A DNA stretch of 64,000 nucleotides, taken from positions 1-64,000 of the forward strand of contig CAJHZI010000310.1 of assembly GCA_905160935.1 (NCBI GenBank), written 5' to 3'. The notes under the pieces were generated by a model. That model did not search any database. It saw only the letters and a list, made by a program, of their open reading frames with translations, and was not told where the DNA came from. This stretch comes from Enchytraeus crypticus (Eukaryota; Annelida; Clitellata; Enchytraeida; Enchytraeidae). Positions 1-64,000 of this stretch are shown here, in pieces (within the stretch, counting starts at the first letter, position 1; each line of letters opens with the position of its first letter). Made by a program: the position numbers and the translations under genes.

Positions 1-11
1 TATAAATATAG

Positions 12-84
<73 letters not shown>

Positions 85-92
85 CATATACA
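1..92. repeat. (TA)n microsatellite
   Basis: A nearly pure TA dinucleotide run, slightly interrupted at its right end. It is cut by the window edge, so its full length is unknown. Confidence 0.95.
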
Positions 93-1261
93 CTTTCACT
101 ACCTGAGCACAAGAGTAACGTGTCGGGTGCTATGCTGAAATAAAATGTCTGTTGTACAAATCCGGTGCAACATAACATTGTTCACCAGCAACTATAACTT
201 AAAACTATAGGCTAAGCCAAGGCAAATCTATCCCAATATTAGTCAAGAAATTATGCTTTTTAAGTTTTTCAAGAATTTAATATGACTTACTATATCAAAA
301 TTGTATTTTATAAATCAGTGAGCAACTGGAATAAACAACCTTTGGATTTCAGAGTTTATAGATTCACCTGAACAATAATATTTGATAATCTCTTTCACTT
401 TTCAGCACGTTCTATTTCAAATATCTTGACAATTATTTTAGGCGAATAGACTTGCCGTGATTCGCCCAAGAGATTGGAAAAATAAGTTCATATCAAAGGA
501 GTTCCACATGTTTGAGACGTCCCTGATTTGAACTTTGGAAGAGCATGGGTCGTTGAATCTATATTGCTATTTAAAATTTAAAAAATTTAAAAGTGAAATT
601 TAAAGTCAGTTTCCGAATCGTACATGCACTAATAAATGCCGCCCCTTTAGATCTAAACTCGTTGCGCCAAGAATATTAGTTAAATGTGCCATAAAGTAGG
701 GTTAAGAAAGTCCAACTAGCGCAGAGAGTAGGTGCTTTAGATAATGTCATTAATATTAAATGACTATTCCAGAGAGCTTGGGATCAATTCTCATTAGAGC
801 AGATCACGAGAGTAAAATATCAGACATTCACAGGACATTGGATAACTGGTTAACTGAATGGATAATTGAACACATGGATAACTGAATAATCTGCTTAATC
901 GTTAAACATGTGGTAAGAAAAGTGATAGCTAACATCATAGATGATCATTTTATATAATTAGTGTTTAAAGTTTTAAACTTTTCTTCAGTGGATAAAAAAT
1001 GATGGACTGACATTAACAACTGACATTAGAATTTGAAACTTATCTAGTCAATACAAATTATAATTAAAAAGCAGATTAGCTGAAAACTTTAAAATGCAAA
1101 GCCATTAAAATAAGCAGAATATACAAAGATTTTTCCAGCTTTTAGCCTGTTTTATATTCTCAACAAGAATATCTATTAACTCAGTTGCACCAATTTTAAT
1201 AACTGCAAAAACAACCTAGAAGAATGCGCCAAATATTGGACATGCTCATAGTACGCTCAAG
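93..1261. other. AT-rich stretch with no recognised feature
   Basis: No exon, RNA gene or repeat family of this window could be recognised. It lies downstream of gene C on its strand, so part may be that gene's 3' flank. Confidence 0.5.
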
Positions 1262-1398
1262 GTTCTCTCTCTCACTCTTAGTGCACTGCCTACTGGCAGG
1301 TCCATGGTTTCCTCTTCAGTCCGCATATAAGTGGATTTTTAAACCATCTTAACATTTCTAATCTCGGCCTGCCTCTTCCACTTTACATTTTACGGCCT
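1262..1398 (-). mobile_element. LINE-A 3'-end fragment
   Basis: A short CT run is followed by the reverse complement of the LINE-A end: hairpin CTGCC-AGTA-GGCAG, the GGACCTGCC box, then the end of a reverse-transcriptase reading frame (RPR...DDL...MKR...EEWRRY in better copies). It is heavily 5'-truncated. Confidence 0.7.
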
Positions 1399-1530
1399 AA
1401 AAATAAATACAGCAGTAAGTTTATAGAAAGAAAAAACTACATGTAAAAAGTTCTACATAGAATCATCATTAGGCTCAGAATATTGGTCAATAGTAATGGA
1501 AATAGGTCTGTTTATCACATGATAGGAGAG

Positions 1531-1685
1531 CTAAACATAAACAACATCCGTTAAATCTTCTGCCTTGGACTCTGGAGGATTAGATTGATCTGATTGGTCT
1601 TCAACACAGGATTCTTTACCAATGGAACTATCTGATTGGATCCCTGCTGCAGTTAAATTCTTCTTAATGGCCGCTGATTGGTCTC
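1531..1685 (-). CDS. Gene C, last coding exon
   Basis: On the minus strand an acceptor TTTATTTTAG is followed by an open frame of 50 codons, from DQSAAIKKNL through GIQSDSSIGKESC to DLTDVVYV, ending in TAG. The exon opens with two bases of a split codon, which fits the phase of the exon at 3019-3156. The residues are hydrophilic and rich in Ser, Asp and Glu, as in a disordered C-terminal tail. No domain or family is recognised. The support is an open frame, a good acceptor and phase agreement; the upstream exons that would identify the gene were not found. Confidence 0.5.
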
Positions 1686-1985
1686 CTAAAATAAAGACAG
1701 AATCATGTAATCGACAGAAGAAAATTTAGTACAAAACTACAGTACAGTGTACCGAGTACATTATAAGAACCCTAAATTAATATTTAAATTTATTTATAAT
1801 ATTTAAATCAAGCCGGCGAGCAATTGGAATTTGCACCGTTTTGTTCCTTCTCTTGACTCACCGGCTTGCACTTGCCACATTAGCGCTCGATGTTGTCATG
1901 GACAACAGCAACACTCTGATTTTTACGATCAACTGTCTGTCGTTTGCTCAGGGTTTGAACGCGGCATTATTCTACGAGAACAATC

Positions 1986-2026
1986 TGATGACCGAATGGC
2001 TTTGACAGTGAGCCATTCGGTCATCA
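1986..2026. other. Perfect 16-bp inverted repeat with 9-nt loop
   Basis: Bases 1986-2001 (TGATGACCGAATGGCT) are the exact reverse complement of 2011-2026, around the loop TTGACAGTG. It lies in the gene C intron and belongs to no repeat family seen elsewhere in the window. Confidence 0.85.
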
Positions 2027-2589
2027 CTGATAGACTACTATAGTCAAGTCAATCGTTTGCCATTAAATTAATTTTAAATTTCATTTAAAATTAGTTCCAC
2101 GCACGTCATATCGCACAAGACGACTTATTATTATAGTATATCTTGTAAATTAAAGAAATATTTCTTCACAGGCTCACAATTTACATCTATTACACCTCAA
2201 ACCTCACCTCTGAACAATTGCGAGAGAAAAGTATCATGTCTGTAACTTAGTACAACAGTAAGCACTGTACTGTATAAGTACTGTTGAGTACATTTGTCAA
2301 GTGCAACCTGTGCGGTTTAAATGCTGGTGATATTTATGCTCTTATTGCGTGCTTTTCGCAATGCAGTCTATTGTTTTCTTTATATTTTATATTCTTTTGT
2401 TTGCTGTACATTTGCCAATTTTTTTGTTCTGTTTGTGTTTTGGTTGCCCAAGTAGCGTAATAAGCAGCATACTTGGAGTAGACTTCAAGAAATTGTTAAA
2501 TAAAACTACAGCGTCAAAATTCCCTCGCAGGTAACGACGATATCGTCAGGAGTTATTACAGCGAGGCTTACCATGTCTTTATTTCTATT

Positions 2590-2697
2590 TGTTCTGCCAA
2601 GTACAGGTCCAGTCAAGGTACATATTTGTATTCACAGTCAGCTGTCACGCTCCACAGACAGACACTCCATCGATTAACAAATGTATCCCTTCACGAA
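2590..2697 (-). mobile_element. GA-tailed short repeat (S-GA), partial
   Basis: Matches the repeat also seen at 12483, 20675 and 49265: a ggtcca..aaggtacat segment, then the cagt..gct and ttaac.aat..atccctt blocks. The simple tail here has become a TA run. Confidence 0.6.
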
Positions 2698-2700
2698 AGG

Positions 2701-2765
<65 letters not shown>

Positions 2766-2900
2766 TACCGTATATACCGGCTGGAGCCAGTGGCGAAGTC
2801 GGTAAGATATTCGACCGCGGATCAGTAGGTGCGGGTTCAAATCCAGGGCTCGCCCGTCACTGACATCGCTTTCGAGTGAGGAAACTGACGTTAACCTTAG

Positions 2901-2960
<60 letters not shown>
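2698..2960. repeat. Two (TA)n runs flanking a TF1 SINE
   Basis: TA runs at about 2700-2757 and 2903-2958 enclose the SINE at 2776-2901. Confidence 0.9.
2776..2901 (+). mobile_element. TF1 tRNA-derived SINE
   Basis: Full unit of the commonest SINE here. It starts GGCTGGAGCCAG, has an A-box TGGCGAAGTCGG and a B-box GGTTCAAATCC, and ends with the hairpin arms CGTCA and TGACG around TGAGGAAAC. The boxes are the internal RNA polymerase III promoter inherited from a tRNA. Confidence 0.9.
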
Positions 2961-3018
2961 GTAGAAAAATGCAAGTGTACTTATTGCGTATGGGAGTGTG
3001 CTTATATAAGTGTATTAC

Positions 3019-3156
3019 CCGTTGCTGCACTCGACTCAGCAGCAGCTTGAGCAGAAGCTGCCCCTAGTTTCACATTACTGTTAGTATCTAGCGAGAGATC
3101 TCTACTCGCAGGTCTCTCAGGTACTTTACCTACACCTTCACCATCAACATTATCAC
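3019..3156 (-). CDS. Gene C, penultimate coding exon
   Basis: Minus-strand acceptor GACTGTTGCAG, an open frame (GDNVDGEGVGKVPERPASRD ... LGAASAQAAAESSAAT) and donor ACGG|GTAATA. It needs one base from an upstream exon and ends one base into a codon, matching the two leading bases of the exon at 1531-1685. The protein would be low-complexity, with an Ala/Ser-rich stretch. Flanking intron sequence is TA-rich and SINE-bearing. Family unknown; the upstream exon was not found between here and gene A. Confidence 0.5.
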
Positions 3157-3237
3157 CTGCAACAGTCATCACATGGTTAGACAGATTGTTAAATGTCCAA
3201 CAGGATATAGGAAAATTATATAAATTCAATTCATATT

Positions 3238-3238
3238 T

Positions 3239-3317
<79 letters not shown>
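3238..3317. repeat. (TA)n microsatellite
   Basis: About 80 bp of TA, joined directly to the LINE-A fragment on its right. Confidence 0.95.
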
Positions 3318-3318
<1 letters not shown>

Positions 3319-3420
3319 TCACTTCCTACTGGCAGATCCCTGGTATATAACGTCTACACTCGTCTCTGCCTTCCGTTTACCTGTCCTCCTCAAGTCCATA
3401 TACCAGGGGAGTGTAGATTA
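3316..3420 (-). mobile_element. LINE-A 3'-end fragment
   Basis: Reverse-oriented LINE-A end (ctactggcagatccctggtatataacg...). The CT tail expected on its left is replaced by the TA run. Confidence 0.6.
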
Positions 3421-3504
3421 ATCTACTCCTGGCTCTCATGGTGGTTCGCCCGAAGGCGACTAGGCTATTGCGATATTCTACTCTTTCAGAGTCAACAAAT
3501 TACA

Positions 3505-3674
3505 ACCCACACACACACACACGACACATATATATATATATATATTATATATACCTATATTGATGCATGTATATATATATATATATATATATGATATATA
3601 TATATACAGTTATATTCTACAATGTATATATATATATACTATTCTATATATATATACATATATATATATGCATG

Positions 3675-3705
<31 letters not shown>

Positions 3706-3718
3706 ATATTTATCCATG

Positions 3719-3749
<31 letters not shown>

Positions 3750-3927
3750 TAATCTATATACATGTATATAATTATATACAGTATATATATAATATATATA
3801 TATATATATTATACATATTATATATAATGTATATATATATATATTAGATATATATACATGTAAAAAATATATATTTATTATATATATTATATATTATATA
3901 TATATACTACTGTATTATATATACATG

Positions 3928-3964
<37 letters not shown>

Positions 3965-3983
3965 TTTATATATACATATATAT

Positions 3984-4057
<74 letters not shown>

Positions 4058-4065
4058 ATATTATA
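3505..4065. repeat. Compound (AC)n / (TA)n tract
   Basis: A short AC run followed by about 540 bp of interrupted TA repeats. Long open frames of Ile/Tyr are artefacts of TA translation. Confidence 0.95.
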
Positions 4066-4302
4066 AAGTAAACACGCATTATAGTGAAATGATCAACTAT
4101 GTCAATATCTTTCACTTTTAATACCATACGTTGAAACCGTTGGACAATTTATTCCATTTTCAGAATAACCAGTCCAGCGAATGTCGGAGATTTTACTCTC
4201 AGATAAGCGCGGCTGGGATTCGAACCCACGAGAGTTTAATTCATTTAAGGATCTGTCATTTAAAACTTCATAACGTTAACCACTAGGCTATTGAGACATT
4301 CC
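4066..4302 (-). mobile_element. TF2 tRNA-derived SINE
   Basis: On the minus strand it opens with GGAATGTCTCAATAGCC, an altered A-box region, then B-box GGTTCGAATCC, the GCCGCGCTTATCTGAGAGTA block, and ends ATAATGCGTGTTTAC. It is essentially full length (about 235 bp). Confidence 0.88.
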
Positions 4303-4355
4303 GTATGACAAAGTAAAATAAAGCGTGGGATGCTGTGAATTAGACAGATATTAAA

Positions 4356-4789
4356 CATAGCAACGAATAGTGGACCGAATAGAGCATTGGCTACTAAGAG
4401 CAGCCACGAATAGTGGAACGAATAGTGCATTGGTCACTAGGAGTAGCCACGAATAGTGGAACGAATAGTGCATTGGTCACTAATGTAGTCACGAATAGTG
4501 GAACGAACAGTTCATTGGTCACTAATGTAGCCACGAATAGTGGAACGAATAGTGCATTGGTCACTAATGTAGCCACGAATAGTGGAACGAATAGTGCATT
4601 GGTCACTAAGAGTAGCCACGAATAGTGGAACGAATAGTGCATTGGTCACTACTGTAGCCACAAATAGTGGAACGAATAGTGCATTGGTCACTACTGTAGC
4701 CACGAATAGTGGAACGAATAGTGCATTGGTCACTACTGTAGCCACGAATAGTGGAACGAATAGTGCATTTTTTGCTACAGCGAATAGTC
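4356..4789. repeat. 42-bp minisatellite, about 10 units
   Basis: Unit built on CGAATAGTGGAACGAATAGT then GCATTGGTCACTAATGTAGC. The period is a multiple of three, so open frames run through both strands (for example a repeating VATNSGTNSALVTN). These are treated as a by-product of the period: no start context, splice signals or codon bias supports a gene. Confidence 0.92.
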
Positions 4790-5102
4790 ATGACACACAA
4801 TCCATCGTTTACAATCTTGTAATTGAACTCGACTGCTTAAAAGTCTACAAAACCGTTCCCGCATTACCCACTAATATTTAAATAGAGATCTACATTTAAC
4901 GTCTGTTTCGTGTCTCGGTGAAGACGTCATAGACTGGATTCGAGTCAAGCAATAAATGAACAGCGCCGGAGTACTTTAACCAATACGCTAAGTATTTAGC
5001 CTGACTTTATTATATCAAATATGCGATATGAACAAAGAGGGAAACGTTAAATCAGTTGTTCACAGGAGTCAGAGTGGTTAAGATAACGTATAATCAGCAT
5101 AC

Positions 5103-5500
5103 CACACGTCAAAGAACAACAGTGACGTCATAGCAATAACAGTGACATCATTGTAACAACAATAACATCATAGTAAACACAGTGGCGTCATAACAATGAC
5201 GTTATAGTAACATCAGTGACGTCATATTAACAACAGTGACGTCATACCAGCAATAATTACGTCATAGTAACATTAGTGACGTCATAGTAGCAATATTGAC
5301 GTCATAGTAAAGCAGTGACGACGTAGAAACGATAGTGACGACATAGTAACAACAGTGACGTCATATTTAACAACAGGGACGTCATAGTAACAATACTGAC
5401 GCCATAGTAATAACAGCGACTTCATTGTAACAACAGTGGCGTCATAGTAACAACAGTGACGTCATAGTAACATCAGTGGCGTCATAGTAACAACAGAGAC
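5103..5500. repeat. 20-bp minisatellite carrying CRE octamers
   Basis: About 20 units of CAGTGACGTCATAGTAACAA. Seven units keep the full palindrome TGACGTCA, the consensus CREB/ATF site, and most others differ by one base. It lies between gene C and gene A in otherwise featureless DNA. Confidence 0.92.
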
Positions 5501-6314
5501 AACCTTTGTTTAATCAGCTTAACATGATATGATAAGCATCGCAAAGCATTCAATGCTAACATGTTATCAGCTTAACATGATGCACTTAACAACGCAGACC
5601 ATTCAATGCTTATCAACATGTTTCAACTCCAATGTGCAATTTACTGATCCTGTCTTGCGATATTGCTTAAAGTAATGTAGGAAAGCAAAGGTTCATATTT
5701 GGAAATGATTAATAAGCTAAACAATTTACTAGTGAACTAGTGTTAGGGTTGATGCAGCAGTAGCTTGATAGAGTTTTTAATCTGAAGTTGAAACAGTGAA
5801 TGACTGTATTCATGGTTACGGTATAACAGCTCGACCATAACACATCAGTTTATAAAAGAGTAACGGATTATCTAAATGTAAAAATTTATCCATTTATCCA
5901 TGCACCCAACACGTAACAAAAAACAGATTTACTAGCTAAGGCAAATTGAGTGAATGTAATCACAGCTTAATTATCGCGCACCAAAGATCTCACGAAAATG
6001 CATAGACGATGAAATTTTCTAGATTAATTATAGAGCTAATAATTTATCTAAATCACACACAAAATAAATCATAGTTGCAATTGTTCCCACATGAAGATAT
6101 AATAATTACGCAATTACGTTGAGTCAGATATCAATCTCAGATCACAGCACACGTTTTACTTCAGCTTTGTCAACACACTTCAAGATCAAACATTTCTCTT
6201 AAAATAAGTTACTCTCAGAGACAAGTACAACTATTTAAACATCACTGAAGAACTTAAAACAAGAGCTGTAAACACAACTCAACGTCTGTTTCTACATCAG
6301 AATAGATTCTGTCA
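5501..6314. other. No recognised feature
   Basis: AT-rich sequence with a short duplicated gcttaacatgat motif near 5517-5585. No exon or repeat family was recognised. Confidence 0.45.
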
Positions 6315-6395
6315 GAATTGGACCGATCGGGATTCGAACCCCGGTCAGCTGCAACCATTAGGCAAGTTCTCAACACTGGCAGCCCTACGATAAGA
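6315..6395 (-). mobile_element. tRNA-like sequence (SINE or tRNA pseudogene)
   Basis: The minus strand has an A-box-like TTGCCTAATGG and a perfect B-box GGTTCGAATCC inside a T-arm-like stem (CGGGG...CCCG). The acceptor and anticodon arms do not form, so it is not a working tRNA gene. Confidence 0.5.
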
Positions 6396-6407
6396 TACTT
6401 TCACAAT

Positions 6408-6596
6408 AGATCTCACTATCAACAGAAATACCCGATCTATAGCCATTATTAATAACATCTTACTATCAAAAGAAATACCGTATCTATAAGCACTATTAGT
6501 AACATCTCACTATCAAAAGAAATACCGTATCTATAAGCACTATTAGTAACATCTCACTATCAAAAGAAATACCGTATCTATAAGCACTATTAGTAT
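6408..6596. repeat. 47-bp minisatellite, 4 units
   Basis: Unit begins CTCACTATCAAAAGAAATAC and ends AGCACTATTAGTAACAT. The right-hand units are nearly identical; the leftmost is diverged. Confidence 0.9.
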
Positions 6597-7017
6597 TACT
6601 AAAAATAAACAATGGCTTTGGAACCGTTTTCTCATTGCATGATGTTGCCAGGGACGTCCCTGCATCATAGATACCACAAACATGATTCAACAAAGATATT
6701 CGAGAAAGCAGAGGTAGATGTTACGATAGAAAACATTTCTGTAGTCTCTCTGCTGGTATCGTAAAAGACCGATATACAAGCTGATTAGATCTAGATCAAG
6801 AGAGTTCATAACTGTTTCTTCTAGGTGAAAGGTTTCTCGAATTGTTTTCTGTGTTAAACACGATGAGCAGATTAAGAAGAAGAAAGAAGAGTTGAGTGGT
6901 TGTAACAGTTGAACAGTTAACACGTGACTTGAAATTCAAAGCTTATCTATTGTGACATAACAGAGCAAAGAATTATAATAAAAGCGTAAATGAGTACTTC
7001 ATAACACACACAGTGAG

Positions 7018-7112
7018 AGCAAGAGAGGGAAAATGAGAGAGAGTGTGTGTGGGAGAGAGAGAGTGAGAGAGAGTGGGAGAGAGAGAGAGAGAGAGAGAGA
7101 GAAGAGATAGAG
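7018..7112. repeat. (GA)n microsatellite
   Basis: Imperfect GA run of about 90 bp with GTGT interruptions. Confidence 0.9.
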
Positions 7113-7502
7113 ACGGAAATTGAGAACGAGTCACTTGAAATTCTCACAATTCAAAATTTAAGTTAATTGAAATCGAAAACTGTACAGAAAGGTAAAACTT
7201 TAAACTCAACAAGTCTCAATTTTCACGTTACGCAATAGACGAACCAATATGAAATAAAAAAGGGCTTAGAGATGAATAACTAAAATGTCAGATTTTACTC
7301 AATTAACATGACAGTTAAACTCAGAGAAAAGACCTCTAGGTCAAACGAAACTCAACAAGTTCTGAAGAGGCCCCACACGACCTATTGTTGATTAGTACAG
7401 TAGGCCTACTTATAACTGCAACAAGATCAAATCAAAACAGAACCTCACATAAAGATTAACTGATGGAGTCCCTAAGCTGTGCGAAGTTGTCTGAAATAAA
7501 TC

Positions 7503-7592
7503 GTTAATAATAATAATAATATTAATAATAATAATAATAATAATAAAGGTTTAACATCCGTTTCCTCATCCAAGGATGATGTCAGAGACGTA
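7503..7592 (-). mobile_element. ATT-tailed hairpin repeat
   Basis: An (AAT)n run followed by AAAGGTTTAACATCCGTTTC and CTCATCCAAGGATGATG. On the minus strand this is the 3' hairpin block plus an (ATT)n tail. The outer stem is degraded in this copy. The body is 5'-truncated almost to nothing. Confidence 0.65.
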
Positions 7593-8329
7593 AATTAATT
7601 AAATACCTTAATTAGATACCTATTAAATATTATAAATATTAAATATTATAAATATTAAATATTACTAGATATTAAATATCTTAAATAGACCGTAATTTAT
7701 CTTAAAATAGAACGTTAGTACATATTATCGCTCACCCTAGCCAATCAAAGAGTGAAAAACATCACAATGTTATACTCTTATCACTTTATAACTTGGCGTT
7801 GACTAAATTCCTAACCCTAAGATGTAACAAGATCAGCTGCAATTAAAGATCAATCAGTAAATATCTCGTATAAGAAATAATAATAGAAACATTGAGAACA
7901 ACTAGTAACAACTGACAAGTGATAAATATTTCAATATACTAAAGGAAAAAAGTAATAAATGGCATTAATGTGACGCAAAGCAAAGAATAAAGAATTTTTG
8001 AACCAGTAAATTGAAGCCTGCTTGGCTAATACAGTCAAAGTTGAATGACAAATAACATAAGAACAAAAAATTAACGATACAACAATTTTTAGTGTAACAA
8101 AACGGTAAGTAACTTAATAGTATAACGTCAGTAGTGCAGCAATCCTGTAGCAGAACCACTACTAATGTAATCGAGCTATGACAACAATTTAACATAACTA
8201 AATAAAATGTAAAAAACAAGTAACATTTGACGAGAATTAATGTAATAAGTAAAACGAATATACTTGTAGTGCAGTGCTGAAAGAAATATTAGTAAATTAG
8301 ACAGTTTCTATCATTAGGGAGACATCGGT

Positions 8330-8430
8330 TTGGCGTTTCAGCGGGGCTTTAGAGAAGCTGGGTTAGAATTCCAGTACTCACCCGTCGCTATTGGAGCTTT
8401 CGGGCAGAAAACTGAAGTTAAATTAAGTCC
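8330..8430 (+). mobile_element. Degenerate TF1 SINE
   Basis: Old copy in which the B-box region reads GGGTTAGAATTCC, followed by ACTCACCCGTC, GCTTTCGGG and AACTGAAGTTAA at the family's spacing. A short open frame across it is coincidental. Confidence 0.5.
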
Positions 8431-8528
8431 TCAGTTGTCTCGAACCGTCGCTCATGATGCCTTCAGCTCTAAGCTAAAACTTAAAGTTCTACTGCGCATA
8501 AATAGTACAGAAATAATAGAAAAAATGA

Positions 8529-8850
8529 TTCAGTTATGATTCAGAACTGAATCAGCTAAATGAATTAGCTAAATGAATCATAAAACTGAATCAGCTAAAT
8601 GAATAAAACTGAATCAGCTAAACGAATCAGCTAAACGAATCATAAAACTGAATCAGCCAAATAAATCATAAAACTGAATCAGCCAAATGAATCATAAAAC
8701 TGAATCAGCTAAATGAATCATAAAACTGAATCAGCTAAATGAATCATAAAACTGAATCAGCTAAATGAATCATAAAACTGAATCAGCTAAATGAATCATA
8801 AAACTGAATCATCTAAATGAATCATAAAACTGAATCATCTAAATGAATCA
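8529..8850. repeat. 25-bp minisatellite, about 13 units
   Basis: Unit AAACTGAATCAGCTAAATGA plus ATCAT, several copies identical, degrading at both ends. Confidence 0.92.
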
Positions 8851-9044
8851 GTGGATTTAGTTTACTGAATAAAGTTTACTTAATTAAAGAGGCGTATAAC
8901 ACAAAATGCGAGATTTCGCGAGACAAGGAGAAAACAGATAAACAGAGCAGGTGACAGTGGCAGACCTAATGCAATGTACTGTAAGATCAGATTTAAAAGC
9001 TGTAACAGTCTACAGGGTACACAACAACTACTGTACTGATATCT

Positions 9045-9125
9045 CTCACTCTCTCACAAGAGCACTGCTACAAGCAGGGTTCACAGCACATATTCCTACC
9101 TAATGTCTGCAGTCACACTCTAAAA
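9045..9125 (-). mobile_element. GA-tailed short repeat (S-GA), degraded
   Basis: A CT run, then agcactgctacaagcagg and cacatattcctacc..atgtctgcagtca, matching the S-GA order at 20675. Confidence 0.4.
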
Positions 9126-9574
9126 CGAGTATTCTATAGAAAAGTCTACTAGAAGGTTTACCACAAATATTACACGGTCACCATAAACTAATAGCTGGGA
9201 AAATATTCTGTACCCTTCTTCAGTGGCTGCGTTAGTCGACTTCTACAAAACACATGCGGCTTACGGCTAGACTAGTCTCAACTTTCCAGAACCCAATCCT
9301 GGAAAACTGTAAACGTTAATGCATGGCAGGCTAATTGATGACATGGCAGATATATTCCTGGCCTTAATTAACTCTAACAACAGACAAATACAATACGCTG
9401 CATTATGCAAGTCTATGATACTACACTACTATAGATATACACAAGGTGATCAGCTAGATAACATTGCCTCTCACTGCAATATACTGTATATTATATTTAT
9501 TGTAAAAGCTATAGCATATAGATACAACGTAGAACTAACTCTACCATATTTATAGCTCCTGCGGGTACATCATT

Positions 9575-9655
9575 GATAGACAGAACTGAGATTAGAACCG
9601 CGTACTAGTAGATTAAGAGTCGAGATGTTTAACCACTGTGCCACGCTAACTCTCT
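9575..9655 (-). mobile_element. tRNA-like SINE head
   Basis: The minus strand has A-box TGGCACAGTGG and B-box-like GGTTCTAATCT at tRNA spacing. No other copy of this type was seen. Confidence 0.45.
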
Positions 9656-9716
9656 AACTCGTTTTATTCCTCAATGTATTGACTCATATTTATAGTTCAG
9701 TGCTAGTATATGTATA

Positions 9717-10010
9717 CATCAGCTAAATAAAGAACTCGCTTAAATTCACAGCTAAATAAAGAACTCTCTTCAATTCACTGCTAAATAAAGAACTCTCTTC
9801 AATTCACTGCTAAATAAAGAACTCTCTTCAATTCACTGCTAAATAAAGAACTCTCTTCAATTCACTGCTAAATAAAGAACTCTCTTCAATTCACTGCTAA
9901 ATAAAGAACAGTCTTCACTTCACAGCTAAATAAGCAACTCCCTTTACTTCAAAGTTACCGTGCTTCACCTCATAGCTAAATAAAGAACTTGCTTCAATTC
10001 ATAGCTAAAT
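9717..10010. repeat. 29-bp minisatellite, about 9 units
   Basis: Unit CTAAATAAAGAACTCTCTTC plus AATTCACTG, with a very homogeneous centre. Confidence 0.92.
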
Positions 10011-10151
10011 AAGACAGTTAATTCATGATAGACATTTAGCATCTATTTAACAACTCAGAACTCAAGGCTAGAAGCATCATCATCTTAAACTGTTCACTTC
10101 ACATGCTTTCGTCTATCGGACAGCAACAAGAGATTAACTAATTTAACATCA

Positions 10152-10512
10152 GAGCGCAGTGGCTTAGCCTTCATGCAGTAGCTTAGCCTTCAGGCAGTGG
10201 TTTAGCCTTCAGGCAGTGGCTTAGCCTTCAGGTAGTGGCTTAGCCTTCATGCAGTGGTTTAGCCTTCAGACAGTGGCATAGCCTTCAGCCAGTGGCTTAG
10301 CCTTCAGCCAGTGGCTTAGCCTTCAGACAGTGGCTTAGCCTTCAGCCAGTGGCTTAGCCTTAAGCCCGTGGCTTAGCCTTCAGCCAGTGGCTTAGCCTTC
10401 AGCCAGTGGCTTAGCCTTCAGCCAGTGGCTTAGCCTTCAGCCAGTGGCTTAGCCTTCAGGCAGTGGTTTAGCCCTTAGGCAGTGGCTTAGCCTGCAGGCA
10501 ATGGCTTAATTT
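10152..10512. repeat. 19-bp minisatellite, about 19 units
   Basis: Unit GCCAGTGGCTTAGCCTTCA. It ends about 290 bp downstream of the gene A stop codon. Confidence 0.93.
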
Positions 10513-10797
10513 TCCCTAAAATACACCGAAAAATCGATAACCACTAATCTAATGGAATAACTGAAATAAAAAACTTTACCCTCTAAACTTTCTCTAAGTA
10601 TTTAGATTCCTATTCTCATAACAGGGAAAAGAGGCGAACATGGGTTCCATCATGTCACAAAGTTCTTATATTTACAGACCCCCCTCCACCATTGCCTGAG
10701 AACTGAATTCATTTGACGTCACCACGCTATGATAGTATAGAAGCTGTCCGAGCATCACGGATGATGATTCATCTAAAAGCCCATTTAATCCAATGAT

Positions 10798-11013
10798 TTA
10801 CGGATGCGTATCATCCATTAAAGCTCCATTAGCTTCTTTTTCCTTCTTAGGGTTATAGATGGCCTTTAGTGGGATTTTCCCTTCTGTGCTTTCCATGAAC
10901 GGTTTTACCCACGGTTGGATTTCCCCGTCAGCCCATATGCAGTAGACTATTGCACCGAAGAAATAGATTCCAGCTGATAGATAGAATACGTGTCTCCATT
11001 CCTCCTGAGTGCC
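10798..11013 (-). CDS. SLC17A5-like: Gene A exon 10 (C-terminus, TAA stop)
   Basis: Starts in phase 0 after GATTGATTGATCTCAG. Encodes [12 protein letters not shown], helix 12 and a charged tail ending NGALMDDTHP (residues 471-541). The acceptor is immediately preceded by a (GATT)n tract. Confidence 0.93.
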   Translation of the reverse strand, partial: GTQEEWRHVFYLSAGIYFFGAIVYCIWADGEIQPWVKPFMESTEGKIPLKAIYNPKKEKEANGALMDDTHP

Positions 11014-14000
11014 CTGAGATCAATCAATCAATCAATCAATCAATCTGTCAATATATCACCCAATAAATCAGTCATCCAGTCAATGAATCAATAAATGTAT
11101 CAATCAATCAATCAATCACTCAATCAATCTGTCTATCAATCAATCAATCAATCAATCTGTCAATCAATAAATCAATCAATCAAACAGTCAATCTATCTTA
11201 TATTCAATCAAAGAATCACTCAATGAATCAAAGAACCAATTAATGAATCAATCAAGAGATAAAACTAATGTAACAAAAGGCGCAGCATAGCCTCAATAAA
11301 ACTAAACTAAATTAAATGAATTTAAATATAAAATACGTGTGGTCTTTAGTTTATTACTTATTTTCTAAGTCTAATATATGTCGTCTTGTATTTTACAAAA
11401 AATAGCACAGAGATAAACCAATAAACAGCTTGAGAAAAACAAAACAAAAATATAAATAAACATTAAAATAAACACAAATACTATTTATTATATTATTACT
11501 ATTTATATTATAATAAATATATTAAATAATATATTAAATATTATTGTATTAAATAATATTTATATTTTAATAAATATAGACTGAATCCTTACATTGGGAG
11601 TCAAAAGTCCCACGGCGTAGGGAGCGAAGACACCGGACAGCGTCCCGATGCTGTTTGCTATTCCAAACAGGACGGCAGCGAATGGCGGCGCGATGTCGGC
11701 ATGGTTGACCATAACCCCAGGGAACTGAAAGCCGCTGAACGCCAGGGCGATAGATATGACCGCCACAGCGGCGTAGGGTCTGGCGCAGGTGATGTAGCCA
11801 GTGGCGATGAGAGCTATGCCAGGTGGAAAACTTGCTGTACAAGTACACAAGTATAGCTAATATTAATAATAATAATATTAATCAATCAATCAATCCATAA
11901 GAATTTAACGTCTGGTTCCTACGCCATAAGGCAATGTCAGGGACGTCAAAGGATCAAAGGATTAACGTCCGTTTCCTCATCCAGGGATGATTTCAGGGAC
12001 GTTGGTTAAAGCTAAAGACCGTGGATCAGTATGTGCGGGGTTCCAATCCTGCGCTCGCCCGTCACTGACATCACTTTCGAGTGAGGAAACTGACATTAAC
12101 ATTAGCACTACCAGTTTTTACGTCCTGAGGTACATAACAGCTGCTGTATAACGTGAGATGCTTGAAGCAAGCTTGATGCAATCTTTGTAACGGTAGCTCG
12201 AGTGTGTCAAGTCGTTTAGAAAAGGATGAGCTTCAGACAACAACAGTACACACCCTGCAATCTAATGGCAGATGTTATCTTAGCAGAGCTCTTAGCGATC
12301 AGCAACGTAACTGTTTTCAAAGTTATAAGAACTAAAACACCACAATAAAGTAGCCGATAATTGTTTAAACACAAATCACATATAAATAGTGACCATATAC
12401 AACAAGGGCATTGGGTAGCCGTTAAACCAACACATACAATAAACTGTGACTCAAATCTCCAATAAATTCCTTCAGACACAGCTTGCCTCTCTCTTTCTCT
12501 CTCTCTCTCTCTCTTTATCTCTCTCTCTCTCTCTTTCTATCTAGGGTTCTGCTAAAGATCCCAGGCACATATTCTTTCACGCTGTCTGCTTTCAAGCTCA
12601 TGCATACGTTAATCATCGAACATTTAAATCCCTTCACTAAAAGCTCAGTTAATCTGGCTGGACAGGAAAACTGATCACAGGAAATACAGTCCTAAGGTAG
12701 TTTTCCGTTGCGTTTATTGTGTCCTTATTGCGTTTAAAACAAGCAAACGCCTGGTCTATTTATCTCTGTTCCGATTGTGACACAGTTACATTAGTGCTTC
12801 AGTGTTATTTGAAATAAATATAGTTCTCTCAAGTACACACACATTATAGTGAAATGATCAACTATGTTGATAGCCATCACTTTTAATACTACATGTTTAA
12901 ACCGTTAGGCAATTTAGTCCATTTTCCATGCAACCAGTTCAGTGAATGTCCGAGATTTTACTCTGATCAGCGCGGCTGGGATTCGAACCCACGAGGGTTC
13001 AATTCACCTCAAGATGTGTCACTTAAAGCTTCATGACGTTACTCCTACGCTATTAAGACTTTCAAATTATATACCTGAGCACTGAACTGACTCAGACAAA
13101 TCAGGGATAAGGGTTTTCGCTGCTCACCTAAACAAATCATCAGCTTTCTGACGTTCTTTGTTTGAAAGCCCTTCACTCTCATGTAGTCAGCTGCGAAGCC
13201 TCCAATGTTGATACAGGCCCAGAACAGAACATAGGGGATGGCCGATAGACCACCGTTCTACAAACAATCAATCAATCAATCAATCATTCAATCAATCATC
13301 GAACAATCAATCAATCAATCAGTCAATCAATTATCGAACAATCAATCAATCAATCAGTCAATCAACCATCGAACAATCAATCAATCAATCAGTCAATCAA
13401 TCATCGAACAATCAATCAATCAATCAGTCAATCAATCATCGAACAATCAATCAATCAATCAATCATCGAACAGTCAATCAATCAAACAGTCAATCAATCA
13501 TCGAACAATCAATCAATCAGTGAATCAATCATCGAACAATCAATCAATCAATCAGTCAATCAATCATCGAACAGTCAATCAATCAAACAGTCAATTAATC
13601 ATCGAACAATCAATCAATCAAACAGTCACTCATTCAGTCAAACATCCAAGGATGATGTCAGAGACGTAAATCTCTATTCTGATATTGAAATCTCGCAGAT
13701 AATCCGTAACTATGCAGTTTGTTACTTCAACAAACACATTAGTCGTCTTTTCAGATTTTTGTCCTTAAATTAGTCAGAATCATCATATCAACAAATAATA
13801 AGTAAACAATTGTGGGTTGTGTGGGTTCAAATCTTGCGCACACCCGTCACTGATGTCGCTTTCGAGACATGAAGCTGACGTTAACATCAGCTTGACAGCT
13901 TTATAAAATATCTTATAAACATTTTTACAACTAATTCAAAACCTAAATGCCTAAAATAAAACAAAATTTAATTCAGTAAAACCTAATTCAACACTAGAGT

Positions 14001-15410
14001 ACCACATACTCTACCTAGACTCTACACTCACAGACTCTACATGTCGGCTGGAGTCAGTGGCGAAGTCGGTAAGACACTCAACCGCTGATCAATTTGTGCA
14101 GGGTTGAAATCCTGGGCTCGACCGTCACTGACATCGCTTTCGGGTGAGGAAACTGACGCTAACATTCTAACTACGTGCACGTTCCTATTGTTTGTATAAT
14201 CTGTGATGTGATGAACAAATAAACGATACTAAACGAAAAAAAGCTTTACCAGCTTTTAGATATCACAAGAGAGAGGGTCACTCACGGCTTTGATGTCAAA
14301 CTTGAGTATCTCGCTCATGTAGGTGGGTATATTTGTGAGGAGAGTGAACGTTCCCCACAGAACACAGAACTGTGCAACGATGATAGCGAGGAACGGCACT
14401 GATTTAAAGAACTCAAGCCACGGAGTCTTTAGTGGCTGTGATAATAAAACAATAGAAAACATACCAATAGATAACATACCAATAGATAACAAACCAATAG
14501 ATAACATACCAATAGATAACAAACCAATAGATAACAAACCAATAGATAACAAACCAATAGATAACAAACCAATAGATAACAGGTCGTTAGCTAACAGGTC
14601 GTTAGACAACAAGCCGTTAGATAACAAACCAATAGATAACAAACCAATAGATAAAAAACCAATAGATAACAAACCAATAGGTAGCAGGTCGTTAGATAAT
14701 AGGTCATTAGATAACAAGTCATTGGATAACAAACCGTTAGGTAACAAGTCGTTAGATAACAAGCCATTAGATACCAAGTCGTTAGATAACAAGCCATTAG
14801 ATAAAAAGTCGTTAGATAACAAATCGTTAGATAACAAGACATTAGATAAGAAACCAATAGATAACAAATCGTTAGATAACAAGACATTAGATAAGAAACC
14901 AATAGATAACAAGTTATTAGAAAACAAGCAAGTTGATAGCAAGTCATTAAAAATCAAGTCGTTAGATAACAAATCAGTATACAATGAATTAATAGATAAC
15001 AAAATATTAAAAGTAAACACGCATTATAGTGAACTGATCATCTATGTCGATATCCATCACTTTTAATACCACATGTTTAAACCTTTAGGCAATTTAGACC
15101 ATATTCCATGTAAACAGTCCAGTGAATGTCCGAGATTTACTCTCAGATCAGCGCGGCTGGGATTCGAACCAACGAGAGTTCAATTCACCTCAGGATCTGT
15201 CATTTAAAACTTCATGATGCTACCCCTACGCTATTGAGACATTCTAAAAACGACAGATGACACCACAGTCAGACCTTGTCTGTTTTCTTCGCTCCTATGC
15301 TCGACTCAATGTATTGTCTCTCCTCAGCGCTAACACGAGGATGTTGTGAGGGCGAGTCATACACCACTAGCATCCAACATATCAGTATCACTGCTCCAAT
15401 AGTGCCTGTC

Positions 15411-15444
<34 letters not shown>

Positions 15445-16492
15445 GTGAGTCATACACCACTAGCATCTAACATATCAGTATCACTGCTCCAATAGTGCCT
15501 GTCACAATCAATCAATCAATCAATCAGTCAATCAATCGATCAATCGATCAATCAATCAATCATTGGTGAGTCATACACCACTAGCATCTAACATATCAGT
15601 ATCACTGCTCCAATAGTGCCTGTCACAATCAATCAATCAATCAATCAGTCAATCAATCGATCAATCGATCAATCAATCAATCATTGGTGAGTCATACACT
15701 ACTAGCTTCCAACATATCAGTATCACTGCTCCAATAGTGCCTGTCACAATTAATCAATCAATCAGTCAATCAATTAATCAATCTACTAATCAATCAGTCA
15801 ATATAACTGCCTTTATAATGCCCAATAGTTCAGAATTAATCAAAATATCACACATTATATTTATAGATTTACAAAGTATAGGCCTACTACTCAATTTAAA
15901 ACTGCGGATGGTATAAAATATTACAAATATTTATTGTTGATGTTTCACAAAAAATAATCACAAGGGAATTCCCTACCACAAGATCTTCTATCTTATAATT
16001 GTATTAGCACTTTCCCGGGCACGCTAAACCCATCTCCTTCCGCCAAAAGTCAATATTCTGATCCTCTTGCCTCGAATTTTGGACTTGCACTGTTTTGATC
16101 TTGCTTTCTGTTGTGGTATCTGTGTACTCAGTCGTCATCGCGTGGTGCTTCAGCGCCTATTTGTGTAGAGTCTGCAAGAGACGTCCCTGACATTGCATTA
16201 TGGCGAGGAACCGGGCGTTAAATTCTTACTGATTGATTGAATAAACTAACCAACAAGATTTTCATATAAAAAACTAGATGACGCCTCTTGCGTGACAAAT
16301 GTCTACTGAAGTAGTTTTTCATTGTATTCATTGAGTTAGATTGCTACAACGGAAGACTTTGATATTGGTTGATAAGCTTAACGAATCTGACCGGCAGGGA
16401 TATTCAGATAAACTCCACACTGAACGATAGAGAGAGGAAGTAAAGCTTGGAGGTCTAACTGATAACTTATCGAACACATAGAAGATATAAAT

Positions 16493-16547
<55 letters not shown>

Positions 16548-16599
16548 GAGAGACAACTTACCAAACACAAAGAAGATAGACTGATAACTTACCAAACAC

Positions 16600-16652
<53 letters not shown>

Positions 16653-16725
16653 GAGAGAGAAAAAAAAATTAACAAACACTTAGAAGATAGAATGATAAAT
16701 TACCGAACACATAGAAGATAGAAAT

Positions 16726-16776
<51 letters not shown>

Positions 16777-19700
16777 TAACTTACCGAAAACATAGAAGAT
16801 AGAGCTCCAGCCACCGTCAAAACCATAGTCACAGAGCAGAGCGGATATGGGCAGAGTTAAAACATTGCCTATCTGAGCTCCTACAACGTAAGTTATATCA
16901 TAAAATGTATTATTATCTGATTAATTGTTAATTAATTAACTAAGAGTTACTGTATCAAGACTTTACTAACAGTTAAATAAAAAGAGTTGATTAACTTTAA
17001 ATAGCATCTGATATATGACGTTCTAATTGATTTATTATGTATTATTAATATTATTTATTATGTGTCATAAATATTATTTATTATGTATCATAATTATGAT
17101 TTATTATGTATCATAAATATTATTTATTATGTATCATAAATATTATTTATTATGTATTATAATTATGATTTATTATGTATCATAAATATGATTTATTATG
17201 TATCATAATGGTTGCGTTATGGAGTTATAGCTATCTGACATTTGCAATATTTCAGTCCAAAATAAAGTCTATATTATCATGCAAGTACTAAAATAATAGT
17301 CATCATCGTCATCATCTTCTCTTCAATCTCAGTTTAACTAGGGTCGGGTTGAAAAAATCTCGTATCAATCTCTGGAGTAATAACAATAATTAGCAAGAAA
17401 GTCAGAATTACATCTTATGTTTAAGTTTCTTATTTTTAACTACGATATACAGTACATTAATTACTGTAAAGCTACGCATAATGCTACAGAATTACTACGC
17501 ATAATGCTACAGAATTACTACGGATCAAAAAAATATGTATTAGCCAAATATTCTAAACACCAATTCTTTCCCAAACAGAGAGAATAATTGATTAAGAGTT
17601 TGATTGATTGATTGTTTGCTTGATTTGAATAATTGATTGACTGATTGGTTGATTTAAAGAATTGATTGATTGATTGATTGATTGACTAATAGAATGATTT
17701 AAACCTGCATATGTGAAGCCGATGAGAATGCTTCGCTCCATTGGAGGAGCCCACTTAGACCACAGGGCCTGCATGACTGGAAACATGGCGCCCTGTCCAA
17801 TCAATCAATCAATCAATCAGTCAGTCTATCAAACAAACAATCTATCTATCTACCTGTCATCAATAAATTCCATTATCAATTATCCACTTAGTCAAAGAAT
17901 ACAATCAATGTCTATGAATTAATTTCCATCAGAATTCCAGTCACATTACAGCCTCTAACCATCTTTCACTTACATACACTAGCTACACATACAATATATA
18001 GACAGATGTATGAAACAAGAAATACTAAACAATAAACTTGAAATACAATAAATACTAAAGTCTGAAATTTCAATCCGAATGAAATAAATAGAGGATTCAA
18101 CACAAAGCTTGATATAAATCATCTCAAACCCCAGGAGGAGCCACAGACCTGCCCCAATTGATTGATTGATTGATTGATTAGCTTTTTTTAACCCCATGAG
18201 GAGCCACATACCTGCCCCAATTGATTGATCGATTGATTGGCTTTTTTTAACCCCATGAGGAGCCACAGACCTGCCCCAATTGATTGATTGATTGATTGGC
18301 TTTTTTTAACCCCATGAGGAGCCACAGACCTGCCCCAATTGATTGATTGATTGATTAGCTTTTTTTTAACCCCAGGAGGAGCTACAGACCTGACCGAGGC
18401 CGTTGATGACCCTGAGAACGATGAGCATGTAGGGGCTGAGCCTGGCGCCCACACTCGACAAGAGGGAGGAGGCCACTGCAGCGAACATGAACACCCCCAT
18501 CACCCTCTTACCACCGTATCTCTGCGCTAGCCATCCTGCTGGAATCTGCGTCACTACGTAGCCCCAGAAAAATGAACTCAGCACCAGACTCTGAGTTTCC
18601 TTGTTCCATGCGAACTCTCCTTCTTTACGCGAGCTCTTTAGTTAATCAACAATCAATCAATCGATCAATCAATCAATCAATCAATATATCAAAATATTTT
18701 TGTTTTGTCTGGTATTTACAATGCATCAACGAATCCAATTTCAGTGACGTTACCTGTCGCACTTACAACTGAGCTATTTATCATATATTGTTACACTGCA
18801 CTGAATCTCATTAGTATTGTGAAATACAAGTATAAAATATTTTATTTTGTCCGGTATTTACAACGTAACAACAATTCCAAATGCAATGAGGTTACCTGAA
18901 ACACACTGAGCAATTGAGACAGTTGGTAACACTGATTTGTATCTCATAAGTACTCAACATATGCATTGCACCGCCGCTGTAAAGTATTATATTGTTAAAC
19001 AAGCATCGGTGCTTCCTGATCCAGTGTGCCGTTATGTTACACAATTGAATAATTCATTACAATGTCACAACATATCAGTACAAGCATTGTTACACTCATT
19101 GAATTGAATTATTAGGCTGCACATTGCATATCTTTGATTGGATCCAACCATAAATCAGCAGTAACAAGATGCAATTAGATATATTACATTAGTAGTAGAG
19201 AATTTCTCTGACTCAAGTGTCACCTGAGTACTAATTACATTACACATACAATCAGTTCTGATAACTTTCGCTACTTCAACAAATTAGATAATTGATATTA
19301 ACAAATACGAGTAAGAAAAACAACCGTACCAAGCTCGCACAATACAACCACTCTAAATAAATATATATATACATTGTAAAAACGAAATAAAGGTGTCAAT
19401 AGCGAGTGAAACAATCGCTTATATTTCACAGCGTTTTTAACAGTGTAATATTTATCAGAGACTTCAGAAAAGGTTATCCTATTTATTATTAAATAAATAG
19501 GATAACATTTTCTTAAATCTCTGCTAATTTTCATTCTGCGCTCAAAGACTAAACGATCGCATTGCGGAAGAGAACTAAGCAAATTCTGAAGAAGAAAAGG
19601 GAAAAGGACCTCAGAAGCCAAACTCTACTCGAGCCAAAGGTTACAATAGCTTAGCAGAACGGCTAAACCTTTAAAATATCGTTGAAAAGGTCATCAAATC

Positions 19701-20720
19701 CGTTGAGACCGCTTAGTTAGATAAATATCTAAAGTAATTTGTCACACAGCGCTAAACAGACGATAGCATTCAGCGTTATCTATTGCTCTCTCTAGTTACC
19801 TTTGCTTTCAAACGCCACGTTAAAGGTTTATGGCTTCTGGAGTGGTTTGCCATTGCTTTGATCAATCAACGCTTATTTTGTCTAATGTCGATTACACACT
19901 AATATTTCTAGACATAGTCATGTCAGCAGCAGCATTTATTTATAAGTAACCTCTTACAAAAATCATGTGATGGGTTTATTTTAGTGTTTCCTTTCACTAC
20001 AATCAAGCCTCTTATAAAAAGCTAAAAAGCAAAGGTTAACTACAGTTTTCTCACTCGAAAGCGATGTCAGTGACGGGAGAACCCTGGATTTGAATCACGC
20101 ATATACAGATCCGCGGTCGAGTAACACACCAGCCTCTACACCAGTCTCTACACCAGTCTATACATCAGGTTCTACACCAGCCTCTACACCAGTCTATGCA
20201 CCAGCCTCTACACCAGCCTCTACACCAGCCTCTACACCAGTCTATACACCAGCCTCTACACCAGTCTACACACCAGTTAACATCTAGTAACTAATGTCAC
20301 GAGAGCAATGAAGAAGACAACAGAGTTACCACGCACCTCTCCTGTAGAATTGCCCGTCACTCTGTTAGCATAGCAGTTTTCATCAGCCACTGCAGACTTC
20401 TTGGTGACGTTTAAGCCTTTAGCAAGCTGCGCCTCCTCTATCATGATCTGAGTGGCTGTGCGGTTAACCATGCAGACCATGGCTACGCTCATGTTCACTC
20501 TGAGTCCATACAGGTTGACGAACACAAAGAACCCAACAATGGCCAGAGCCCATCGACACGTGCATATAGCAGGTACTGCGTCAGCATATACCAAATACCA
20601 AATAAGAAACGTCCCTGACTTTGCGCTATGGCGAGGAACCGGACGTTAAATTCTTATTGATTGATTGATAAGTAAATCCTCTCTCTCTCTCTCTATCTAT
20701 CTCTGTATCTCTCTGTCTCG

Positions 20721-20752
<32 letters not shown>

Positions 20753-21788
20753 GTCTCTTTGTCTAATGTTCTGCCAGTGGCAGGACCAAGGTACATATTC
20801 TTGCTCACAGTCCGCTGTTAAGCTCTATAAAGAGCACTTGATCGATCAAGTTAATTCATTCACAAAAGACTGCGCCTTATCCTTAGCTTAATATACATAT
20901 GCTATGTAGATTGTAAATAATATGACTTCGAGTTGCCTTCTCAAATACAAATAAAAAATTTGTATGATGAGTGAAACTGCTACAGGCTTAGCCCGTTGTT
21001 AAGACCACACTTCAAGATAAATAGAATCAATGAGGGTGAAATATTAATAGCAATACTAATCTTAGATTACTACATTAATGACTAACATCAACAGTCCATC
21101 AGAGAGAGTCTGCCTCACGATGCTGATTTTACAAGAAGCATTTGAACAATTTCTGGAGCGCCTAGGCTCCAGAAATTGTTACAAAAATGTAAAAGAATGG
21201 AAAAGTCTTGAATAGTGCATTTCCTGATGGACGATATGATGTAGAACAGAGAGGATTTGAGACAGTCTAGTCGTATTCCGACCCTAGTTAAACTGGGATT
21301 CAAGGGAAGATGAAGATGATGATAATTTTAACAAAAGAGTAAACAGGCAAACGTCATGAAACTTCTTTCAGGCGACAGAGGCTTTCCATCACCTGTAGAT
21401 ATTTGTGCTTACCCTTACGCTTCTTCGACTCAAGCACTTCAACAACTAGCAGCTATATATCCTTTTGAGGATATGCACTGGCTGGAGCCAGTGGCAATGT
21501 CGGTAAGATACTCGACCGCGGATCAGTACGTGCGGATTCAAATCCTGGGCTCGCCCGTCACTGACATCGCTTTCGAGTAAGGAAACTGACGTTAACATTA
21601 CCTTTACCTTTTTAGCTTTTTATTCTTTATTAAAGTTTAATTTTAAAACTTACAGTGTATTTGACAATCAGACAGTAGAGATAGGAAACAGTAGACTTAC
21701 TTTTTTTGGGTGTCTTCACCTCTACAGAAATTGATCCCGTATCTTTCTCGACATCTCCACGCAATGGTTCCAGTACGCTCTGTACCAT
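10798..21788 (-). CDS. SLC17A5-like: Gene A: sialin-like SLC17 transporter, complete, 10 coding exons
   Basis: A 12-helix major-facilitator anion transporter of the SLC17 family (sialin, vesicular glutamate and Na/phosphate carriers), expected in lysosomal, synaptic-vesicle or plasma membrane. Coding segments: 21701-21788, 20337-20575, 18390-18635, 17705-17792, 16785-16880, 15275-15405, 14286-14435, 13128-13257, 11593-11834, 10798-11013. They sum to 1626 bases, 541 residues plus TAA, all phases agree, and human sialin is about 495. Landmarks in order are RWALAIVGFFVFVNLYGLRV (helix 1), [11 protein letters not shown] (loop 2-3), NGLGQG (helix 4), [35 protein letters not shown] and YFFGAIVY (helix 12). 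The first loop carries N-glycosylation sites NRT, NVT and NST. Human sialin's two acidic residues in LEGLGEG are Asn and Gln here, and the position of sialin His183 is Gln. The substrate cannot be named from sequence. Splice junctions were inferred by eye. Confidence 0.93.
11014..11592 (-). repeat. Gene A intron 9, mostly (ATCA)n tract
   Basis: About 11019-11260 is an interrupted ATCA/GATT tetranucleotide array reaching the exon 10 acceptor. The rest is AT-rich with no recognised element. Confidence 0.85.
11593..11834 (-). CDS. SLC17A5-like: Gene A exon 9 (helices 9-11)
   Basis: Acceptor CTTGTACAG, donor AAT|GTAAGG. Encodes ASFPPGIALIATGYITC, then [19 protein letters not shown] and GVFAPYAVGLLTPN (residues 390-470). 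The VNHxDIAP block is diagnostic of SLC17. Confidence 0.94.
11880..11950 (-). mobile_element. GATT-tailed hairpin repeat
   Basis: (AATC)n then AAGAATTTAACGTCTGGTTC, CTACGCCATAAGGCAATGTC and AGGGACGTC: the reverse complement of the family's hairpin and tail, in intron 8. Confidence 0.8.
11957..12003 (-). mobile_element. ATT-tailed hairpin repeat, hairpin block only
   Basis: AAAGGATTAACGTCCGTTTC then CTCATCCAGGGATGATTTCA and GGGACGTT, next to the related GATT-tailed copy. Confidence 0.7.
12010..12115 (+). mobile_element. TF1 SINE, 5'-truncated
   Basis: Begins at GACCGTGGATCAG and keeps the B-box GGTTCCAATCC and the complete 3' block. Confidence 0.8.
12483..12660 (-). mobile_element. GA-tailed short repeat (S-GA)
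   Basis: A CT run then AGGGTTCTGCTAAAGATCCC, AGGCACATATTC, the ctgtctgctttcaagctcat block and atcccttcact. The hairpin arms have decayed. Confidence 0.6.
12829..13062 (-). mobile_element. TF2 SINE
   Basis: Full-length minus copy, 65 bp downstream of the exon 8 donor. The B-box reads GGTTCGAATCC on the minus strand. Confidence 0.87.
13128..13257 (-). CDS. SLC17A5-like: Gene A exon 8 (helix 8)
   Basis: Acceptor GATTGTTTGTAG, donor TTTAG|GTGAGC. Encodes NGGLSAIPYVLFWACINIGG then [20 protein letters not shown] (residues 347-389 and part of 390). The GFQTKNVRK stretch is shared with gene B, while the helix itself is strongly diverged. Confidence 0.93.
13261..13640. repeat. (ATCA)n-derived array with ATCGAACA punctuation
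   Basis: Tetranucleotide blocks separated by ATCGAACA and CAGTC make a higher-order repeat next to the exon 8 acceptor. The Ser/Asn/Gln open frame is an artefact of the repeat. Confidence 0.9.
13805..13895 (+). mobile_element. TF1 SINE, 3' part
   Basis: Starts near the B-box (GGTTCAAATCT) and runs through the CGTCAC...CTGACGTTAACATCAGC block. Confidence 0.75.
14042..14170 (+). mobile_element. TF1 SINE
   Basis: Complete copy with A-box TGGCGAAGTCGG and both hairpin arms, in gene A intron 7, same strand orientation as the copy at 13805. Confidence 0.88.
14286..14435 (-). CDS. SLC17A5-like: Gene A exon 7 (helix 7)
   Basis: Acceptor ATTATCACAG, donor GCC|GTGAGT, phase 0 at both ends. Encodes [40 protein letters not shown] and SEILKFDIKA (residues 297-346). 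Confidence 0.95.
14449..15000. repeat. 15-bp minisatellite, about 37 units
   Basis: Two unit types, AATAGATAACAAACC and GTTAGATAACAAGTC, alternate in blocks in intron 6, starting about 13 bases from the exon 7 acceptor. The period is a multiple of three, so long open frames exist on both strands (DNKPI on plus, LLSIG/LLSND on minus). They are not considered genes. Confidence 0.93.
15012..15243 (-). mobile_element. TF2 SINE
   Basis: Full-length minus copy between the 15-bp minisatellite and the exon 6 donor. The B-box is GGTTCGAATCC. Confidence 0.87.
15275..15405 (-). CDS. SLC17A5-like: Gene A exon 6 (helix 6 and central loop)
   Basis: Acceptor TTGTGACAG, donor GACAAG|GTCTGA. Encodes the split Gly, TIGAVILICWMLVVYDSPSQ and HPRVSAEERQYIESSIGAKK TDK (residues 253-296). 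Its first 60 bases and its acceptor are repeated three times upstream in the intron. Confidence 0.93.
15437..15800 (-). repeat. Tandem copies of the exon 6 acceptor and exon start
   Basis: Three units, each holding a (GATT)n tract, the GTGACAG acceptor and about 60 bases matching the start of exon 6, with decoy junctions near 15498, 15619 and 15740. Spacing is 93, 121 and 121 bases. The two units nearest the exon have TAG where the exon has TGG. Confidence 0.93.
16070..16245 (+). mobile_element. GATT-tailed hairpin repeat, long copy
   Basis: Keeps about 100 bases of body (GTACTCAGTCGTCATCGCGT, GGTGCTTCAGCGCC, GTAGAGTCTGCAAGAG) ahead of ACGTCC...GGGCGT and the tail. The body is shared with the copies at 33838 and 56672. 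Confidence 0.8.
16461..16784. repeat. (GA)n/(GATA)n tract with copies of the exon 5 donor edge
   Basis: GA runs at 16496-16552 and 16719-16776 and a GATA run at 16603-16651 are interspersed with about five copies of ACTTACCGAACACATAGAAG, the reverse complement of the exon 5 end and its donor. Intronic. Confidence 0.9.
16785..16880 (-). CDS. SLC17A5-like: Gene A exon 5 (helix 5)
   Basis: Acceptor TACGTTGTAG, donor TTCG|GTAAGT. Encodes [20 protein letters not shown] then [13 protein letters not shown] (residues 221-253). The protein is identical to gene B exon 5; six of 96 bases differ, all synonymous. Confidence 0.95.
17030..17215. repeat. 22-bp AT-rich minisatellite, about 8 units
   Basis: Unit TATTATTTATTATGTATCAT in gene A intron 4. 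Confidence 0.88.
17298..17360 (-). mobile_element. LINE-B 3' tip
   Basis: Holds CATCATC repeats, TCTTCTCTTCAATCTCAG and TTTAACTAGGGTCGGG: the reverse complement of the LINE-B end (IPTLVKLGF in better copies) and its (GAT)n tail. Confidence 0.6.
17705..17792 (-). CDS. SLC17A5-like: Gene A exon 4 (helix 4 end, KWAPP loop)
   Basis: Acceptor GATTGGACAG directly after (GATT)n, donor GCAG|GTTTAA. Encodes GAMFPVMQALWSKWAPPMER SILIGFTYA. Differs from gene B at 11 of 29 residues. Confidence 0.94.
18123..18375 (-). repeat. Tandem copies of the exon 3 donor edge
   Basis: Four units of about 60 bp between the real donor and exon 4. On the minus strand each reads GGGCAG|GTCTGTGGCTCCTC, then ATGGGGTTAAAAAAAGC and a (GATT)n block; one unit has the stronger donor GTATGT. 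The real donor context is GGTCAG|GTCTGTAGC. Confidence 0.93.
18390..18635 (-). CDS. SLC17A5-like: Gene A exon 3 (helices 2-4)
   Basis: Acceptor TTAACTAAAG, donor GGTCAG|GTCTGT, phase 0 at both ends. Encodes [50 protein letters not shown] and LIVLRVINGLGQ (residues 110-191). From EGEF onward about 92% identical to gene B. Confidence 0.95.
18636..18999. other. Gene A intron 2, near part
   Basis: (ATCA)n next to the exon 3 acceptor, then two copies of a roughly 130-bp segment (ttttgtctggtatttacaa at 18703, ttttgtccggtatttacaa at 18844) forming a diverged tandem pair. Confidence 0.6.
19000..19050 (+). mobile_element. 5S-derived SINE, 3' tip
   Basis: TAAACAAGCATCGGTGCTTC, CTGATCCAGTGTGCCG and TTATGTTA match the 3' ends at 48590 and 63440. 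Confidence 0.65.
19051..20049. other. Gene A intron 2, no recognised feature
   Basis: AT-rich. A 107-codon open frame on the minus strand near 19298-19621 has no recognisable domain and no splice support. Confidence 0.45.
20050..20118 (-). mobile_element. TF1 SINE, 3' part
   Basis: TTTCTCACTCGAAAGCGATG, TCAGTGACGGGAGAACCC and TGGATTTGAATC in reverse orientation, cut by the 12-bp minisatellite. Confidence 0.7.
20112..20286. repeat. 12-bp minisatellite next to the exon 2 donor
   Basis: Units CAGCCTCTACAC and CAGTCTATACAC, about 14 copies, ending 50 bases from exon 2. The Ser/Thr/Pro open frame is an artefact. Confidence 0.9.
20337..20575 (-). CDS. SLC17A5-like: Gene A exon 2 (helix 1 and glycosylated loop)
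   Basis: Acceptor GCTGACGCAG, donor GGAGAG|GTGCGT. Encodes IPAICTCRWALAIVGFFVFV, NLYGLRVNMSVAMVCMVN and a loop with NRT, NVT and NST sequons (residues 30-109). The Arg before helix 1 corresponds to sialin Arg39. Confidence 0.92.
20603..20672 (+). mobile_element. GATT-tailed hairpin repeat beside the exon 2 acceptor
   Basis: AACGTCCCTGACTTTGCGCT, ATGGCGAGGAACCGGACGTT then (GATT)n, starting about 28 bases upstream of the exon 2 splice site. Confidence 0.85.
20675..20880 (-). mobile_element. GA-tailed short repeat (S-GA)
   Basis: A CT run (20679-20762) then GTTCTGCCAGTGGCAGGACC, AAGGTACATATTCTTGCTCA and the ttaattcattcacaaaag block. Hairpin CTGCC...GGCAG intact. Confidence 0.75.
21236..21325 (+). 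mobile_element. LINE-B 3' tip
   Basis: TCGTATTCCGACCCTAGTTA, AACTGGGATTCAAGGG and AAGATGAAGATGATGAT: the last codons of the LINE-B frame and its (GAT)n tail. Confidence 0.65.
21477..21612 (+). mobile_element. TF1 SINE
   Basis: Complete copy in gene A intron 1, less than 100 bases from exon 1. B-box GATTCAAATCC. Confidence 0.88.
21701..21788 (-). CDS. SLC17A5-like: Gene A exon 1 (start codon)
   Basis: ATG at 21788, then MVQSVLEPLRGDVEKDTGSI and SVEVKTPKK, donor CCCAAAAAAA|GTAAGT, ending one base into a codon that exon 2 completes. This cytoplasmic N-terminus lacks a clear acidic dileucine motif. It was chosen because phase and donor are right and no other start lies close; a further upstream exon is possible. 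Confidence 0.82.
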
Positions 21789-22814
21789 TATGCTATTCCT
21801 TGAGACTATTTCCTATATAACTGTTAATTCTTACTAGAACACTATGTTACTGTATGATCAAGATCTGCAATGAAATAAAACCAAACAAATATAATAATGA
21901 AATATCATAAAACAAATTGCTAAGTTAGAAATGTGGTATTTCTTGTTTTATATTTTGATTTCGTTCGATCGCAATATGATTTGTTTTTAATTTTTGTACT
22001 TTAAATTCAATTAATATAAAATATGCCGAATTATTATTCACAATTATTTAGACCTACAATGAAATAGAAACTGAACAACAAAAAATTAATAAGTAATTAA
22101 ATCGTTACTAAAACAGTTTTGAGGAGTTAACTATATAGGAGTTATATAGGTAACCTAGTGAGGTGAAAATTCTTCCCCTCACACGGTTAGCCCACTAGTC
22201 AAAACTGTTCTAGATTAAAACCATGTAGCATTTAAAAATACTCGTGATGTGACTGAATGAGGCTTGGTATTATGAGGGGATCAAATCCTGTGCTCATCCA
22301 ACAATCATGGAACTTTATCATCATTCCGCGCTGTTTAGCTCTGCGGTTCGATAATAGAAGCGATTTAGTAACTTAATTAGGAAATTTAATTTAATACTTT
22401 AAACTCAATCAATATACAAACTAAACAGAACTATCAAATAATTTATCCATATGCTGATCTATCTAGTCTTATACACACGTACTTAAAAATGCATTATGAT
22501 TAATACAAATGATTTTAAATCTAAACAGTTCATCTATCGATACAAAATTAAGGTTAGATTCCTCATAGGGAGGCAAAGTCTGAAGATTGTTGGTTATTTA
22601 TTCAGAGAGTCCAAGGAGCAAATGCTTTAAAATACATTACGTGACCATTAAAGCGAAATGTACTATTAGTTGTGTATAGAACAACTGAAGATTTTCTATT
22701 CACTAACTACTTACATGCATATTTTCCTGTATCCACCTGTCATTACATTTATTATATTGTATAAATTAAACTATACTGTTTAATTAAGACTTTATTATCT
22801 ATCATCTATAGACT
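21789..22814. other. Gene A 5' flank with one copy of an unclassified repeat
   Basis: No promoter could be assigned. Sequence at about 22175-22250 (CCTCACACGGTTAGCCCACT then AGTCAAAACTG and AATACTCGTGATG) recurs at 23266-23338. The first copy also pairs with ACTAAAACAGTTTTGA at 22121 as an inverted repeat. Confidence 0.5.
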
Positions 22815-22960
22815 ACATAAGGAATGGATAAGGCAAAGACTTTGTGAAGGAATTAACTTGTTGATCTAAGGAGTGCTGTTAGGAGCGAGAAAACAGACTT
22901 TGAGTATGAATGTACCTTGAACCTGCCACTCGGCAGTGCACTGAAGAGAGAGATCTATTA
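22815..22960 (+). mobile_element. GA-tailed short repeat (S-GA)
   Basis: GGATAAGGCAAAGACTTTGT, GAAGGAATTAACTTGTTGAT, TACCTTGAACCTGCCACTCG and GCAGTGCACTGAAGAGAGAG: body, hairpin and tail in direct orientation. Confidence 0.78.
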
Positions 22961-23265
22961 TATTGTTTAAACTAAACTATGTTGTTTAAATAAGACTTTA
23001 CATGTATTATATAATTTAAACTAAACTATATTGTTTATTTAAGACTTGTTTATTTACATCTATTATATTGTTTAAACTAAACTATATTGTTTAAGTCAGC
23101 ATCACTACGTCGGTCTATATCTTTAAGAGCATCTACAAGCTCTATACAGTATATACAGCGTACTAAGCACTGAGTGTAGAGTGTATGCTATTGCTCTTTA
23201 GCGCCTGACATATAGTTATATACCAAACACAACTACTAATTAATTTTCAGCACATTGCTCTGAAC
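22961..23265. repeat. Short AT-rich tandem duplication
   Basis: About three copies of TTATATTGTTTAAACTAAAC plus TATATTGTTTA and AAGACTT (from 22745, interrupted by the S-GA element), then unremarkable sequence. Confidence 0.65.
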
Positions 23266-23338
23266 TTTAACCTCACGTGGTTAACACTCGTCAAAACCGT
23301 TTTAGATGAAAAAAGTAACGTGTAAAAATATTCGTGAT

Positions 23339-23939
23339 GCAAATGATCCGTGAAATAATTAAAGTAAACAGAGCGCAAAACATATACCACACTCATCAGT
23401 TACACAGCTCCAACCTTCACTATTATGTTACAGCAAACCTAATGCACGCCAGTCCACAAAGTACACAGCATATGCTACATGAGCTTTGTATTTGATGTAG
23501 TTTAATTTCTACAAAAATCACAATTACATTGTGTATCATGCAAAGAACAACGTGAAAATTGGACAGACAGGCTCGAAGGCTATGACGTATATCGATCAAG
23601 GCCGCTATTAACAATAAGCTTAACTACATCTGCTGTGTAAAACACATGTAGGTACATACACACGCATTCAGGGAAGATACAATGGTATGCATACATGTAC
23701 GTATATTCGTATAAATGTGACAACAATAATAAATCAACAGAAGTCCAGACAAGGGTTTTCAATGAGCTTGTCAATTGATAAACCGCACAAATTCTTTTCG
23801 CTAGAATACAGTCTTTATTTACCGTTTATATAAAAAAAACAATAGACAGAATTATTTCTATGGCCTTAATGAAAAAATCTTTATTCCCTCAGTTCTTATG
23901 AAGAATTTAAAAAATGGACACAACGCATGCGTAAGCCTT
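23339..23939. other. No recognised feature
   Basis: Two overlapping minus-strand open frames of about 63 codons have no domain or splice support. Confidence 0.4.
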
Positions 23940-24335
23940 TCAATAAAGAGGTAGCATGCCTAACTAACGAGGTCGCGATTAATAAAGAAGTACCACGCCT
24001 AACTAACGAGGTCGTACATAGATTAATAAAGAAGTAGCATGCCTAACTAACGAGGTTGTACAGAGATTAATAAAGAAGTACCACGCTTAACTAACGAGGT
24101 CGTACAGAGATTAATAAAGAAGTACCACGCCTAACTAACGAGGTCGTACAGAGATTAATAAAGAAGTAGCATGCCTAACTAACGAGGTCGTACATAGATT
24201 AATAAAGAAGTAGCATGCCTAACTAACGAGGTCGTACAGAGATTAATAAAGAAGTAGCACGCCTAACTAACGAGGTCGTACATAGATTAATAAAGAAGTA
24301 GCATGCCTAACTAACGAGGTCGTACAGAGATTAGC
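23940..24335. repeat. 44-bp minisatellite, 9 units
   Basis: Unit TTAATAAAGAAGTAGCATGC then CTAACTAACGAGGTCGTACA and GAGA. GCATGC and CCACGC unit variants are intermixed. Confidence 0.93.
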
Positions 24336-24419
24336 TGCGCTATTATATGTCTATTGAACAGATTAGACTCGCTCTTCCGTCACCTTTGATCTAAAGACGA
24401 CTGGCATGTGTTATATATG

Positions 24420-24544
24420 ATATCAACTCTTTTTCTCTCCCTCTCTCTCTCTCTCTCTATCTCCCTCTCTCTCTCCATCTCTCTCTCTCTATATATATAT
24501 CTTCATCTCTCTCTCTCCATCTCTCTCTCTATATACATCTCCCC

Positions 24545-24586
<42 letters not shown>

Positions 24587-24680
24587 AGATAGGGTTTTCG
24601 TCCAAATGGCAAGTCCAAGGTAAATGTTCCTACTCAGAGACTGGTATCACGCTAGAGCGCTCAGTAAATCGACCAAAGGT
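24420..24680 (-). mobile_element. GA-tailed short repeat (S-GA) with long CT tract
   Basis: CT run with TA islands (24423-24590), then GGTTTTCGTCCAAATGGCAA, GTCCAAGGTAAATGTTCC and the family's downstream blocks. Confidence 0.65.
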
Positions 24681-25085
24681 CAAGGTGATTACAAGCTGAT
24701 TCAGCTGCTGATGTTGTGCAGTCACTTTCAGTTGATAACTTTATGAGTAGTTTAAAGGTCTATTGACATATCCGAAATCATTGGGAGCTCCATGGCATAT
24801 ATTTCTTCTCAATCTGTATTTTTGGGAGTAGCAATTTTATGCGAGCAGCTACTGCCTTCTCTCTGCAGTGAAAATAATTTCGTGTTACATTTCAAAGTCT
24901 AATTTGTGCGCACCATAAATAGCAATCCATCGATCAACAAGTTAGTTCATTCCGCAAAAGCTAAGTCTTAGGTAGCCAACTGTTTTGAAACAATATGACT
25001 TCTGAGGTGGTTTACCATTGCCTCAGTTATTGAATAGTTCAATCTTACGATAAATGTAGTTAACCGTTGTCAATTCAGTTCAGTT

Positions 25086-25210
25086 AGACTTGTCGGTAAG
25101 ATATTCGACCGTGGATCAGTATGTGCGGGGTTTAAATCCTGGGCTCGCCCGTCACTGACATCGCTTTCGAGTGAGGAAACTGATGTTACCATTAACTTTT
25201 TACCAGTGTC
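25086..25210 (+). mobile_element. TF1 SINE
   Basis: Starts inside the A-box (CTTGTCGGTAAGATATTCGA) and keeps the B-box and full 3' block. Confidence 0.82.
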
Positions 25211-25249
25211 TTGGACACAACACGAGAAATAACCTAACCGTACCATTAT

Positions 25250-25345
25250 CTTAAATCTCGCTCAGTGTTCGGCAAGTAGCAGGTCCAAGGCAAGTATTGT
25301 TACTCACAGTCCAATGTCAGAGTCTAAAGCCCAACATCGATCAAC
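25250..25345 (-). mobile_element. GA-tailed short repeat (S-GA), split by or joined to a TF1 SINE
   Basis: GTTCGGCAAGTAGCAGGTCC, AAGGCAAGTATTGTTACTCA and CATCGATCAACA run straight into a 5'-truncated TF1. The missing S-GA block resumes at 25447 (caagttaatcccttcagaaa), so the SINE is inserted within it. Confidence 0.7.
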
Positions 25346-25452
25346 AACCGCGGATCAGTAGGTGCGGGGTTCAAATCCTGGGCTCGCCCGTCACTGACAT
25401 CGCTTTCGAGTGAGGAAACTGACGTTAACCTTAGCTTTACCAGCTTTTTACA
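25346..25452 (+). mobile_element. TF1 SINE, 5'-truncated, nested in S-GA
   Basis: Begins CCGCGGATCAG. B-box GGTTCAAATCC, hairpin arms CGTCA at 25389-25393 and TGACG at 25420-25424. Confidence 0.85.
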
Positions 25453-25779
25453 AGTTAATCCCTTCAGAAAGACTCACACCCTATCCACATTTGAATGAGC
25501 GCTTAGCTAAGGAAAAGCAAGAACTCCGAGTTGGTTTTCCTTTGCTTTCCTTATTTCCTTATTTATTCCTTAGAACATCTAACCTATTCTACCACGATCC
25601 TAGTATAAACGTATACACTTTGCTATACTTTATAAAGAAATAAACATATCAGGCAGAGGGTCGAGATTTAATGGATTTTTTGCAGAGCTCAATGTCACAC
25701 ATTGTGAACTTTGATCAAATAGAAAGACCAGAGCTGGTCGTCGTGAGAAAAGCATAGAGTTCACAGAACTGAGTACACA

Positions 25780-25845
25780 CAGTTGATCAATAGGTGCAGG
25801 GTTCAAATCCTGGGCTCCTCGTCACCGATATGCCTTCTAGATGTG
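25780..25845 (+). mobile_element. TF1 SINE fragment
   Basis: TTGATCAATAGGTGCAGGGT, TCAAATCCTGGGCTCC and a decayed remainder, running into a CT tract. Confidence 0.6.
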
Positions 25846-25962
25846 AATCTCTCTCTCTCTCCCTCCCTCTCTCTCCCTCTCTCTCTCTCTCCCTCTCTCT
25901 CTCTCCCTCCCTCTCTCTCTCTCTCTCTCCCTCCCTCTCTCTCTCACTCTCTTCCTCCCTCC

Positions 25963-26013
<51 letters not shown>
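25846..26013. repeat. (CT)n / (CCCT)n microsatellite
   Basis: About 170 bp of CT with regular CCCT interruptions. Confidence 0.95.
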
Positions 26014-26015
<2 letters not shown>

Positions 26016-26149
26016 ATCACACACTATGTGAAGTTTTTACCAGTCGAAAGTGAATGAAGAAAGGCTGCGTACTACAGAGAGACAGATTACGACCTCGGCG
26101 TGTAATTAATAGTTTCTTTTTCAGAACACCGACTCAACTATACAGCAAA

Positions 26150-26152
26150 AAG

Positions 26153-26192
<40 letters not shown>

Positions 26193-26300
26193 TAGTAATA
26201 ATAATTTTTTAATAATGATAATAACAATAATAATCTCCGACAATTTCTATAGCGGTGACATGGCCGGGGTCCGGTCTTCGAGACCGCTTTACAGGACAAA
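26150..26300 (-). mobile_element. ATT-tailed repeat of a third type
   Basis: (AAT)n then CTCCGACAATTTCTATAGCG, GTGACATGGCCGGGGTCC and GGTCTTCGAGACCG. A retroposon-like 3' end with its own hairpin, unlike the ACGTCC family. Single copy here. Confidence 0.5.
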
Positions 26301-26599
26301 TAAAAAGCATGATATACCTAAGGTACATTACACTAATATGGCATAAATAATTTGAAATACGTAAAATATATAACCATTCACTTATAACAGCCTGAAAGAA
26401 AAGCTAGTTTAATGACATAGTTAGTAAGAAATGGCAAAGGACACAGTTACGAACAGTTGACTTAGTTGGGTAAATCTGAGAACAAATGAGCGCATACAGT
26501 GTTGCATGCTATCGGATTGAATTACAACATGACTATGATCTACTGCAATAAATGCGTGAACAGAGTGACCTATCAGTAGCCATGTGCATAATTACTGAA

Positions 26600-26700
26600 C
26601 TATTCTCTCTCTCTCTTAGTGCACTGCCTACTGGCAGGTCCATGGTTTATACCGCCTCCACTCTTCTATAACCCCTCCACTCTTCTTACCATTCTTTTCA
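26600..26700 (-). mobile_element. LINE-A 3'-end fragment
   Basis: CTCTCTCTTAGTGCACTGCC then TACTGGCAGGTCCATGG and a short coding remnant. Confidence 0.75.
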
Positions 26701-26787
26701 TGGTGGTTATGCTTAACTAGTATAAACTAATATTAACACAATGACCTAATGAACTAATATTAACATGTATTAACACAATTATTGGAA

Positions 26788-27026
26788 AGTCTCAATAGCG
26801 TAGGGGTAAAGTCATAAAGTTTTAAATGACAGATCCTGAGTGAATTGAATCCTCGTGGGTTCGAATCCCGGCCGCGCTGATCTGAGAGTAAACTCTCGGA
26901 CATCCACCGGACTGGTTTTTATGGAAAATGGTCTAAATTACCTAACTGTTTAAACATGTGGTATTAAAAGTGACAGATATCGATACAGTTGATCATTTCA
27001 CTATATGGCGTGTTACTTTTTTACTT
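26788..27026 (+). mobile_element. TF2 SINE
   Basis: Full length. A-box AATAGCGTAGGGG, B-box GGTTCGAATCC, ending TATATGGCGTGTTACTTTT. Confidence 0.88.
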
Positions 27027-27589
27027 TACTAAATGTATAACACGCGAGCATAATTAACAGTATTCCAGTAGCAGAGCGTAATTTTATTACACATTCTCAC
27101 ACCGCGATGTATCAATATGTATCTCTCAATGGTTTTACATAGAGAGTGATATCCACATTTAATCTACATTCTTTTTTTTCTTTTTTTTTAATGCCCTGGG
27201 CTGTAAAGGGCCCTGGGCTAAAAAATAAGATAAAAGAGACTTTATTTAATTAAAAGTTTTTTTTAAAAAGCGATTAAAATAATTCCTCTGCACTCTGGGA
27301 AGACGCTTTAGCCAAAGTGCCACTGAAGCAGACTGCATTGAATCGCTGGAGAGCAATAGACAGTCGCTGCCACAGAAAAGATTTTTCGCGCTGAGATCTA
27401 CATTCTATACAAACGTAACTTTTACATGCTAGAAATAATAATGATTAATTTTGCTAACTATTATATAATCTACCTCTAACCGTATACATTTGTACAAATG
27501 TTATTCAAATGATAACACTGGGATGCAGCCTGTCTGATACACACGAACACATTGTAATGATATACCACCCGTAAGAAATAGAAAGAAAG

Positions 27590-28015
27590 ATATATAGGTC
27601 ATGTTTTAAGAGATTAATTAACATGCTAGTATTATCTGGATAGGACATATAAGAGGGGATGGTTGACTAAGGATGTAATAGAAGGAAGAATTCAAAGGAG
27701 AAGAAAGCTGGTAAAGCTAAGGTTAACGTCAGTTTCCTCACTCGAAAGCGATGTCAGTGACGGGCGAGCCCAGGATTTGAACCCGCACCTACTGATCCGC
27801 GGTCGAATATCTTACCGACTTCGCCACTGGCTCCAGGCTTAGAGTTAGAGAAAGAGTTAGAGAAAGACCGAGACATAGGATGTTGGATGATTTAATACCA
27901 AATTCATATGCAGATATGAATAGGAAGGCTGACGATAAATTTTGTTGGACGAATTATATGCCATGGACCTGCCGTTAGGATGTGCACTAAAAGAAGATCA
28001 CTCGCAATATCTATC
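27590..28015 (+). mobile_element. LINE-A 3' end interrupted by a TF1 SINE
   Basis: Before the SINE the frame reads WIGHIRGDGW...DVIEGRIQRR; after it RPRHRMLDDLIPNSYADMNR and MPWTC, then GGACCTGCCGTTAGG and AAAAGAAG. It is the C-terminal end of a LINE reverse-transcriptase protein. Only the last 300 bases of the element are present. Confidence 0.75.
27714..27837 (-). mobile_element. TF1 SINE nested in LINE-A
   Basis: Complete reverse copy (AACGTCAGTTTCCTCACTCG ... GCCACTGGCTCCAG) splitting the LINE-A frame. Confidence 0.88.
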
Positions 28016-29247
28016 CCTTGTTGTGTCCGGGCAGTGAAGAATAGATCAGCCGTAAATAAAGTTAGTAGTAAAAGGCGAATAAATAAGGAATGAAGTAGGC
28101 AATGGGAAATCACCTCAAAATACATTTCTTCCAAGCTATAATCCGCATAAAGCTGAGTTTAAAGTTGAAGTTTAATAATTTTAATAATAATTTTAAAGCT
28201 GTGCTATATTTCAATTATTGTACTGCTTTTATATTCTTATTTTTTTTTTTTCTCTTTCTTTTCCTAATTTAATAAATCTTAACATCGAGTGCGGTATGGC
28301 TATTTTACACAGATTCTGTTTTAATACAGCCAACTGACAAATGACAGAAATTATTTACCATTTGCGATTCTACAAAATAGACAAATAAAAATATGGTTTC
28401 AGAGGTAGTTTCCCAATAACTATATCAGTTTATGCTTAGTCGCCTCTTATTTCACGTGTAGTTTAATTTCATAGCATACGAAAGAAACTCACCTGAAACT
28501 AATAGGAACATATTTTTAAAATAAAAATAATCTTTTTAATAACCATGGAAATAGCATTTAATCAAAGATAATGCAACATTATGTAGGGTATACCCATGCG
28601 AATGTAAACAGCTGTTAAAAGTTGTCAATAAGAAGAAAGAAGTTGTACGAGAAGTGAAATGAAGCTAATTTCATTAAGAAATCAGCTGATGTTACAAAAT
28701 GTTAGATAAGTTAGAGTTTTATATATCTAAGATATTTTCAAGAAACTAATAACTGACAGTTTTGATACTCCAAAAATTCTCGCCATAAAGGTTAATTGGT
28801 GCTTTGTATTGACCTCTTGATATGAAAATATTTGTTTAAGGGTTAACCCTCATATTATCATTTTAATTAATCTTTATCTAAGACAACCACTCAATGTCGA
28901 TCTGTTTACCTCTTTCAAACTTCAAAGTCCGTGTAAAAATCGTTGAGTAAATAGAAAAGTACGCGAGGTTTATCGATCTATTGCTAGCTTATTAATACTC
29001 GAGCTTTGGGTGATTTCTGGGTGTAACTTGCACCTGATATGAGCGTGTAACAGCGCACTGTATACATTCTGTATGCTTAGATACTACGTATAATGAAAAG
29101 TTTTTTTCATTTCTCTCTCATAACTCTCTCATGACATCTACACACATTATATAACACACAAGCCAGTTTATGTTAAGCTAATAACAATATCATCATTGAA
29201 CATTTATCATATCATTACTGTTAATTTTAATTTTAATTCATTTGAAA
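28016..29247. other. No recognised feature
   Basis: AT-rich intergenic DNA with T-runs near 28240. No exon, repeat family or RNA gene was recognised. Confidence 0.4.
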
Positions 29248-29380
29248 GAAGCTGGTAAAGCTAAGGTTAACGTCAGTTTCCTCACTCGAAAGCGATGTCA
29301 GTGACGGGCGAGCCCAGGATTTGAACCCGCATCCACTGATCCGCGGTCGAGTATCTTACCGACTTCGCCACTGGCTCCAG
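29248..29380 (-). mobile_element. TF1 SINE abutting LINE-B
   Basis: Complete reverse copy. Its head (GACTTCGCCACTGGCTCCAG) ends where the LINE-B coding remnant begins, consistent with insertion into it. Confidence 0.88.
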
Positions 29381-29382
29381 CC

Positions 29383-29619
29383 AGTTGAATGTTGAGAGGG
29401 TCGGGGATATGTTGGTTCAGTCGAGATTGAGATGGTATGAGCATATGTGAGAAAATCTGGATGCTAAGCTAGAGAGAGGTAGACCACAATTGACGTGGGA
29501 TGCGGCAATTAAGAAGGACATGAAAAATAGGGGATTTACTGATGATTTGATGTGGGACAGGGAGGACTGGAGAATGCCTATTCGTATCCCGACCCTGGTT
29601 AAACAGGCATTTAAGGAAA

Positions 29620-29651
<32 letters not shown>

Positions 29652-29675
29652 CGATGATGATGATTAGGATAGACT
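29383..29675 (+). mobile_element. LINE-B 3' end with (GAT)n tail
   Basis: The frame reads LNVERVGDMLVQSRLRWYEHM, then KLERGRPQLTWDAAIKKDMK, TDDLMWDREDWR and IPTLVK, ending in (GAT)n: the C-terminus of a LINE reverse-transcriptase protein with a microsatellite tail. It carries stops. Confidence 0.78.
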
Positions 29676-30237
29676 TGACTAGTGTCTACTTGATGATGAT
29701 GATATGATGATGATGATGATATCATTTCTATGCAATTATCAAATCATCACTGCACGATGTATAGTGATATATAAAATTATGTAACTACACATAATAAATA
29801 ATGCAGCTACAGGTAGTAAATTACTAATAACTAAACACCTAAATCAATCTAAACTAACTTTATAGTTACAAATTAACTGCACACGTCGTCAGAATCACTG
29901 AAACAATCCAATTTGCCGATAAATCTCTGACACTAGCGTAACCATTACGACCAGGGATAGATTATTATTAGGATTTACTAGAGAGCTATTGGACAGGTCA
30001 ATGATAGAAATACAAGTGCAGAGTCCTTAGTGCGATACAGAAGTCATAGTAATCACTTAAGAACTTAAGAGAGATCTGTACCCAGGCCTATTGCTCAAGT
30101 GGCAGACTATTTACCCACTTGTCAAACACGAGTAAAGCATGCATAGAGCGTGATCGACGTGTGATAGACAAAACTATCTACACCACAAAATTACCTACAG
30201 ATATAGTATTATATATATACATATACAGTATATAGGT
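29676..30237. other. No recognised feature beyond residual GAT repeats
   Basis: Short GATGAT blocks to 29720, then AT-rich sequence with no recognised element. Confidence 0.4.
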
Positions 30238-30335
30238 GCACTGCCTACTGGCAGGTCCGTGGTATATAAAGCCTCCACTTATATTTATCTCCCGCCTTCA
30301 TCTTCCTGTGCGCATATGAGTGGATCTTTAAATCA
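30238..30335 (-). mobile_element. LINE-A 3'-end fragment
   Basis: GTGCACTGCCTACTGGCAGG then TCCGTGGTATATAAAGCCTC and ATGAGTGGATCTTTAAATCA. Confidence 0.75.
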
Positions 30336-30351
30336 TCACATATAATACATG

Positions 30352-30352
<1 letters not shown>

Positions 30353-30432
<80 letters not shown>
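30353..30432. repeat. (TA)n microsatellite
   Basis: About 75 bp of pure TA. Confidence 0.95.
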
Positions 30433-30434
<2 letters not shown>

Positions 30435-31117
30435 CTTATCTAATAAGTTCTCTTGACAGCATTTAATAAATTCTTTGTCGCGTTGCTTTAACAATGATTT
30501 CTTTAACCCATACAATAAGTCTAGTCTACCAGACAGCCTACTGTAAACTTCAGTAGCAACAAAATCAGACTGTGTAAATTTATATCTATCCGACTGAAAA
30601 CTAAACTACCAATATCTCGATTACTATGTTACACGATATTACACACTTACTACTACAGAATTACATAACTGTATATCAGTAGCAACAAAATCAAACAGTA
30701 ATAAGATCTCTCCGACGGGAAACTAAATTACCAATATCTCGATTACTTTATAGAATTACTCTATTACACCCATACTATTACATAACTACAGACTTCAGAC
30801 ACATTGCAGGTTACACGTACACTACACAGTGTATATCCAGGAATCCAATGATCTCACGGATTCACGCCTCCTACACACAGGAATCATCCAGGCTCGGACG
30901 CTGCAGGTGGAAGTGAAGGACTGTGGGTTGTGATAGAGGACATTACAAGGACGAGGATAGGGATTGAGGCTGGAAAAGAATAAATCCACATTCGCACGTA
31001 CACACTTGACGTTTTTCCAGTTTTTATCCACGCAAAGCCTTCATGCTACAGTGAGTTATACATCGAGAATCCAGAAAACAGAAATAATACAGTCATAAAT
31101 CATCTCTATCTTTCTCT
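30433..31117. other. No recognised feature
   Basis: A short internal duplication (agtagcaacaaaatca at 30550 and 30680, with the shared caatatctcgattact). A 69-codon minus-strand open frame at 30822-31031 is unsupported. Confidence 0.4.
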
Positions 31118-31231
<114 letters not shown>

Positions 31232-31677
31232 GTGCACTAATCCTCGCCATTCTTCTCTTCATAAATCTTATCCCAGTATAAATAAGTGAAGCAAAACTAT
31301 TCGATGAATAAAGAAATAAATCCATCAGTTTGATTTCCATGCGGCACATGCGAAGCTGTGAAACGTATTGGGAAGTAGAACAGATGTAAATAGAAAATCA
31401 AGGTTATGTTGTTATCAACCCAAAGCAATGAGCCAGTTCATTCACCTCTCAGCTCAGCAAGCAACCTGGATTATATGATTATATCTCACTAGTAGCCTCT
31501 CTGTATAGATATATATAGCTGCTGATGTAACAATAATCATAGATTATATGATTATATCTCAAAGTAGCCAATCTGTTTAGATATAACTATGGTACTGATA
31601 GATGTTGCTAAAAGAATTTGTAATCACACTATTGGAGAATTATTATAAGGTGAAAGGCTAATTATTATAAGGTATAA

Positions 31678-31745
31678 TAATAGTAATAATAATAATAAAG
31701 GTTTAAAGTCCGTTTCCTCATACAAGGATGATGTCAGGGACGTCA
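31678..31745 (-). mobile_element. ATT-tailed hairpin repeat
   Basis: (AAT)n then AAAGGTTTAAAGTCCGTTTC, CTCATACAAGGATGATGTCA and GGGACGTC. A second partial hairpin copy follows (GGATGATGTCAGTGACGT). Confidence 0.8.
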
Positions 31746-31754
31746 AAGGATGAT

Positions 31755-31955
31755 GTCAGTGACGTATAAGGTGAATTAGTATAAGATGAAAGGCTAATTG
31801 GTATAATGTGAATTAGTATAAGGTATAGGGTGAATTGGTGTAAGGCATAAGGTTAATTAGTATAAGGTATAAGTTGAATAAGTATACGGTATAAAGTGAA
31901 TTAGTATAGTGTATAAGGAGAATTAGTATAAGGTATACGGTGAATTATTATAACA
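31755..31955. repeat. 22-bp AT-rich minisatellite, about 9 units
   Basis: Unit GAATTAGTATAAGGTATAAG plus GT, with diverged copies. Related units start at 31630, before the ATT-tailed element. Confidence 0.8.
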
Positions 31956-32094
31956 TAAAGGTAAAATGTTTATACAGAAAATAATTAATTATCTACAAAT
32001 ATTTTTACAAGATTATAAAATAGTGAATACAGTCAAAGCGACTAATCGTACACTACACGACGAGTAGTAAGAGACAATTTCACAGAAGCTGAAG

Positions 32095-32295
32095 AAGGCA
32101 ACGGAAAGCTATCTCATGCTCAAGTCAATTTTATCACTAACTAAAGGTCTGACTGTAAAGAAAGCAACAGACAGCTTTTGTGATGAAATCCACAGGTAGT
32201 CCAATGCAGTGATCTTACTAAGAGGAAGACTGAGTGCAGCAGGAATTTACACAATGGACCTGCCATCCAGCGCAAGACAGAGAGAGAGAGCGAGA
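32095..32295 (+). mobile_element. GA-tailed short repeat (S-GA), diverged
   Basis: GAAGAAGGCAACGGAAAGCT upstream and ATGGACCTGCCATCCAGCGC then AGAGAGAGAG at the end. The second hairpin arm is degraded. Confidence 0.55.
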
Positions 32296-32435
32296 TTCAC
32301 TGGAATCATAAATTTGACAGATTGTCTATATGATAGAAATCTCTTCACAACTCTACGTTTAATAAATGCTTCAGGAAGCAAGCAATAAATCAATCAATCA
32401 ATCAATCATAACCAATCAGACGTCCCTAACATTGC

Positions 32436-32480
32436 CCTATGGCGAGGAATCGGACGTTAAATTCTTATTGATTGGTTGAA
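32436..32480 (+). mobile_element. GATT-tailed hairpin repeat, hairpin and tail only
   Basis: GACGTCCCTAACATTGCCCT, ATGGCGAGGAATCGGACGTT then a short GATT tail; (AATC)n sits just upstream at 32385-32410. Confidence 0.75.
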
Positions 32481-32604
32481 TGAGGAAGACATAGAAAAGT
32501 TATCAAACAATTAACGACAGAATGATGACTTCTACATCAGCCAGCTTTAGCGAGAGCTTCAGCTCCTGACAGCTGCGGTAGGTCGAATCCTGAATCCTAA
32601 CAAC

Positions 32605-32685
32605 AAATTCTAATTGCACCTGCTGATCAGAAATCAAACACTATAACCACTGAGCAACAAGAGCTATGCAATCACTACATCAGAG
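32605..32685 (-). mobile_element. tRNA-like sequence
   Basis: The minus strand has A-box TTGCTCAGTGG and a weak B-box GGTGCAATTAG. Probably an old tRNA-derived SINE head. Confidence 0.35.
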
Positions 32686-33194
32686 AGAGTGACGCCTCTC
32701 AACTGTTTTCATATTAATGTAAATCGCTCAGGGTGACCTTCAGTAAGATAGCAAACGTGCCGCTCAATCAATCAATCAATGTTGACTTAGCGAGAGCCTA
32801 TAAGCTAAGCCATTCTGTCAATTGCTAAGCAAAGAGATTTAAATATTGTCCTACTTCCTACCTGTATACTTCTGACAGCAATAATTTGAAGAAAGTCTTT
32901 ATCGAAAATTTTATTAAAGAGAAATTCCTCGTGTACTAGTTTCTAGCTCTAACTTTTTTCTATCCTAGTACCTTTCTCTTTCTCTCTTCTCTATCTCTCC
33001 CCTTCTCCTCCTATATATCTCTCTCCTCCTCTCAGCTCCTAAATCTCTCTCTCTCTTTCTCTCACCTCACTATTGCCTCGCTCTCCTGTAATCCAGGGAT
33101 TATGTACGTACAACAGTCTATTAACCATTTCAGCTTCAATCCACTCGCATTCTCTACATTTAACCTTGTCATAGCAACCACTGAGCTCTGAGAG

Positions 33195-33715
33195 CTACAC
33201 ATACAACCCATACACCTACCCATACATACACACACCTACCCATACACACACATACAACCCATACACCTACCCATACATACACACACCTACCCATACACAC
33301 ACATACAACCCACACACCTACCCATACATACACACACCTACCCATGCACACACACATACAAACCATACACCTTCCTATACACATACAACTACCCATATAC
33401 ACACACATACAACCCATGCACATACTCATATACACACACATACAACCCATACAACAACCCATATACACACATACACACAACCCATACAACTATCCATATA
33501 CATACACATACAACCCATACACATACCCATATACACACATACAACCAATACACCTACCCATACACACACACACACATACACCCATACACATACCCATACA
33601 CACACACATACAACCCATACACGTACACCTACCCATGCACAACCCATACACCTACCCATACACACACATATAACCCATACACAACTCGTACATATACATA
33701 CAACCCATACACCTA
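33195..33715. repeat. (CCCATACACAYAC)n minisatellite
   Basis: Mixed 10-14-bp units around ACCCATACAC, ACATACA and ACCTACCC. Open frames on both strands come from its biased composition. Confidence 0.92.
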
Positions 33716-33837
33716 ATCTCTCACAGAGAGGATCAACTAAGACTTCTCAACTCAGGTCAATGACCCAGAAGAAGTGCTAAAGATAACAGAAGCATGCAGG
33801 GAACCCTGGACAACACTCTCCTATACTGCGTCACTGA

Positions 33838-34026
33838 TCATTTATTTATTTTACACTGTTTTGATCTCGCTTTTTCTTTTGGTCTCAGTGTACTCAGTCG
33901 TCATCGTGTGGTGCTTTGGCGCCTGTTTGTGTAGAGTCTGCAAGAAATGTCCCTGACATTGCCTTATGGCGAGGAACTGGTCGCTAAATTCTTATTGATT
34001 AATTGACTGATTGATTGATTGATTAT
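33838..34026 (+). mobile_element. GATT-tailed hairpin repeat, long copy
   Basis: Body TGTACTCAGTCGTCATCGTG, TGGTGCTTTGGCGCCTG, TAGAGTCTGCAAG, then the hairpin and tail. Nearly the same body as at 56672. Confidence 0.82.
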
Positions 34027-34269
34027 TTACTTTCTTATCATCGAGAATCTCTTTTTATCGAAGTTAAGTTAACCGTTCAACGATAAGGTCAAAGGCATAA
34101 AAATGTTGTAACAGCTTCGATATTCTGTCCTGCACTTCAGTCTTCATATCACGTAATAGTCAAATCATCGAAATATTCAAACTTAAGATCACTCAAGGAG
34201 AATCTGTAGCCTAAGTCCAGTTTTTACTAGTTTATCAGTCTCATATTCAGGCTCTAAATAACAGATCAT

Positions 34270-34340
34270 ACAACACACACACACACACACACACACCCAC
34301 ACACGCACACACTCATAAACCCGCACACACACAAACCCTA
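34270..34340. repeat. (AC)n microsatellite
   Basis: About 70 bp of interrupted AC. Confidence 0.9.
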
Positions 34341-34611
34341 ACAGTAATATAAATAGCTACAACAAAAATTGAAGAATGCTATCTATTGATAAAAAGGTGC
34401 ATGCGTGGTAACCAGCATTTTACCCACACAAATAATAACAAACTAACTTGATCAGTAACTTCTGGTATACACTTAGGCCACAATCTGTTCTAACAGATAA
34501 CGTTACATGCGCGACCAACATTCCTTTATAACAGTGACTGATTAATTATGCCTTTCTAATTAATTGCAGAATTTAATATACACGTGGGTAAACATGGATT
34601 GTTTTCTCAGG

Positions 34612-34825
34612 GAATGACGCCCCTGCCCAGTAAATGTCAGTCGAAGCTGAGGAAGGCATAGGGGGCTTACGTCGTCAAAAGCAGAATCCCCAAGAATAAT
34701 GGTATATCAAAAGTGAATGCAAGATTATTTGAAGATTCACTCGTATGTGGACGTGAAGAGGAAAACGGAAGATAGTGATGAATAGAGGCGTTATATAAGA
34801 TGGACCTGCCAGTGTGTAGTGCACT

Positions 34826-34888
<63 letters not shown>

Positions 34889-34890
34889 AG
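34612..34890 (+). mobile_element. LINE-A-related repeat with (GA)n tail
   Basis: Starts TTTTCTCAGGGAATGACGCC, a block shared with 45268-45575, and ends ATGGACCTGCCAGTGTGTAG, TGCACTTAGAG and about 60 bp of GA. The inner part keeps the HSYVDV..KR remnant. Confidence 0.7.
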
Positions 34891-35094
34891 AGATAAGATA
34901 AATTAAATACTAAATATTCTTACTCATAAAACCATCTGCAGCACAATAATCTTTAACAATTGGTTACATATCATGAGAGCGAAGCAGGTCAAGAAACCAC
35001 ATTGACACCAATCAATCATAAAATAGCTGCGAGAAATGAATAAGTAAAAAGTAGAAATACTAAAAGGTTAACATTTCAATCATCAATGGTGACA

Positions 35095-35370
35095 TCTCTC
35101 ACTTCAGCATGACGTGTTTATACTGCTTGGCTGTTAGAGTCACAGTCCATTTTTCTAGTCTAGTGAATATTCCATTGACGTCCCTGACATTGCCTTATGA
35201 CGAGGAACCGGACGTTAAATTCTTATTGATTGATTTATTGATTGATTCCATTTTCCCAGTGCATTAAGATTTGACTCTCAATCAGCTCGATAGGGTATTG
35301 ATCCCAGGATCTCAGTCATTTAGAATTCATGACGTTACCTGACGCTCTCCACACTGAGCTATTATTATTT
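35095..35370 (-). mobile_element. Diverged TF2-like SINE split by a GATT-tailed insertion
   Basis: Minus strand: TAATAGCTCAGTGTGGAGAG, AACGTCATGAATTCTAAATG, GGGATCAATACCC and a TF2-like right part. Interrupted at 35177-35244. Confidence 0.6.
35177..35244 (+). mobile_element. 68-bp GATT-tailed insertion with target-site duplication
   Basis: Only the hairpin (ACGTCC at 35178-35183, GGACGT at 35210-35215) and the GATT tail, flanked by the direct repeat ATTCCATT at 35169-35176 and 35245-35252. Confidence 0.88.
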
Positions 35371-35390
35371 ATTATTATTTTATTTATTAG

Positions 35391-35625
35391 AATGTCTCAG
35401 TAGCGTAGTGGTAACGTCATGAAGTTTTAAATGACATATCATGAGGTGAATTGAACCCGCGTGGGTTCGAATCCCAGCCGCGCTGATCTTAGAGTAAAAT
35501 CTCGGACATTCACTGGACTGGTTATATGGCTAATGGACTAAATTGTGCCTAACGGTTTAAACATGTGGTATTAAGCGATAGATATCAACATGGTTGATAA
35601 TTTCACTTTAATGCGTGTTTATATG
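35391..35625 (+). mobile_element. TF2 SINE
   Basis: Full length. Consensus A-box TAGCGTAGTGG and B-box GGTTCGAATCC. Confidence 0.9.
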
Positions 35626-36324
35626 TTCATTTTACTATTGAAACAACTAAACTTACTAAAGTCGATACGCTGAGTCGATACTCTACGGCTCTGCCCATAT
35701 ACACTCATGTTCTATAGCGTTATGTGCAACCTCGCACAGCAATTAGAGTCCACGACAACATTTAGCACACTGATCCTCCAATACACCGTTCAGTATTAAC
35801 AGTCATCCATAATGTGATCTAGCGCTTATAATACATCAATCCTAATAGACCTTCATAACGAAACTGATAGATTATCCGTGATGTGATCTAGACTTACGAA
35901 ACATCAATCCTTATAGTCCTCTACAACGATACTGATTGATTATCCATGATGTGATCTAGAACTTACGAAACATCAATCCTTATAGTCTTCTACAACGATA
36001 CTGATTGATCAGTATGAGTATGTGCCATGGATTGACAGAACAAATGAGAAAAACCAAGATTAATCCACATGCATTAAAGGGAAATTACACGAAATATACA
36101 CATAGGCCTATTAGTTATTAATTACTATATCGCAACAAAGCGTACAATAACATAAAACTCACTACAACCATACAACTGATATTTTATGTTTCTCACAACA
36201 AAGCTTACTACAGAACGTGGCGCCCTATAATGTACAGTAGCGGGCCTACAATCACGTGACGCTATCACGTGACCTCAGTCAGTTCATCAGGCTAGACCAT
36301 AGACTCATATGCACTCCTATGAAG
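35626..36324. other. No recognised family; short local duplication
   Basis: Two near-identical units (gtgatctagacttacgaaac / gtgatctagaacttacgaaa, each followed by atcaatccttatag) around 35880-36005, and a weaker one before them. Confidence 0.5.
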
Positions 36325-36655
36325 CGGTTAAAGTGGGGAGGGGAACGCAAGGGGACTGCGTTCCCCTAGTTCTCATGTTTTTCCGACGTGCGTTCCCCTG
36401 ACAGGAGCTCAAATTAAGCTAAGCTAAGCTAAGGTTAACGTCAGTTTCCTAACACAAAAGCGATGTCAGTGACGGGAGAACCCACCATTTGAACCCCGCA
36501 CATACACTGATCCATGGTCGATTGTCTTACCGATTTCGCCACTGACTCCAGCCAAATTAGATACTATGACACCTGTATATACATTACGGGGGGGGTGAAA
36601 AGTTCTTACTGTTCCCCTAGCTTTCAATTTCCACGTTAACCACTGTTAACCACTA
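36325..36655. mobile_element. Inverted-repeat element, copy 1 (tentative)
   Basis: Left end GCGGTTAAAGTGGGGAGGGG; right end reads GTGGTTAACGTGG...AGGGGAAC on the minus strand. Contains the 11-bp perfect hairpin AGGGGAACGCA...TGCGTTCCCCT (36339-36367) and a TF1 SINE. Shares GATACTATGACACC and TTCCCCTAG blocks with 39179-39836. Confidence 0.35.
36424..36554 (-). mobile_element. TF1 SINE nested in the inverted-repeat element
   Basis: Complete reverse copy, diverged (TTTCCTAACACAAAAGCGAT), with B-box and A-box regions present. Confidence 0.82.
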
Positions 36656-37132
36656 TTCATCCTGTACGTCATGTCATAGAGTGAATGGTTTATGTTACAT
36701 ACGCTGCTATAAGAGTTTATAGCTTGACACGCCTTAATATAAACACAAGATCCAATCACGCCATAGGCTTTCTAATGTTTAATTAATAGAGTATATCATG
36801 CAATGATTCTCCTTTACATCAGTTACATACTTTAAAACAATCAGTAGCCTACATAATAAAATGCCTATAGGCTTAATAACAAACACTGCAAAACGAAAAC
36901 ACTAGCATACAGTAATATCGCTAAAATGACAAATCTGAGAGATTTAAAATAGTTCAGATTGCAGGATTTATAGGAAGAAGATTCTTTAAATTTTAAGATT
37001 CTCTTTTAAAACATCAGAAGAAGAATTTTTACTTTACTAACCCTAAACACTAACACGCACATAATTAAAATAAAATAATAAAAATAGCCGGCATATCGCC
37101 GGTTTGCAATGCTTGGTGCAGATTGACAGTTG
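36656..37132. other. No recognised feature
   Basis: AT-rich intergenic sequence with no recognised exon or element. Confidence 0.4.
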
Positions 37133-37393
37133 ATAAATGTATTAAGAAATAGGAAGAAAAGACGGATAGGACACATTCTAAGGGGGAATGTCTATTAAAA
37201 GAGGTCATAAAAGGTAGAATGGAAGGAAAAAGAAGCAGAGGCAGGTCGAGATTAGGTATGTTTGATGATTTAAAGACCCACTCATATGTGGAAATGAAGA
37301 GGAATATGGTAGACAGAGAAGAGTGGAGGCGTTATATACCATGGACCTGCCAGTAGGCAGTGCACAGAGATAGAGAGAGAGAGAGAGAGAGAA
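37133..37393 (+). mobile_element. LINE-A 3' end, best-preserved copy
   Basis: Reads RNRKKRRIGHILRGN, then a frame change to VIKGRMEGKRSRGRSRLGMF, DDLKTHSYVEMKRN, DREEWRRYIPWTCQ and a stop, followed by the hairpin CTGCC-AGTA-GGCAG and (GA)n. The GR.R...DDL...MKR...REEWR pattern is a common C-terminus of LINE reverse-transcriptase proteins. Confidence 0.8.
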
Positions 37394-38327
37394 GCGCAAA
37401 TTCGTCTAAGTTGTTTGCTGAAGATTAATGAGGTTCTATAGGAGGCCTGATGTTCAACATACATGTATGGGCGAGGTATTTCTAACCGTGTTAAAGATGG
37501 AAAAGCTAAGTTATGCGTCAGTTTCATTACCCGAAAGCGATATTGATGACGGGTGGGCCACAAGAAGAGATGTGTCTAACATTGCCAAACAGACATACAT
37601 AGACAGACTTCAAATATTAACTGAAAGCTGTTATTTGTTTACTAGAAACGCTAAACTTTGCATTATTCATTTATAAGAAAAAAAGTTTTATAATTATTAC
37701 CAGTTTCTGATCCAATTAATATCCAGACCGTAATAATAATAACAATTATTATTACGACCGTAAATTAATTAATACACTAGACCGTAGTTAAATCTTAATA
37801 AAACGAAGAAGATCGTTGTGCGACTCTGTTTTTAAACCTATTCTCTATGATATTATAGAACCGCACCACAAACCCATTAGAATTAAACGTGAAGAGAGAA
37901 AAGAGTTAAACCATGACGTATGTTGTAGTGTGTTTAACGTCAAGGTTCAGAAGCACAAGACTTTTCTTCAAGACGACTCGACACACTCGAACTACCGTCA
38001 CAAAGATTAATCTAACAGTAAGTTACTTAAGTTTACTTATAAACCATGACGTGATGAAGTGATGGCTAGTTAAACCAATTTCAGCCACAAATAAAAGGTT
38101 TTTAGTGAAAGACGATCCACATTCTGGAAGAAAATGACTGCCACGTCAAAAGCCAGAAACATTTGGCTACGAAATAGGGATACCTAGAAACTGTAACAGT
38201 AAGGATAAAACATAATAACATAGAATAACATAGCACTCAATATCTATCGAATGTAGCTTCACTTGTTTTCTAAAAACCGGCCTTATCCAAGCACTTCTAC
38301 GTGTTTCCACTTGCATGAGCATCAGGC
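37394..38327. other. No recognised gene
   Basis: A fragment at 37497-37555 resembles the TF1 3' block (GTCAGTTTCATTACCCGAAA). A 64-codon plus-strand open frame at 37816-38010 has no domain or splice support. Confidence 0.4.
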
Positions 38328-38612
<285 letters not shown>

Positions 38613-39178
38613 ATGACATTTGACTCGTTTCATTATAACTAGTCGCCGCTTACAACACGTGCAGTGATTGCTGATTCATATCAGACTACGACGAGGTCTA
38701 AGCCTAACCCATATATCGCGGATGAGAACGCGTAGGGAGCGTCCTGGAAATAGTATTCCTATCACACGGAGGCTGGAAGATTAATTTCATGGCATTTTTC
38801 CAACTTCCACATCGTCTGCGAATCCCTTCCACTTTCAGAGTCTCTCAGTCGATGCACGTAGCTTGTATATGGATTGGAAATAAGTTCAGGCTTCACATAG
38901 CGTTGTTAGTGGTTGAAGTCATCCCTATAACGATGGCGTCAATGGAAGTACGGGGCTGCAGTTAACAACTCTATACGATTCACTAGAATTCGAGATTTAA
39001 CATGAAATCAGTTTTCAAGTAGTTTCCGATGAAAAAAAATTTCAGATCAAACTTTTATTTTAGTATTTGTTGTGCAAATTAGAATAAACAATAAATTAGA
39101 ATAGATAAAAGAGAAGTGAATCAGCTTAGTCTTTCGCAGTTCATTTGTGTGAGTATGTGTACATATATTAATTGCAGA
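38613..39178. other. No recognised feature
   Basis: Higher-complexity sequence without a recognisable exon. Both strands were read. Confidence 0.4.
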
Positions 39179-39836
39179 CCGAGGTTAAAAAGAGGGGAAC
39201 GCAGGGGGAACTCAGATCTTATTTTTGTTCTAATTTTTCGTTCGTTCCCTGCTAGGGGCGATGCTTCAGCTGATTATAAACTTTTTTTAAATGTACATAG
39301 TGATAGCGCCCATCTACTTACCCCGCTTTTGCCTCCACTTGCCTATCACCCATAACTAACTAGAAGAAACGTTGCCGGTAGAAATTTCACACTTCCTACT
39401 AAACGAAAAAGTTTAAGTGACAAGAACTTTATTACCCGTATTATACTTGAAGATGCTAGAAATTATTAACTTTTAACTCAAATGCCTACCTGTTTATTTT
39501 TAAACTGCTGAAATTGTTTTCTACTACTGTTTAATAATGCTTAGATATCTATATGTGACTTTAGAACTCTTAAAGTAGTGTAAGTTTGCCTTGGTCAATA
39601 TTTTTTAATGTTATCGTACAATTTTCAATCTTGTATTTTTGATTTTGCGTTGAATTTCTGCCTGTATCTGATGCATTGCCATGTTATCTGTCATATTGTT
39701 ACAGTCTGCGGTTTGTCAGATCGATTATGGAAATAAAAGGAATAGATTATTATTAGATACTATTTGATATTAGATACTATGACACCCTTAAATACATTAT
39801 AGGGTTCCCCTAGTTATCATTCCCACTTAACCCACT
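39179..39836. mobile_element. Inverted-repeat element, copy 2 (tentative)
   Basis: Left end CGAGGTTAAAAAGAGGGGAA; right end on minus GTGGGTTAAGTGGGAATGAT, then AACTAGGGGAACCC. The interior carries an AATAAA at about 39732. Termini and the GATACTATGACACC block are shared with 36325-36655; the interiors differ. Confidence 0.35.
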
Positions 39837-40224
39837 GGTTGCTGAGAATAATTGTCCGCGGTGAGATCAGTCAACGGAAGTCCATGAATGTAAACAATTT
39901 GAAGTAAACTGGATGAAACCGGATCGCTGGCTTTTAAACTTAGCTAGAGCAATAAGCCAGGCTTCCTGTCATAATATACGTGGCTTATCAGAATGTTATC
40001 CTGCTCGAATATAACTGATAGGATGAAAACAAGAGCCAACAATACACGAATATAGTAAAAAAATTCTCAAGAGTGTATCACAAGATTTTACAATGGACGA
40101 ATCCTTTCAAATTAAATTATGTTCAGGACGCCCTGTAGAGACCTGTACCGAATAAAATATTCAACGTGTCCAAGATACGCTACAAAAAGATCGGCGATTA
40201 AGCCTCAGATACGTAGTTGATGGT

Positions 40225-40370
40225 CTGGCTGGAGCCAGTGGCGAAGTCGATAAGATGCTCGACCGCGGATCTATATGTGCGGGGTTCAAATCCTGGGCTC
40301 GTCCGTCACTGACAATGCTTTCGAGCGATGAAACTGACTTTAACCTTATCTTTTTAGCTTTTAGCTGTTC
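40225..40370 (+). mobile_element. TF1 SINE
   Basis: Complete. A-box TGGCGAAGTCGATAAG, B-box GGTTCAAATCC; one hairpin arm drifted (CTGACTTTAAC). Confidence 0.88.
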
Positions 40371-40513
40371 TTAAGTTGTCATATGGCACAACCCATAATA
40401 TTATTGCGGATGTTTTGGGTTAGAACAAGATGTGTGCTAGATGGGTTCCACTACTGTTGAGTTAATATTAATGAGATCTTAACGAAATATTTCCTTTAAT
40501 TACTGAGATCTTG

Positions 40514-40514
<1 letters not shown>

Positions 40515-40558
<44 letters not shown>

Positions 40559-40730
40559 GTGCACTGCCTACTGGTAGGTCCTTACTATCTGACGCCTCCA
40601 CTCATATGTATCTTCCGTTTTCCTCTTCATGTTTACATACGAGTGGATCTTTAACTCATATCATTCTTTGTGATATACCATTATACTTGGGGGATTCTGC
40701 TTATGCCGAGGTGGAGCCCCTTTGTCTTCC
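40515..40730 (-). mobile_element. LINE-A-related repeat with (CT)n tail
   Basis: CT run, TTAGTGCACTGCCTACTGGT, AGGTCC, then the ACGAGTGGATCTTTAA block and GGGGGATTCTGCTTATGCCG, shared with 45268-45575. Confidence 0.75.
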
Positions 40731-40907
40731 TCTAGATGAACTATGTACTTATTTTATGAGGTATAAAGAACTTCGTCTATTAATGAGGTTGTAGAATGCT
40801 TCAATAACTCGTCAAGAATTGCAAAGTTCTCAAACTATTGTTCTACACAGAACAGCCATTGATAAAAACTCCTTATCAGAGGCTGTCTAGTGATAAGTAA
40901 GCTAACT

Positions 40908-40957
40908 TTCTCTCTCTCTCTCTCTCTCCCCCCCCCCCCCTTCTCTCTCTCTCTCCC

Positions 40958-40989
<32 letters not shown>

Positions 40990-40990
40990 T
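40908..40990. repeat. (CT)n tract with C-runs
   Basis: CT repeats interrupted by C12 and C6 runs. Confidence 0.93.
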
Positions 40991-41307
40991 GTACTTTATA
41001 AAGTTTTTTAAACAAAGGTTCAAATTGCATATTCCTACAGAAACTCTAACTCACTAACTCACTCTAGCTCACCGATGAGACATAAACAAAACTGTTTAAA
41101 TATAAATCCTCTACCGTAACGTACACTATCGCTAGAAGATACATATATAGAGATGTAGAGATAGTTATATAGACCAGATTTGTGAATTTTTGCTAGGCCT
41201 CTAATATTCTAGTCTAGTAAATAATCCATGATATATAAAACATACGGATATGCAATAGTAGTGTGCTACTTATATAAAAACAATAGATCAGTAAAACTCT
41301 CCAAAAA

Positions 41308-41512
41308 AGTACAATTCAGTGATATGTACACTGAATTCAGCAGTACAATTCAGTGATATGTACACTGAATTCAGCAGTACAATTCAGTGATATGTACACT
41401 GAATTCAACAGTACAATTCAGTGATACGTGCTTTGAATTCAGCAGTACAATTCAGTGATATGTGTACTGAATTCAGCAGTACAATTCAGTGATGATTTGG
41501 CCTACACTGAAT
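41308..41512. repeat. 34-bp minisatellite, 5-6 units
   Basis: Unit GCAGTACAATTCAGTGATAT plus GTACACTGAATTCA. Each unit is partly self-complementary (ATTCAGTG against CACTGAAT) and contains TGAATTCA. Confidence 0.92.
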
Positions 41513-41627
41513 TCGCGTCAAAGTTGATCAAACATTGCTAAAGCCTTCGGGTAGGCTTTCTTAAAATCTTCAATTAAACTACAGCTAATTCTTCTTTCAC
41601 TTTAAGGAGTTCTTTCTACATTGCAAC

Positions 41628-41755
41628 AGGCTGGAGCCAGTGTCGATGTCGGTAAGATATTCGACCGCGAATCAGTAAGTGCGGGATTCAAATCCTGGGC
41701 TCGGCCGTCACTAATATCGCTTTTGAGTGAGGAAACTGAATATATCATTAGCTAC
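41628..41755 (+). mobile_element. TF1 SINE
   Basis: Complete, moderately diverged (CAGTGTCGATGTCGGTAAG; arms CGTCA and TGAAT). Confidence 0.85.
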
Positions 41756-41907
41756 AACAGCTTTAGCTATTTACATGCACTAGTGCAAATTTATTAAATT
41801 TTCACAAAAATTTAAAATAGCTGTCGTGTTGATATTTTAAGGGACTGGGTGCTTTATAATTAAATCTTGATTTCCAATTCCTGGTGATATGAGAGTAAAA
41901 TTAAATC

Positions 41908-42285
41908 ATTATCATCATCTTCTCCTTCCATAAATCCCAGTTTAACTAGGGTCGGGATACCAATAGACCTTCTCTAATCCTCTCATTCCCACGCCACGTC
42001 ATAAGTCAATTCTATATTTTAATATTTTAATAACTCTAGATGTCCTTCTTAAGTTCTTAATCACCGCATCCGACGTCAGTTGTGGTCTACCTCTCTCTAG
42101 CTTAACATCCAGCTCTTTCCTCCAAACTCTCTTTACTACATCCTCATCTGCCTTTCTCACAATATGCCCATACCATCTCAATCTCGACTGAGCCAACCTA
42201 TCCCCGATCCCCTCAACATTCAAATTCATCTTCACATTTTCATTTTTCTTTCTGTTATTTCTAGTTCTTCCAAACATTAGACCTA
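41908..42285 (-). mobile_element. LINE-B 3' end
   Basis: The minus frame includes NLNVEGIGDRLAQSRLRWYG, HIVRKADEDVVKRVWRKELD and KLERGRPQLTSDAVIKNLRR. Then the REDWR part is scrambled, ending TCCCGACCCTAGTTAAACTG and ATGATGATAATGAT. This is the longest LINE-B reading frame in the window (92 codons open). Confidence 0.75.
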
Positions 42286-42559
42286 AGTAAAATTAAACAA
42301 CACAAAATTAGAAGTCGCAAACAGTGAGAGGGTTTTGGGATGCTACAGTGCTATGACTTCCATGACAACATCGAGCACTGTGGACTGAAAGCAGAGCCAC
42401 AAAAAATAAAATAAACTTGATATCATCTATTTAAAGCATCTTTAGTATAATAATATTAAAGCATTTTAGAATAATTATAATATTATTAAAATTATAATAT
42501 TATTATAATAATATCACTGAGATTTTGTCAAAGCAATAATCCATCTACGACGCATACAC

Positions 42560-42567
42560 ACTCACAG

Positions 42568-42598
<31 letters not shown>

Positions 42599-42777
42599 CA
42601 TTATTATATTGTATATTATATAATATTTATAATATTAAATAAATAAAAGTAATAATGGATTCTGATTTTCCATATATAATATATGATATATATAATAATA
42701 TATATATATATATAATATATATAATAATATATTAAATTATACATACATACATATAGATATATTATCTATGTATATAT

Positions 42778-42816
<39 letters not shown>

Positions 42817-42835
42817 TATATATATAAAGTAAATA
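42560..42835. repeat. Interrupted (TA)n tract
   Basis: TA runs broken by AT-rich spacers. Confidence 0.9.
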
Positions 42836-42978
42836 TTTAGACTGGATATCTCTGTGTTCTCAAGTGATACCTATGGTTTGATGAGAGATAATTGATCGCC
42901 TCTAACAACAACTCTCTATCCATCAAAACGACAATCTAACACACAACAGCTGTTAAATATCAAGTGTGCCACACTTAC

Positions 42979-43197
42979 CGTCACTGCAACTTCCAGAATT
43001 TGATAGCATCGGTCACTGTTTCACTGTAATCCTTTTGAATATTCAACATTAGTATACTAAATCCGTCCTCTCTATAGCAATGCTTAGCAATGCTTAGCAA
43101 TGCTCAGCAATGCTTGGCTCATGCAATCCCTATTCGCGCTTTGTAAGAGCCGGCTATAGCTTCAGCCTGACGCAACAGTTATTTATAGAGCACATTT
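42979..43197 (-). promoter_or_regulatory. Candidate promoter and first exon (weak)
   Basis: On the minus strand TATAAATA (43190-43197) precedes a non-repetitive GC-richer segment ending in a strong donor GACG|GTAAGT (exon end 42979). Two inverted CCAAT boxes lie 360-400 bases further upstream. An ATG at 43009 gives MLSNSGSCSD before the donor, but earlier ATGs open short upstream frames, so it may be 5' UTR. Gene A is the nearest downstream gene on this strand, 21 kb away. A short (TTAGCAATGC)n run lies inside at 43078-43112. Confidence 0.25.
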
Positions 43198-43734
43198 TCT
43201 TTCATACTTTTTAAATTAGGTTAGGAAATTTCGTTAAAACTTAGACACATAATACTCAAATTGTAACCTAAACCTGTGCAGTATTAGTTGAGATAAAGTC
43301 ATCAGAGACAATTTAGCATATCGTCTTCAATTAGGGTATCACAATCTACCTTATAATTAAGTGCTATTTAGACTGGATTCATAGGCTGATTTTCATTTGG
43401 CATTTCACAAATTACACGCTGACACGTCGATTGCCTCAAAGCAAAACGTATAACTCTTGTGCAATATTGTACTACGTAATAGAAAGTTACTACCGCGTTT
43501 TCAAGGTCATGGATCAAAAAAAAGGATCAAAAAGGGCGTTGACTTGTTACGTGTCCTGTGATTGGCACAATTCTGTAATATGTATTCTGATTGGATAGTG
43601 CTAAAAAACACCTTATAGGCTTTCAACCTGTGAGCAGTTGACATCATTTCAAGATATAAATTACGAGCATTATTTATTTAGTTTCATATAAAGTTACAGT
43701 GCATGAGTATAATAACATTGTAACAGTATTATGG

Positions 43735-43805
43735 CCGAATGGATAACACCCTTGCCTAGGAATCTGTAGAATATCGGTTCTAATTTAAGCCTGATCGTCT
43801 CAGAC
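43735..43805 (+). mobile_element. tRNA-like sequence
   Basis: A-box TGGCCGAATGGATAAC and a weak B-box GGTTCTAATTT at tRNA spacing. Probably a SINE head or tRNA pseudogene. Confidence 0.4.
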
Positions 43806-43889
43806 TGTAGTACAATGTGATTTTTATTTTGACGGAAAAAGCACACATGACATACGCGTGTGCAGCAGAGTTTTCTCTCTTAGTTGCTG

Positions 43890-44130
43890 TTGTTAGTAGT
43901 TTTCGTTATTTCCTCCTTTGACTCTCTATGATTATTAGTAATCGTTACCTTTTGTTGGCGCTCCAATAGCAGCCGGCGCAGATTTAAGAATAATCTTCCA
44001 ACATACTCAGGATTATTAATTCAAAGCTATCAACACGGTCTTCAAAGTGGTCGCCCACAAAGTACTAGCCAGGTGCAACGTGGCTTTACTTCGTTCAATT
44101 GACGCGCAGTTTAACTGAGTGCGCTATAAT
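43890..44130 (-). mobile_element. 5S-rRNA-derived SINE
   Basis: The minus strand holds AGCGCACTCAGTTAAACTGC, TTGAACGAAGTAAAGCC, CCTGGCTAGTACTTTGTGGG and CGACCACTTTGAAGACCG: the 5S rRNA internal-promoter and loop E region (compare eukaryotic 5S GAAGTTAAGC, GGTTAGTACTTGGATGGG, GACC). The body TATTCTTAAATCTGCGCCGG is shared with 48345. Confidence 0.75.
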
Positions 44131-44398
44131 CTCCTTCACCGATATAGAAACAGACGCTAAAATAAGCTTTACAGCTTTACATCTCAATCGCGTTAACAGA
44201 GAAGACGAGAGTGATTAAGTAAAACCATCACGTACAAACACTTAAGTAGATTATAATAACAATTAATAGGCGCCATTTCTCGTCACTAAACGGCTCTATA
44301 TAGTGGGTAGTATGGATTTCCTAACGCTCCTTAGCATTTTCATGCAACATGTAAAAAATGTTAGATCGTTGTTTGTTTATTGCTTACGTACCGGTTAC

Positions 44399-44466
44399 AA
44401 GACGTCCCTGACATTGCCTTATGGCGAAGAACCGGACGTTAAATTATTATTGAATGATTGATTGAT
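44399..44466 (+). mobile_element. GATT-tailed hairpin repeat, hairpin and tail only
   Basis: AAGACGTCCCTGACATTGCC, TTATGGCGAAGAACCGGACG, TTAAATTATTATTGA and GATTGATTGAT. Confidence 0.85.
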
Positions 44467-45267
44467 AAGAGTGAGATGTTATAGAGTGAGAAAATAGAAG
44501 AGATTATAATTATGTTTAGTTTCAGCAAAAGACACAAAATGCATAAACGACATAATTATAGACCTAATTCACAAACAGCAATTCCTACATCTAACACGAG
44601 AAAAATCGGTCGTCAGTGAAGATACAGAGTATCTTATCTAGCTGACTACCCTGATAACCATACTATTTAGAGTTCATAATAAAGCAAGTACTTACTAATA
44701 GTTCTTAATTGAGTTCATAATGCATGCAAAGTTTAACTTCTAATATACATGTATAAACAGAACTAAATGACTAATAAAAATTAAAAATTACATTGAAATC
44801 ACTGTAAAACTTACATTACTTCGATCATACAAACTAGCAAAACCATTCGTCAAAAAGGTAGACTTTATACCGCTTAGAAAACTCAGTTTTAGATTTTGCT
44901 TAGCGTATATCACGTGATATTAGGTTCCAGTTAGACAAAGTGAAAAGCTAGATATTTGTAAGATATTTGTTTAGATGATCTTTATTATGATTATTGTTGT
45001 AACCATTTAAGCTTCAGTGTCAACGATTAGATAGCCAAACAAGCAAATATGGTGACAACACCGAGCACTATTGCAATCAAATCCAGGATGTTAATAAGAA
45101 AAAGGTCCAGCCAACTGTTGAATTAAAAAATCCAGGAAACCAATAAACAGCATGTTGTGGTCGGTTAAAGAACGTTACAACGAGCATTTTCTATTTATAT
45201 TCATTAAACGCAATTTTGTGTGGGGTAATGGCTTCTCTATTCCATAGTATATCACAATGCAATAAAC
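44467..45267. other. No recognised feature
   Basis: AT-rich intergenic sequence read on both strands without a recognisable exon or element. Confidence 0.4.
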
Positions 45268-45269
45268 AG

Positions 45270-45313
<44 letters not shown>

Positions 45314-45575
45314 GTGCACTGCCTACTAGCAGGTCCATGGTATATACATAACGCCACCACTCACTCTCTCTTCTGTTTTCTTCCTGTCTATATAGGAGTG
45401 GATGTTTAAGTCTTCTATAACATTCCTTTTGAATTACCAGTATTCGTTGTGGATTCTGCTTATGACGAGGTGGGCCCCCTATGACTTACTCAGCCTCGAT
45501 CAACTAACATTTATTAACAGGGCCTAGGGGCGTCATTCCCTGAGAAAACTATCTTGTTTACCCTTGTTTCAGTAG
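45268..45575 (-). mobile_element. LINE-A-related repeat, longest copy of this subtype
   Basis: CT run, TTAGTGCACTGCCTACTAGC, AGGTCCATGG, ATAGGAGTGGATGTTTAAGT, GTGGATTCTGCTTATGACGA, then GGCGTCATTCCCTGAGAAAA. The distal block has no reading frame like LINE-A's and may be a non-autonomous derivative. Confidence 0.7.
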
Positions 45576-46096
45576 CATCCAAAATTATATAATCAGTTCT
45601 GCATAAATTGCTACAGTAATTTAGCATTAATCAGTAATGGTTAGGAAGATTCAGTGAAGCATAGATTGCCTCAGATGACTGGGTAATTCAAATCAACACA
45701 AACATCGCTCTGTCAGCTGTAGCTGTGAAACGAATTGATGATATAACGTTACTGACCGAATCTAATGCATTCATTAAAAAGTCGTTTCCAGTCATTTGAT
45801 AATAATATAAAGGCGTTGGGGACATAAAACTCGTCCATAAAATTTCTAAAGAGATTAAGAATAGAGAGATAAGTAAGGCTTAATTGACCAGTAGGTAGCA
45901 TATTCGTTTGATAAGTACATGTAGGTTTAAAACTTAATTTCGCCTATAGTTTTACCTGAGCAATCGTAAACTTCAATATCTGCAGCTTTAGTTAATTGAT
46001 TGATTAATAACAGTAGTTGAAAATGAAGTTAATTGTAACAGAGTTGAGCCCAAACGAAAAAAATATTAGGGACAAGAATCAATAAGTTAGTCATCT
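45576..46096. other. No recognised feature
   Basis: No exon or element recognised. Confidence 0.4.
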
Positions 46097-46136
<40 letters not shown>

Positions 46137-46230
46137 GTAATAATAATAATAATAATAGTAATAATAATAATAATAATAATAAAGGTTTAACGTTCGTTTT
46201 CTCATACAAGGATGATGTCAGGGACGTCAC
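46097..46230 (-). mobile_element. ATT-tailed hairpin repeat with long tail
   Basis: 85 bp of (AAT)n, then AAAGGTTTAACGTTCGTTTT, CTCATACAAGGATGATGTCA and GGGACGTC. Confidence 0.85.
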
Positions 46231-46989
46231 CTCATCACGCTTCACAACAAATCGAATAATTATTGAAGAATAGCAACTGCTTGAGAGTGGACCGAGACAT
46301 AACCGTACGTGCTGGTAAGAGGTAACTGACGCAGATACTGTGATCAACGAGATCCACTGACGAGATAGTACAGGGGATTACTTAAGGAATCACTTAATCA
46401 ATTAATTAATTAATTAATCAATTAATTAATTAGGAATCACTGATGGGAGAGCTTCGCTGGCTTCAACCTTTTAAAAGAATGCTCTCATATTTTCAACTTG
46501 ACCGAGTATGTTTCAAAACGATCCTGCGATAAAAAGTAACTATTCTATTTGCTGCCACATGCATAACGCAAAATCTGGAGTGTGGAGTTTGGGGTTAGAC
46601 CCTCTTTTATAAATTTTATTATTAGATCTCTTCAATAACTCCTAATCACCTTAAAGGAAGCCATGTAAGTTTTTTTCAAAACATTTTGTATGGAGATTTT
46701 AATCAATTTTTTTCAAGATCCCCCCAGCCTTCAACTACTGAATTCAGTCACATTTATGACATGGTTCCCATTCATCGTGTGTAGGCCTGAGTCACATTGA
46801 ACTGATAAAGTAGACCAAGACGTGCATTAGATGTGACTTTATAAATCAATGTGGCGTCTGAAAGCTGTCATTGTGTCGGCTTCTGAACGTCTCAACTTCG
46901 CCACACGAGTAAAATTACACCGCAGTGAATAAGACTGAGTAACAGGAATAATAACAACGAAAAATGCGCGACCTGCCTTACTAAACCTT
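46231..46989. other. No recognised feature beyond an (ATTA)n run
   Basis: Short (ATTA)n run at 46395-46432. Otherwise unremarkable. Confidence 0.4.
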
Positions 46990-47300
46990 TGCTTATGCAA
47001 TTCTAAAACCTTAAAATCCTAAAACTTTAAAATCCCAAAACCTTAAAATCCTAAAACCATAAAATCCTAAAACCTTAAAATCCTAAAACCATAGAATCCT
47101 AAAACCATAAAATCCTAAAATCTTAAAATACTAAAACCTTAAAATCCTAAAACCTTAAAATCCTAAAACCTTAAATTCCTAATACCTTAAAATCCTAAAA
47201 CTTTAAAATACTAAAACCTTAAAATCCTGAAACCTTAAATTCCTAAAACCTTAAAATCCTAAAACCTTAAACTCTAAAATCTTTAAAATCCTAAAACCTT
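46990..47300. repeat. 16-bp minisatellite, about 19 units
   Basis: Unit AAAACCTTAAAATCCT, rather homogeneous. Confidence 0.92.
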
Positions 47301-47617
47301 TGTGCTAAATTACATCATCGTTCTCTGCAGAAGTTTCGAAGTCTCGAGTTCAGGTTAATAAAGAACATTAAGCAAGAATAAAATGTCGCGATTAGGTTTA
47401 TCAAATAGCTTTTGAGATCATCTATGATCTGATGAAGTGAGTGGATTTATTTCATCAGGACGGACGAAACGGTCTATTCAGATGATGCACTATATTAGAT
47501 ACGATGTGTTGATCAGATGTTTCTAACACTTTTTCTCGAAGACAAAAGTTAAAAAAAATTGCAAAAGAAACTCATAGAGGTGCAAGTATGAAGGACAGAT
47601 TTGTAAAGTAAAGTAAA

Positions 47618-47741
47618 GTAAATGTTAACGTCAGTTTCCTCACTCGAAAGCGTAATTGCGACGGGCAAGCCCAGGATTTGATCCCCGCCCATACTGATCC
47701 GCGGTCGGATATCTTACCGATATCTCCACTGGCTCCAGCCA
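47618..47741 (-). mobile_element. TF1 SINE
   Basis: Complete reverse copy, diverged in the B-box (GGATTTGATCCCC on plus). Confidence 0.85.
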
Positions 47742-48344
47742 GTTGGAGTTAACATCAGTGTATAAATAATTTAGACACTATCTGTAAAATATAAAAGGAT
47801 TTGAAATACATGAACGCCCTGTGCCAACTATAGAGCTTTGAATGTGTGATGCATATTCTATGTACAATGTTGAAGCATACATGCATACATGCACGTTTCA
47901 TTGTTATTGTATATGATATTGTATTGACATCAACAGCATATTAGATTTAAAGCCCTAGTAGTACATAACCTTGTTGGATGATAGGGCGCCCTTGCCTTGT
48001 ACTTTAAATCCTTAGCAGTGGTAAACAGTAATTAATAACACAGATCTGTAATGAGATTCTATTAATAGAAACGAACAAACTGCAGAGTAATGTTAGAGCT
48101 CTCGAATTCAAGAAATATCCTCTTGTGCTATTTGAGAAAGAAAACGAATAAGGGGATATTTAAATATTTATGAACATGTTTGAAATGAGGTTAATTTTTT
48201 AAATATGACTCTTCAGTTACCATCATATCAGATTGATATAAAGAAGTTGAGTGAATGAATTGATCAATTTCTTATTAAAGGCACATGATGTCAAATGGTT
48301 TGACTCTTGCAATTGTCTATCTCAGCCTACTTGTATGTAGACGA

Positions 48345-48650
48345 CAGGATTTAGCGCACTAGGTTTAGTTGCACGTCAATAACCGAAGTTAAGCTAAGTC
48401 GGCCTCGGTTAGTAAATGGTTGGGTGACTACCTTGGAAGACCGAGTGTTGACAACGTGGAATGAAAAAATCCCAGGGTGATGGAAGGTTATTCTTAAATC
48501 CGCGCCGGCTGCAATTGATGTGCACCAAAAGGCAACGATTACTATTGAAACCATGGAGAGGAAGGAGGAAATGGGCCTTAAGCAAGAATCTGTGCTTCCT
48601 GACCCAGTGTGCCGTTATGTTATGTATGTTTTATGTCGCATATTTTACAT
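48345..48650 (+). mobile_element. 5S-rRNA-derived SINE, best copy
   Basis: AGCGCACTAGGTTTAGTTGC, then CCGAAGTTAAGCTAAGTCGG, CCTCGGTTAGTAAATGGTTG and GGTGACTACCTTGGAAGACC: clearly 5S-like, keeping the A-box/intermediate/C-box order of the 5S internal promoter. Then a family body (GGCTGCAATTGATG, AAAGGCAACGATTACTA, ATCTGTGCTTCCTGACCCAG) and a (TTATG)n-type tail. Confidence 0.82.
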
Positions 48651-48749
48651 TGTCTATTTACATTTCCTATTACACATTGAATGTTTCACATCGTCCATTT
48701 AAAAATGTTCCTTTGTTGCACCAACGACAGGCGCAGTTTCTTTGCTAAT

Positions 48750-49075
48750 TTTGATTATTTTAGTATTTGTTATTTCTTTCTATTCATGATTATCCACAAT
48801 CGTTGCCCATACAAACTATTCAACGGACTGGAGTTAAAAAGCCAGTGTTAAAATAAGTTTCCTTACTCGAAAGCGATGTCAGTGACGGGCGAGTCCAGGA
48901 TTCAGTACATCACATTCTGCGTAGATTACGAACAACTTTCCAACTCGCTGGGTTTTATGTAAACCTGTCAACACTCGGTTTTCCAAAGTGGTCGCCCATA
49001 CAAATAGGTGTATACTAACCTGCGCGCAACTTCATTTATATGTGCATGCAGAACAAGTGCGCTAACCTCCCATAA
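48750..49075 (-). mobile_element. 5S-rRNA-derived SINE interrupted by a TF1 fragment
   Basis: Minus strand TTAGCGCACTTGTTCTGCAT, GAAGTTGCGCGCAGGTTAGT, TATGGGCGACCACTTTGG and CCGAGTGTTGACA, then the body broken by a TF1 3' part. It lies tail-to-tail with the copy at 48345. Confidence 0.7.
48853..48905 (-). mobile_element. TF1 3' fragment nested in the 5S-derived SINE
   Basis: AAATAAGTTTCCTTACTCGA, AAGCGATGTCAGTGACGGGC, GAGTCCAGGATTC. Confidence 0.75.
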
Positions 49076-49264
49076 TCCTTCATCCTGCATTCTCTGATTT
49101 CATTTACTTTGTTTTAACTGCCAATTTTGCATGGCCTATTTTCATTGAATAAGACAGGAGCTGAGGATGGCAAGAGGGGATCCACCTCAGCATGTAATAT
49201 TTTATTTCACCCAGGAGTAAATGGTAATTAATCCATAAAAAGACTGATAAAGGCAACGAGAAAG

Positions 49265-49440
49265 CACCTTAGAAGCCATACTTTTCCCAAGCTATAGGCT
49301 ACACAAGGTATGGATAAGGCATAGACATTGTGCAGGGATTAACTTGCTGATCTAAGTAGTGCTCGTATAGAGCGAGAAACAGACTTTTGAGTATGAATAT
49401 GTACCTTGAACCTGCCATTTGGCAGTGGACTGAAGAGAGA
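49265..49440 (+). mobile_element. GA-tailed short repeat (S-GA), best copy
   Basis: AAGCTATAGGCTACACAAGG, TATGGATAAGGCATAGAC, GGGATTAACTTGCTGATCTA, ACCTTGAACCTGCCATTTGG, CAGTGGACTGAAGAGAGA. Confidence 0.78.
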
Positions 49441-49704
49441 TTTTTTATTGTATAATTTCATTGCCTATTTTATTGCTTATTGTTATTTTTCTTGCCTATT
49501 TTCATTGGCTGTTTTTCACTGCCTGATTTAAAGTAGTTATACATTGGACTTAGCTCTAGTGAGGAAATCTGCATGATTACGTTACATAATTCTTTAACAT
49601 TCACAGATGTAGCCTAGGCCTATAATAGATATAAGCTTCTCTTTGTACCATACAATACATTTTGTACCATCTGTATGAATATTAGGCCTACTAGACTAAA
49701 CTAT

Positions 49705-49832
49705 GCTGGAGCCAGTGGTGATGTCGGTAAGATACTCGACCGCGGATCAATATGTACATGGTTCAAATCCTGAGCTAGTCCGTCACTGATATCGCTTTCG
49801 AGTGAGGAAACTTTAACGTTAGCTTCTAAGCT
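49705..49832 (+). mobile_element. TF1 SINE
   Basis: Complete. A-box TGGTGATGTCGGTAAG, B-box GGTTCAAATCC; the second hairpin arm is shortened. Confidence 0.85.
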
Positions 49833-50111
49833 TTTTTTTGCAAATACTGGTCAATATTCTGAGAATGTGTTACTAAATGTTAACATTATGATTTCAAATT
49901 ACATTGTGCCTTTAAATTACTCGATATCCTCTTGGTCTAGAAGATGGATTCTTGTATGTGACGCTATATCTTCCGGATTTCATTGATTAAAGTAATATTT
50001 CTTTTTTTTTCAAGTTAGAAGCCCTGCTTAATCGTGTTGTATAGCAAATGCGTGTTCTTCACTTAAAGTTTATTTAAGCTTATTAATTTTTTTACAATTT
50101 AAACTTTTGAT

Positions 50112-50300
50112 TCCTCTATCTCTCTCTTAGTGCACTGCCTACTAGCAGGTCCATGGTACATAACGCCTTCACTCTTCTCTGTCTTTCACCTTCCTCTTCA
50201 TTTCCACATATGAGTGGGTCTTTAAATCATCTAACAAGCCTAATCTCGGCCTGCCTCTGCCTCTTTTTCCTTCCATTCTGCCTTTCGCTTTACAAACCGT
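50112..50300 (-). mobile_element. LINE-A 3' end
   Basis: CTCTCTCTTAGTGCACTGCC, TACTAGCAGGTCCATGGTAC, then the reverse complement of [20 protein letters not shown] and related codons. Confidence 0.78.
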
Positions 50301-50339
50301 TAAAGCAAAATTTGTTAATGACTAGCTAATTAATATTAA

Positions 50340-50515
50340 TACAAGTATAATTAGCTAGACAGAGGTAGACCACAATTGACTCGGGACGCGGTAATTAAGA
50401 AGGACGTGAAAAATAGGGGATTGACTGATGATATGGTGTGGGACAGGGAGGACTGGAGAAAGTCTATTCATATCCGGACCCTGGTTAAACTGCGATTTAA
50501 GGGAAGATGATGATG
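50340..50515 (+). mobile_element. LINE-B 3' end
   Basis: Reads LDRGRPQLTRDAVIKKDVKN, RGLTDDMVWDREDWRKSIH and RTLVKLRFKGR, then GATGATG. Best-preserved LINE-B C-terminus. Confidence 0.78.
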
Positions 50516-50931
50516 TACAGTTAATTTTTTTCTACTTTACAAATACTGCTAATTACACGACTCTGTTATTAATGACGAGAAAGCCTACAACGAATTGTTG
50601 ATAGATGTATAATGACAGGTCTTGACATTTCGAAACCCTTCAGCTTCTGACATTAACGTTTAGTACAACTTAGCATAACATGCAGCTCCTATGCCTAGCA
50701 TAACTCTACAGGAGCGAGCTTTTATATACAGTATGTGAGCAGAGGAAGATAAGTACATCGTAAAGTTCACAACTAACTTTGCAACTGTGAAATATACACT
50801 ACCAATTGATCTACACATAGTCAAGGAGCGCATAGTATAATTATGCACTACACATTCTAATGCTACAAAAGCTAGCACGGTATATTTAAACTGTTTTAGT
50901 CACGCAAAAAATCAATTAGGCTACTAATAAA

Positions 50932-50990
50932 TCAAAAATAAAGGTTTAACGTCCATTTCCTCATACAAGGATGATGTCAGGGACGTCGTA
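50932..50990 (-). mobile_element. ATT-tailed hairpin repeat
   Basis: AATAAAGGTTTAACGTCCAT, TTCCTCATACAAGGATGATG, TCAGGGACGTC. Tail nearly lost. Confidence 0.8.
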
Positions 50991-51164
50991 TTACGCTCCA
51001 CGTCCAAAGGAGTAGCTAAGATTTAGCGGTGTTTCAATCGCCTAAATTCAAACTTTAATCAAACCTTCGAAATAGTCTAAAATACATGTACTTTTAAGAG
51101 AAAGTGTGTAAAAAAAATTGTAAGTTATTTTTAAACGTCTGTTTCCTATCACAACGATAGAGTA

Positions 51165-51275
51165 GGACACGTACGTTCAACATAGGACACACCTGTTCAA
51201 CATAGGATATACCTGTTCAACATAGGGCATACCTGTTCAACAGCAGGACACGCACGTTCAACATAGGATACGCAC
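51165..51275. repeat. 20-bp minisatellite, 5-6 units
   Basis: Unit GTTCAACATAGGACACACCT, about 330 bp downstream of the gene B stop. Confidence 0.88.
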
Positions 51276-51606
51276 ATTGGACTCTTAGGTAATAAAATTG
51301 CTATGGCCTCATAGAAACAAATAAGAAAAAGTCCAGAAGTCTATAAGCAGCTCTGACGTCTCAAAATACAGGGATATCTGCGTTCAAAGATACCTGTATT
51401 TGACGTATTAGAGAAATATAATACGTCATGTAAACCCATTCCTTGATTAATAGCTATAGCAAGTCCAATGGAATAGGCTTCAATGCTACAACCTTAGCTA
51501 CACACATAAATAACTAATCACAGAATGACATAAAACAAAAAGAGTACCGATGCATAACAATAAACAGCGCAACAATTCAGGCCTAGCAACAATATATTAG
51601 GCTAAT

Positions 51607-51837
51607 TTACAATGTCCTGACATCTTTCATTGATCCGTTCATTAATGATGAATTAACTAGAGAACCATTCGCTTTAGCACTAGGATCGTGTGTAACTATT
51701 TCAGGATCAGGATTTTCCATAAAGGGTTTTACCCATGTCTGGATTTCACCGTCGCCAAAAATAGTATAGACTATTGCACCGAAGAAATAGATTCCTGCTG
51801 ATAGATAGAACACGTGCCTCCATTCCTCCTGAGTGCC
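51607..51837 (-). CDS. SLC17A5-like: Gene B exon 10 (C-terminus, TAA stop)
   Basis: Acceptor GATTGATCACAG next to (GATT)n, as in gene A. Encodes [40 protein letters not shown] and a tail unlike gene A's ([17 protein letters not shown]). Confidence 0.94.
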   Translation of the reverse strand, partial: GTQEEWRHVFYLSAGIYFFGAIVYTIFGDGEIQTWVKPFMENPDPEIVTHDPSAKANGSLVNSSLMNGSMKDVRTL

Positions 51838-51842
51838 CTGTG

Positions 51843-51884
<42 letters not shown>

Positions 51885-52506
51885 TAATGTGTCAATCAGT
51901 AAATCAATAAAATAGTCAAGCTATCAATCAATCAGTCTATCAATCAATCACTTTTACGGTCGGTCGTTCATTCGGTCAGTCAGTTAATAGTCAGTCAGTC
52001 ATTTTATTGAAATAAAACTCATTAAACATGGTTCGTCAACTGACCGAGATGAAACTAATATTTATAAACATTATAAACAAAACGATATAACAATATCTAG
52101 ATAAAGACTATAAATAGCTATAAGTCAGCATACCAGTAAACAGCACTTACATTTGGAGTTAGAAGTCCCACAGTAATGGCTGCGAACACTCCAGCAAGAG
52201 TCCCTGTTGTGTTGCCTATCCCAAATAGAACTGGAGCGAAAGGTGGAGCAATATCTGCTACATTTACGTTGATAGTGGCAAATTGGAAAGAGCTGAAAGC
52301 CATGGAGATGGAAAGAACTGCCACGGCGAGGTAGGGCGTCTCACAGGTGATAAAACCAGTCACGATTAGACATATTCCAGGTGGAAAACTACCTGAGTGC
52401 AAATATATAGTCAAACAATCGTATTGTTAATCAATATTTGAATTTTAAGCAGAATTAAGCTGAGAAAAATGAGGAATGTTTTGAGTGATTCAGTTGATGG
52501 AGTCTC

Positions 52507-52542
<36 letters not shown>

Positions 52543-55500
52543 TTCGATTCGCTAGAGGCGCTCGAGGTGGTTAGTTTGTTTACGCACACCTGTGTTTTTC
52601 TTTAGCACTTTTTATCGTTTTTCTTCACTTCTGCTAATTTTTTCACTTTGTCTTTTGTCATACTGCTTTTATATATATCCCTGTACGCCCAGGCCCTTTT
52701 ATTTCTATTCTTTTGTGCGCATTCGGCTTATTTTACCTTTTATTAAATCTGCATTATGCTTTAGTTTTCACCTGCATTGGACTATTGGACTGCAGCTATT
52801 TGCAGTAGTGTTCCAGTTTAATTCTTTTCTCTCTCGCTTGCTATGCCGTGTTTGCCACATGCCTGCCAGACAGACTTGGCCACTGTCTCAGACTGCCAAC
52901 AAGAAAACTGGCATCTGTTCGGTGTGCCTAGCTCAACGTCAGCTTCATTCGGGAGACGGAAAGGTCCATCTTCATGGCCCATTGGATAATCGGTGCCCGG
53001 GTTCCAACCAACCTCCCTTGCAGATCTCCGCACAGGCGGCAGCTTCGCAACCAGGTCTTGCAGTTTCTGATATAAGGAATAGGATCAGGAATCGGAGCTG
53101 CGACTCTGGTTCGGCTAGACAGAGTTCTCCTCCCACTGCTGCTCCCAATTCTGCTAACTTATCTCCCAATTCATTTTCCTCTCAGCCGCTCATTCTTGAA
53201 CATCCCTGCTTATCGCGACCAACAATAAAACACATTCCCAAATCAGCCAGACCTGCTTGTTCAGCAGCCTTGATTGATGCCTTCCGTAAGATCGAAAGCG
53301 ATCCCTCAGTTTTATCATACTGGTCAGATTTGTTGCTTTTCGCATCTTCGGTTTTGCAAGTCCCTGCTCGCACAGGTAAAAGGCATAATCTAAGCTCTTT
53401 AATTAAGAAAAGGTTGGAGGGCCTAGGTACTAGTGCTCCCACTGAGCCGGTCGTAGAAAGAATTAAAAGAGCTCATCATTCTCATGACTCCCGTGCCTCA
53501 GCAGTCAGGTCCAAAATGGAAGATGGAAATGTTTCGGCAGCTGTGCGCATCCTCTGTTCAGACGAAAGCCCAGCGCAATGCACCATAAACACTTTCAATA
53601 TCCTGAAGGCCAAGCACCCACCCACAGCTAGTAGCAGTATAATGGCACCCCTTCCGGACTCAATGGCGACTCCGCCCATTCAAGTCTCAGAGCAGGATGT
53701 TGTCAAAGCTGTACGTAGCTTTCCAGCAGGCTCAGCAGGTGGTCCTGATGGCCTTCGCCCTCAGCATCTTCTGGAGCTTGTGACTTGTAGAGAGTCGGCT
53801 GGGACATTTTTGACCGCTTTGACTTCTTTCGTGAATCTCCTTCTTAGAGGTGCTTGCCCCCCTGAGGTCCAACCGGTGCTGTTTGGTGGTAAACTCTTCG
53901 CACTCAATAAGAAATCTGGCGGCATTCGCCCCATTGCAGTGGGTTACACTTGGCGTCGTTTAGCCGCTAAATGCGCAAATCGCTATGCAGTATCTGCTCT
54001 CAGCGAATACTTGAGCCCAATTCAACTTGGAGCTGGTATTCCAGGTGGCTGTGAGGCAGCTGTTCACGCTACTCGCCGTTTCGCTGAGTCAATGCCAGCT
54101 GATCACTTCGTGGTAAAGCTAGACTTCTGTAATGCTTTTAATTGCTTGAGTAGATCACGAATGCTCAGCGAAATACATCACAGGATACCAGAGCTGTATA
54201 GTTTCTGCCATCTAGCTTACTCAAGCCCTTCGTGGTTGAAGTTCGGAGACTGGTGCATTGAGTCACAGGAAGGAGTCCAACAAGGGGATCCCTTAGGGCC
54301 CATGCTGTTTTGCCTGACTATTCACCCTCTCCTTACTTCTCTCTCTAGCGATCTCACGGTGGGATACCTAGATGACATTACTCTAGGTGGTTGCGAGTCG
54401 TCGATTGCAAATGATGTACAGACTATCATCGACAGAGGCCAAGAATTTGGGCTTCAGTTGAATCGTACCAAGTGCGAAGTCATTTCATCAGTTTGCAAAT
54501 CTCCGGGCAACTCAGTTTTGTCATCATTTGTGCCAATGTGCCTATCCCATAGTTCTCTACTCGGCGCGCCACTCTCTGGAGAAGAAGCTACTACCACCGC
54601 TTTATCCAGTCGCCTTGAAGACCTCAAACGTACAGCATCACGCTTGAAGTCGCTAGCCGCTCATGATGCTTTAACAATCCTTCGCTTTTCTTTAAGTGCA
54701 CCTAAACTTATGCACGTTCTGCGCTCTAGTCCGAGCTTCTCTAATCCGCGGCTTTTAGACTACGACGAGGCTCTTAGGCAATGCTTATGCGCCGTTATCA
54801 ACGCAGATTTGTCTGTTTTGCAGTGGCAGCAAGCCAGTCTACCGGTGAGCATGGGTGGTCTTGGAATTCGTCTTGTTTCCCATATCGCGCCTTCAGCCTT
54901 TTTGGCATCAGCGATGGGAACGAGGCAGTTGCAAGACGCCATCCTTCATAAGTGCTCCCTTTCTGCCGATAGTTCCATTGACGTTGCGTTGTCAGTTTGG
55001 TCCAAAAGCCTCACCTCCAGTGCTCCACCTTCTACCTCAGTCAGTAGCCAGAAATCATGGGACCGTCCTATAGTGGATCGGATTTATAACAGTCTGTTAG
55101 AATCCCAGTCCAATGCAGTAGACAGAGCACGACTCCTAGCTGTATCAACTAAAAGAAGCAGCGACTGGCTTCACGCTCTCCCTGTTGCTTCTTGTGGGCT
55201 ATTTTTAGACAATGAGGCGATTCGAGTAGCTGTTAGTTTCCGTTTAGGGGCGAAAACTTGCGAGCCTCACATGTGCCCCTGCGGTCATGAAGTCGACGCT
55301 TTAGGTCTCCACGGCCTCTCCTGCAAACGAAGCTCAGTAGAATGTCTCGCCATCACAATTTAAATGACTAATATGGCGAGCACTTTCGAGAGCAGGCATC
55401 CCTTCCTCTAAGGAGCCAAGTGGGTTTGTCCAGATCAGACGGCAAGCGTCCGGACGGCATGACTTTAGTGCCCTGGTGCAACGGTAAATGTGCCGTTTGG

Positions 55501-57182
55501 GACGTCACGGTCATTGACACTATGGCAAACTCCTACCTGAATACGACTTCGTCACAGCCGGTGGAGCTGCTGTTCATGCCGCCTCTAGGAAGTTTGGATA
55601 AATACCGTGATCTGTCCTTAGGATATGAAGTTGTTCCGGTGGCTATTGAAACCATGGGCCCGATGAATCCCGAAGGAGTTGACTTTATTAATGGCATAGG
55701 CAGACTTATTGCAGAGCAAACCGGCGATAAGCGAGAGACATCTTTTCTTTGGCAAAGGCTTTCCATGACTTTGCAAAGATTTAATGCAGTCTGCTTCAAC
55801 AATTCTTTTAAGCCGATTGATGACCTCGAGTAGCCGGGCGGCGATTCAGCAGTATTGCTTGAATCGTTTTTATCAAACCCCAGGTTCTTTACACCGGGGT
55901 AAATAAAAAAAAAAAAAAAAATCATAATAATAATAATAATAATAACAATAATAATAATAATAATAAAGGTGTAACGTCCATTTCCTCATACAAGGATGAT
56001 GTCAGGAACGTCATAACAAATAAATGAATATTTTGAGTAATTTAGTTCATCAGTTGATGGAGTCTCATACACTAATCGCATAATTAAGTAAAGTGTAATG
56101 CGAGATAGAGTTGGATATAAATACAATATAATGTAATTTTCTAATGCCTACAGTGTAAGAAATGTCGCTAGTTTGCTAGTCAACAACCCTTCCTTATGGA
56201 GCCAGTGGCGACGTCGGTAAGATATTCGCCCGCGGATCAGTATCTCTTAGTGCACTGCCTACTGGCAGGTCCATGGCATAAAACGCCTCCACTCTTCTAT
56301 GTCTTCCGCTTTCCTCTTCATGTCCACATTTTAGTGGGTCTTTAAAACATATAACATACCCAATCTCGGTCTGCCCCTGCCTCTTTTTTCCTTCCATTCT
56401 ATCTTCTATGACTTCTTTTAACTTGATGGATTTTTCCTTTTGGATGAGCCCTATCCAACTCTTCTTCCTATTTCGGATAAGTGAAATTTGGGTTCAAATC
56501 CTGTGCTCGCCCATCACTAACATCGCTTTCGGGTGAGAAAAATGACGTTAACATTACTTTACTTTATACTTTTTTCTGCTGTGTCCGATAGCGTTACCGC
56601 CCTATAATCACAGAAAGCGATGAGGCACTTGACAGTATAGTTCAGTGGAAGGAATAGTCAACATTAAGACCACTTTCTCTTGTGGTCTCAGTGTACTCAG
56701 TCGTCATCGTGTGGTGCTTTGGCGCCTGTTTGTGCAGAGTCTGCAAGAGACGTCCCTGACAATGCCTTATGGAGAGGAACCGGACTTTAAATTCGTATTG
56801 ATTGATTGATAGATTGATGAAAAGAGACAGCAGAGTTACTCACCCACACACATCATCATCTTCCTCACATTCTTTGTTTGGAAGCCTTTCACCCTCAGGT
56901 AGTCAGCCAGGAAAGACGCGATGAAGAGAAATACCACGCCCACTAGGTAGGGCACTGCCGATAGGAAGCCGTTCTGTAATAAACAAATTATTACATAATT
57001 ATTATTATTAAACATTTAATAATAATAATAAATATCTAAAGAAAGATGTCAGGACATTGTGAATTAACATAACTGTATTGATATCTATCACTTGTAGTAC
57101 CGCACGTTTAAACCGTTTGGGAATTTAGTCCATAATTAATAATGGTAATGATAATGATGATGATGATGATGATGATGATGAC

Positions 57183-57217
<35 letters not shown>

Positions 57218-57392
57218 CGATGTACTCACGGCTTTGATGTTGAACTTGAGTATCTCGCTCATGTAGGTGGGTATGTTGGTGAGTAGGGTGTAGGCCCCCC
57301 ACAGCACGCTGAATTGAGCCACTACGAGGGCCAGGAAGGGCACTGACGTGAAGATCTTCACCCAGGGAGTCCTCAGTGGCTGTCATACAAGA

Positions 57393-57469
<77 letters not shown>

Positions 57470-57499
57470 AATATACATATATATATATATCATATATAT

Positions 57500-57551
<52 letters not shown>

Positions 57552-57683
57552 ATTATATATATATATATATATATATTATATTCTATATATATATATATAT
57601 ATACAGTATATATATACTGAATTTATATATAATTTATATATATCCAGTATATATATATATAGATATAATATAAATATATATAT

Positions 57684-57738
<55 letters not shown>

Positions 57739-58537
57739 ATATACAGACTGGAGCAAAAAATAGTAATCCCCTAGCGAAATCTCAATAACTTCAACGAAAC
57801 TCACAAATATTTGTACAAAAGTTTTGGAGCTTCTAGGGGAGGAATTTCTGCATGTATCCTGCAAATATGACGAAAATCTATGTAGCAATAACAAAATTAC
57901 AGCGTTTCTATGAAAGAAGTGAAAAAATCAATTTTAACAATGATTTTTTATCAAAAGTCTTAATAACTTCGACAAAAATTAAAATAGTTTTATAAAATTT
58001 TCGAAGCTTCTAAAGGAGGAATTTCTGCATATATCCTGAATATTTGGTGAAAATATATTCTGAATTAACGAAAATACAGCATTTCTCCGGAAAAAGTGCT
58101 AAAATCAATTTTAACAAGGTTCATTTTAACAAAAGTACCGACAATTTTCTTCAAACTTTAGGAATAATTGTAAGAGAAGAAAGACTTTAAGCATCTTTTA
58201 TTGGAGCAGCTAACAAGGTAGTATAGCCTTATACTCCACCACTTAAGTTAGCACCCCTTTTCAGGGTCGCTACTTTCTTTAAAAGGAACGACTGACATTT
58301 AAAAAAGCCTTGTTGAAACTGATTTTGCAATTTTTTCGTAGAAATGCTGTAATTTCGAAAAATACTGAAAATATTTTCACCATATTTGCAGGATATATGC
58401 AGAAATTCATCCCCTGGAAGCTCCGAAAATTTCGTAAAGATATTTTGAGTTTTCTTAAGGTTATTGAGATTTCGCTAAGGGATTATTTTTTTTGCCCCAG
58501 TCTGTATATATATAGACTGGGGCAAATATGCATATAC

Positions 58538-58632
<95 letters not shown>

Positions 58633-59541
58633 AGACGATATAGCTTTACTAGCAAACAACAGTTTGCTAGTAAAAACAGCACCCAGGGTTCCTCAGTGGC
58701 TGTGATAAAAGAGACAGTGGTAGAGAGCTAATGTTAGCGTCAGTTTCCTCACTCGAAGGCGATGTCAGTGACTGGCGAGTCCAGGATTTGAATCCACGTA
58801 TGTACTGATCCACGGTCGAATATCTTACAGACATCGCGACTGCTCCAGCCAGTGGAGATGTCTGCATGATATTCGACCGCGGCAACATAGAGTCGTAAGT
58901 TTATACATGCGTTTAGTTTATAAATACACTATAGGCTACTGTCTATACACTATGGTTTATACACTATAGTGTACATGTATTGTGTATACACTATAGTGTA
59001 TACACTACAAATAAGATTTCTTTGTACTATAGTGTATACACTATACACTATAGTGTATATACTACAGTGTATACACTATAGTGTATAAACTATAGTGTAT
59101 ACACTATAGTGTATACACTATACACTATGGTATACACTATAGTGTATAGACTATAGTGTATAGACTATAGTGTACACACTATAGTGTATACACTATAGTG
59201 TATAGTGTATACACTATAGTGTATAGTGTATACACTACAGTGTATAGTGTATACACTATAGTGTATAGTGTATACACTATAGTGTATAGTGTATACACTA
59301 TAGTGTATAATGTATACACTATAGTGTATAGTGTATACACTACAGTGTATAGTGTATACACTATACACTGTAGTGTATACACTATACACTATACACCATA
59401 CACTCTTCACTATGCACTGTAGTGTATACACTATTAACCATAATGTATACACTATAGTGTATAGTGTATACATTCTATATGTGATACACATACAGTGTAT
59501 ATCACATATAATATAAAATATTATATATATATATATATACA

Positions 59542-59598
<57 letters not shown>

Positions 59599-59773
59599 CT
59601 ATATGTTATATACACTATATTTGATATACATTGCCTGGTGCCAGTGGCGATGTTGATAAGTTTTTGTATGCAGGGTTCAAATCTTGGGCTCACCCGTCAT
59701 TGACATCGCTTTCGAGTGATGAAACTGTCGTTAACATTAGGTGTTCCAGCTTTATATATATATATATATATAT

Positions 59774-59838
<65 letters not shown>

Positions 59839-61286
59839 ATTACTCGCCACTGATTGCCACTATATATCAATACATAAAATGAAGCTAAGGCTAAGTTTAA
59901 CGTCAGTTTTCTGCTCGATATCATGTCAGTGACGTGGAGAGCACTATATTTGAACTCCGCACCTACAGATAGACTTTCTAACAACAGGTCAACAAGCCAC
60001 AGACTCTGCTCTGAGCACATACACTGTACAAGGGACATATTAACTGATGTCTTTTAGAAAATTATCCGCTTCTCATTCAGCATCCATGCCTTTCAGGCTG
60101 ACAAGTTTAACTGTCAGTGAGGTAAAGATGTCAGGGACGTCCTTTACATCGTTGTTAAGATGATGTGATGATGGTGATGTCAGAGACGTCCCTTACATCG
60201 TCGTAGTTGACGCTACCTCATAACTCTACAATGCTGTAGCTGTGTAAAAGGGCAGAGCCTGAAGAGATGGCAAACCTTGTTTGAGGTCTTGGCGCCTATG
60301 CTGGTGGTAATGTATCGTCTCTCCTCGTCGCTGATTCGCGGGTGTTTGGCGGGAGAATCGTAGACTATAAATAGAAAACTAACGAGAGCGGCGGCTCCCA
60401 ATATTCCTAAAATAGAACACAAGAAAGTGTCAGATTTCTGTCGAATTCTATGTTAAATCAATCAATCATTCAATCAATCAATATCAATACGAATTTAACG
60501 TCCGGTTCCTCGTCATAAGGCAATGTCAGAGACGTCTATTGCAAATTAGAGTTAATTAATTTACAATTAGTGAATAATGTGAAGTCAATGATGGTTTAAC
60601 GTCCGATCCCTTACACGAGGGAGATGTTAGGGACGTTGTCTGAACCAAAGTCACGAGTTATAAGAAGCAACTGAGCAGGATCTGATGAATACACAGGAAA
60701 ACCCCATCAGTACCGTACAGTTTCAAAGCGTTAAACTATATTAAAGAATATGTTGGACCACGACTTTTCTGATGTGATATATGATTAATCTTTGGTGAGC
60801 TCATATGTGATCATACCCTCAGAATTTTGAGTAGGATTTTTGTTTTGCAGTAGTGGTGAGATAATTTGAGAGAGAGTCAAAGAGTCGGATAAATGAAGAG
60901 TCCAGTTAATTGAAATTGAATTCGGAAATTCGTTAAAAATGTAAAGTAAAAGCGCATTATAGTGAATAATCAACTATGTTGATATCTATCACTTTTAAAA
61001 CCACATGTTTAATCCGTTAGGCAATTTAGACCATGTTCCGTATAACCAGTCCAGTGAATGTCCGAGATTTTACTCTCAGATCAGCGCGACCCGGATTCGA
61101 AACCACGAGGGTTCAATTCACCTCAGGGTCTGTCATTTAAAACTTCAAGACGTTACCCCTACGCTATTTAGACTTTCTATTTGTTAACTACTGCAGTGCC
61201 ACAAGCTGATGGATTGTTGCTCTCAAGTGAGAGTGACAGCAGAGAATTATAGATGCGACATTTTACAAAACATTAAAGCCACAAAC

Positions 61287-61326
<40 letters not shown>

Positions 61327-63096
61327 CCTTACCGAACACATAGAAGATAGAGCTCCAGCCACCGTCAAAACCATAGTCACATAACAGAGCAGATATGGGC
61401 AGAGTTAATACATTGCCAATCTGAGCTCCTACACGTTACATCATATAGAGTTCATTACATTATAAAAATTACTAATTATTAATTATAGAATTACTAAATT
61501 ATATAACATCGTTTCAGAATGCAGTAAATAAATAAAAGATTATGTAATAATGGCCCTATTGTTTCTTCAGTAATTTCTATAAAAAATAAAGTATCTAACT
61601 ACTAATATTGAATAACTAGTTTCTGAATTTTGTGACTAACTCAATAAGACTTTAAAAATTAAGTATTTACAAATATAACAATTAATTGTTCTATTTATTA
61701 TTACACGGAATAAATAGAATGATTGATTGAAATAGAAAAATTATTGATTCATTGACTAATAATTTAGATTAGGATTTGATTTGATGATGTGGTTAGGTTA
61801 TTTACTTGAATTATATTTTATCTGACTGACTGAACAATAGATTTACTGGTGAATGAATTGATTGATTGAGATAAAGATTGGAGGTATGGGGTTGATTGAA
61901 CGGCTTATAGACTGATTGATTTACATGTTGATTGACTGACTGAGTAACAGATTGATTGATGATTTAGTCGATTGATTGATTGAGTGATTAATTGAGTGAT
62001 TAGTTGATTGAGTGATTGAATAATTAATTGATTGATTAATTGGCTGATTGATTGAGAGATTGAGTGATTGATTAGGTGATTGATTGGCTGATCGATTAAG
62101 TGATTGATTGATTTATTAATTAAACCTGCAAATGTGACACCCAGTAGTCTGCTTCTCTCAAGAGGGGGCGCCCACTTAGCAAACAGGGCGTGTATCCCAG
62201 GCAACATGGCGCCCTGAGAGCAACAACAATAATACAACTTCCAGGTACCTTTCCATTGTTATCGACAGCTAATGAGTCGTTACGTTTTTATTAATTAAGA
62301 CCAGATTTCCACTTTTTCGTAAACTTTTCCAAATGCATTTCATGAAATTGTCACGCAACGTCAACGAAACTAAAGTCATGGAACATTAACGATAGCAAAC
62401 AATATTTTAGATAAGTTTTATCAATGCGCGTTTGAGTTACAAGGGTAATTGGATTAGCTTGTAACAAGGAATATATGAACCAGCCATTTGCACTGGAAAT
62501 TCTGAAAGAAATCTGTAAACGACTTTTAGTCTTTAAAATTGTCTGAGGTATGTTCAACTGAATTCATCAGTCAGATAATAACTGAGTTTTGTTATCTGCG
62601 TTAGTCAGCTCTTAACTGGAGCCAGTTTGGCAACTCTTGGCTGGAGCCAGTGGCGACGTCGGTAAGATACTCGATCAGTATGTGCAGGGTTCAAATCCTG
62701 GGCTCGCCCGTCACTGACATCGCCTTCGAATGAGGCAACTGACGTTAACATTAGCTTTTTACTAGCTTTTAGTTACTTTTAGTTATTACCATTAGCTTTT
62801 TTTTTACAAGGTTTTAGGCCTTTTTAACCCCAGAAGGAGCCACAGACCTGACCGAGGCCGTTGAGGACCCTGAGGACGATGAGCATGTAGGGGCTGACCC
62901 TGGCGCCAACACTCGACAACAGAGACGAGGCCACAGCGGTGAACATGAACACACCCATCACCCTCTTACCACCGTATCTCTGTGCTAACCAGCCTGCTGG
63001 AATCTGCGTCACCATGTATCCCCAGAAAAATGAGCTCAGTACCAAACCCTGGGTTTCCTTGTTCCATGGGAACTCTCCTTCTCTTACTGGCAATTC
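51607..63096 (-). CDS. SLC17A5-like: Gene B: sialin-like SLC17 transporter, partial (exons 3-10)
   Basis: Paralogue of gene A; its first two coding exons lie beyond the right edge. Coding segments: 62848-63096, 62126-62213, 61333-61428, 60276-60406, 57230-57379, 56844-56973, 52151-52392, 51607-51837. They total 1317 bases, 438 residues plus TAA, every phase matching gene A. Landmarks: [80 protein letters not shown] and a tail ending MKDVRTL. Unlike gene A it keeps His at the sialin His183 position but shares the Asn and Gln replacing the membrane glutamates. Intron 8 (4.45 kb) hosts a LINE and intron 6 (2.9 kb) an inverted-repeat transposon. It is intact where visible; substrate unknown. Confidence 0.93.
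51841..51990. repeat. (ATCA)n tract in gene B intron 9
   Basis: Tetranucleotide run touching the exon 10 acceptor, then TCAG-rich derivatives. Confidence 0.88.
52151..52392 (-). CDS. SLC17A5-like: Gene B exon 9 (helices 9-11)
   Basis: Acceptor TTGCACTCAG, donor AAT|GTAAGT. Encodes [36 protein letters not shown] and [16 protein letters not shown]. Confidence 0.94.
52508..52543 (-). repeat. Left part of a split (AAT)n tract
   Basis: Continues at 55922-55966 on the other side of the LINE, so the LINE landed in the simple tail of the ATT-tailed repeat at 55922-56012. Confidence 0.8.
52592..55363 (+). CDS. LINE protein, main open frame: zinc finger and reverse transcriptase
   Basis: Open for 923 codons. 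The likely start is Met90 (52859, [11 protein letters not shown]), since the earlier residues look like translated leader. Domains: zinc finger about 109-137 (CSVC...HLHG...CPGS); fingers motif about 431-455 ([14 protein letters not shown]); motif A about 506 ([10 protein letters not shown]); [10 protein letters not shown]; catalytic YLDD at about 592-595; Cys/His cluster about 888-911 (CEPHMCPCG...LHGLSC). The frame then shifts before the endonuclease, so this copy probably cannot make the full protein. It would prime reverse transcription of its own RNA at a nicked target. Confidence 0.88.
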   Translation: MFFFSTFYRFSSLLLIFSLCLLSYCFYIYPCTPRPFYFYSFVRIRLILPFIKSALCFSFHLHWTIGLQLFAVVFQFNSFLSRLLCRVCHMPARQTWPLSQTANKKTGICSVCLAQRQLHSGDGKVHLHGPLDNRCPGSNQPPLQISAQAAASQPGLAVSDIRNRIRNRSCDSGSARQSSPPTAAPNSANLSPNSFSSQPLILEHPCLSRPTIKHIPKSARPACSAALIDAFRKIESDPSVLSYWSDLLLFASSVLQVPARTGKRHNLSSLIKKRLEGLGTSAPTEPVVERIKRAHHSHDSRASAVRSKMEDGNVSAAVRILCSDESPAQCTINTFNILKAKHPPTASSSIMAPLPDSMATPPIQVSEQDVVKAVRSFPAGSAGGPDGLRPQHLLELVTCRESAGTFLTALTSFVNLLLRGACPPEVQPVLFGGKLFALNKKSGGIRPIAVGYTWRRLAAKCANRYAVSALSEYLSPIQLGAGIPGGCEAAVHATRRFAESMPADHFVVKLDFCNAFNCLSRSRMLSEIHHRIPELYSFCHLAYSSPSWLKFGDWCIESQEGVQQGDPLGPMLFCLTIHPLLTSLSSDLTVGYLDDITLGGCESSIANDVQTIIDRGQEFGLQLNRTKCEVISSVCKSPGNSVLSSFVPMCLSHSSLLGAPLSGEEATTTALSSRLEDLKRTASRLKSLAAHDALTILRFSLSAPKLMHVLRSSPSFSNPRLLDYDEALRQCLCAVINADLSVLQWQQASLPVSMGGLGIRLVSHIAPSAFLASAMGTRQLQDAILHKCSLSADSSIDVALSVWSKSLTSSAPPSTSVSSQKSWDRPIVDRIYNSLLESQSNAVDRARLLAVSTKRSSDWLHALPVASCGLFLDNEAIRVAVSFRLGAKTCEPHMCPCGHEVDALGLHGLSCKRSSVECLAITI
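55420..55833 (+). pseudogene. LINE endonuclease segment, out of frame with the main protein
   Basis: 137 codons starting [19 protein letters not shown], with [14 protein letters not shown] and PVAIETMGP, ending TAG. In related elements this is continuous with the reverse-transcriptase frame as a restriction-like endonuclease. Here the join at 55364-55419 is disrupted by more than one small change, giving a decayed C-terminus. Confidence 0.72.
55922..56012 (-). mobile_element. ATT-tailed hairpin repeat, tail split by the LINE
   Basis: (AAT)n then AAAGGTGTAACGTCCATTTC, CTCATACAAGGATGATGTCA and GGAACGTC. Host site of the LINE insertion. Confidence 0.8.
56205..56241 (+). mobile_element. TF1 SINE, left piece
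   Basis: GGAGCCAGTGGCGACGTCGG, TAAGATATTCGCCCGCGG, ATCAGTAT, then broken by LINE-A. The right piece is at 56482-56575. Confidence 0.8.
56242..56481 (-). mobile_element. LINE-A 3' end inserted into a TF1 SINE
   Basis: CTCTTAGTGCACTGCCTACT, GGCAGGTCCATGG, then the reverse complement of a reading frame with [11 protein letters not shown] at 56380-56420 and an upstream [10 protein letters not shown]. Confidence 0.8.
56482..56575 (+). mobile_element. TF1 SINE, right piece
   Basis: Resumes GGGTTCAAATCCTGTGCTCG, CCCATCACTAACATCGCTTT and ATGACGTTAACATTAC. Confidence 0.8.
56672..56820 (+). mobile_element. GATT-tailed hairpin repeat, long copy
   Basis: GTGTACTCAGTCGTCATCGT, TGGTGCTTTGGCGCCTG, then GACGTCCCTGAC...GGACTT and (GATT)n, ending 24 bases from the exon 8 donor. 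Confidence 0.82.
56844..56973 (-). CDS. SLC17A5-like: Gene B exon 8 (helix 8)
   Basis: Acceptor TTTATTACAG, donor TGTGG|GTGAGT. Encodes [20 protein letters not shown] then [20 protein letters not shown]. 17 of 43 residues differ from gene A, nearly all in the helix. Confidence 0.93.
57055..57135 (-). mobile_element. TF2 SINE, 3' fragment
   Basis: GATATCTATCACTTGTAGTA, CCGCACGTTTAAACCGTTTG, GGAATTTAGTCCATA. Confidence 0.7.
57230..57379 (-). CDS. SLC17A5-like: Gene B exon 7 (helix 7)
   Basis: Acceptor TTGTATGACAG, donor GCC|GTGAGT followed by a (GAT)n-derived tract (57150-57220). Encodes [40 protein letters not shown] and [10 protein letters not shown]. Confidence 0.95.
57397..57742. repeat. 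(TA)n tract
   Basis: Interrupted TA repeat upstream of exon 7, in which the inverted-repeat element is inserted. Confidence 0.95.
57744..58504. mobile_element. TA-flanked inverted-repeat element (Tc1/mariner-like MITE)
   Basis: 761 bp. Left end CAGACTGGAGCAAAAAATAG; right end reads CAGACTGGGGCAAAAAAAAT on the minus strand; both continue into AATCCC..TAGCGAAATCTCAAT. Flanked by TA, the Tc1/mariner target, in a TA microsatellite. The arms extend over 200 bp, and a second diverged copy of the left arm sits at about 57955-58130. No transposase frame. Confidence 0.75.
58505..58632. repeat. (TA)n tract with a solo element tip
   Basis: TA repeat containing AGACTGGGGCAAATATGCAT at 58513, the terminal bases of the neighbouring inverted-repeat element. 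Confidence 0.88.
58676..58712 (-). repeat. Copy of the gene B exon 7 acceptor edge
   Basis: Minus strand CTCTTTTATCACAG|CCACTG then AGGAACCCTGGGTGCTG, against the real ACAG|CCACTGAGGACTCCCTGG at 57379. A decoy 3' splice site 1.3 kb upstream in intron 6. Confidence 0.85.
58727..58852 (-). mobile_element. TF1 SINE
   Basis: Complete reverse copy. A short repeated SINE-head piece (GGAGCCAGTGGAGATGTCTG, plus orientation) overlaps its right side. Confidence 0.82.
58918..59485. repeat. Self-complementary (CACTATAGTGTATA)n satellite
   Basis: Units of ACTATAGTGTATA and GTGTATACAC, in which each unit is close to its own reverse complement. About 570 bp in gene B intron 6. Confidence 0.93.
59521..59836. 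repeat. (TA)n tracts around a TF1 SINE
   Basis: TA runs at 59521-59600 and 59754-59836. Confidence 0.93.
59632..59752 (+). mobile_element. TF1 SINE
   Basis: A-box region TGGCGATGTTGATAAG, B-box GGTTCAAATCT. A short internal deletion removes the CGACCGCGGATCAG segment. Confidence 0.8.
59883..59975 (-). mobile_element. Degenerate TF1 SINE
   Basis: AACGTCAGTTTTCTGCTCGA, TATCATGTCAGTGACG, TTTGAACTCCGCACCTACAG. Confidence 0.6.
60276..60406 (-). CDS. SLC17A5-like: Gene B exon 6 (helix 6 and central loop)
   Basis: Acceptor TTCTATTTTAG, donor AACAAG|GTTTGC. Encodes [20 protein letters not shown] then [20 protein letters not shown]. Single copy, without the duplicated edges seen in gene A. Confidence 0.94.
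60456..60534 (-). mobile_element. GATT-tailed hairpin repeat
   Basis: (AATC)n, GAATTTAACGTCCGGTTCCT, CGTCATAAGGCAATGTCAGA and GACGTC. Confidence 0.85.
60590..60640 (-). mobile_element. ATT-tailed hairpin block, tail lost
   Basis: GATGGTTTAACGTCCGATCC, CTTACACGAGGGAGATGTTA, GGGACGTT. Confidence 0.65.
60943..61176 (-). mobile_element. TF2 SINE
   Basis: Full-length reverse copy in gene B intron 5. The B-box has one change. Confidence 0.87.
61287..61325. repeat. (GA)n run at the exon 5 donor
   Basis: Short GA run eight bases from the exon 5 donor, at the same position as the expanded GA tract of gene A. Confidence 0.9.
61333..61428 (-). CDS. SLC17A5-like: Gene B exon 5 (helix 5)
   Basis: Acceptor TGTAACGTGTAG, donor TTCG|GTAAGG. 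Protein identical to gene A exon 5. Confidence 0.95.
61429..62125. other. Gene B intron 4, (GATT)n-rich
   Basis: From about 61850 to 62120 an old, interrupted GATT array reaches the exon 4 donor side. The rest is AT-rich. Confidence 0.75.
62126..62213 (-). CDS. SLC17A5-like: Gene B exon 4 (helix 4 end, KWAPP loop)
   Basis: Acceptor TTGCTCTCAG, donor GCAG|GTTTAA. Encodes [29 protein letters not shown]. Confidence 0.94.
62214..62637. other. Gene B intron 3, no recognised feature
   Basis: No repeat family or exon recognised apart from a GGAGCCAGT motif at 62619 that resembles a TF1 head. Confidence 0.45.
62638..62790 (+). mobile_element. TF1 SINE in gene B intron 3
   Basis: Nearly complete; lacks the short CGACCGCGG segment. 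Its AGCTTTTTAC tail is repeated, ending about 60 bases from the exon 3 donor. Confidence 0.87.
62848..63096 (-). CDS. SLC17A5-like: Gene B exon 3 (helices 2-4)
   Basis: Acceptor ACGTCCTCACAG, donor GGTCAG|GTCTGT. Encodes [40 protein letters not shown] and LRVLNGLGQ. The donor flank GTCTGTGGCTCCTTCTGGGG matches gene A into the intron. Confidence 0.95.
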
Positions 63097-63364
63097 CTGT
63101 GAGGACGTTATAGAACATCATATAATTTATCAGTGATGAATGAGTCTTTGCTTATCTAGTGAATCGATATGCGTTGAACAAAGAGTAACAAAGCAATGAT
63201 GAAAATGTAGATAATCAGCGAAGTGAAATTGACTTAAACACCAGCAATGTAATCAATCAACATTTACTGATTAATTAATCAAATACGAAGCTATATTTGT
63301 ATCATAGAGGTCGATGAGCGAATGTATTAACAACAAGAACAGTTCACCAATCAATCAATCAAAC
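63097..63364. other. Gene B intron 2, no recognised feature
   Basis: No exon 2 was found in the remaining window; it must lie further right. Confidence 0.5.
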
Positions 63365-63545
63365 TTACCGGCTGCCATTGATGCACCAACAAAAGGCAAC
63401 GGTTACTAATAACCATTGAGAGGAAAGAGAAAATTGGGCTTAAACAAGCATCTGTGCTTCCTGACCCAGTGTTCCGTTATGTTATGTTATGTTATGTTAT
63501 ATTATGTTCCGTTATGTTATGTTATGTTATATTATGTTAACCCTG
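63365..63545 (+). mobile_element. 5S-derived SINE, 3' half with (TTATG)n tail
   Basis: CCGGCTGCCATTGATGCACC, AAAAGGCAACGGTTACTA, CATCTGTGCTTCCTGACCCA, then (TTATG)n of about 65 bp. The 5S part is truncated away. Confidence 0.8.
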
Positions 63546-63595
63546 CAGTAACATAATCAGTTATTCATTCAGTCAATTCTCTCCCCCTATATCAA

Positions 63596-63760
63596 TTAAT
63601 GCACTGCCAATTAGTAGTTTCATGGTATATAAATACTCCAAATATTTCTATTCTCTTCTTTACCATTCATATCAACATACGCATTAGATTTCAAATCATC
63701 CAGCATCCCAATTCACAGTCTTCCTCTAACCTTTTTTCCTTCTATTTGATATCTCACATA
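63596..63760 (-). mobile_element. LINE-A 3' end, diverged
   Basis: AATGCACTGCCAATTAGTAG, TTTCATGGTATATAAATACT and the CATACGCATTAGATTTCAAA block at the usual spacing. Confidence 0.6.
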
Positions 63761-64000
63761 AAGTAGTTATTCAGTAGAAGCTTTAAACATTTAGTAGTAT
63801 TACATGTATACAGGGACGCGAGGCCTTTGTTTACATGTTTAATATTAGAAACTATAACAGAAACTGTAGGAGTCTTTTATAGCTATGTATAGTTGTAACA
63901 TTTACAGTCATATATAACTTAACGGTGACGTTACCCAATTATTGACCTACAGTGACACCACACAGATACTAGAGCTACAATACTGGATAGCAATAGATGA

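Follow-up and report, generated by a model that had tools for sequence, protein, structure and literature searches.

The intron between exons 5 and 6 of a sialin-like gene of Enchytraeus crypticus contains three copies of the acceptor edge of exon 6. This array is probably a real feature of a kind that has already been described, namely the tandem repeats across exon-intron boundaries known as 'mirages', and the phylum is probably new for them. We consider it likely that a tandem duplication across the exon-intron edge produced a mirage-type minisatellite, which was left within the intron and whose copies are most likely inert. All positions refer to the window, by which we mean the whole stretch of 64,000 nucleotides that was analysed, and the exon numbers are those of a preliminary description of the same DNA.

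Two sialin-like genes in the window

The array belongs to the first of two paralogous genes.

10798..20561, minus strand: gene A, sialin-like (SLC17), exons 2-10 found, unbroken open reading frame
51607..63084, minus strand: gene B, paralogous sialin-like gene, exons 3-10 found

Gene A matched chains named Sialin (8dwi, 8u3d) with E-values of about 3e-112 over query residues 2-469 of 504, and this match over most of its length places it in the sialin/SLC17 family; it also matched MFS_1. The first organism-named match was that of Capitella (56%, sixth-best), followed by that of Ridgeia (54%), among the best 120 of 653 homologues. A tree was computed from 25 rows, comprising gene A, gene B and 23 homologues, from which the fetched homologue P0016, with a private stretch near the exon 5-6 junction, had been left out beforehand. 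In this tree, which was rooted at the midpoint for drawing only, genes A and B were sisters with a support of 100/96 inside a 16-row group with a support of 91/91. The only organism-named members of this group were Ridgeia, Capitella and Dimorphilus, and Owenia was placed outside it together with Lingula; we take Ridgeia, Capitella, Dimorphilus and Owenia to be annelids. The protein is without an insertion at the exon 5-6 junction in all 25 rows, genes A and B included, and in Dimorphilus four residues are missing upstream of this junction.

The intron between exons 8 and 9 of gene B holds a reverse-transcriptase ORF (935 aa) and a second ORF (153 aa) at 52556-55833 on the plus strand, antisense to the gene. 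The relatives of the former are 46-73% identical to it (among the best 120 of 1022), and the element is probably of the non-LTR type. A search of the window against Rfam gave no match at the gathering score.

Copies of the exon 6 acceptor edge in gene A

The junction GTGACAG|GCACTATT occurs four times on the minus strand, with first exon bases at 15740, 15619, 15498 and 15405, and an exact search matched GTGACAGGCACTATT at the same four first-exon-base positions. The features of this region are as follows.

15275..15405, minus strand: exon 6 of gene A (the real exon), first base 15405, open in frame, donor AAG|GTCTGA
15414..15441, minus strand: pure (GATT)7, stopping 8 nt short of exon 6
15444..15498, minus strand: decoy copy 3 of the exon 6 edge, with TAG, 55 nt in length; acceptor GTGACAG before 15498
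15505..15562, minus strand: (GATT)n tract of unit 3 (TRF)
15565..15619, minus strand: decoy copy 2 of the exon 6 edge, with TAG; identical to unit 3 over 121 nt
15626..15683, minus strand: (GATT)n tract of unit 2 (TRF)
15686..15740, minus strand: decoy copy 1 of the exon 6 edge, still with TGG; two changes of its own
15747..15802, minus strand: degenerate (GATT)n tract of unit 1 (TRF)

The spacings between the four sites are 121, 121 and 93, and TRF reported a 121-bp array at 15412-15802 and a 93-bp array at 15354-15534. The exact search and TRF thus bear out the preliminary description, which had listed four junctions of (GATT)n, GTGACAG and exon 6 at spacings of 93, 121 and 121. The last unit is 28 bases shorter than the others, which is the length of seven GATT units. 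The copies follow exon bases 1-55, diverge from base 56 onwards and continue from that base as AATGATTGATT. An exon edge has been copied, as had been proposed, but the length of exon in each copy is nearer to 55 than to the 'about 60' bases first given. Over these 55 bases, copy 1 has three mismatches to exon 6, and copies 2 and 3 have two each. A G-to-A change at exon base 31 turns TGG into TAG in the copies at 15619 and 15498, in agreement with the earlier observation that a Trp codon is replaced in the two copies nearest to exon 6; copy 1 has kept TGG.

The tandem unit, composed of the tract, GTGACAG and 55 exon bases, hence crosses the exon-intron boundary, and its three copies are located in the intron directly upstream of the authentic exon 6 edge. 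Moreover, the inner units are homogenised, with units 2 and 3 being identical at 121 of 121 bases, and the outer unit 1 has diverged, matching each of them at 108 of 121. Since TAG is common to copies 2 and 3, the change from TGG most simply predates their duplication. The starting state would have been a (GATT)n tract immediately upstream of exon 6 in gene A. Through slippage or unequal exchange within it, the tract may then have been duplicated along with GTGACAG and exon bases 1-55, and a later duplication of one 121-bp unit, after the change from TGG to TAG, would have given rise to copies 2 and 3.

Further exon edge copies in genes A and B

Exon edge copies were sought systematically in 15 introns (8 in gene A and 7 in gene B) with 30 edges, by searching each intron for the adjoining 30 exon bases and comparing the score with those of 100 shuffles. 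Four edges beat all 100 shuffles. The exon-6 acceptor of gene A reached a score of 60 in its own intron, against a maximum of 25 in 100 dinucleotide shuffles, and the other three were the exon-5 donor of gene A (33 versus 26), the exon-7 acceptor of gene B (29 versus 23) and the exon-9 acceptor of gene B (24 versus 23). The last of these was dropped, being a 12-base match off the junction and within the span of the retrotransposon ORF. Beyond what the preliminary description contained, there are thus five exon-5 donor copies, which share their intron with the exon 6 array, four donors in intron 3-4 of gene A, and the exon-7 case in gene B.

16785..16880, minus strand: exon 5 of gene A, donor TCG|GTAAGT
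16704..16725, minus strand: decoy exon-5 donor edge 1, TCG|GTAATT; its joining to the real acceptor would add 81 nt, in frame and stop-free
16673..16694, minus strand: decoy exon-5 donor edge 2, GT lost (TTG|TTAATT)
16593..16614, minus strand: decoy exon-5 donor edge 3, TTG|GTAAGT
16562..16583, minus strand: decoy exon-5 donor edge 4, TTG|GTAAGT
16471..16492, minus strand: decoy exon-5 donor edge 5, GT changed to AT
18127..18392, minus strand: array of 59-bp units with (AATC)n in intron 3-4 of gene A, containing the real exon-3 donor (18390) and decoy donors at 18330, 18271, 18212 and 18149
58680..58724, minus strand: lone diverged copy of the exon-7 acceptor edge of gene B; the resemblance extends to both sides of the junction, and 58699 corresponds to the first exon base

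The exon-5 donor copies (16704, 16673, 16593, 16562 and 16471) are degraded, and GT is kept in 3 of the 5. The decoy donors in intron 3-4 read CAG|GTCTGT in three cases and CAG|GTATGT in one. These latter copies were invisible to the exon-only test (score 10, with 100 of 100 shuffles as high) because they carry few exon bases, and their support is the tandem array itself. For exon 6 of gene B, the acceptor of which is pyrimidine-rich, no edge copy stood out in the intron (score 16, with 24 of 100 shuffles as high and the edge set two bases off). The earlier view of gene B as single-copy therefore holds for exon 6, but one old copy of an exon-7 edge is present in this gene. The exon 6-7 intron of gene B also includes a segment of about 0.8 kb at 57740-58520, with the old exon-7 edge copy on one side and the real exon 7 on the other. 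Inverted copies around CCAGTCTGTATATATA were seen by eye at both ends of this segment, which resembles an inserted inverted-repeat element.

The donor copies also bear on the order of the changes. All five copies of the exon-5 donor have GTG like gene B, against GTT in the gene A exon, and all four copies of the exon-3 donor have GTGGC like gene B, against GTAGC in gene A. The decoys thus retain the base of the paralogue, and the real edges of gene A have therefore probably changed since the copying.

In gene A, GATT, TC and AATC microsatellites are located within the copied units or next to them. In gene B, AT repeats adjoin both the exon-7 edge copy and the real exon 7. The presence of a microsatellite inside or bordering each case supports the idea of slippage. 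Indeed, the original suggestion that slippage or unequal exchange captured a coding edge fits the 28-base difference, the identity of units 2 and 3, and the microsatellites at the three further cases; the mechanism itself is one that we infer. A general pull of tandem arrays towards splice edges was considered and rejected, as such arrays were not clearly enriched there (at 7 donors and 7 acceptors out of 15 each, versus 4.2 expected, P 0.08). Arrays at edges were only slightly commoner than those in intron interiors, and therefore chance and repeat density may suffice to explain them.

An assembly artefact, by which the extra units would be false either wholly or in copy number, could produce two units that are identical over 121 bases, and one report mentions an aberrantly assembled mirage in the amphioxus draft (PMC3087553). 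However, copy 1 departs from the other units at 13 positions out of 121, and the last unit falls short of them by 28 bases. Moreover, the other edge copies in both genes are mutually diverged, which is not expected from an assembly error. We consider such an artefact improbable.

Predicted consequences of the decoys for splicing

Splice sites were scored with a position matrix built from the window's own 15 donors and 15 acceptors, from which the exon-6 acceptor was left out for the scoring of acceptors. The four exon-6 acceptor sites scored 9.0, 9.4, 9.4 and 9.4 with this matrix, which is small, includes several acceptors that adjoin (GATT)n, and gives scores below 0 to the accepted acceptors of gene A exon 5 and gene B exon 9. 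Since these scores are nearly equal, the acceptor sequence alone offers no choice of site. In contrast, the donor of exon 6 scored 8.5 with all 15 donors in the matrix, or 7.1 when it was itself excluded; between the decoys, the highest donor score was 5.2. The notion of four near-identical acceptors is therefore correct as far as the acceptor sequence is concerned, but an open choice for the spliceosome does not follow, as only the real exon has a strong donor. According to the exon-definition model, which is well established, edges without an exon behind them should be disfavoured. The real exon 6 would then win as the sole complete exon, with a good donor about 130 bases downstream of its acceptor.

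Each of the three decoy acceptors, if spliced to the real donor, brings in a stop no more than 22 codons past the decoy junction. This stop is the TAG in copies 2 and 3, and a TGA in the GATT tract for copy 1. Indeed, pure (GATT)n contains TGA in whichever frame it is read, and (AATC)n and (TC)n are stop-free in every frame. TAG thus adds nothing that is needed, because (GATT)n already stops every frame, and the weight that had been placed on it was unnecessary: copy 1, without TAG, stops in (GATT)n anyway. Transcripts that used a decoy acceptor would encounter an early stop and would then be degraded. With regard to the donors, all four exon-3 decoys run into one common TAA, and the exon-5 decoys at 16593 and 16562 lead to an early stop when combined with the real acceptor. 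The product of the decoy donor at 16704 is 81 bases longer, in frame and stop-free, and would therefore escape degradation.

It is conceivable that the decoys act as a poison switch, in which the use of decoy acceptors yields stop-containing, degraded mRNA and thereby tunes the output of gene A. The decoy acceptors are equal in strength to the real one, they are transcribed before it, and 3 of 3 reach a stop. However, such stops come free with any (GATT)n tract, and TAG needs no selection. Furthermore, the identity of copies 2 and 3 suggests that they are too young for visible constraint, the decoy donors in the same intron are decaying (GT lost in 2 of 5), and no exon 6 edge copy was found in gene B. 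A function of this type appears quite unlikely to us. Instead, analogy with the amphioxus mirages, together with the small position matrix, suggests that the exon 6 edge copies are most likely inert and that they probably leave the normal message of gene A intact.

Another repeat borders the acceptor of exon 7 of gene A. A 15-bp minisatellite of more than 30 units at 14440-14972, whose sense strand is open in the exon 7 reading frame, reaches to within a few bases of this acceptor, and retention of its last part would add an in-frame repeat.

(GATT)n at acceptors and (AATC)n at donors

Pure (GATT)n tracts of at least 16 bases are located in the last 60 bases of 6 of the 15 introns, compared to about 1.0 expected on the basis of interior windows; a count of six was not attained in any of 20,000 simulations. 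The first 60 bases of these introns contain no such tract (0 of 15). Conversely, (AATC)n is present in the first 60 bases of 3 of the 15 introns (0.7 expected, P 0.0007) and in the last 60 bases of none. All 19 intronic pure GATT tracts of at least 16 bases are centred in the last 28% of their intron; many of them are units of one array, introns 9-10 of genes A and B may share ancestry, and just two related genes are concerned, so that the independent count is about six intron positions. Four pure AATC tracts are centred in the first 37% of two introns. In 5 of the 15 introns (3-4, 5-6, 7-8 and 9-10 of gene A, and 9-10 of gene B), the last GATT tract stops 7, 8, 9, 8 and 7 bases before the exon, respectively, and in two further tract-bearing introns it stops 30 and 45 bases from the exon. 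Besides the tract before exon 6, these are the following.

17800..17819, minus strand: (GATT)n, stopping 7 nt short of gene A exon 4
13267..13286, minus strand: (GATT)n, stopping 9 nt short of gene A exon 8
11022..11045, minus strand: (GATT)n, stopping 8 nt short of gene A exon 10
51845..51868, minus strand: (GATT)n, stopping 7 nt short of gene B exon 10

Each GATT unit contains the branch-point-like motif yUnAy, and there is no AG in the tract. Between positions -15 and -45, yUnAy was counted 3-6 times at the five acceptors directly after a tract, 6 times and once where the tract is 30 and 45 bases away, and 0-3 times at the eight acceptors without a tract. We tentatively suggest, as a possibility that is itself rather doubtful, that (GATT)n is an exapted, slippage-proof 3' splice-site module that seeds exon edge copies, and that (AATC)n at donors pairs with it. 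The units would recreate yUnAy, bring in no AG and stop 7-9 bases before the exon, so that the unit number could change without loss of the acceptor. Such tolerance might let tracts grow at acceptors and repeatedly seed exon edge copies, and (AATC)n at some donors could pair with them and bring intron ends or exon flanks together.

The predicted (AATC)n-(GATT)n pairing beat 200 of 200 mononucleotide shuffles for the ends of intron 3-4 of gene A and for the flanks of exon 4, where it amounts to -37.9 kcal/mol. For the flanks of exon 3 it was borderline (1 of 200 shuffles), and for the ends of intron 3-4 of gene B it was unremarkable (28 of 200). Pairing of intron ends was also considered for introns 5-6 and 4-5 of gene A and rejected, as it was no stronger than in shuffles (169 and 197 of 200 at least as stable). 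The (AATC)n after exons 3 and 4 is complementary to the (GATT)n before them (18330-18389, 17793-17852 and 17645-17704). Complementary repeats that flank an exon can favour circular RNA or exon skipping.

The view that all (GATT)n tracts are SINE tails was dismissed, since reading of the sequence revealed a repeat body upstream in only 2 of 7 introns (7-8 and 8-9 of gene A). A short repeat, with variants of GACGTCCCTGACATTGCCTTATG...GGACGTTAAATTC beside (GATT)n in both orientations, was seen by eye at 11880-11990, 13600-13672, 16180-16240, 60460-60530 and 20630-20690, and by eye it resembles a SINE with a GATT tail. A second repeat near 15170 carries a tRNA B-box-like GGTTCGAATCC, likewise by eye.

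Comparison with known systems and significance

The original paper on the amphioxus Adh repeats is reportedly that of Canestro et al. 2002. According to later reports, tandem repeats spanning exon-intron boundaries occur at 5' or 3' edges in the amphioxus globin and Adh3 genes and are called 'mirages'; their unit number varies, their inner units are homogenised, and the mechanism behind them is called unclear (PMC3087553). The hosts named there are Adh3, the globins BflGb6 and BflGb9, TnC and PGBD5 (PMC3087553, PMC3902484), the PGBD5 mirage having been added, and TnC cited, by PMC3902484. RT-PCR suggested no interference with splicing, with use of cryptic sites called possible (PMC3087553), and splicing is reported to be undisturbed for the Adh, TnC and globin mirages (PMC3087553, PMC3902484). 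A role in intron gain has been proposed (PMC3087553), and mirages are discussed as a possibly general cephalochordate phenomenon and as raw material for new introns (PMC3087553, PMC3902484). The exon 6 edge array of gene A has the same structure as the amphioxus mirages so described. The differences are that the host is an annelid and not a lancelet, that four edges in two neighbouring genes are involved, and that a microsatellite is present in or beside each case. An open-access literature search, beyond which most subscription journals lie, found no report of mirages outside lancelets.

Other systems share single features with gene A. In the potato RdRp gene, a duplication crossing an intron-exon edge created a spliced intron, with the donor in the copied exon piece (PMC4974935). 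The duplication in gene A likewise crosses an acceptor edge and part of an exon, but its copies are without a good donor (5.2 at most). It is highly improbable that the copied edge is on its way to becoming a mini-exon or a new acceptor, as in potato RdRp or as proposed for the amphioxus globins: the structure fits the proposed starting point and the decoy donor at 16704 is in frame for 81 bases, but the best donor inside the copied exon fragment reaches that same low score and every copy has stops. In the polyubiquitin gene UBC, tandem dual-specific AG|GT sites in coding repeats are used (PMC10809524). Intron 3-4 of gene A similarly repeats CAG|GTCTGT in tandem; unlike those in UBC, its sites are intronic, beside (AATC)n, and putative donors. 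Lastly, complementary AC/GT tracts at intron ends have been described in fish by Lin et al. (via PMC7404189). Intron 3-4 of gene A resembles these introns in having (AATC)n at the 5' end and (GATT)n at the 3' end, which are predicted to pair, but the repeat unit is a different one and pairing was predicted in only 1 of the 4 introns tested.

Tandem copies of exon edges are a rarely reported kind of repeat, and the parts of the present findings that merit further attention are the link to microsatellites and the GATT acceptors. Identical acceptors with and without a full exon behind them offer a natural experiment on how the spliceosome distinguishes a genuine exon from an exact copy of its edge. 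The occurrence of several mirages in two neighbouring annelid genes, each of them with a microsatellite, suggests a general route by which simple repeats may pull exon edges into tandem arrays.
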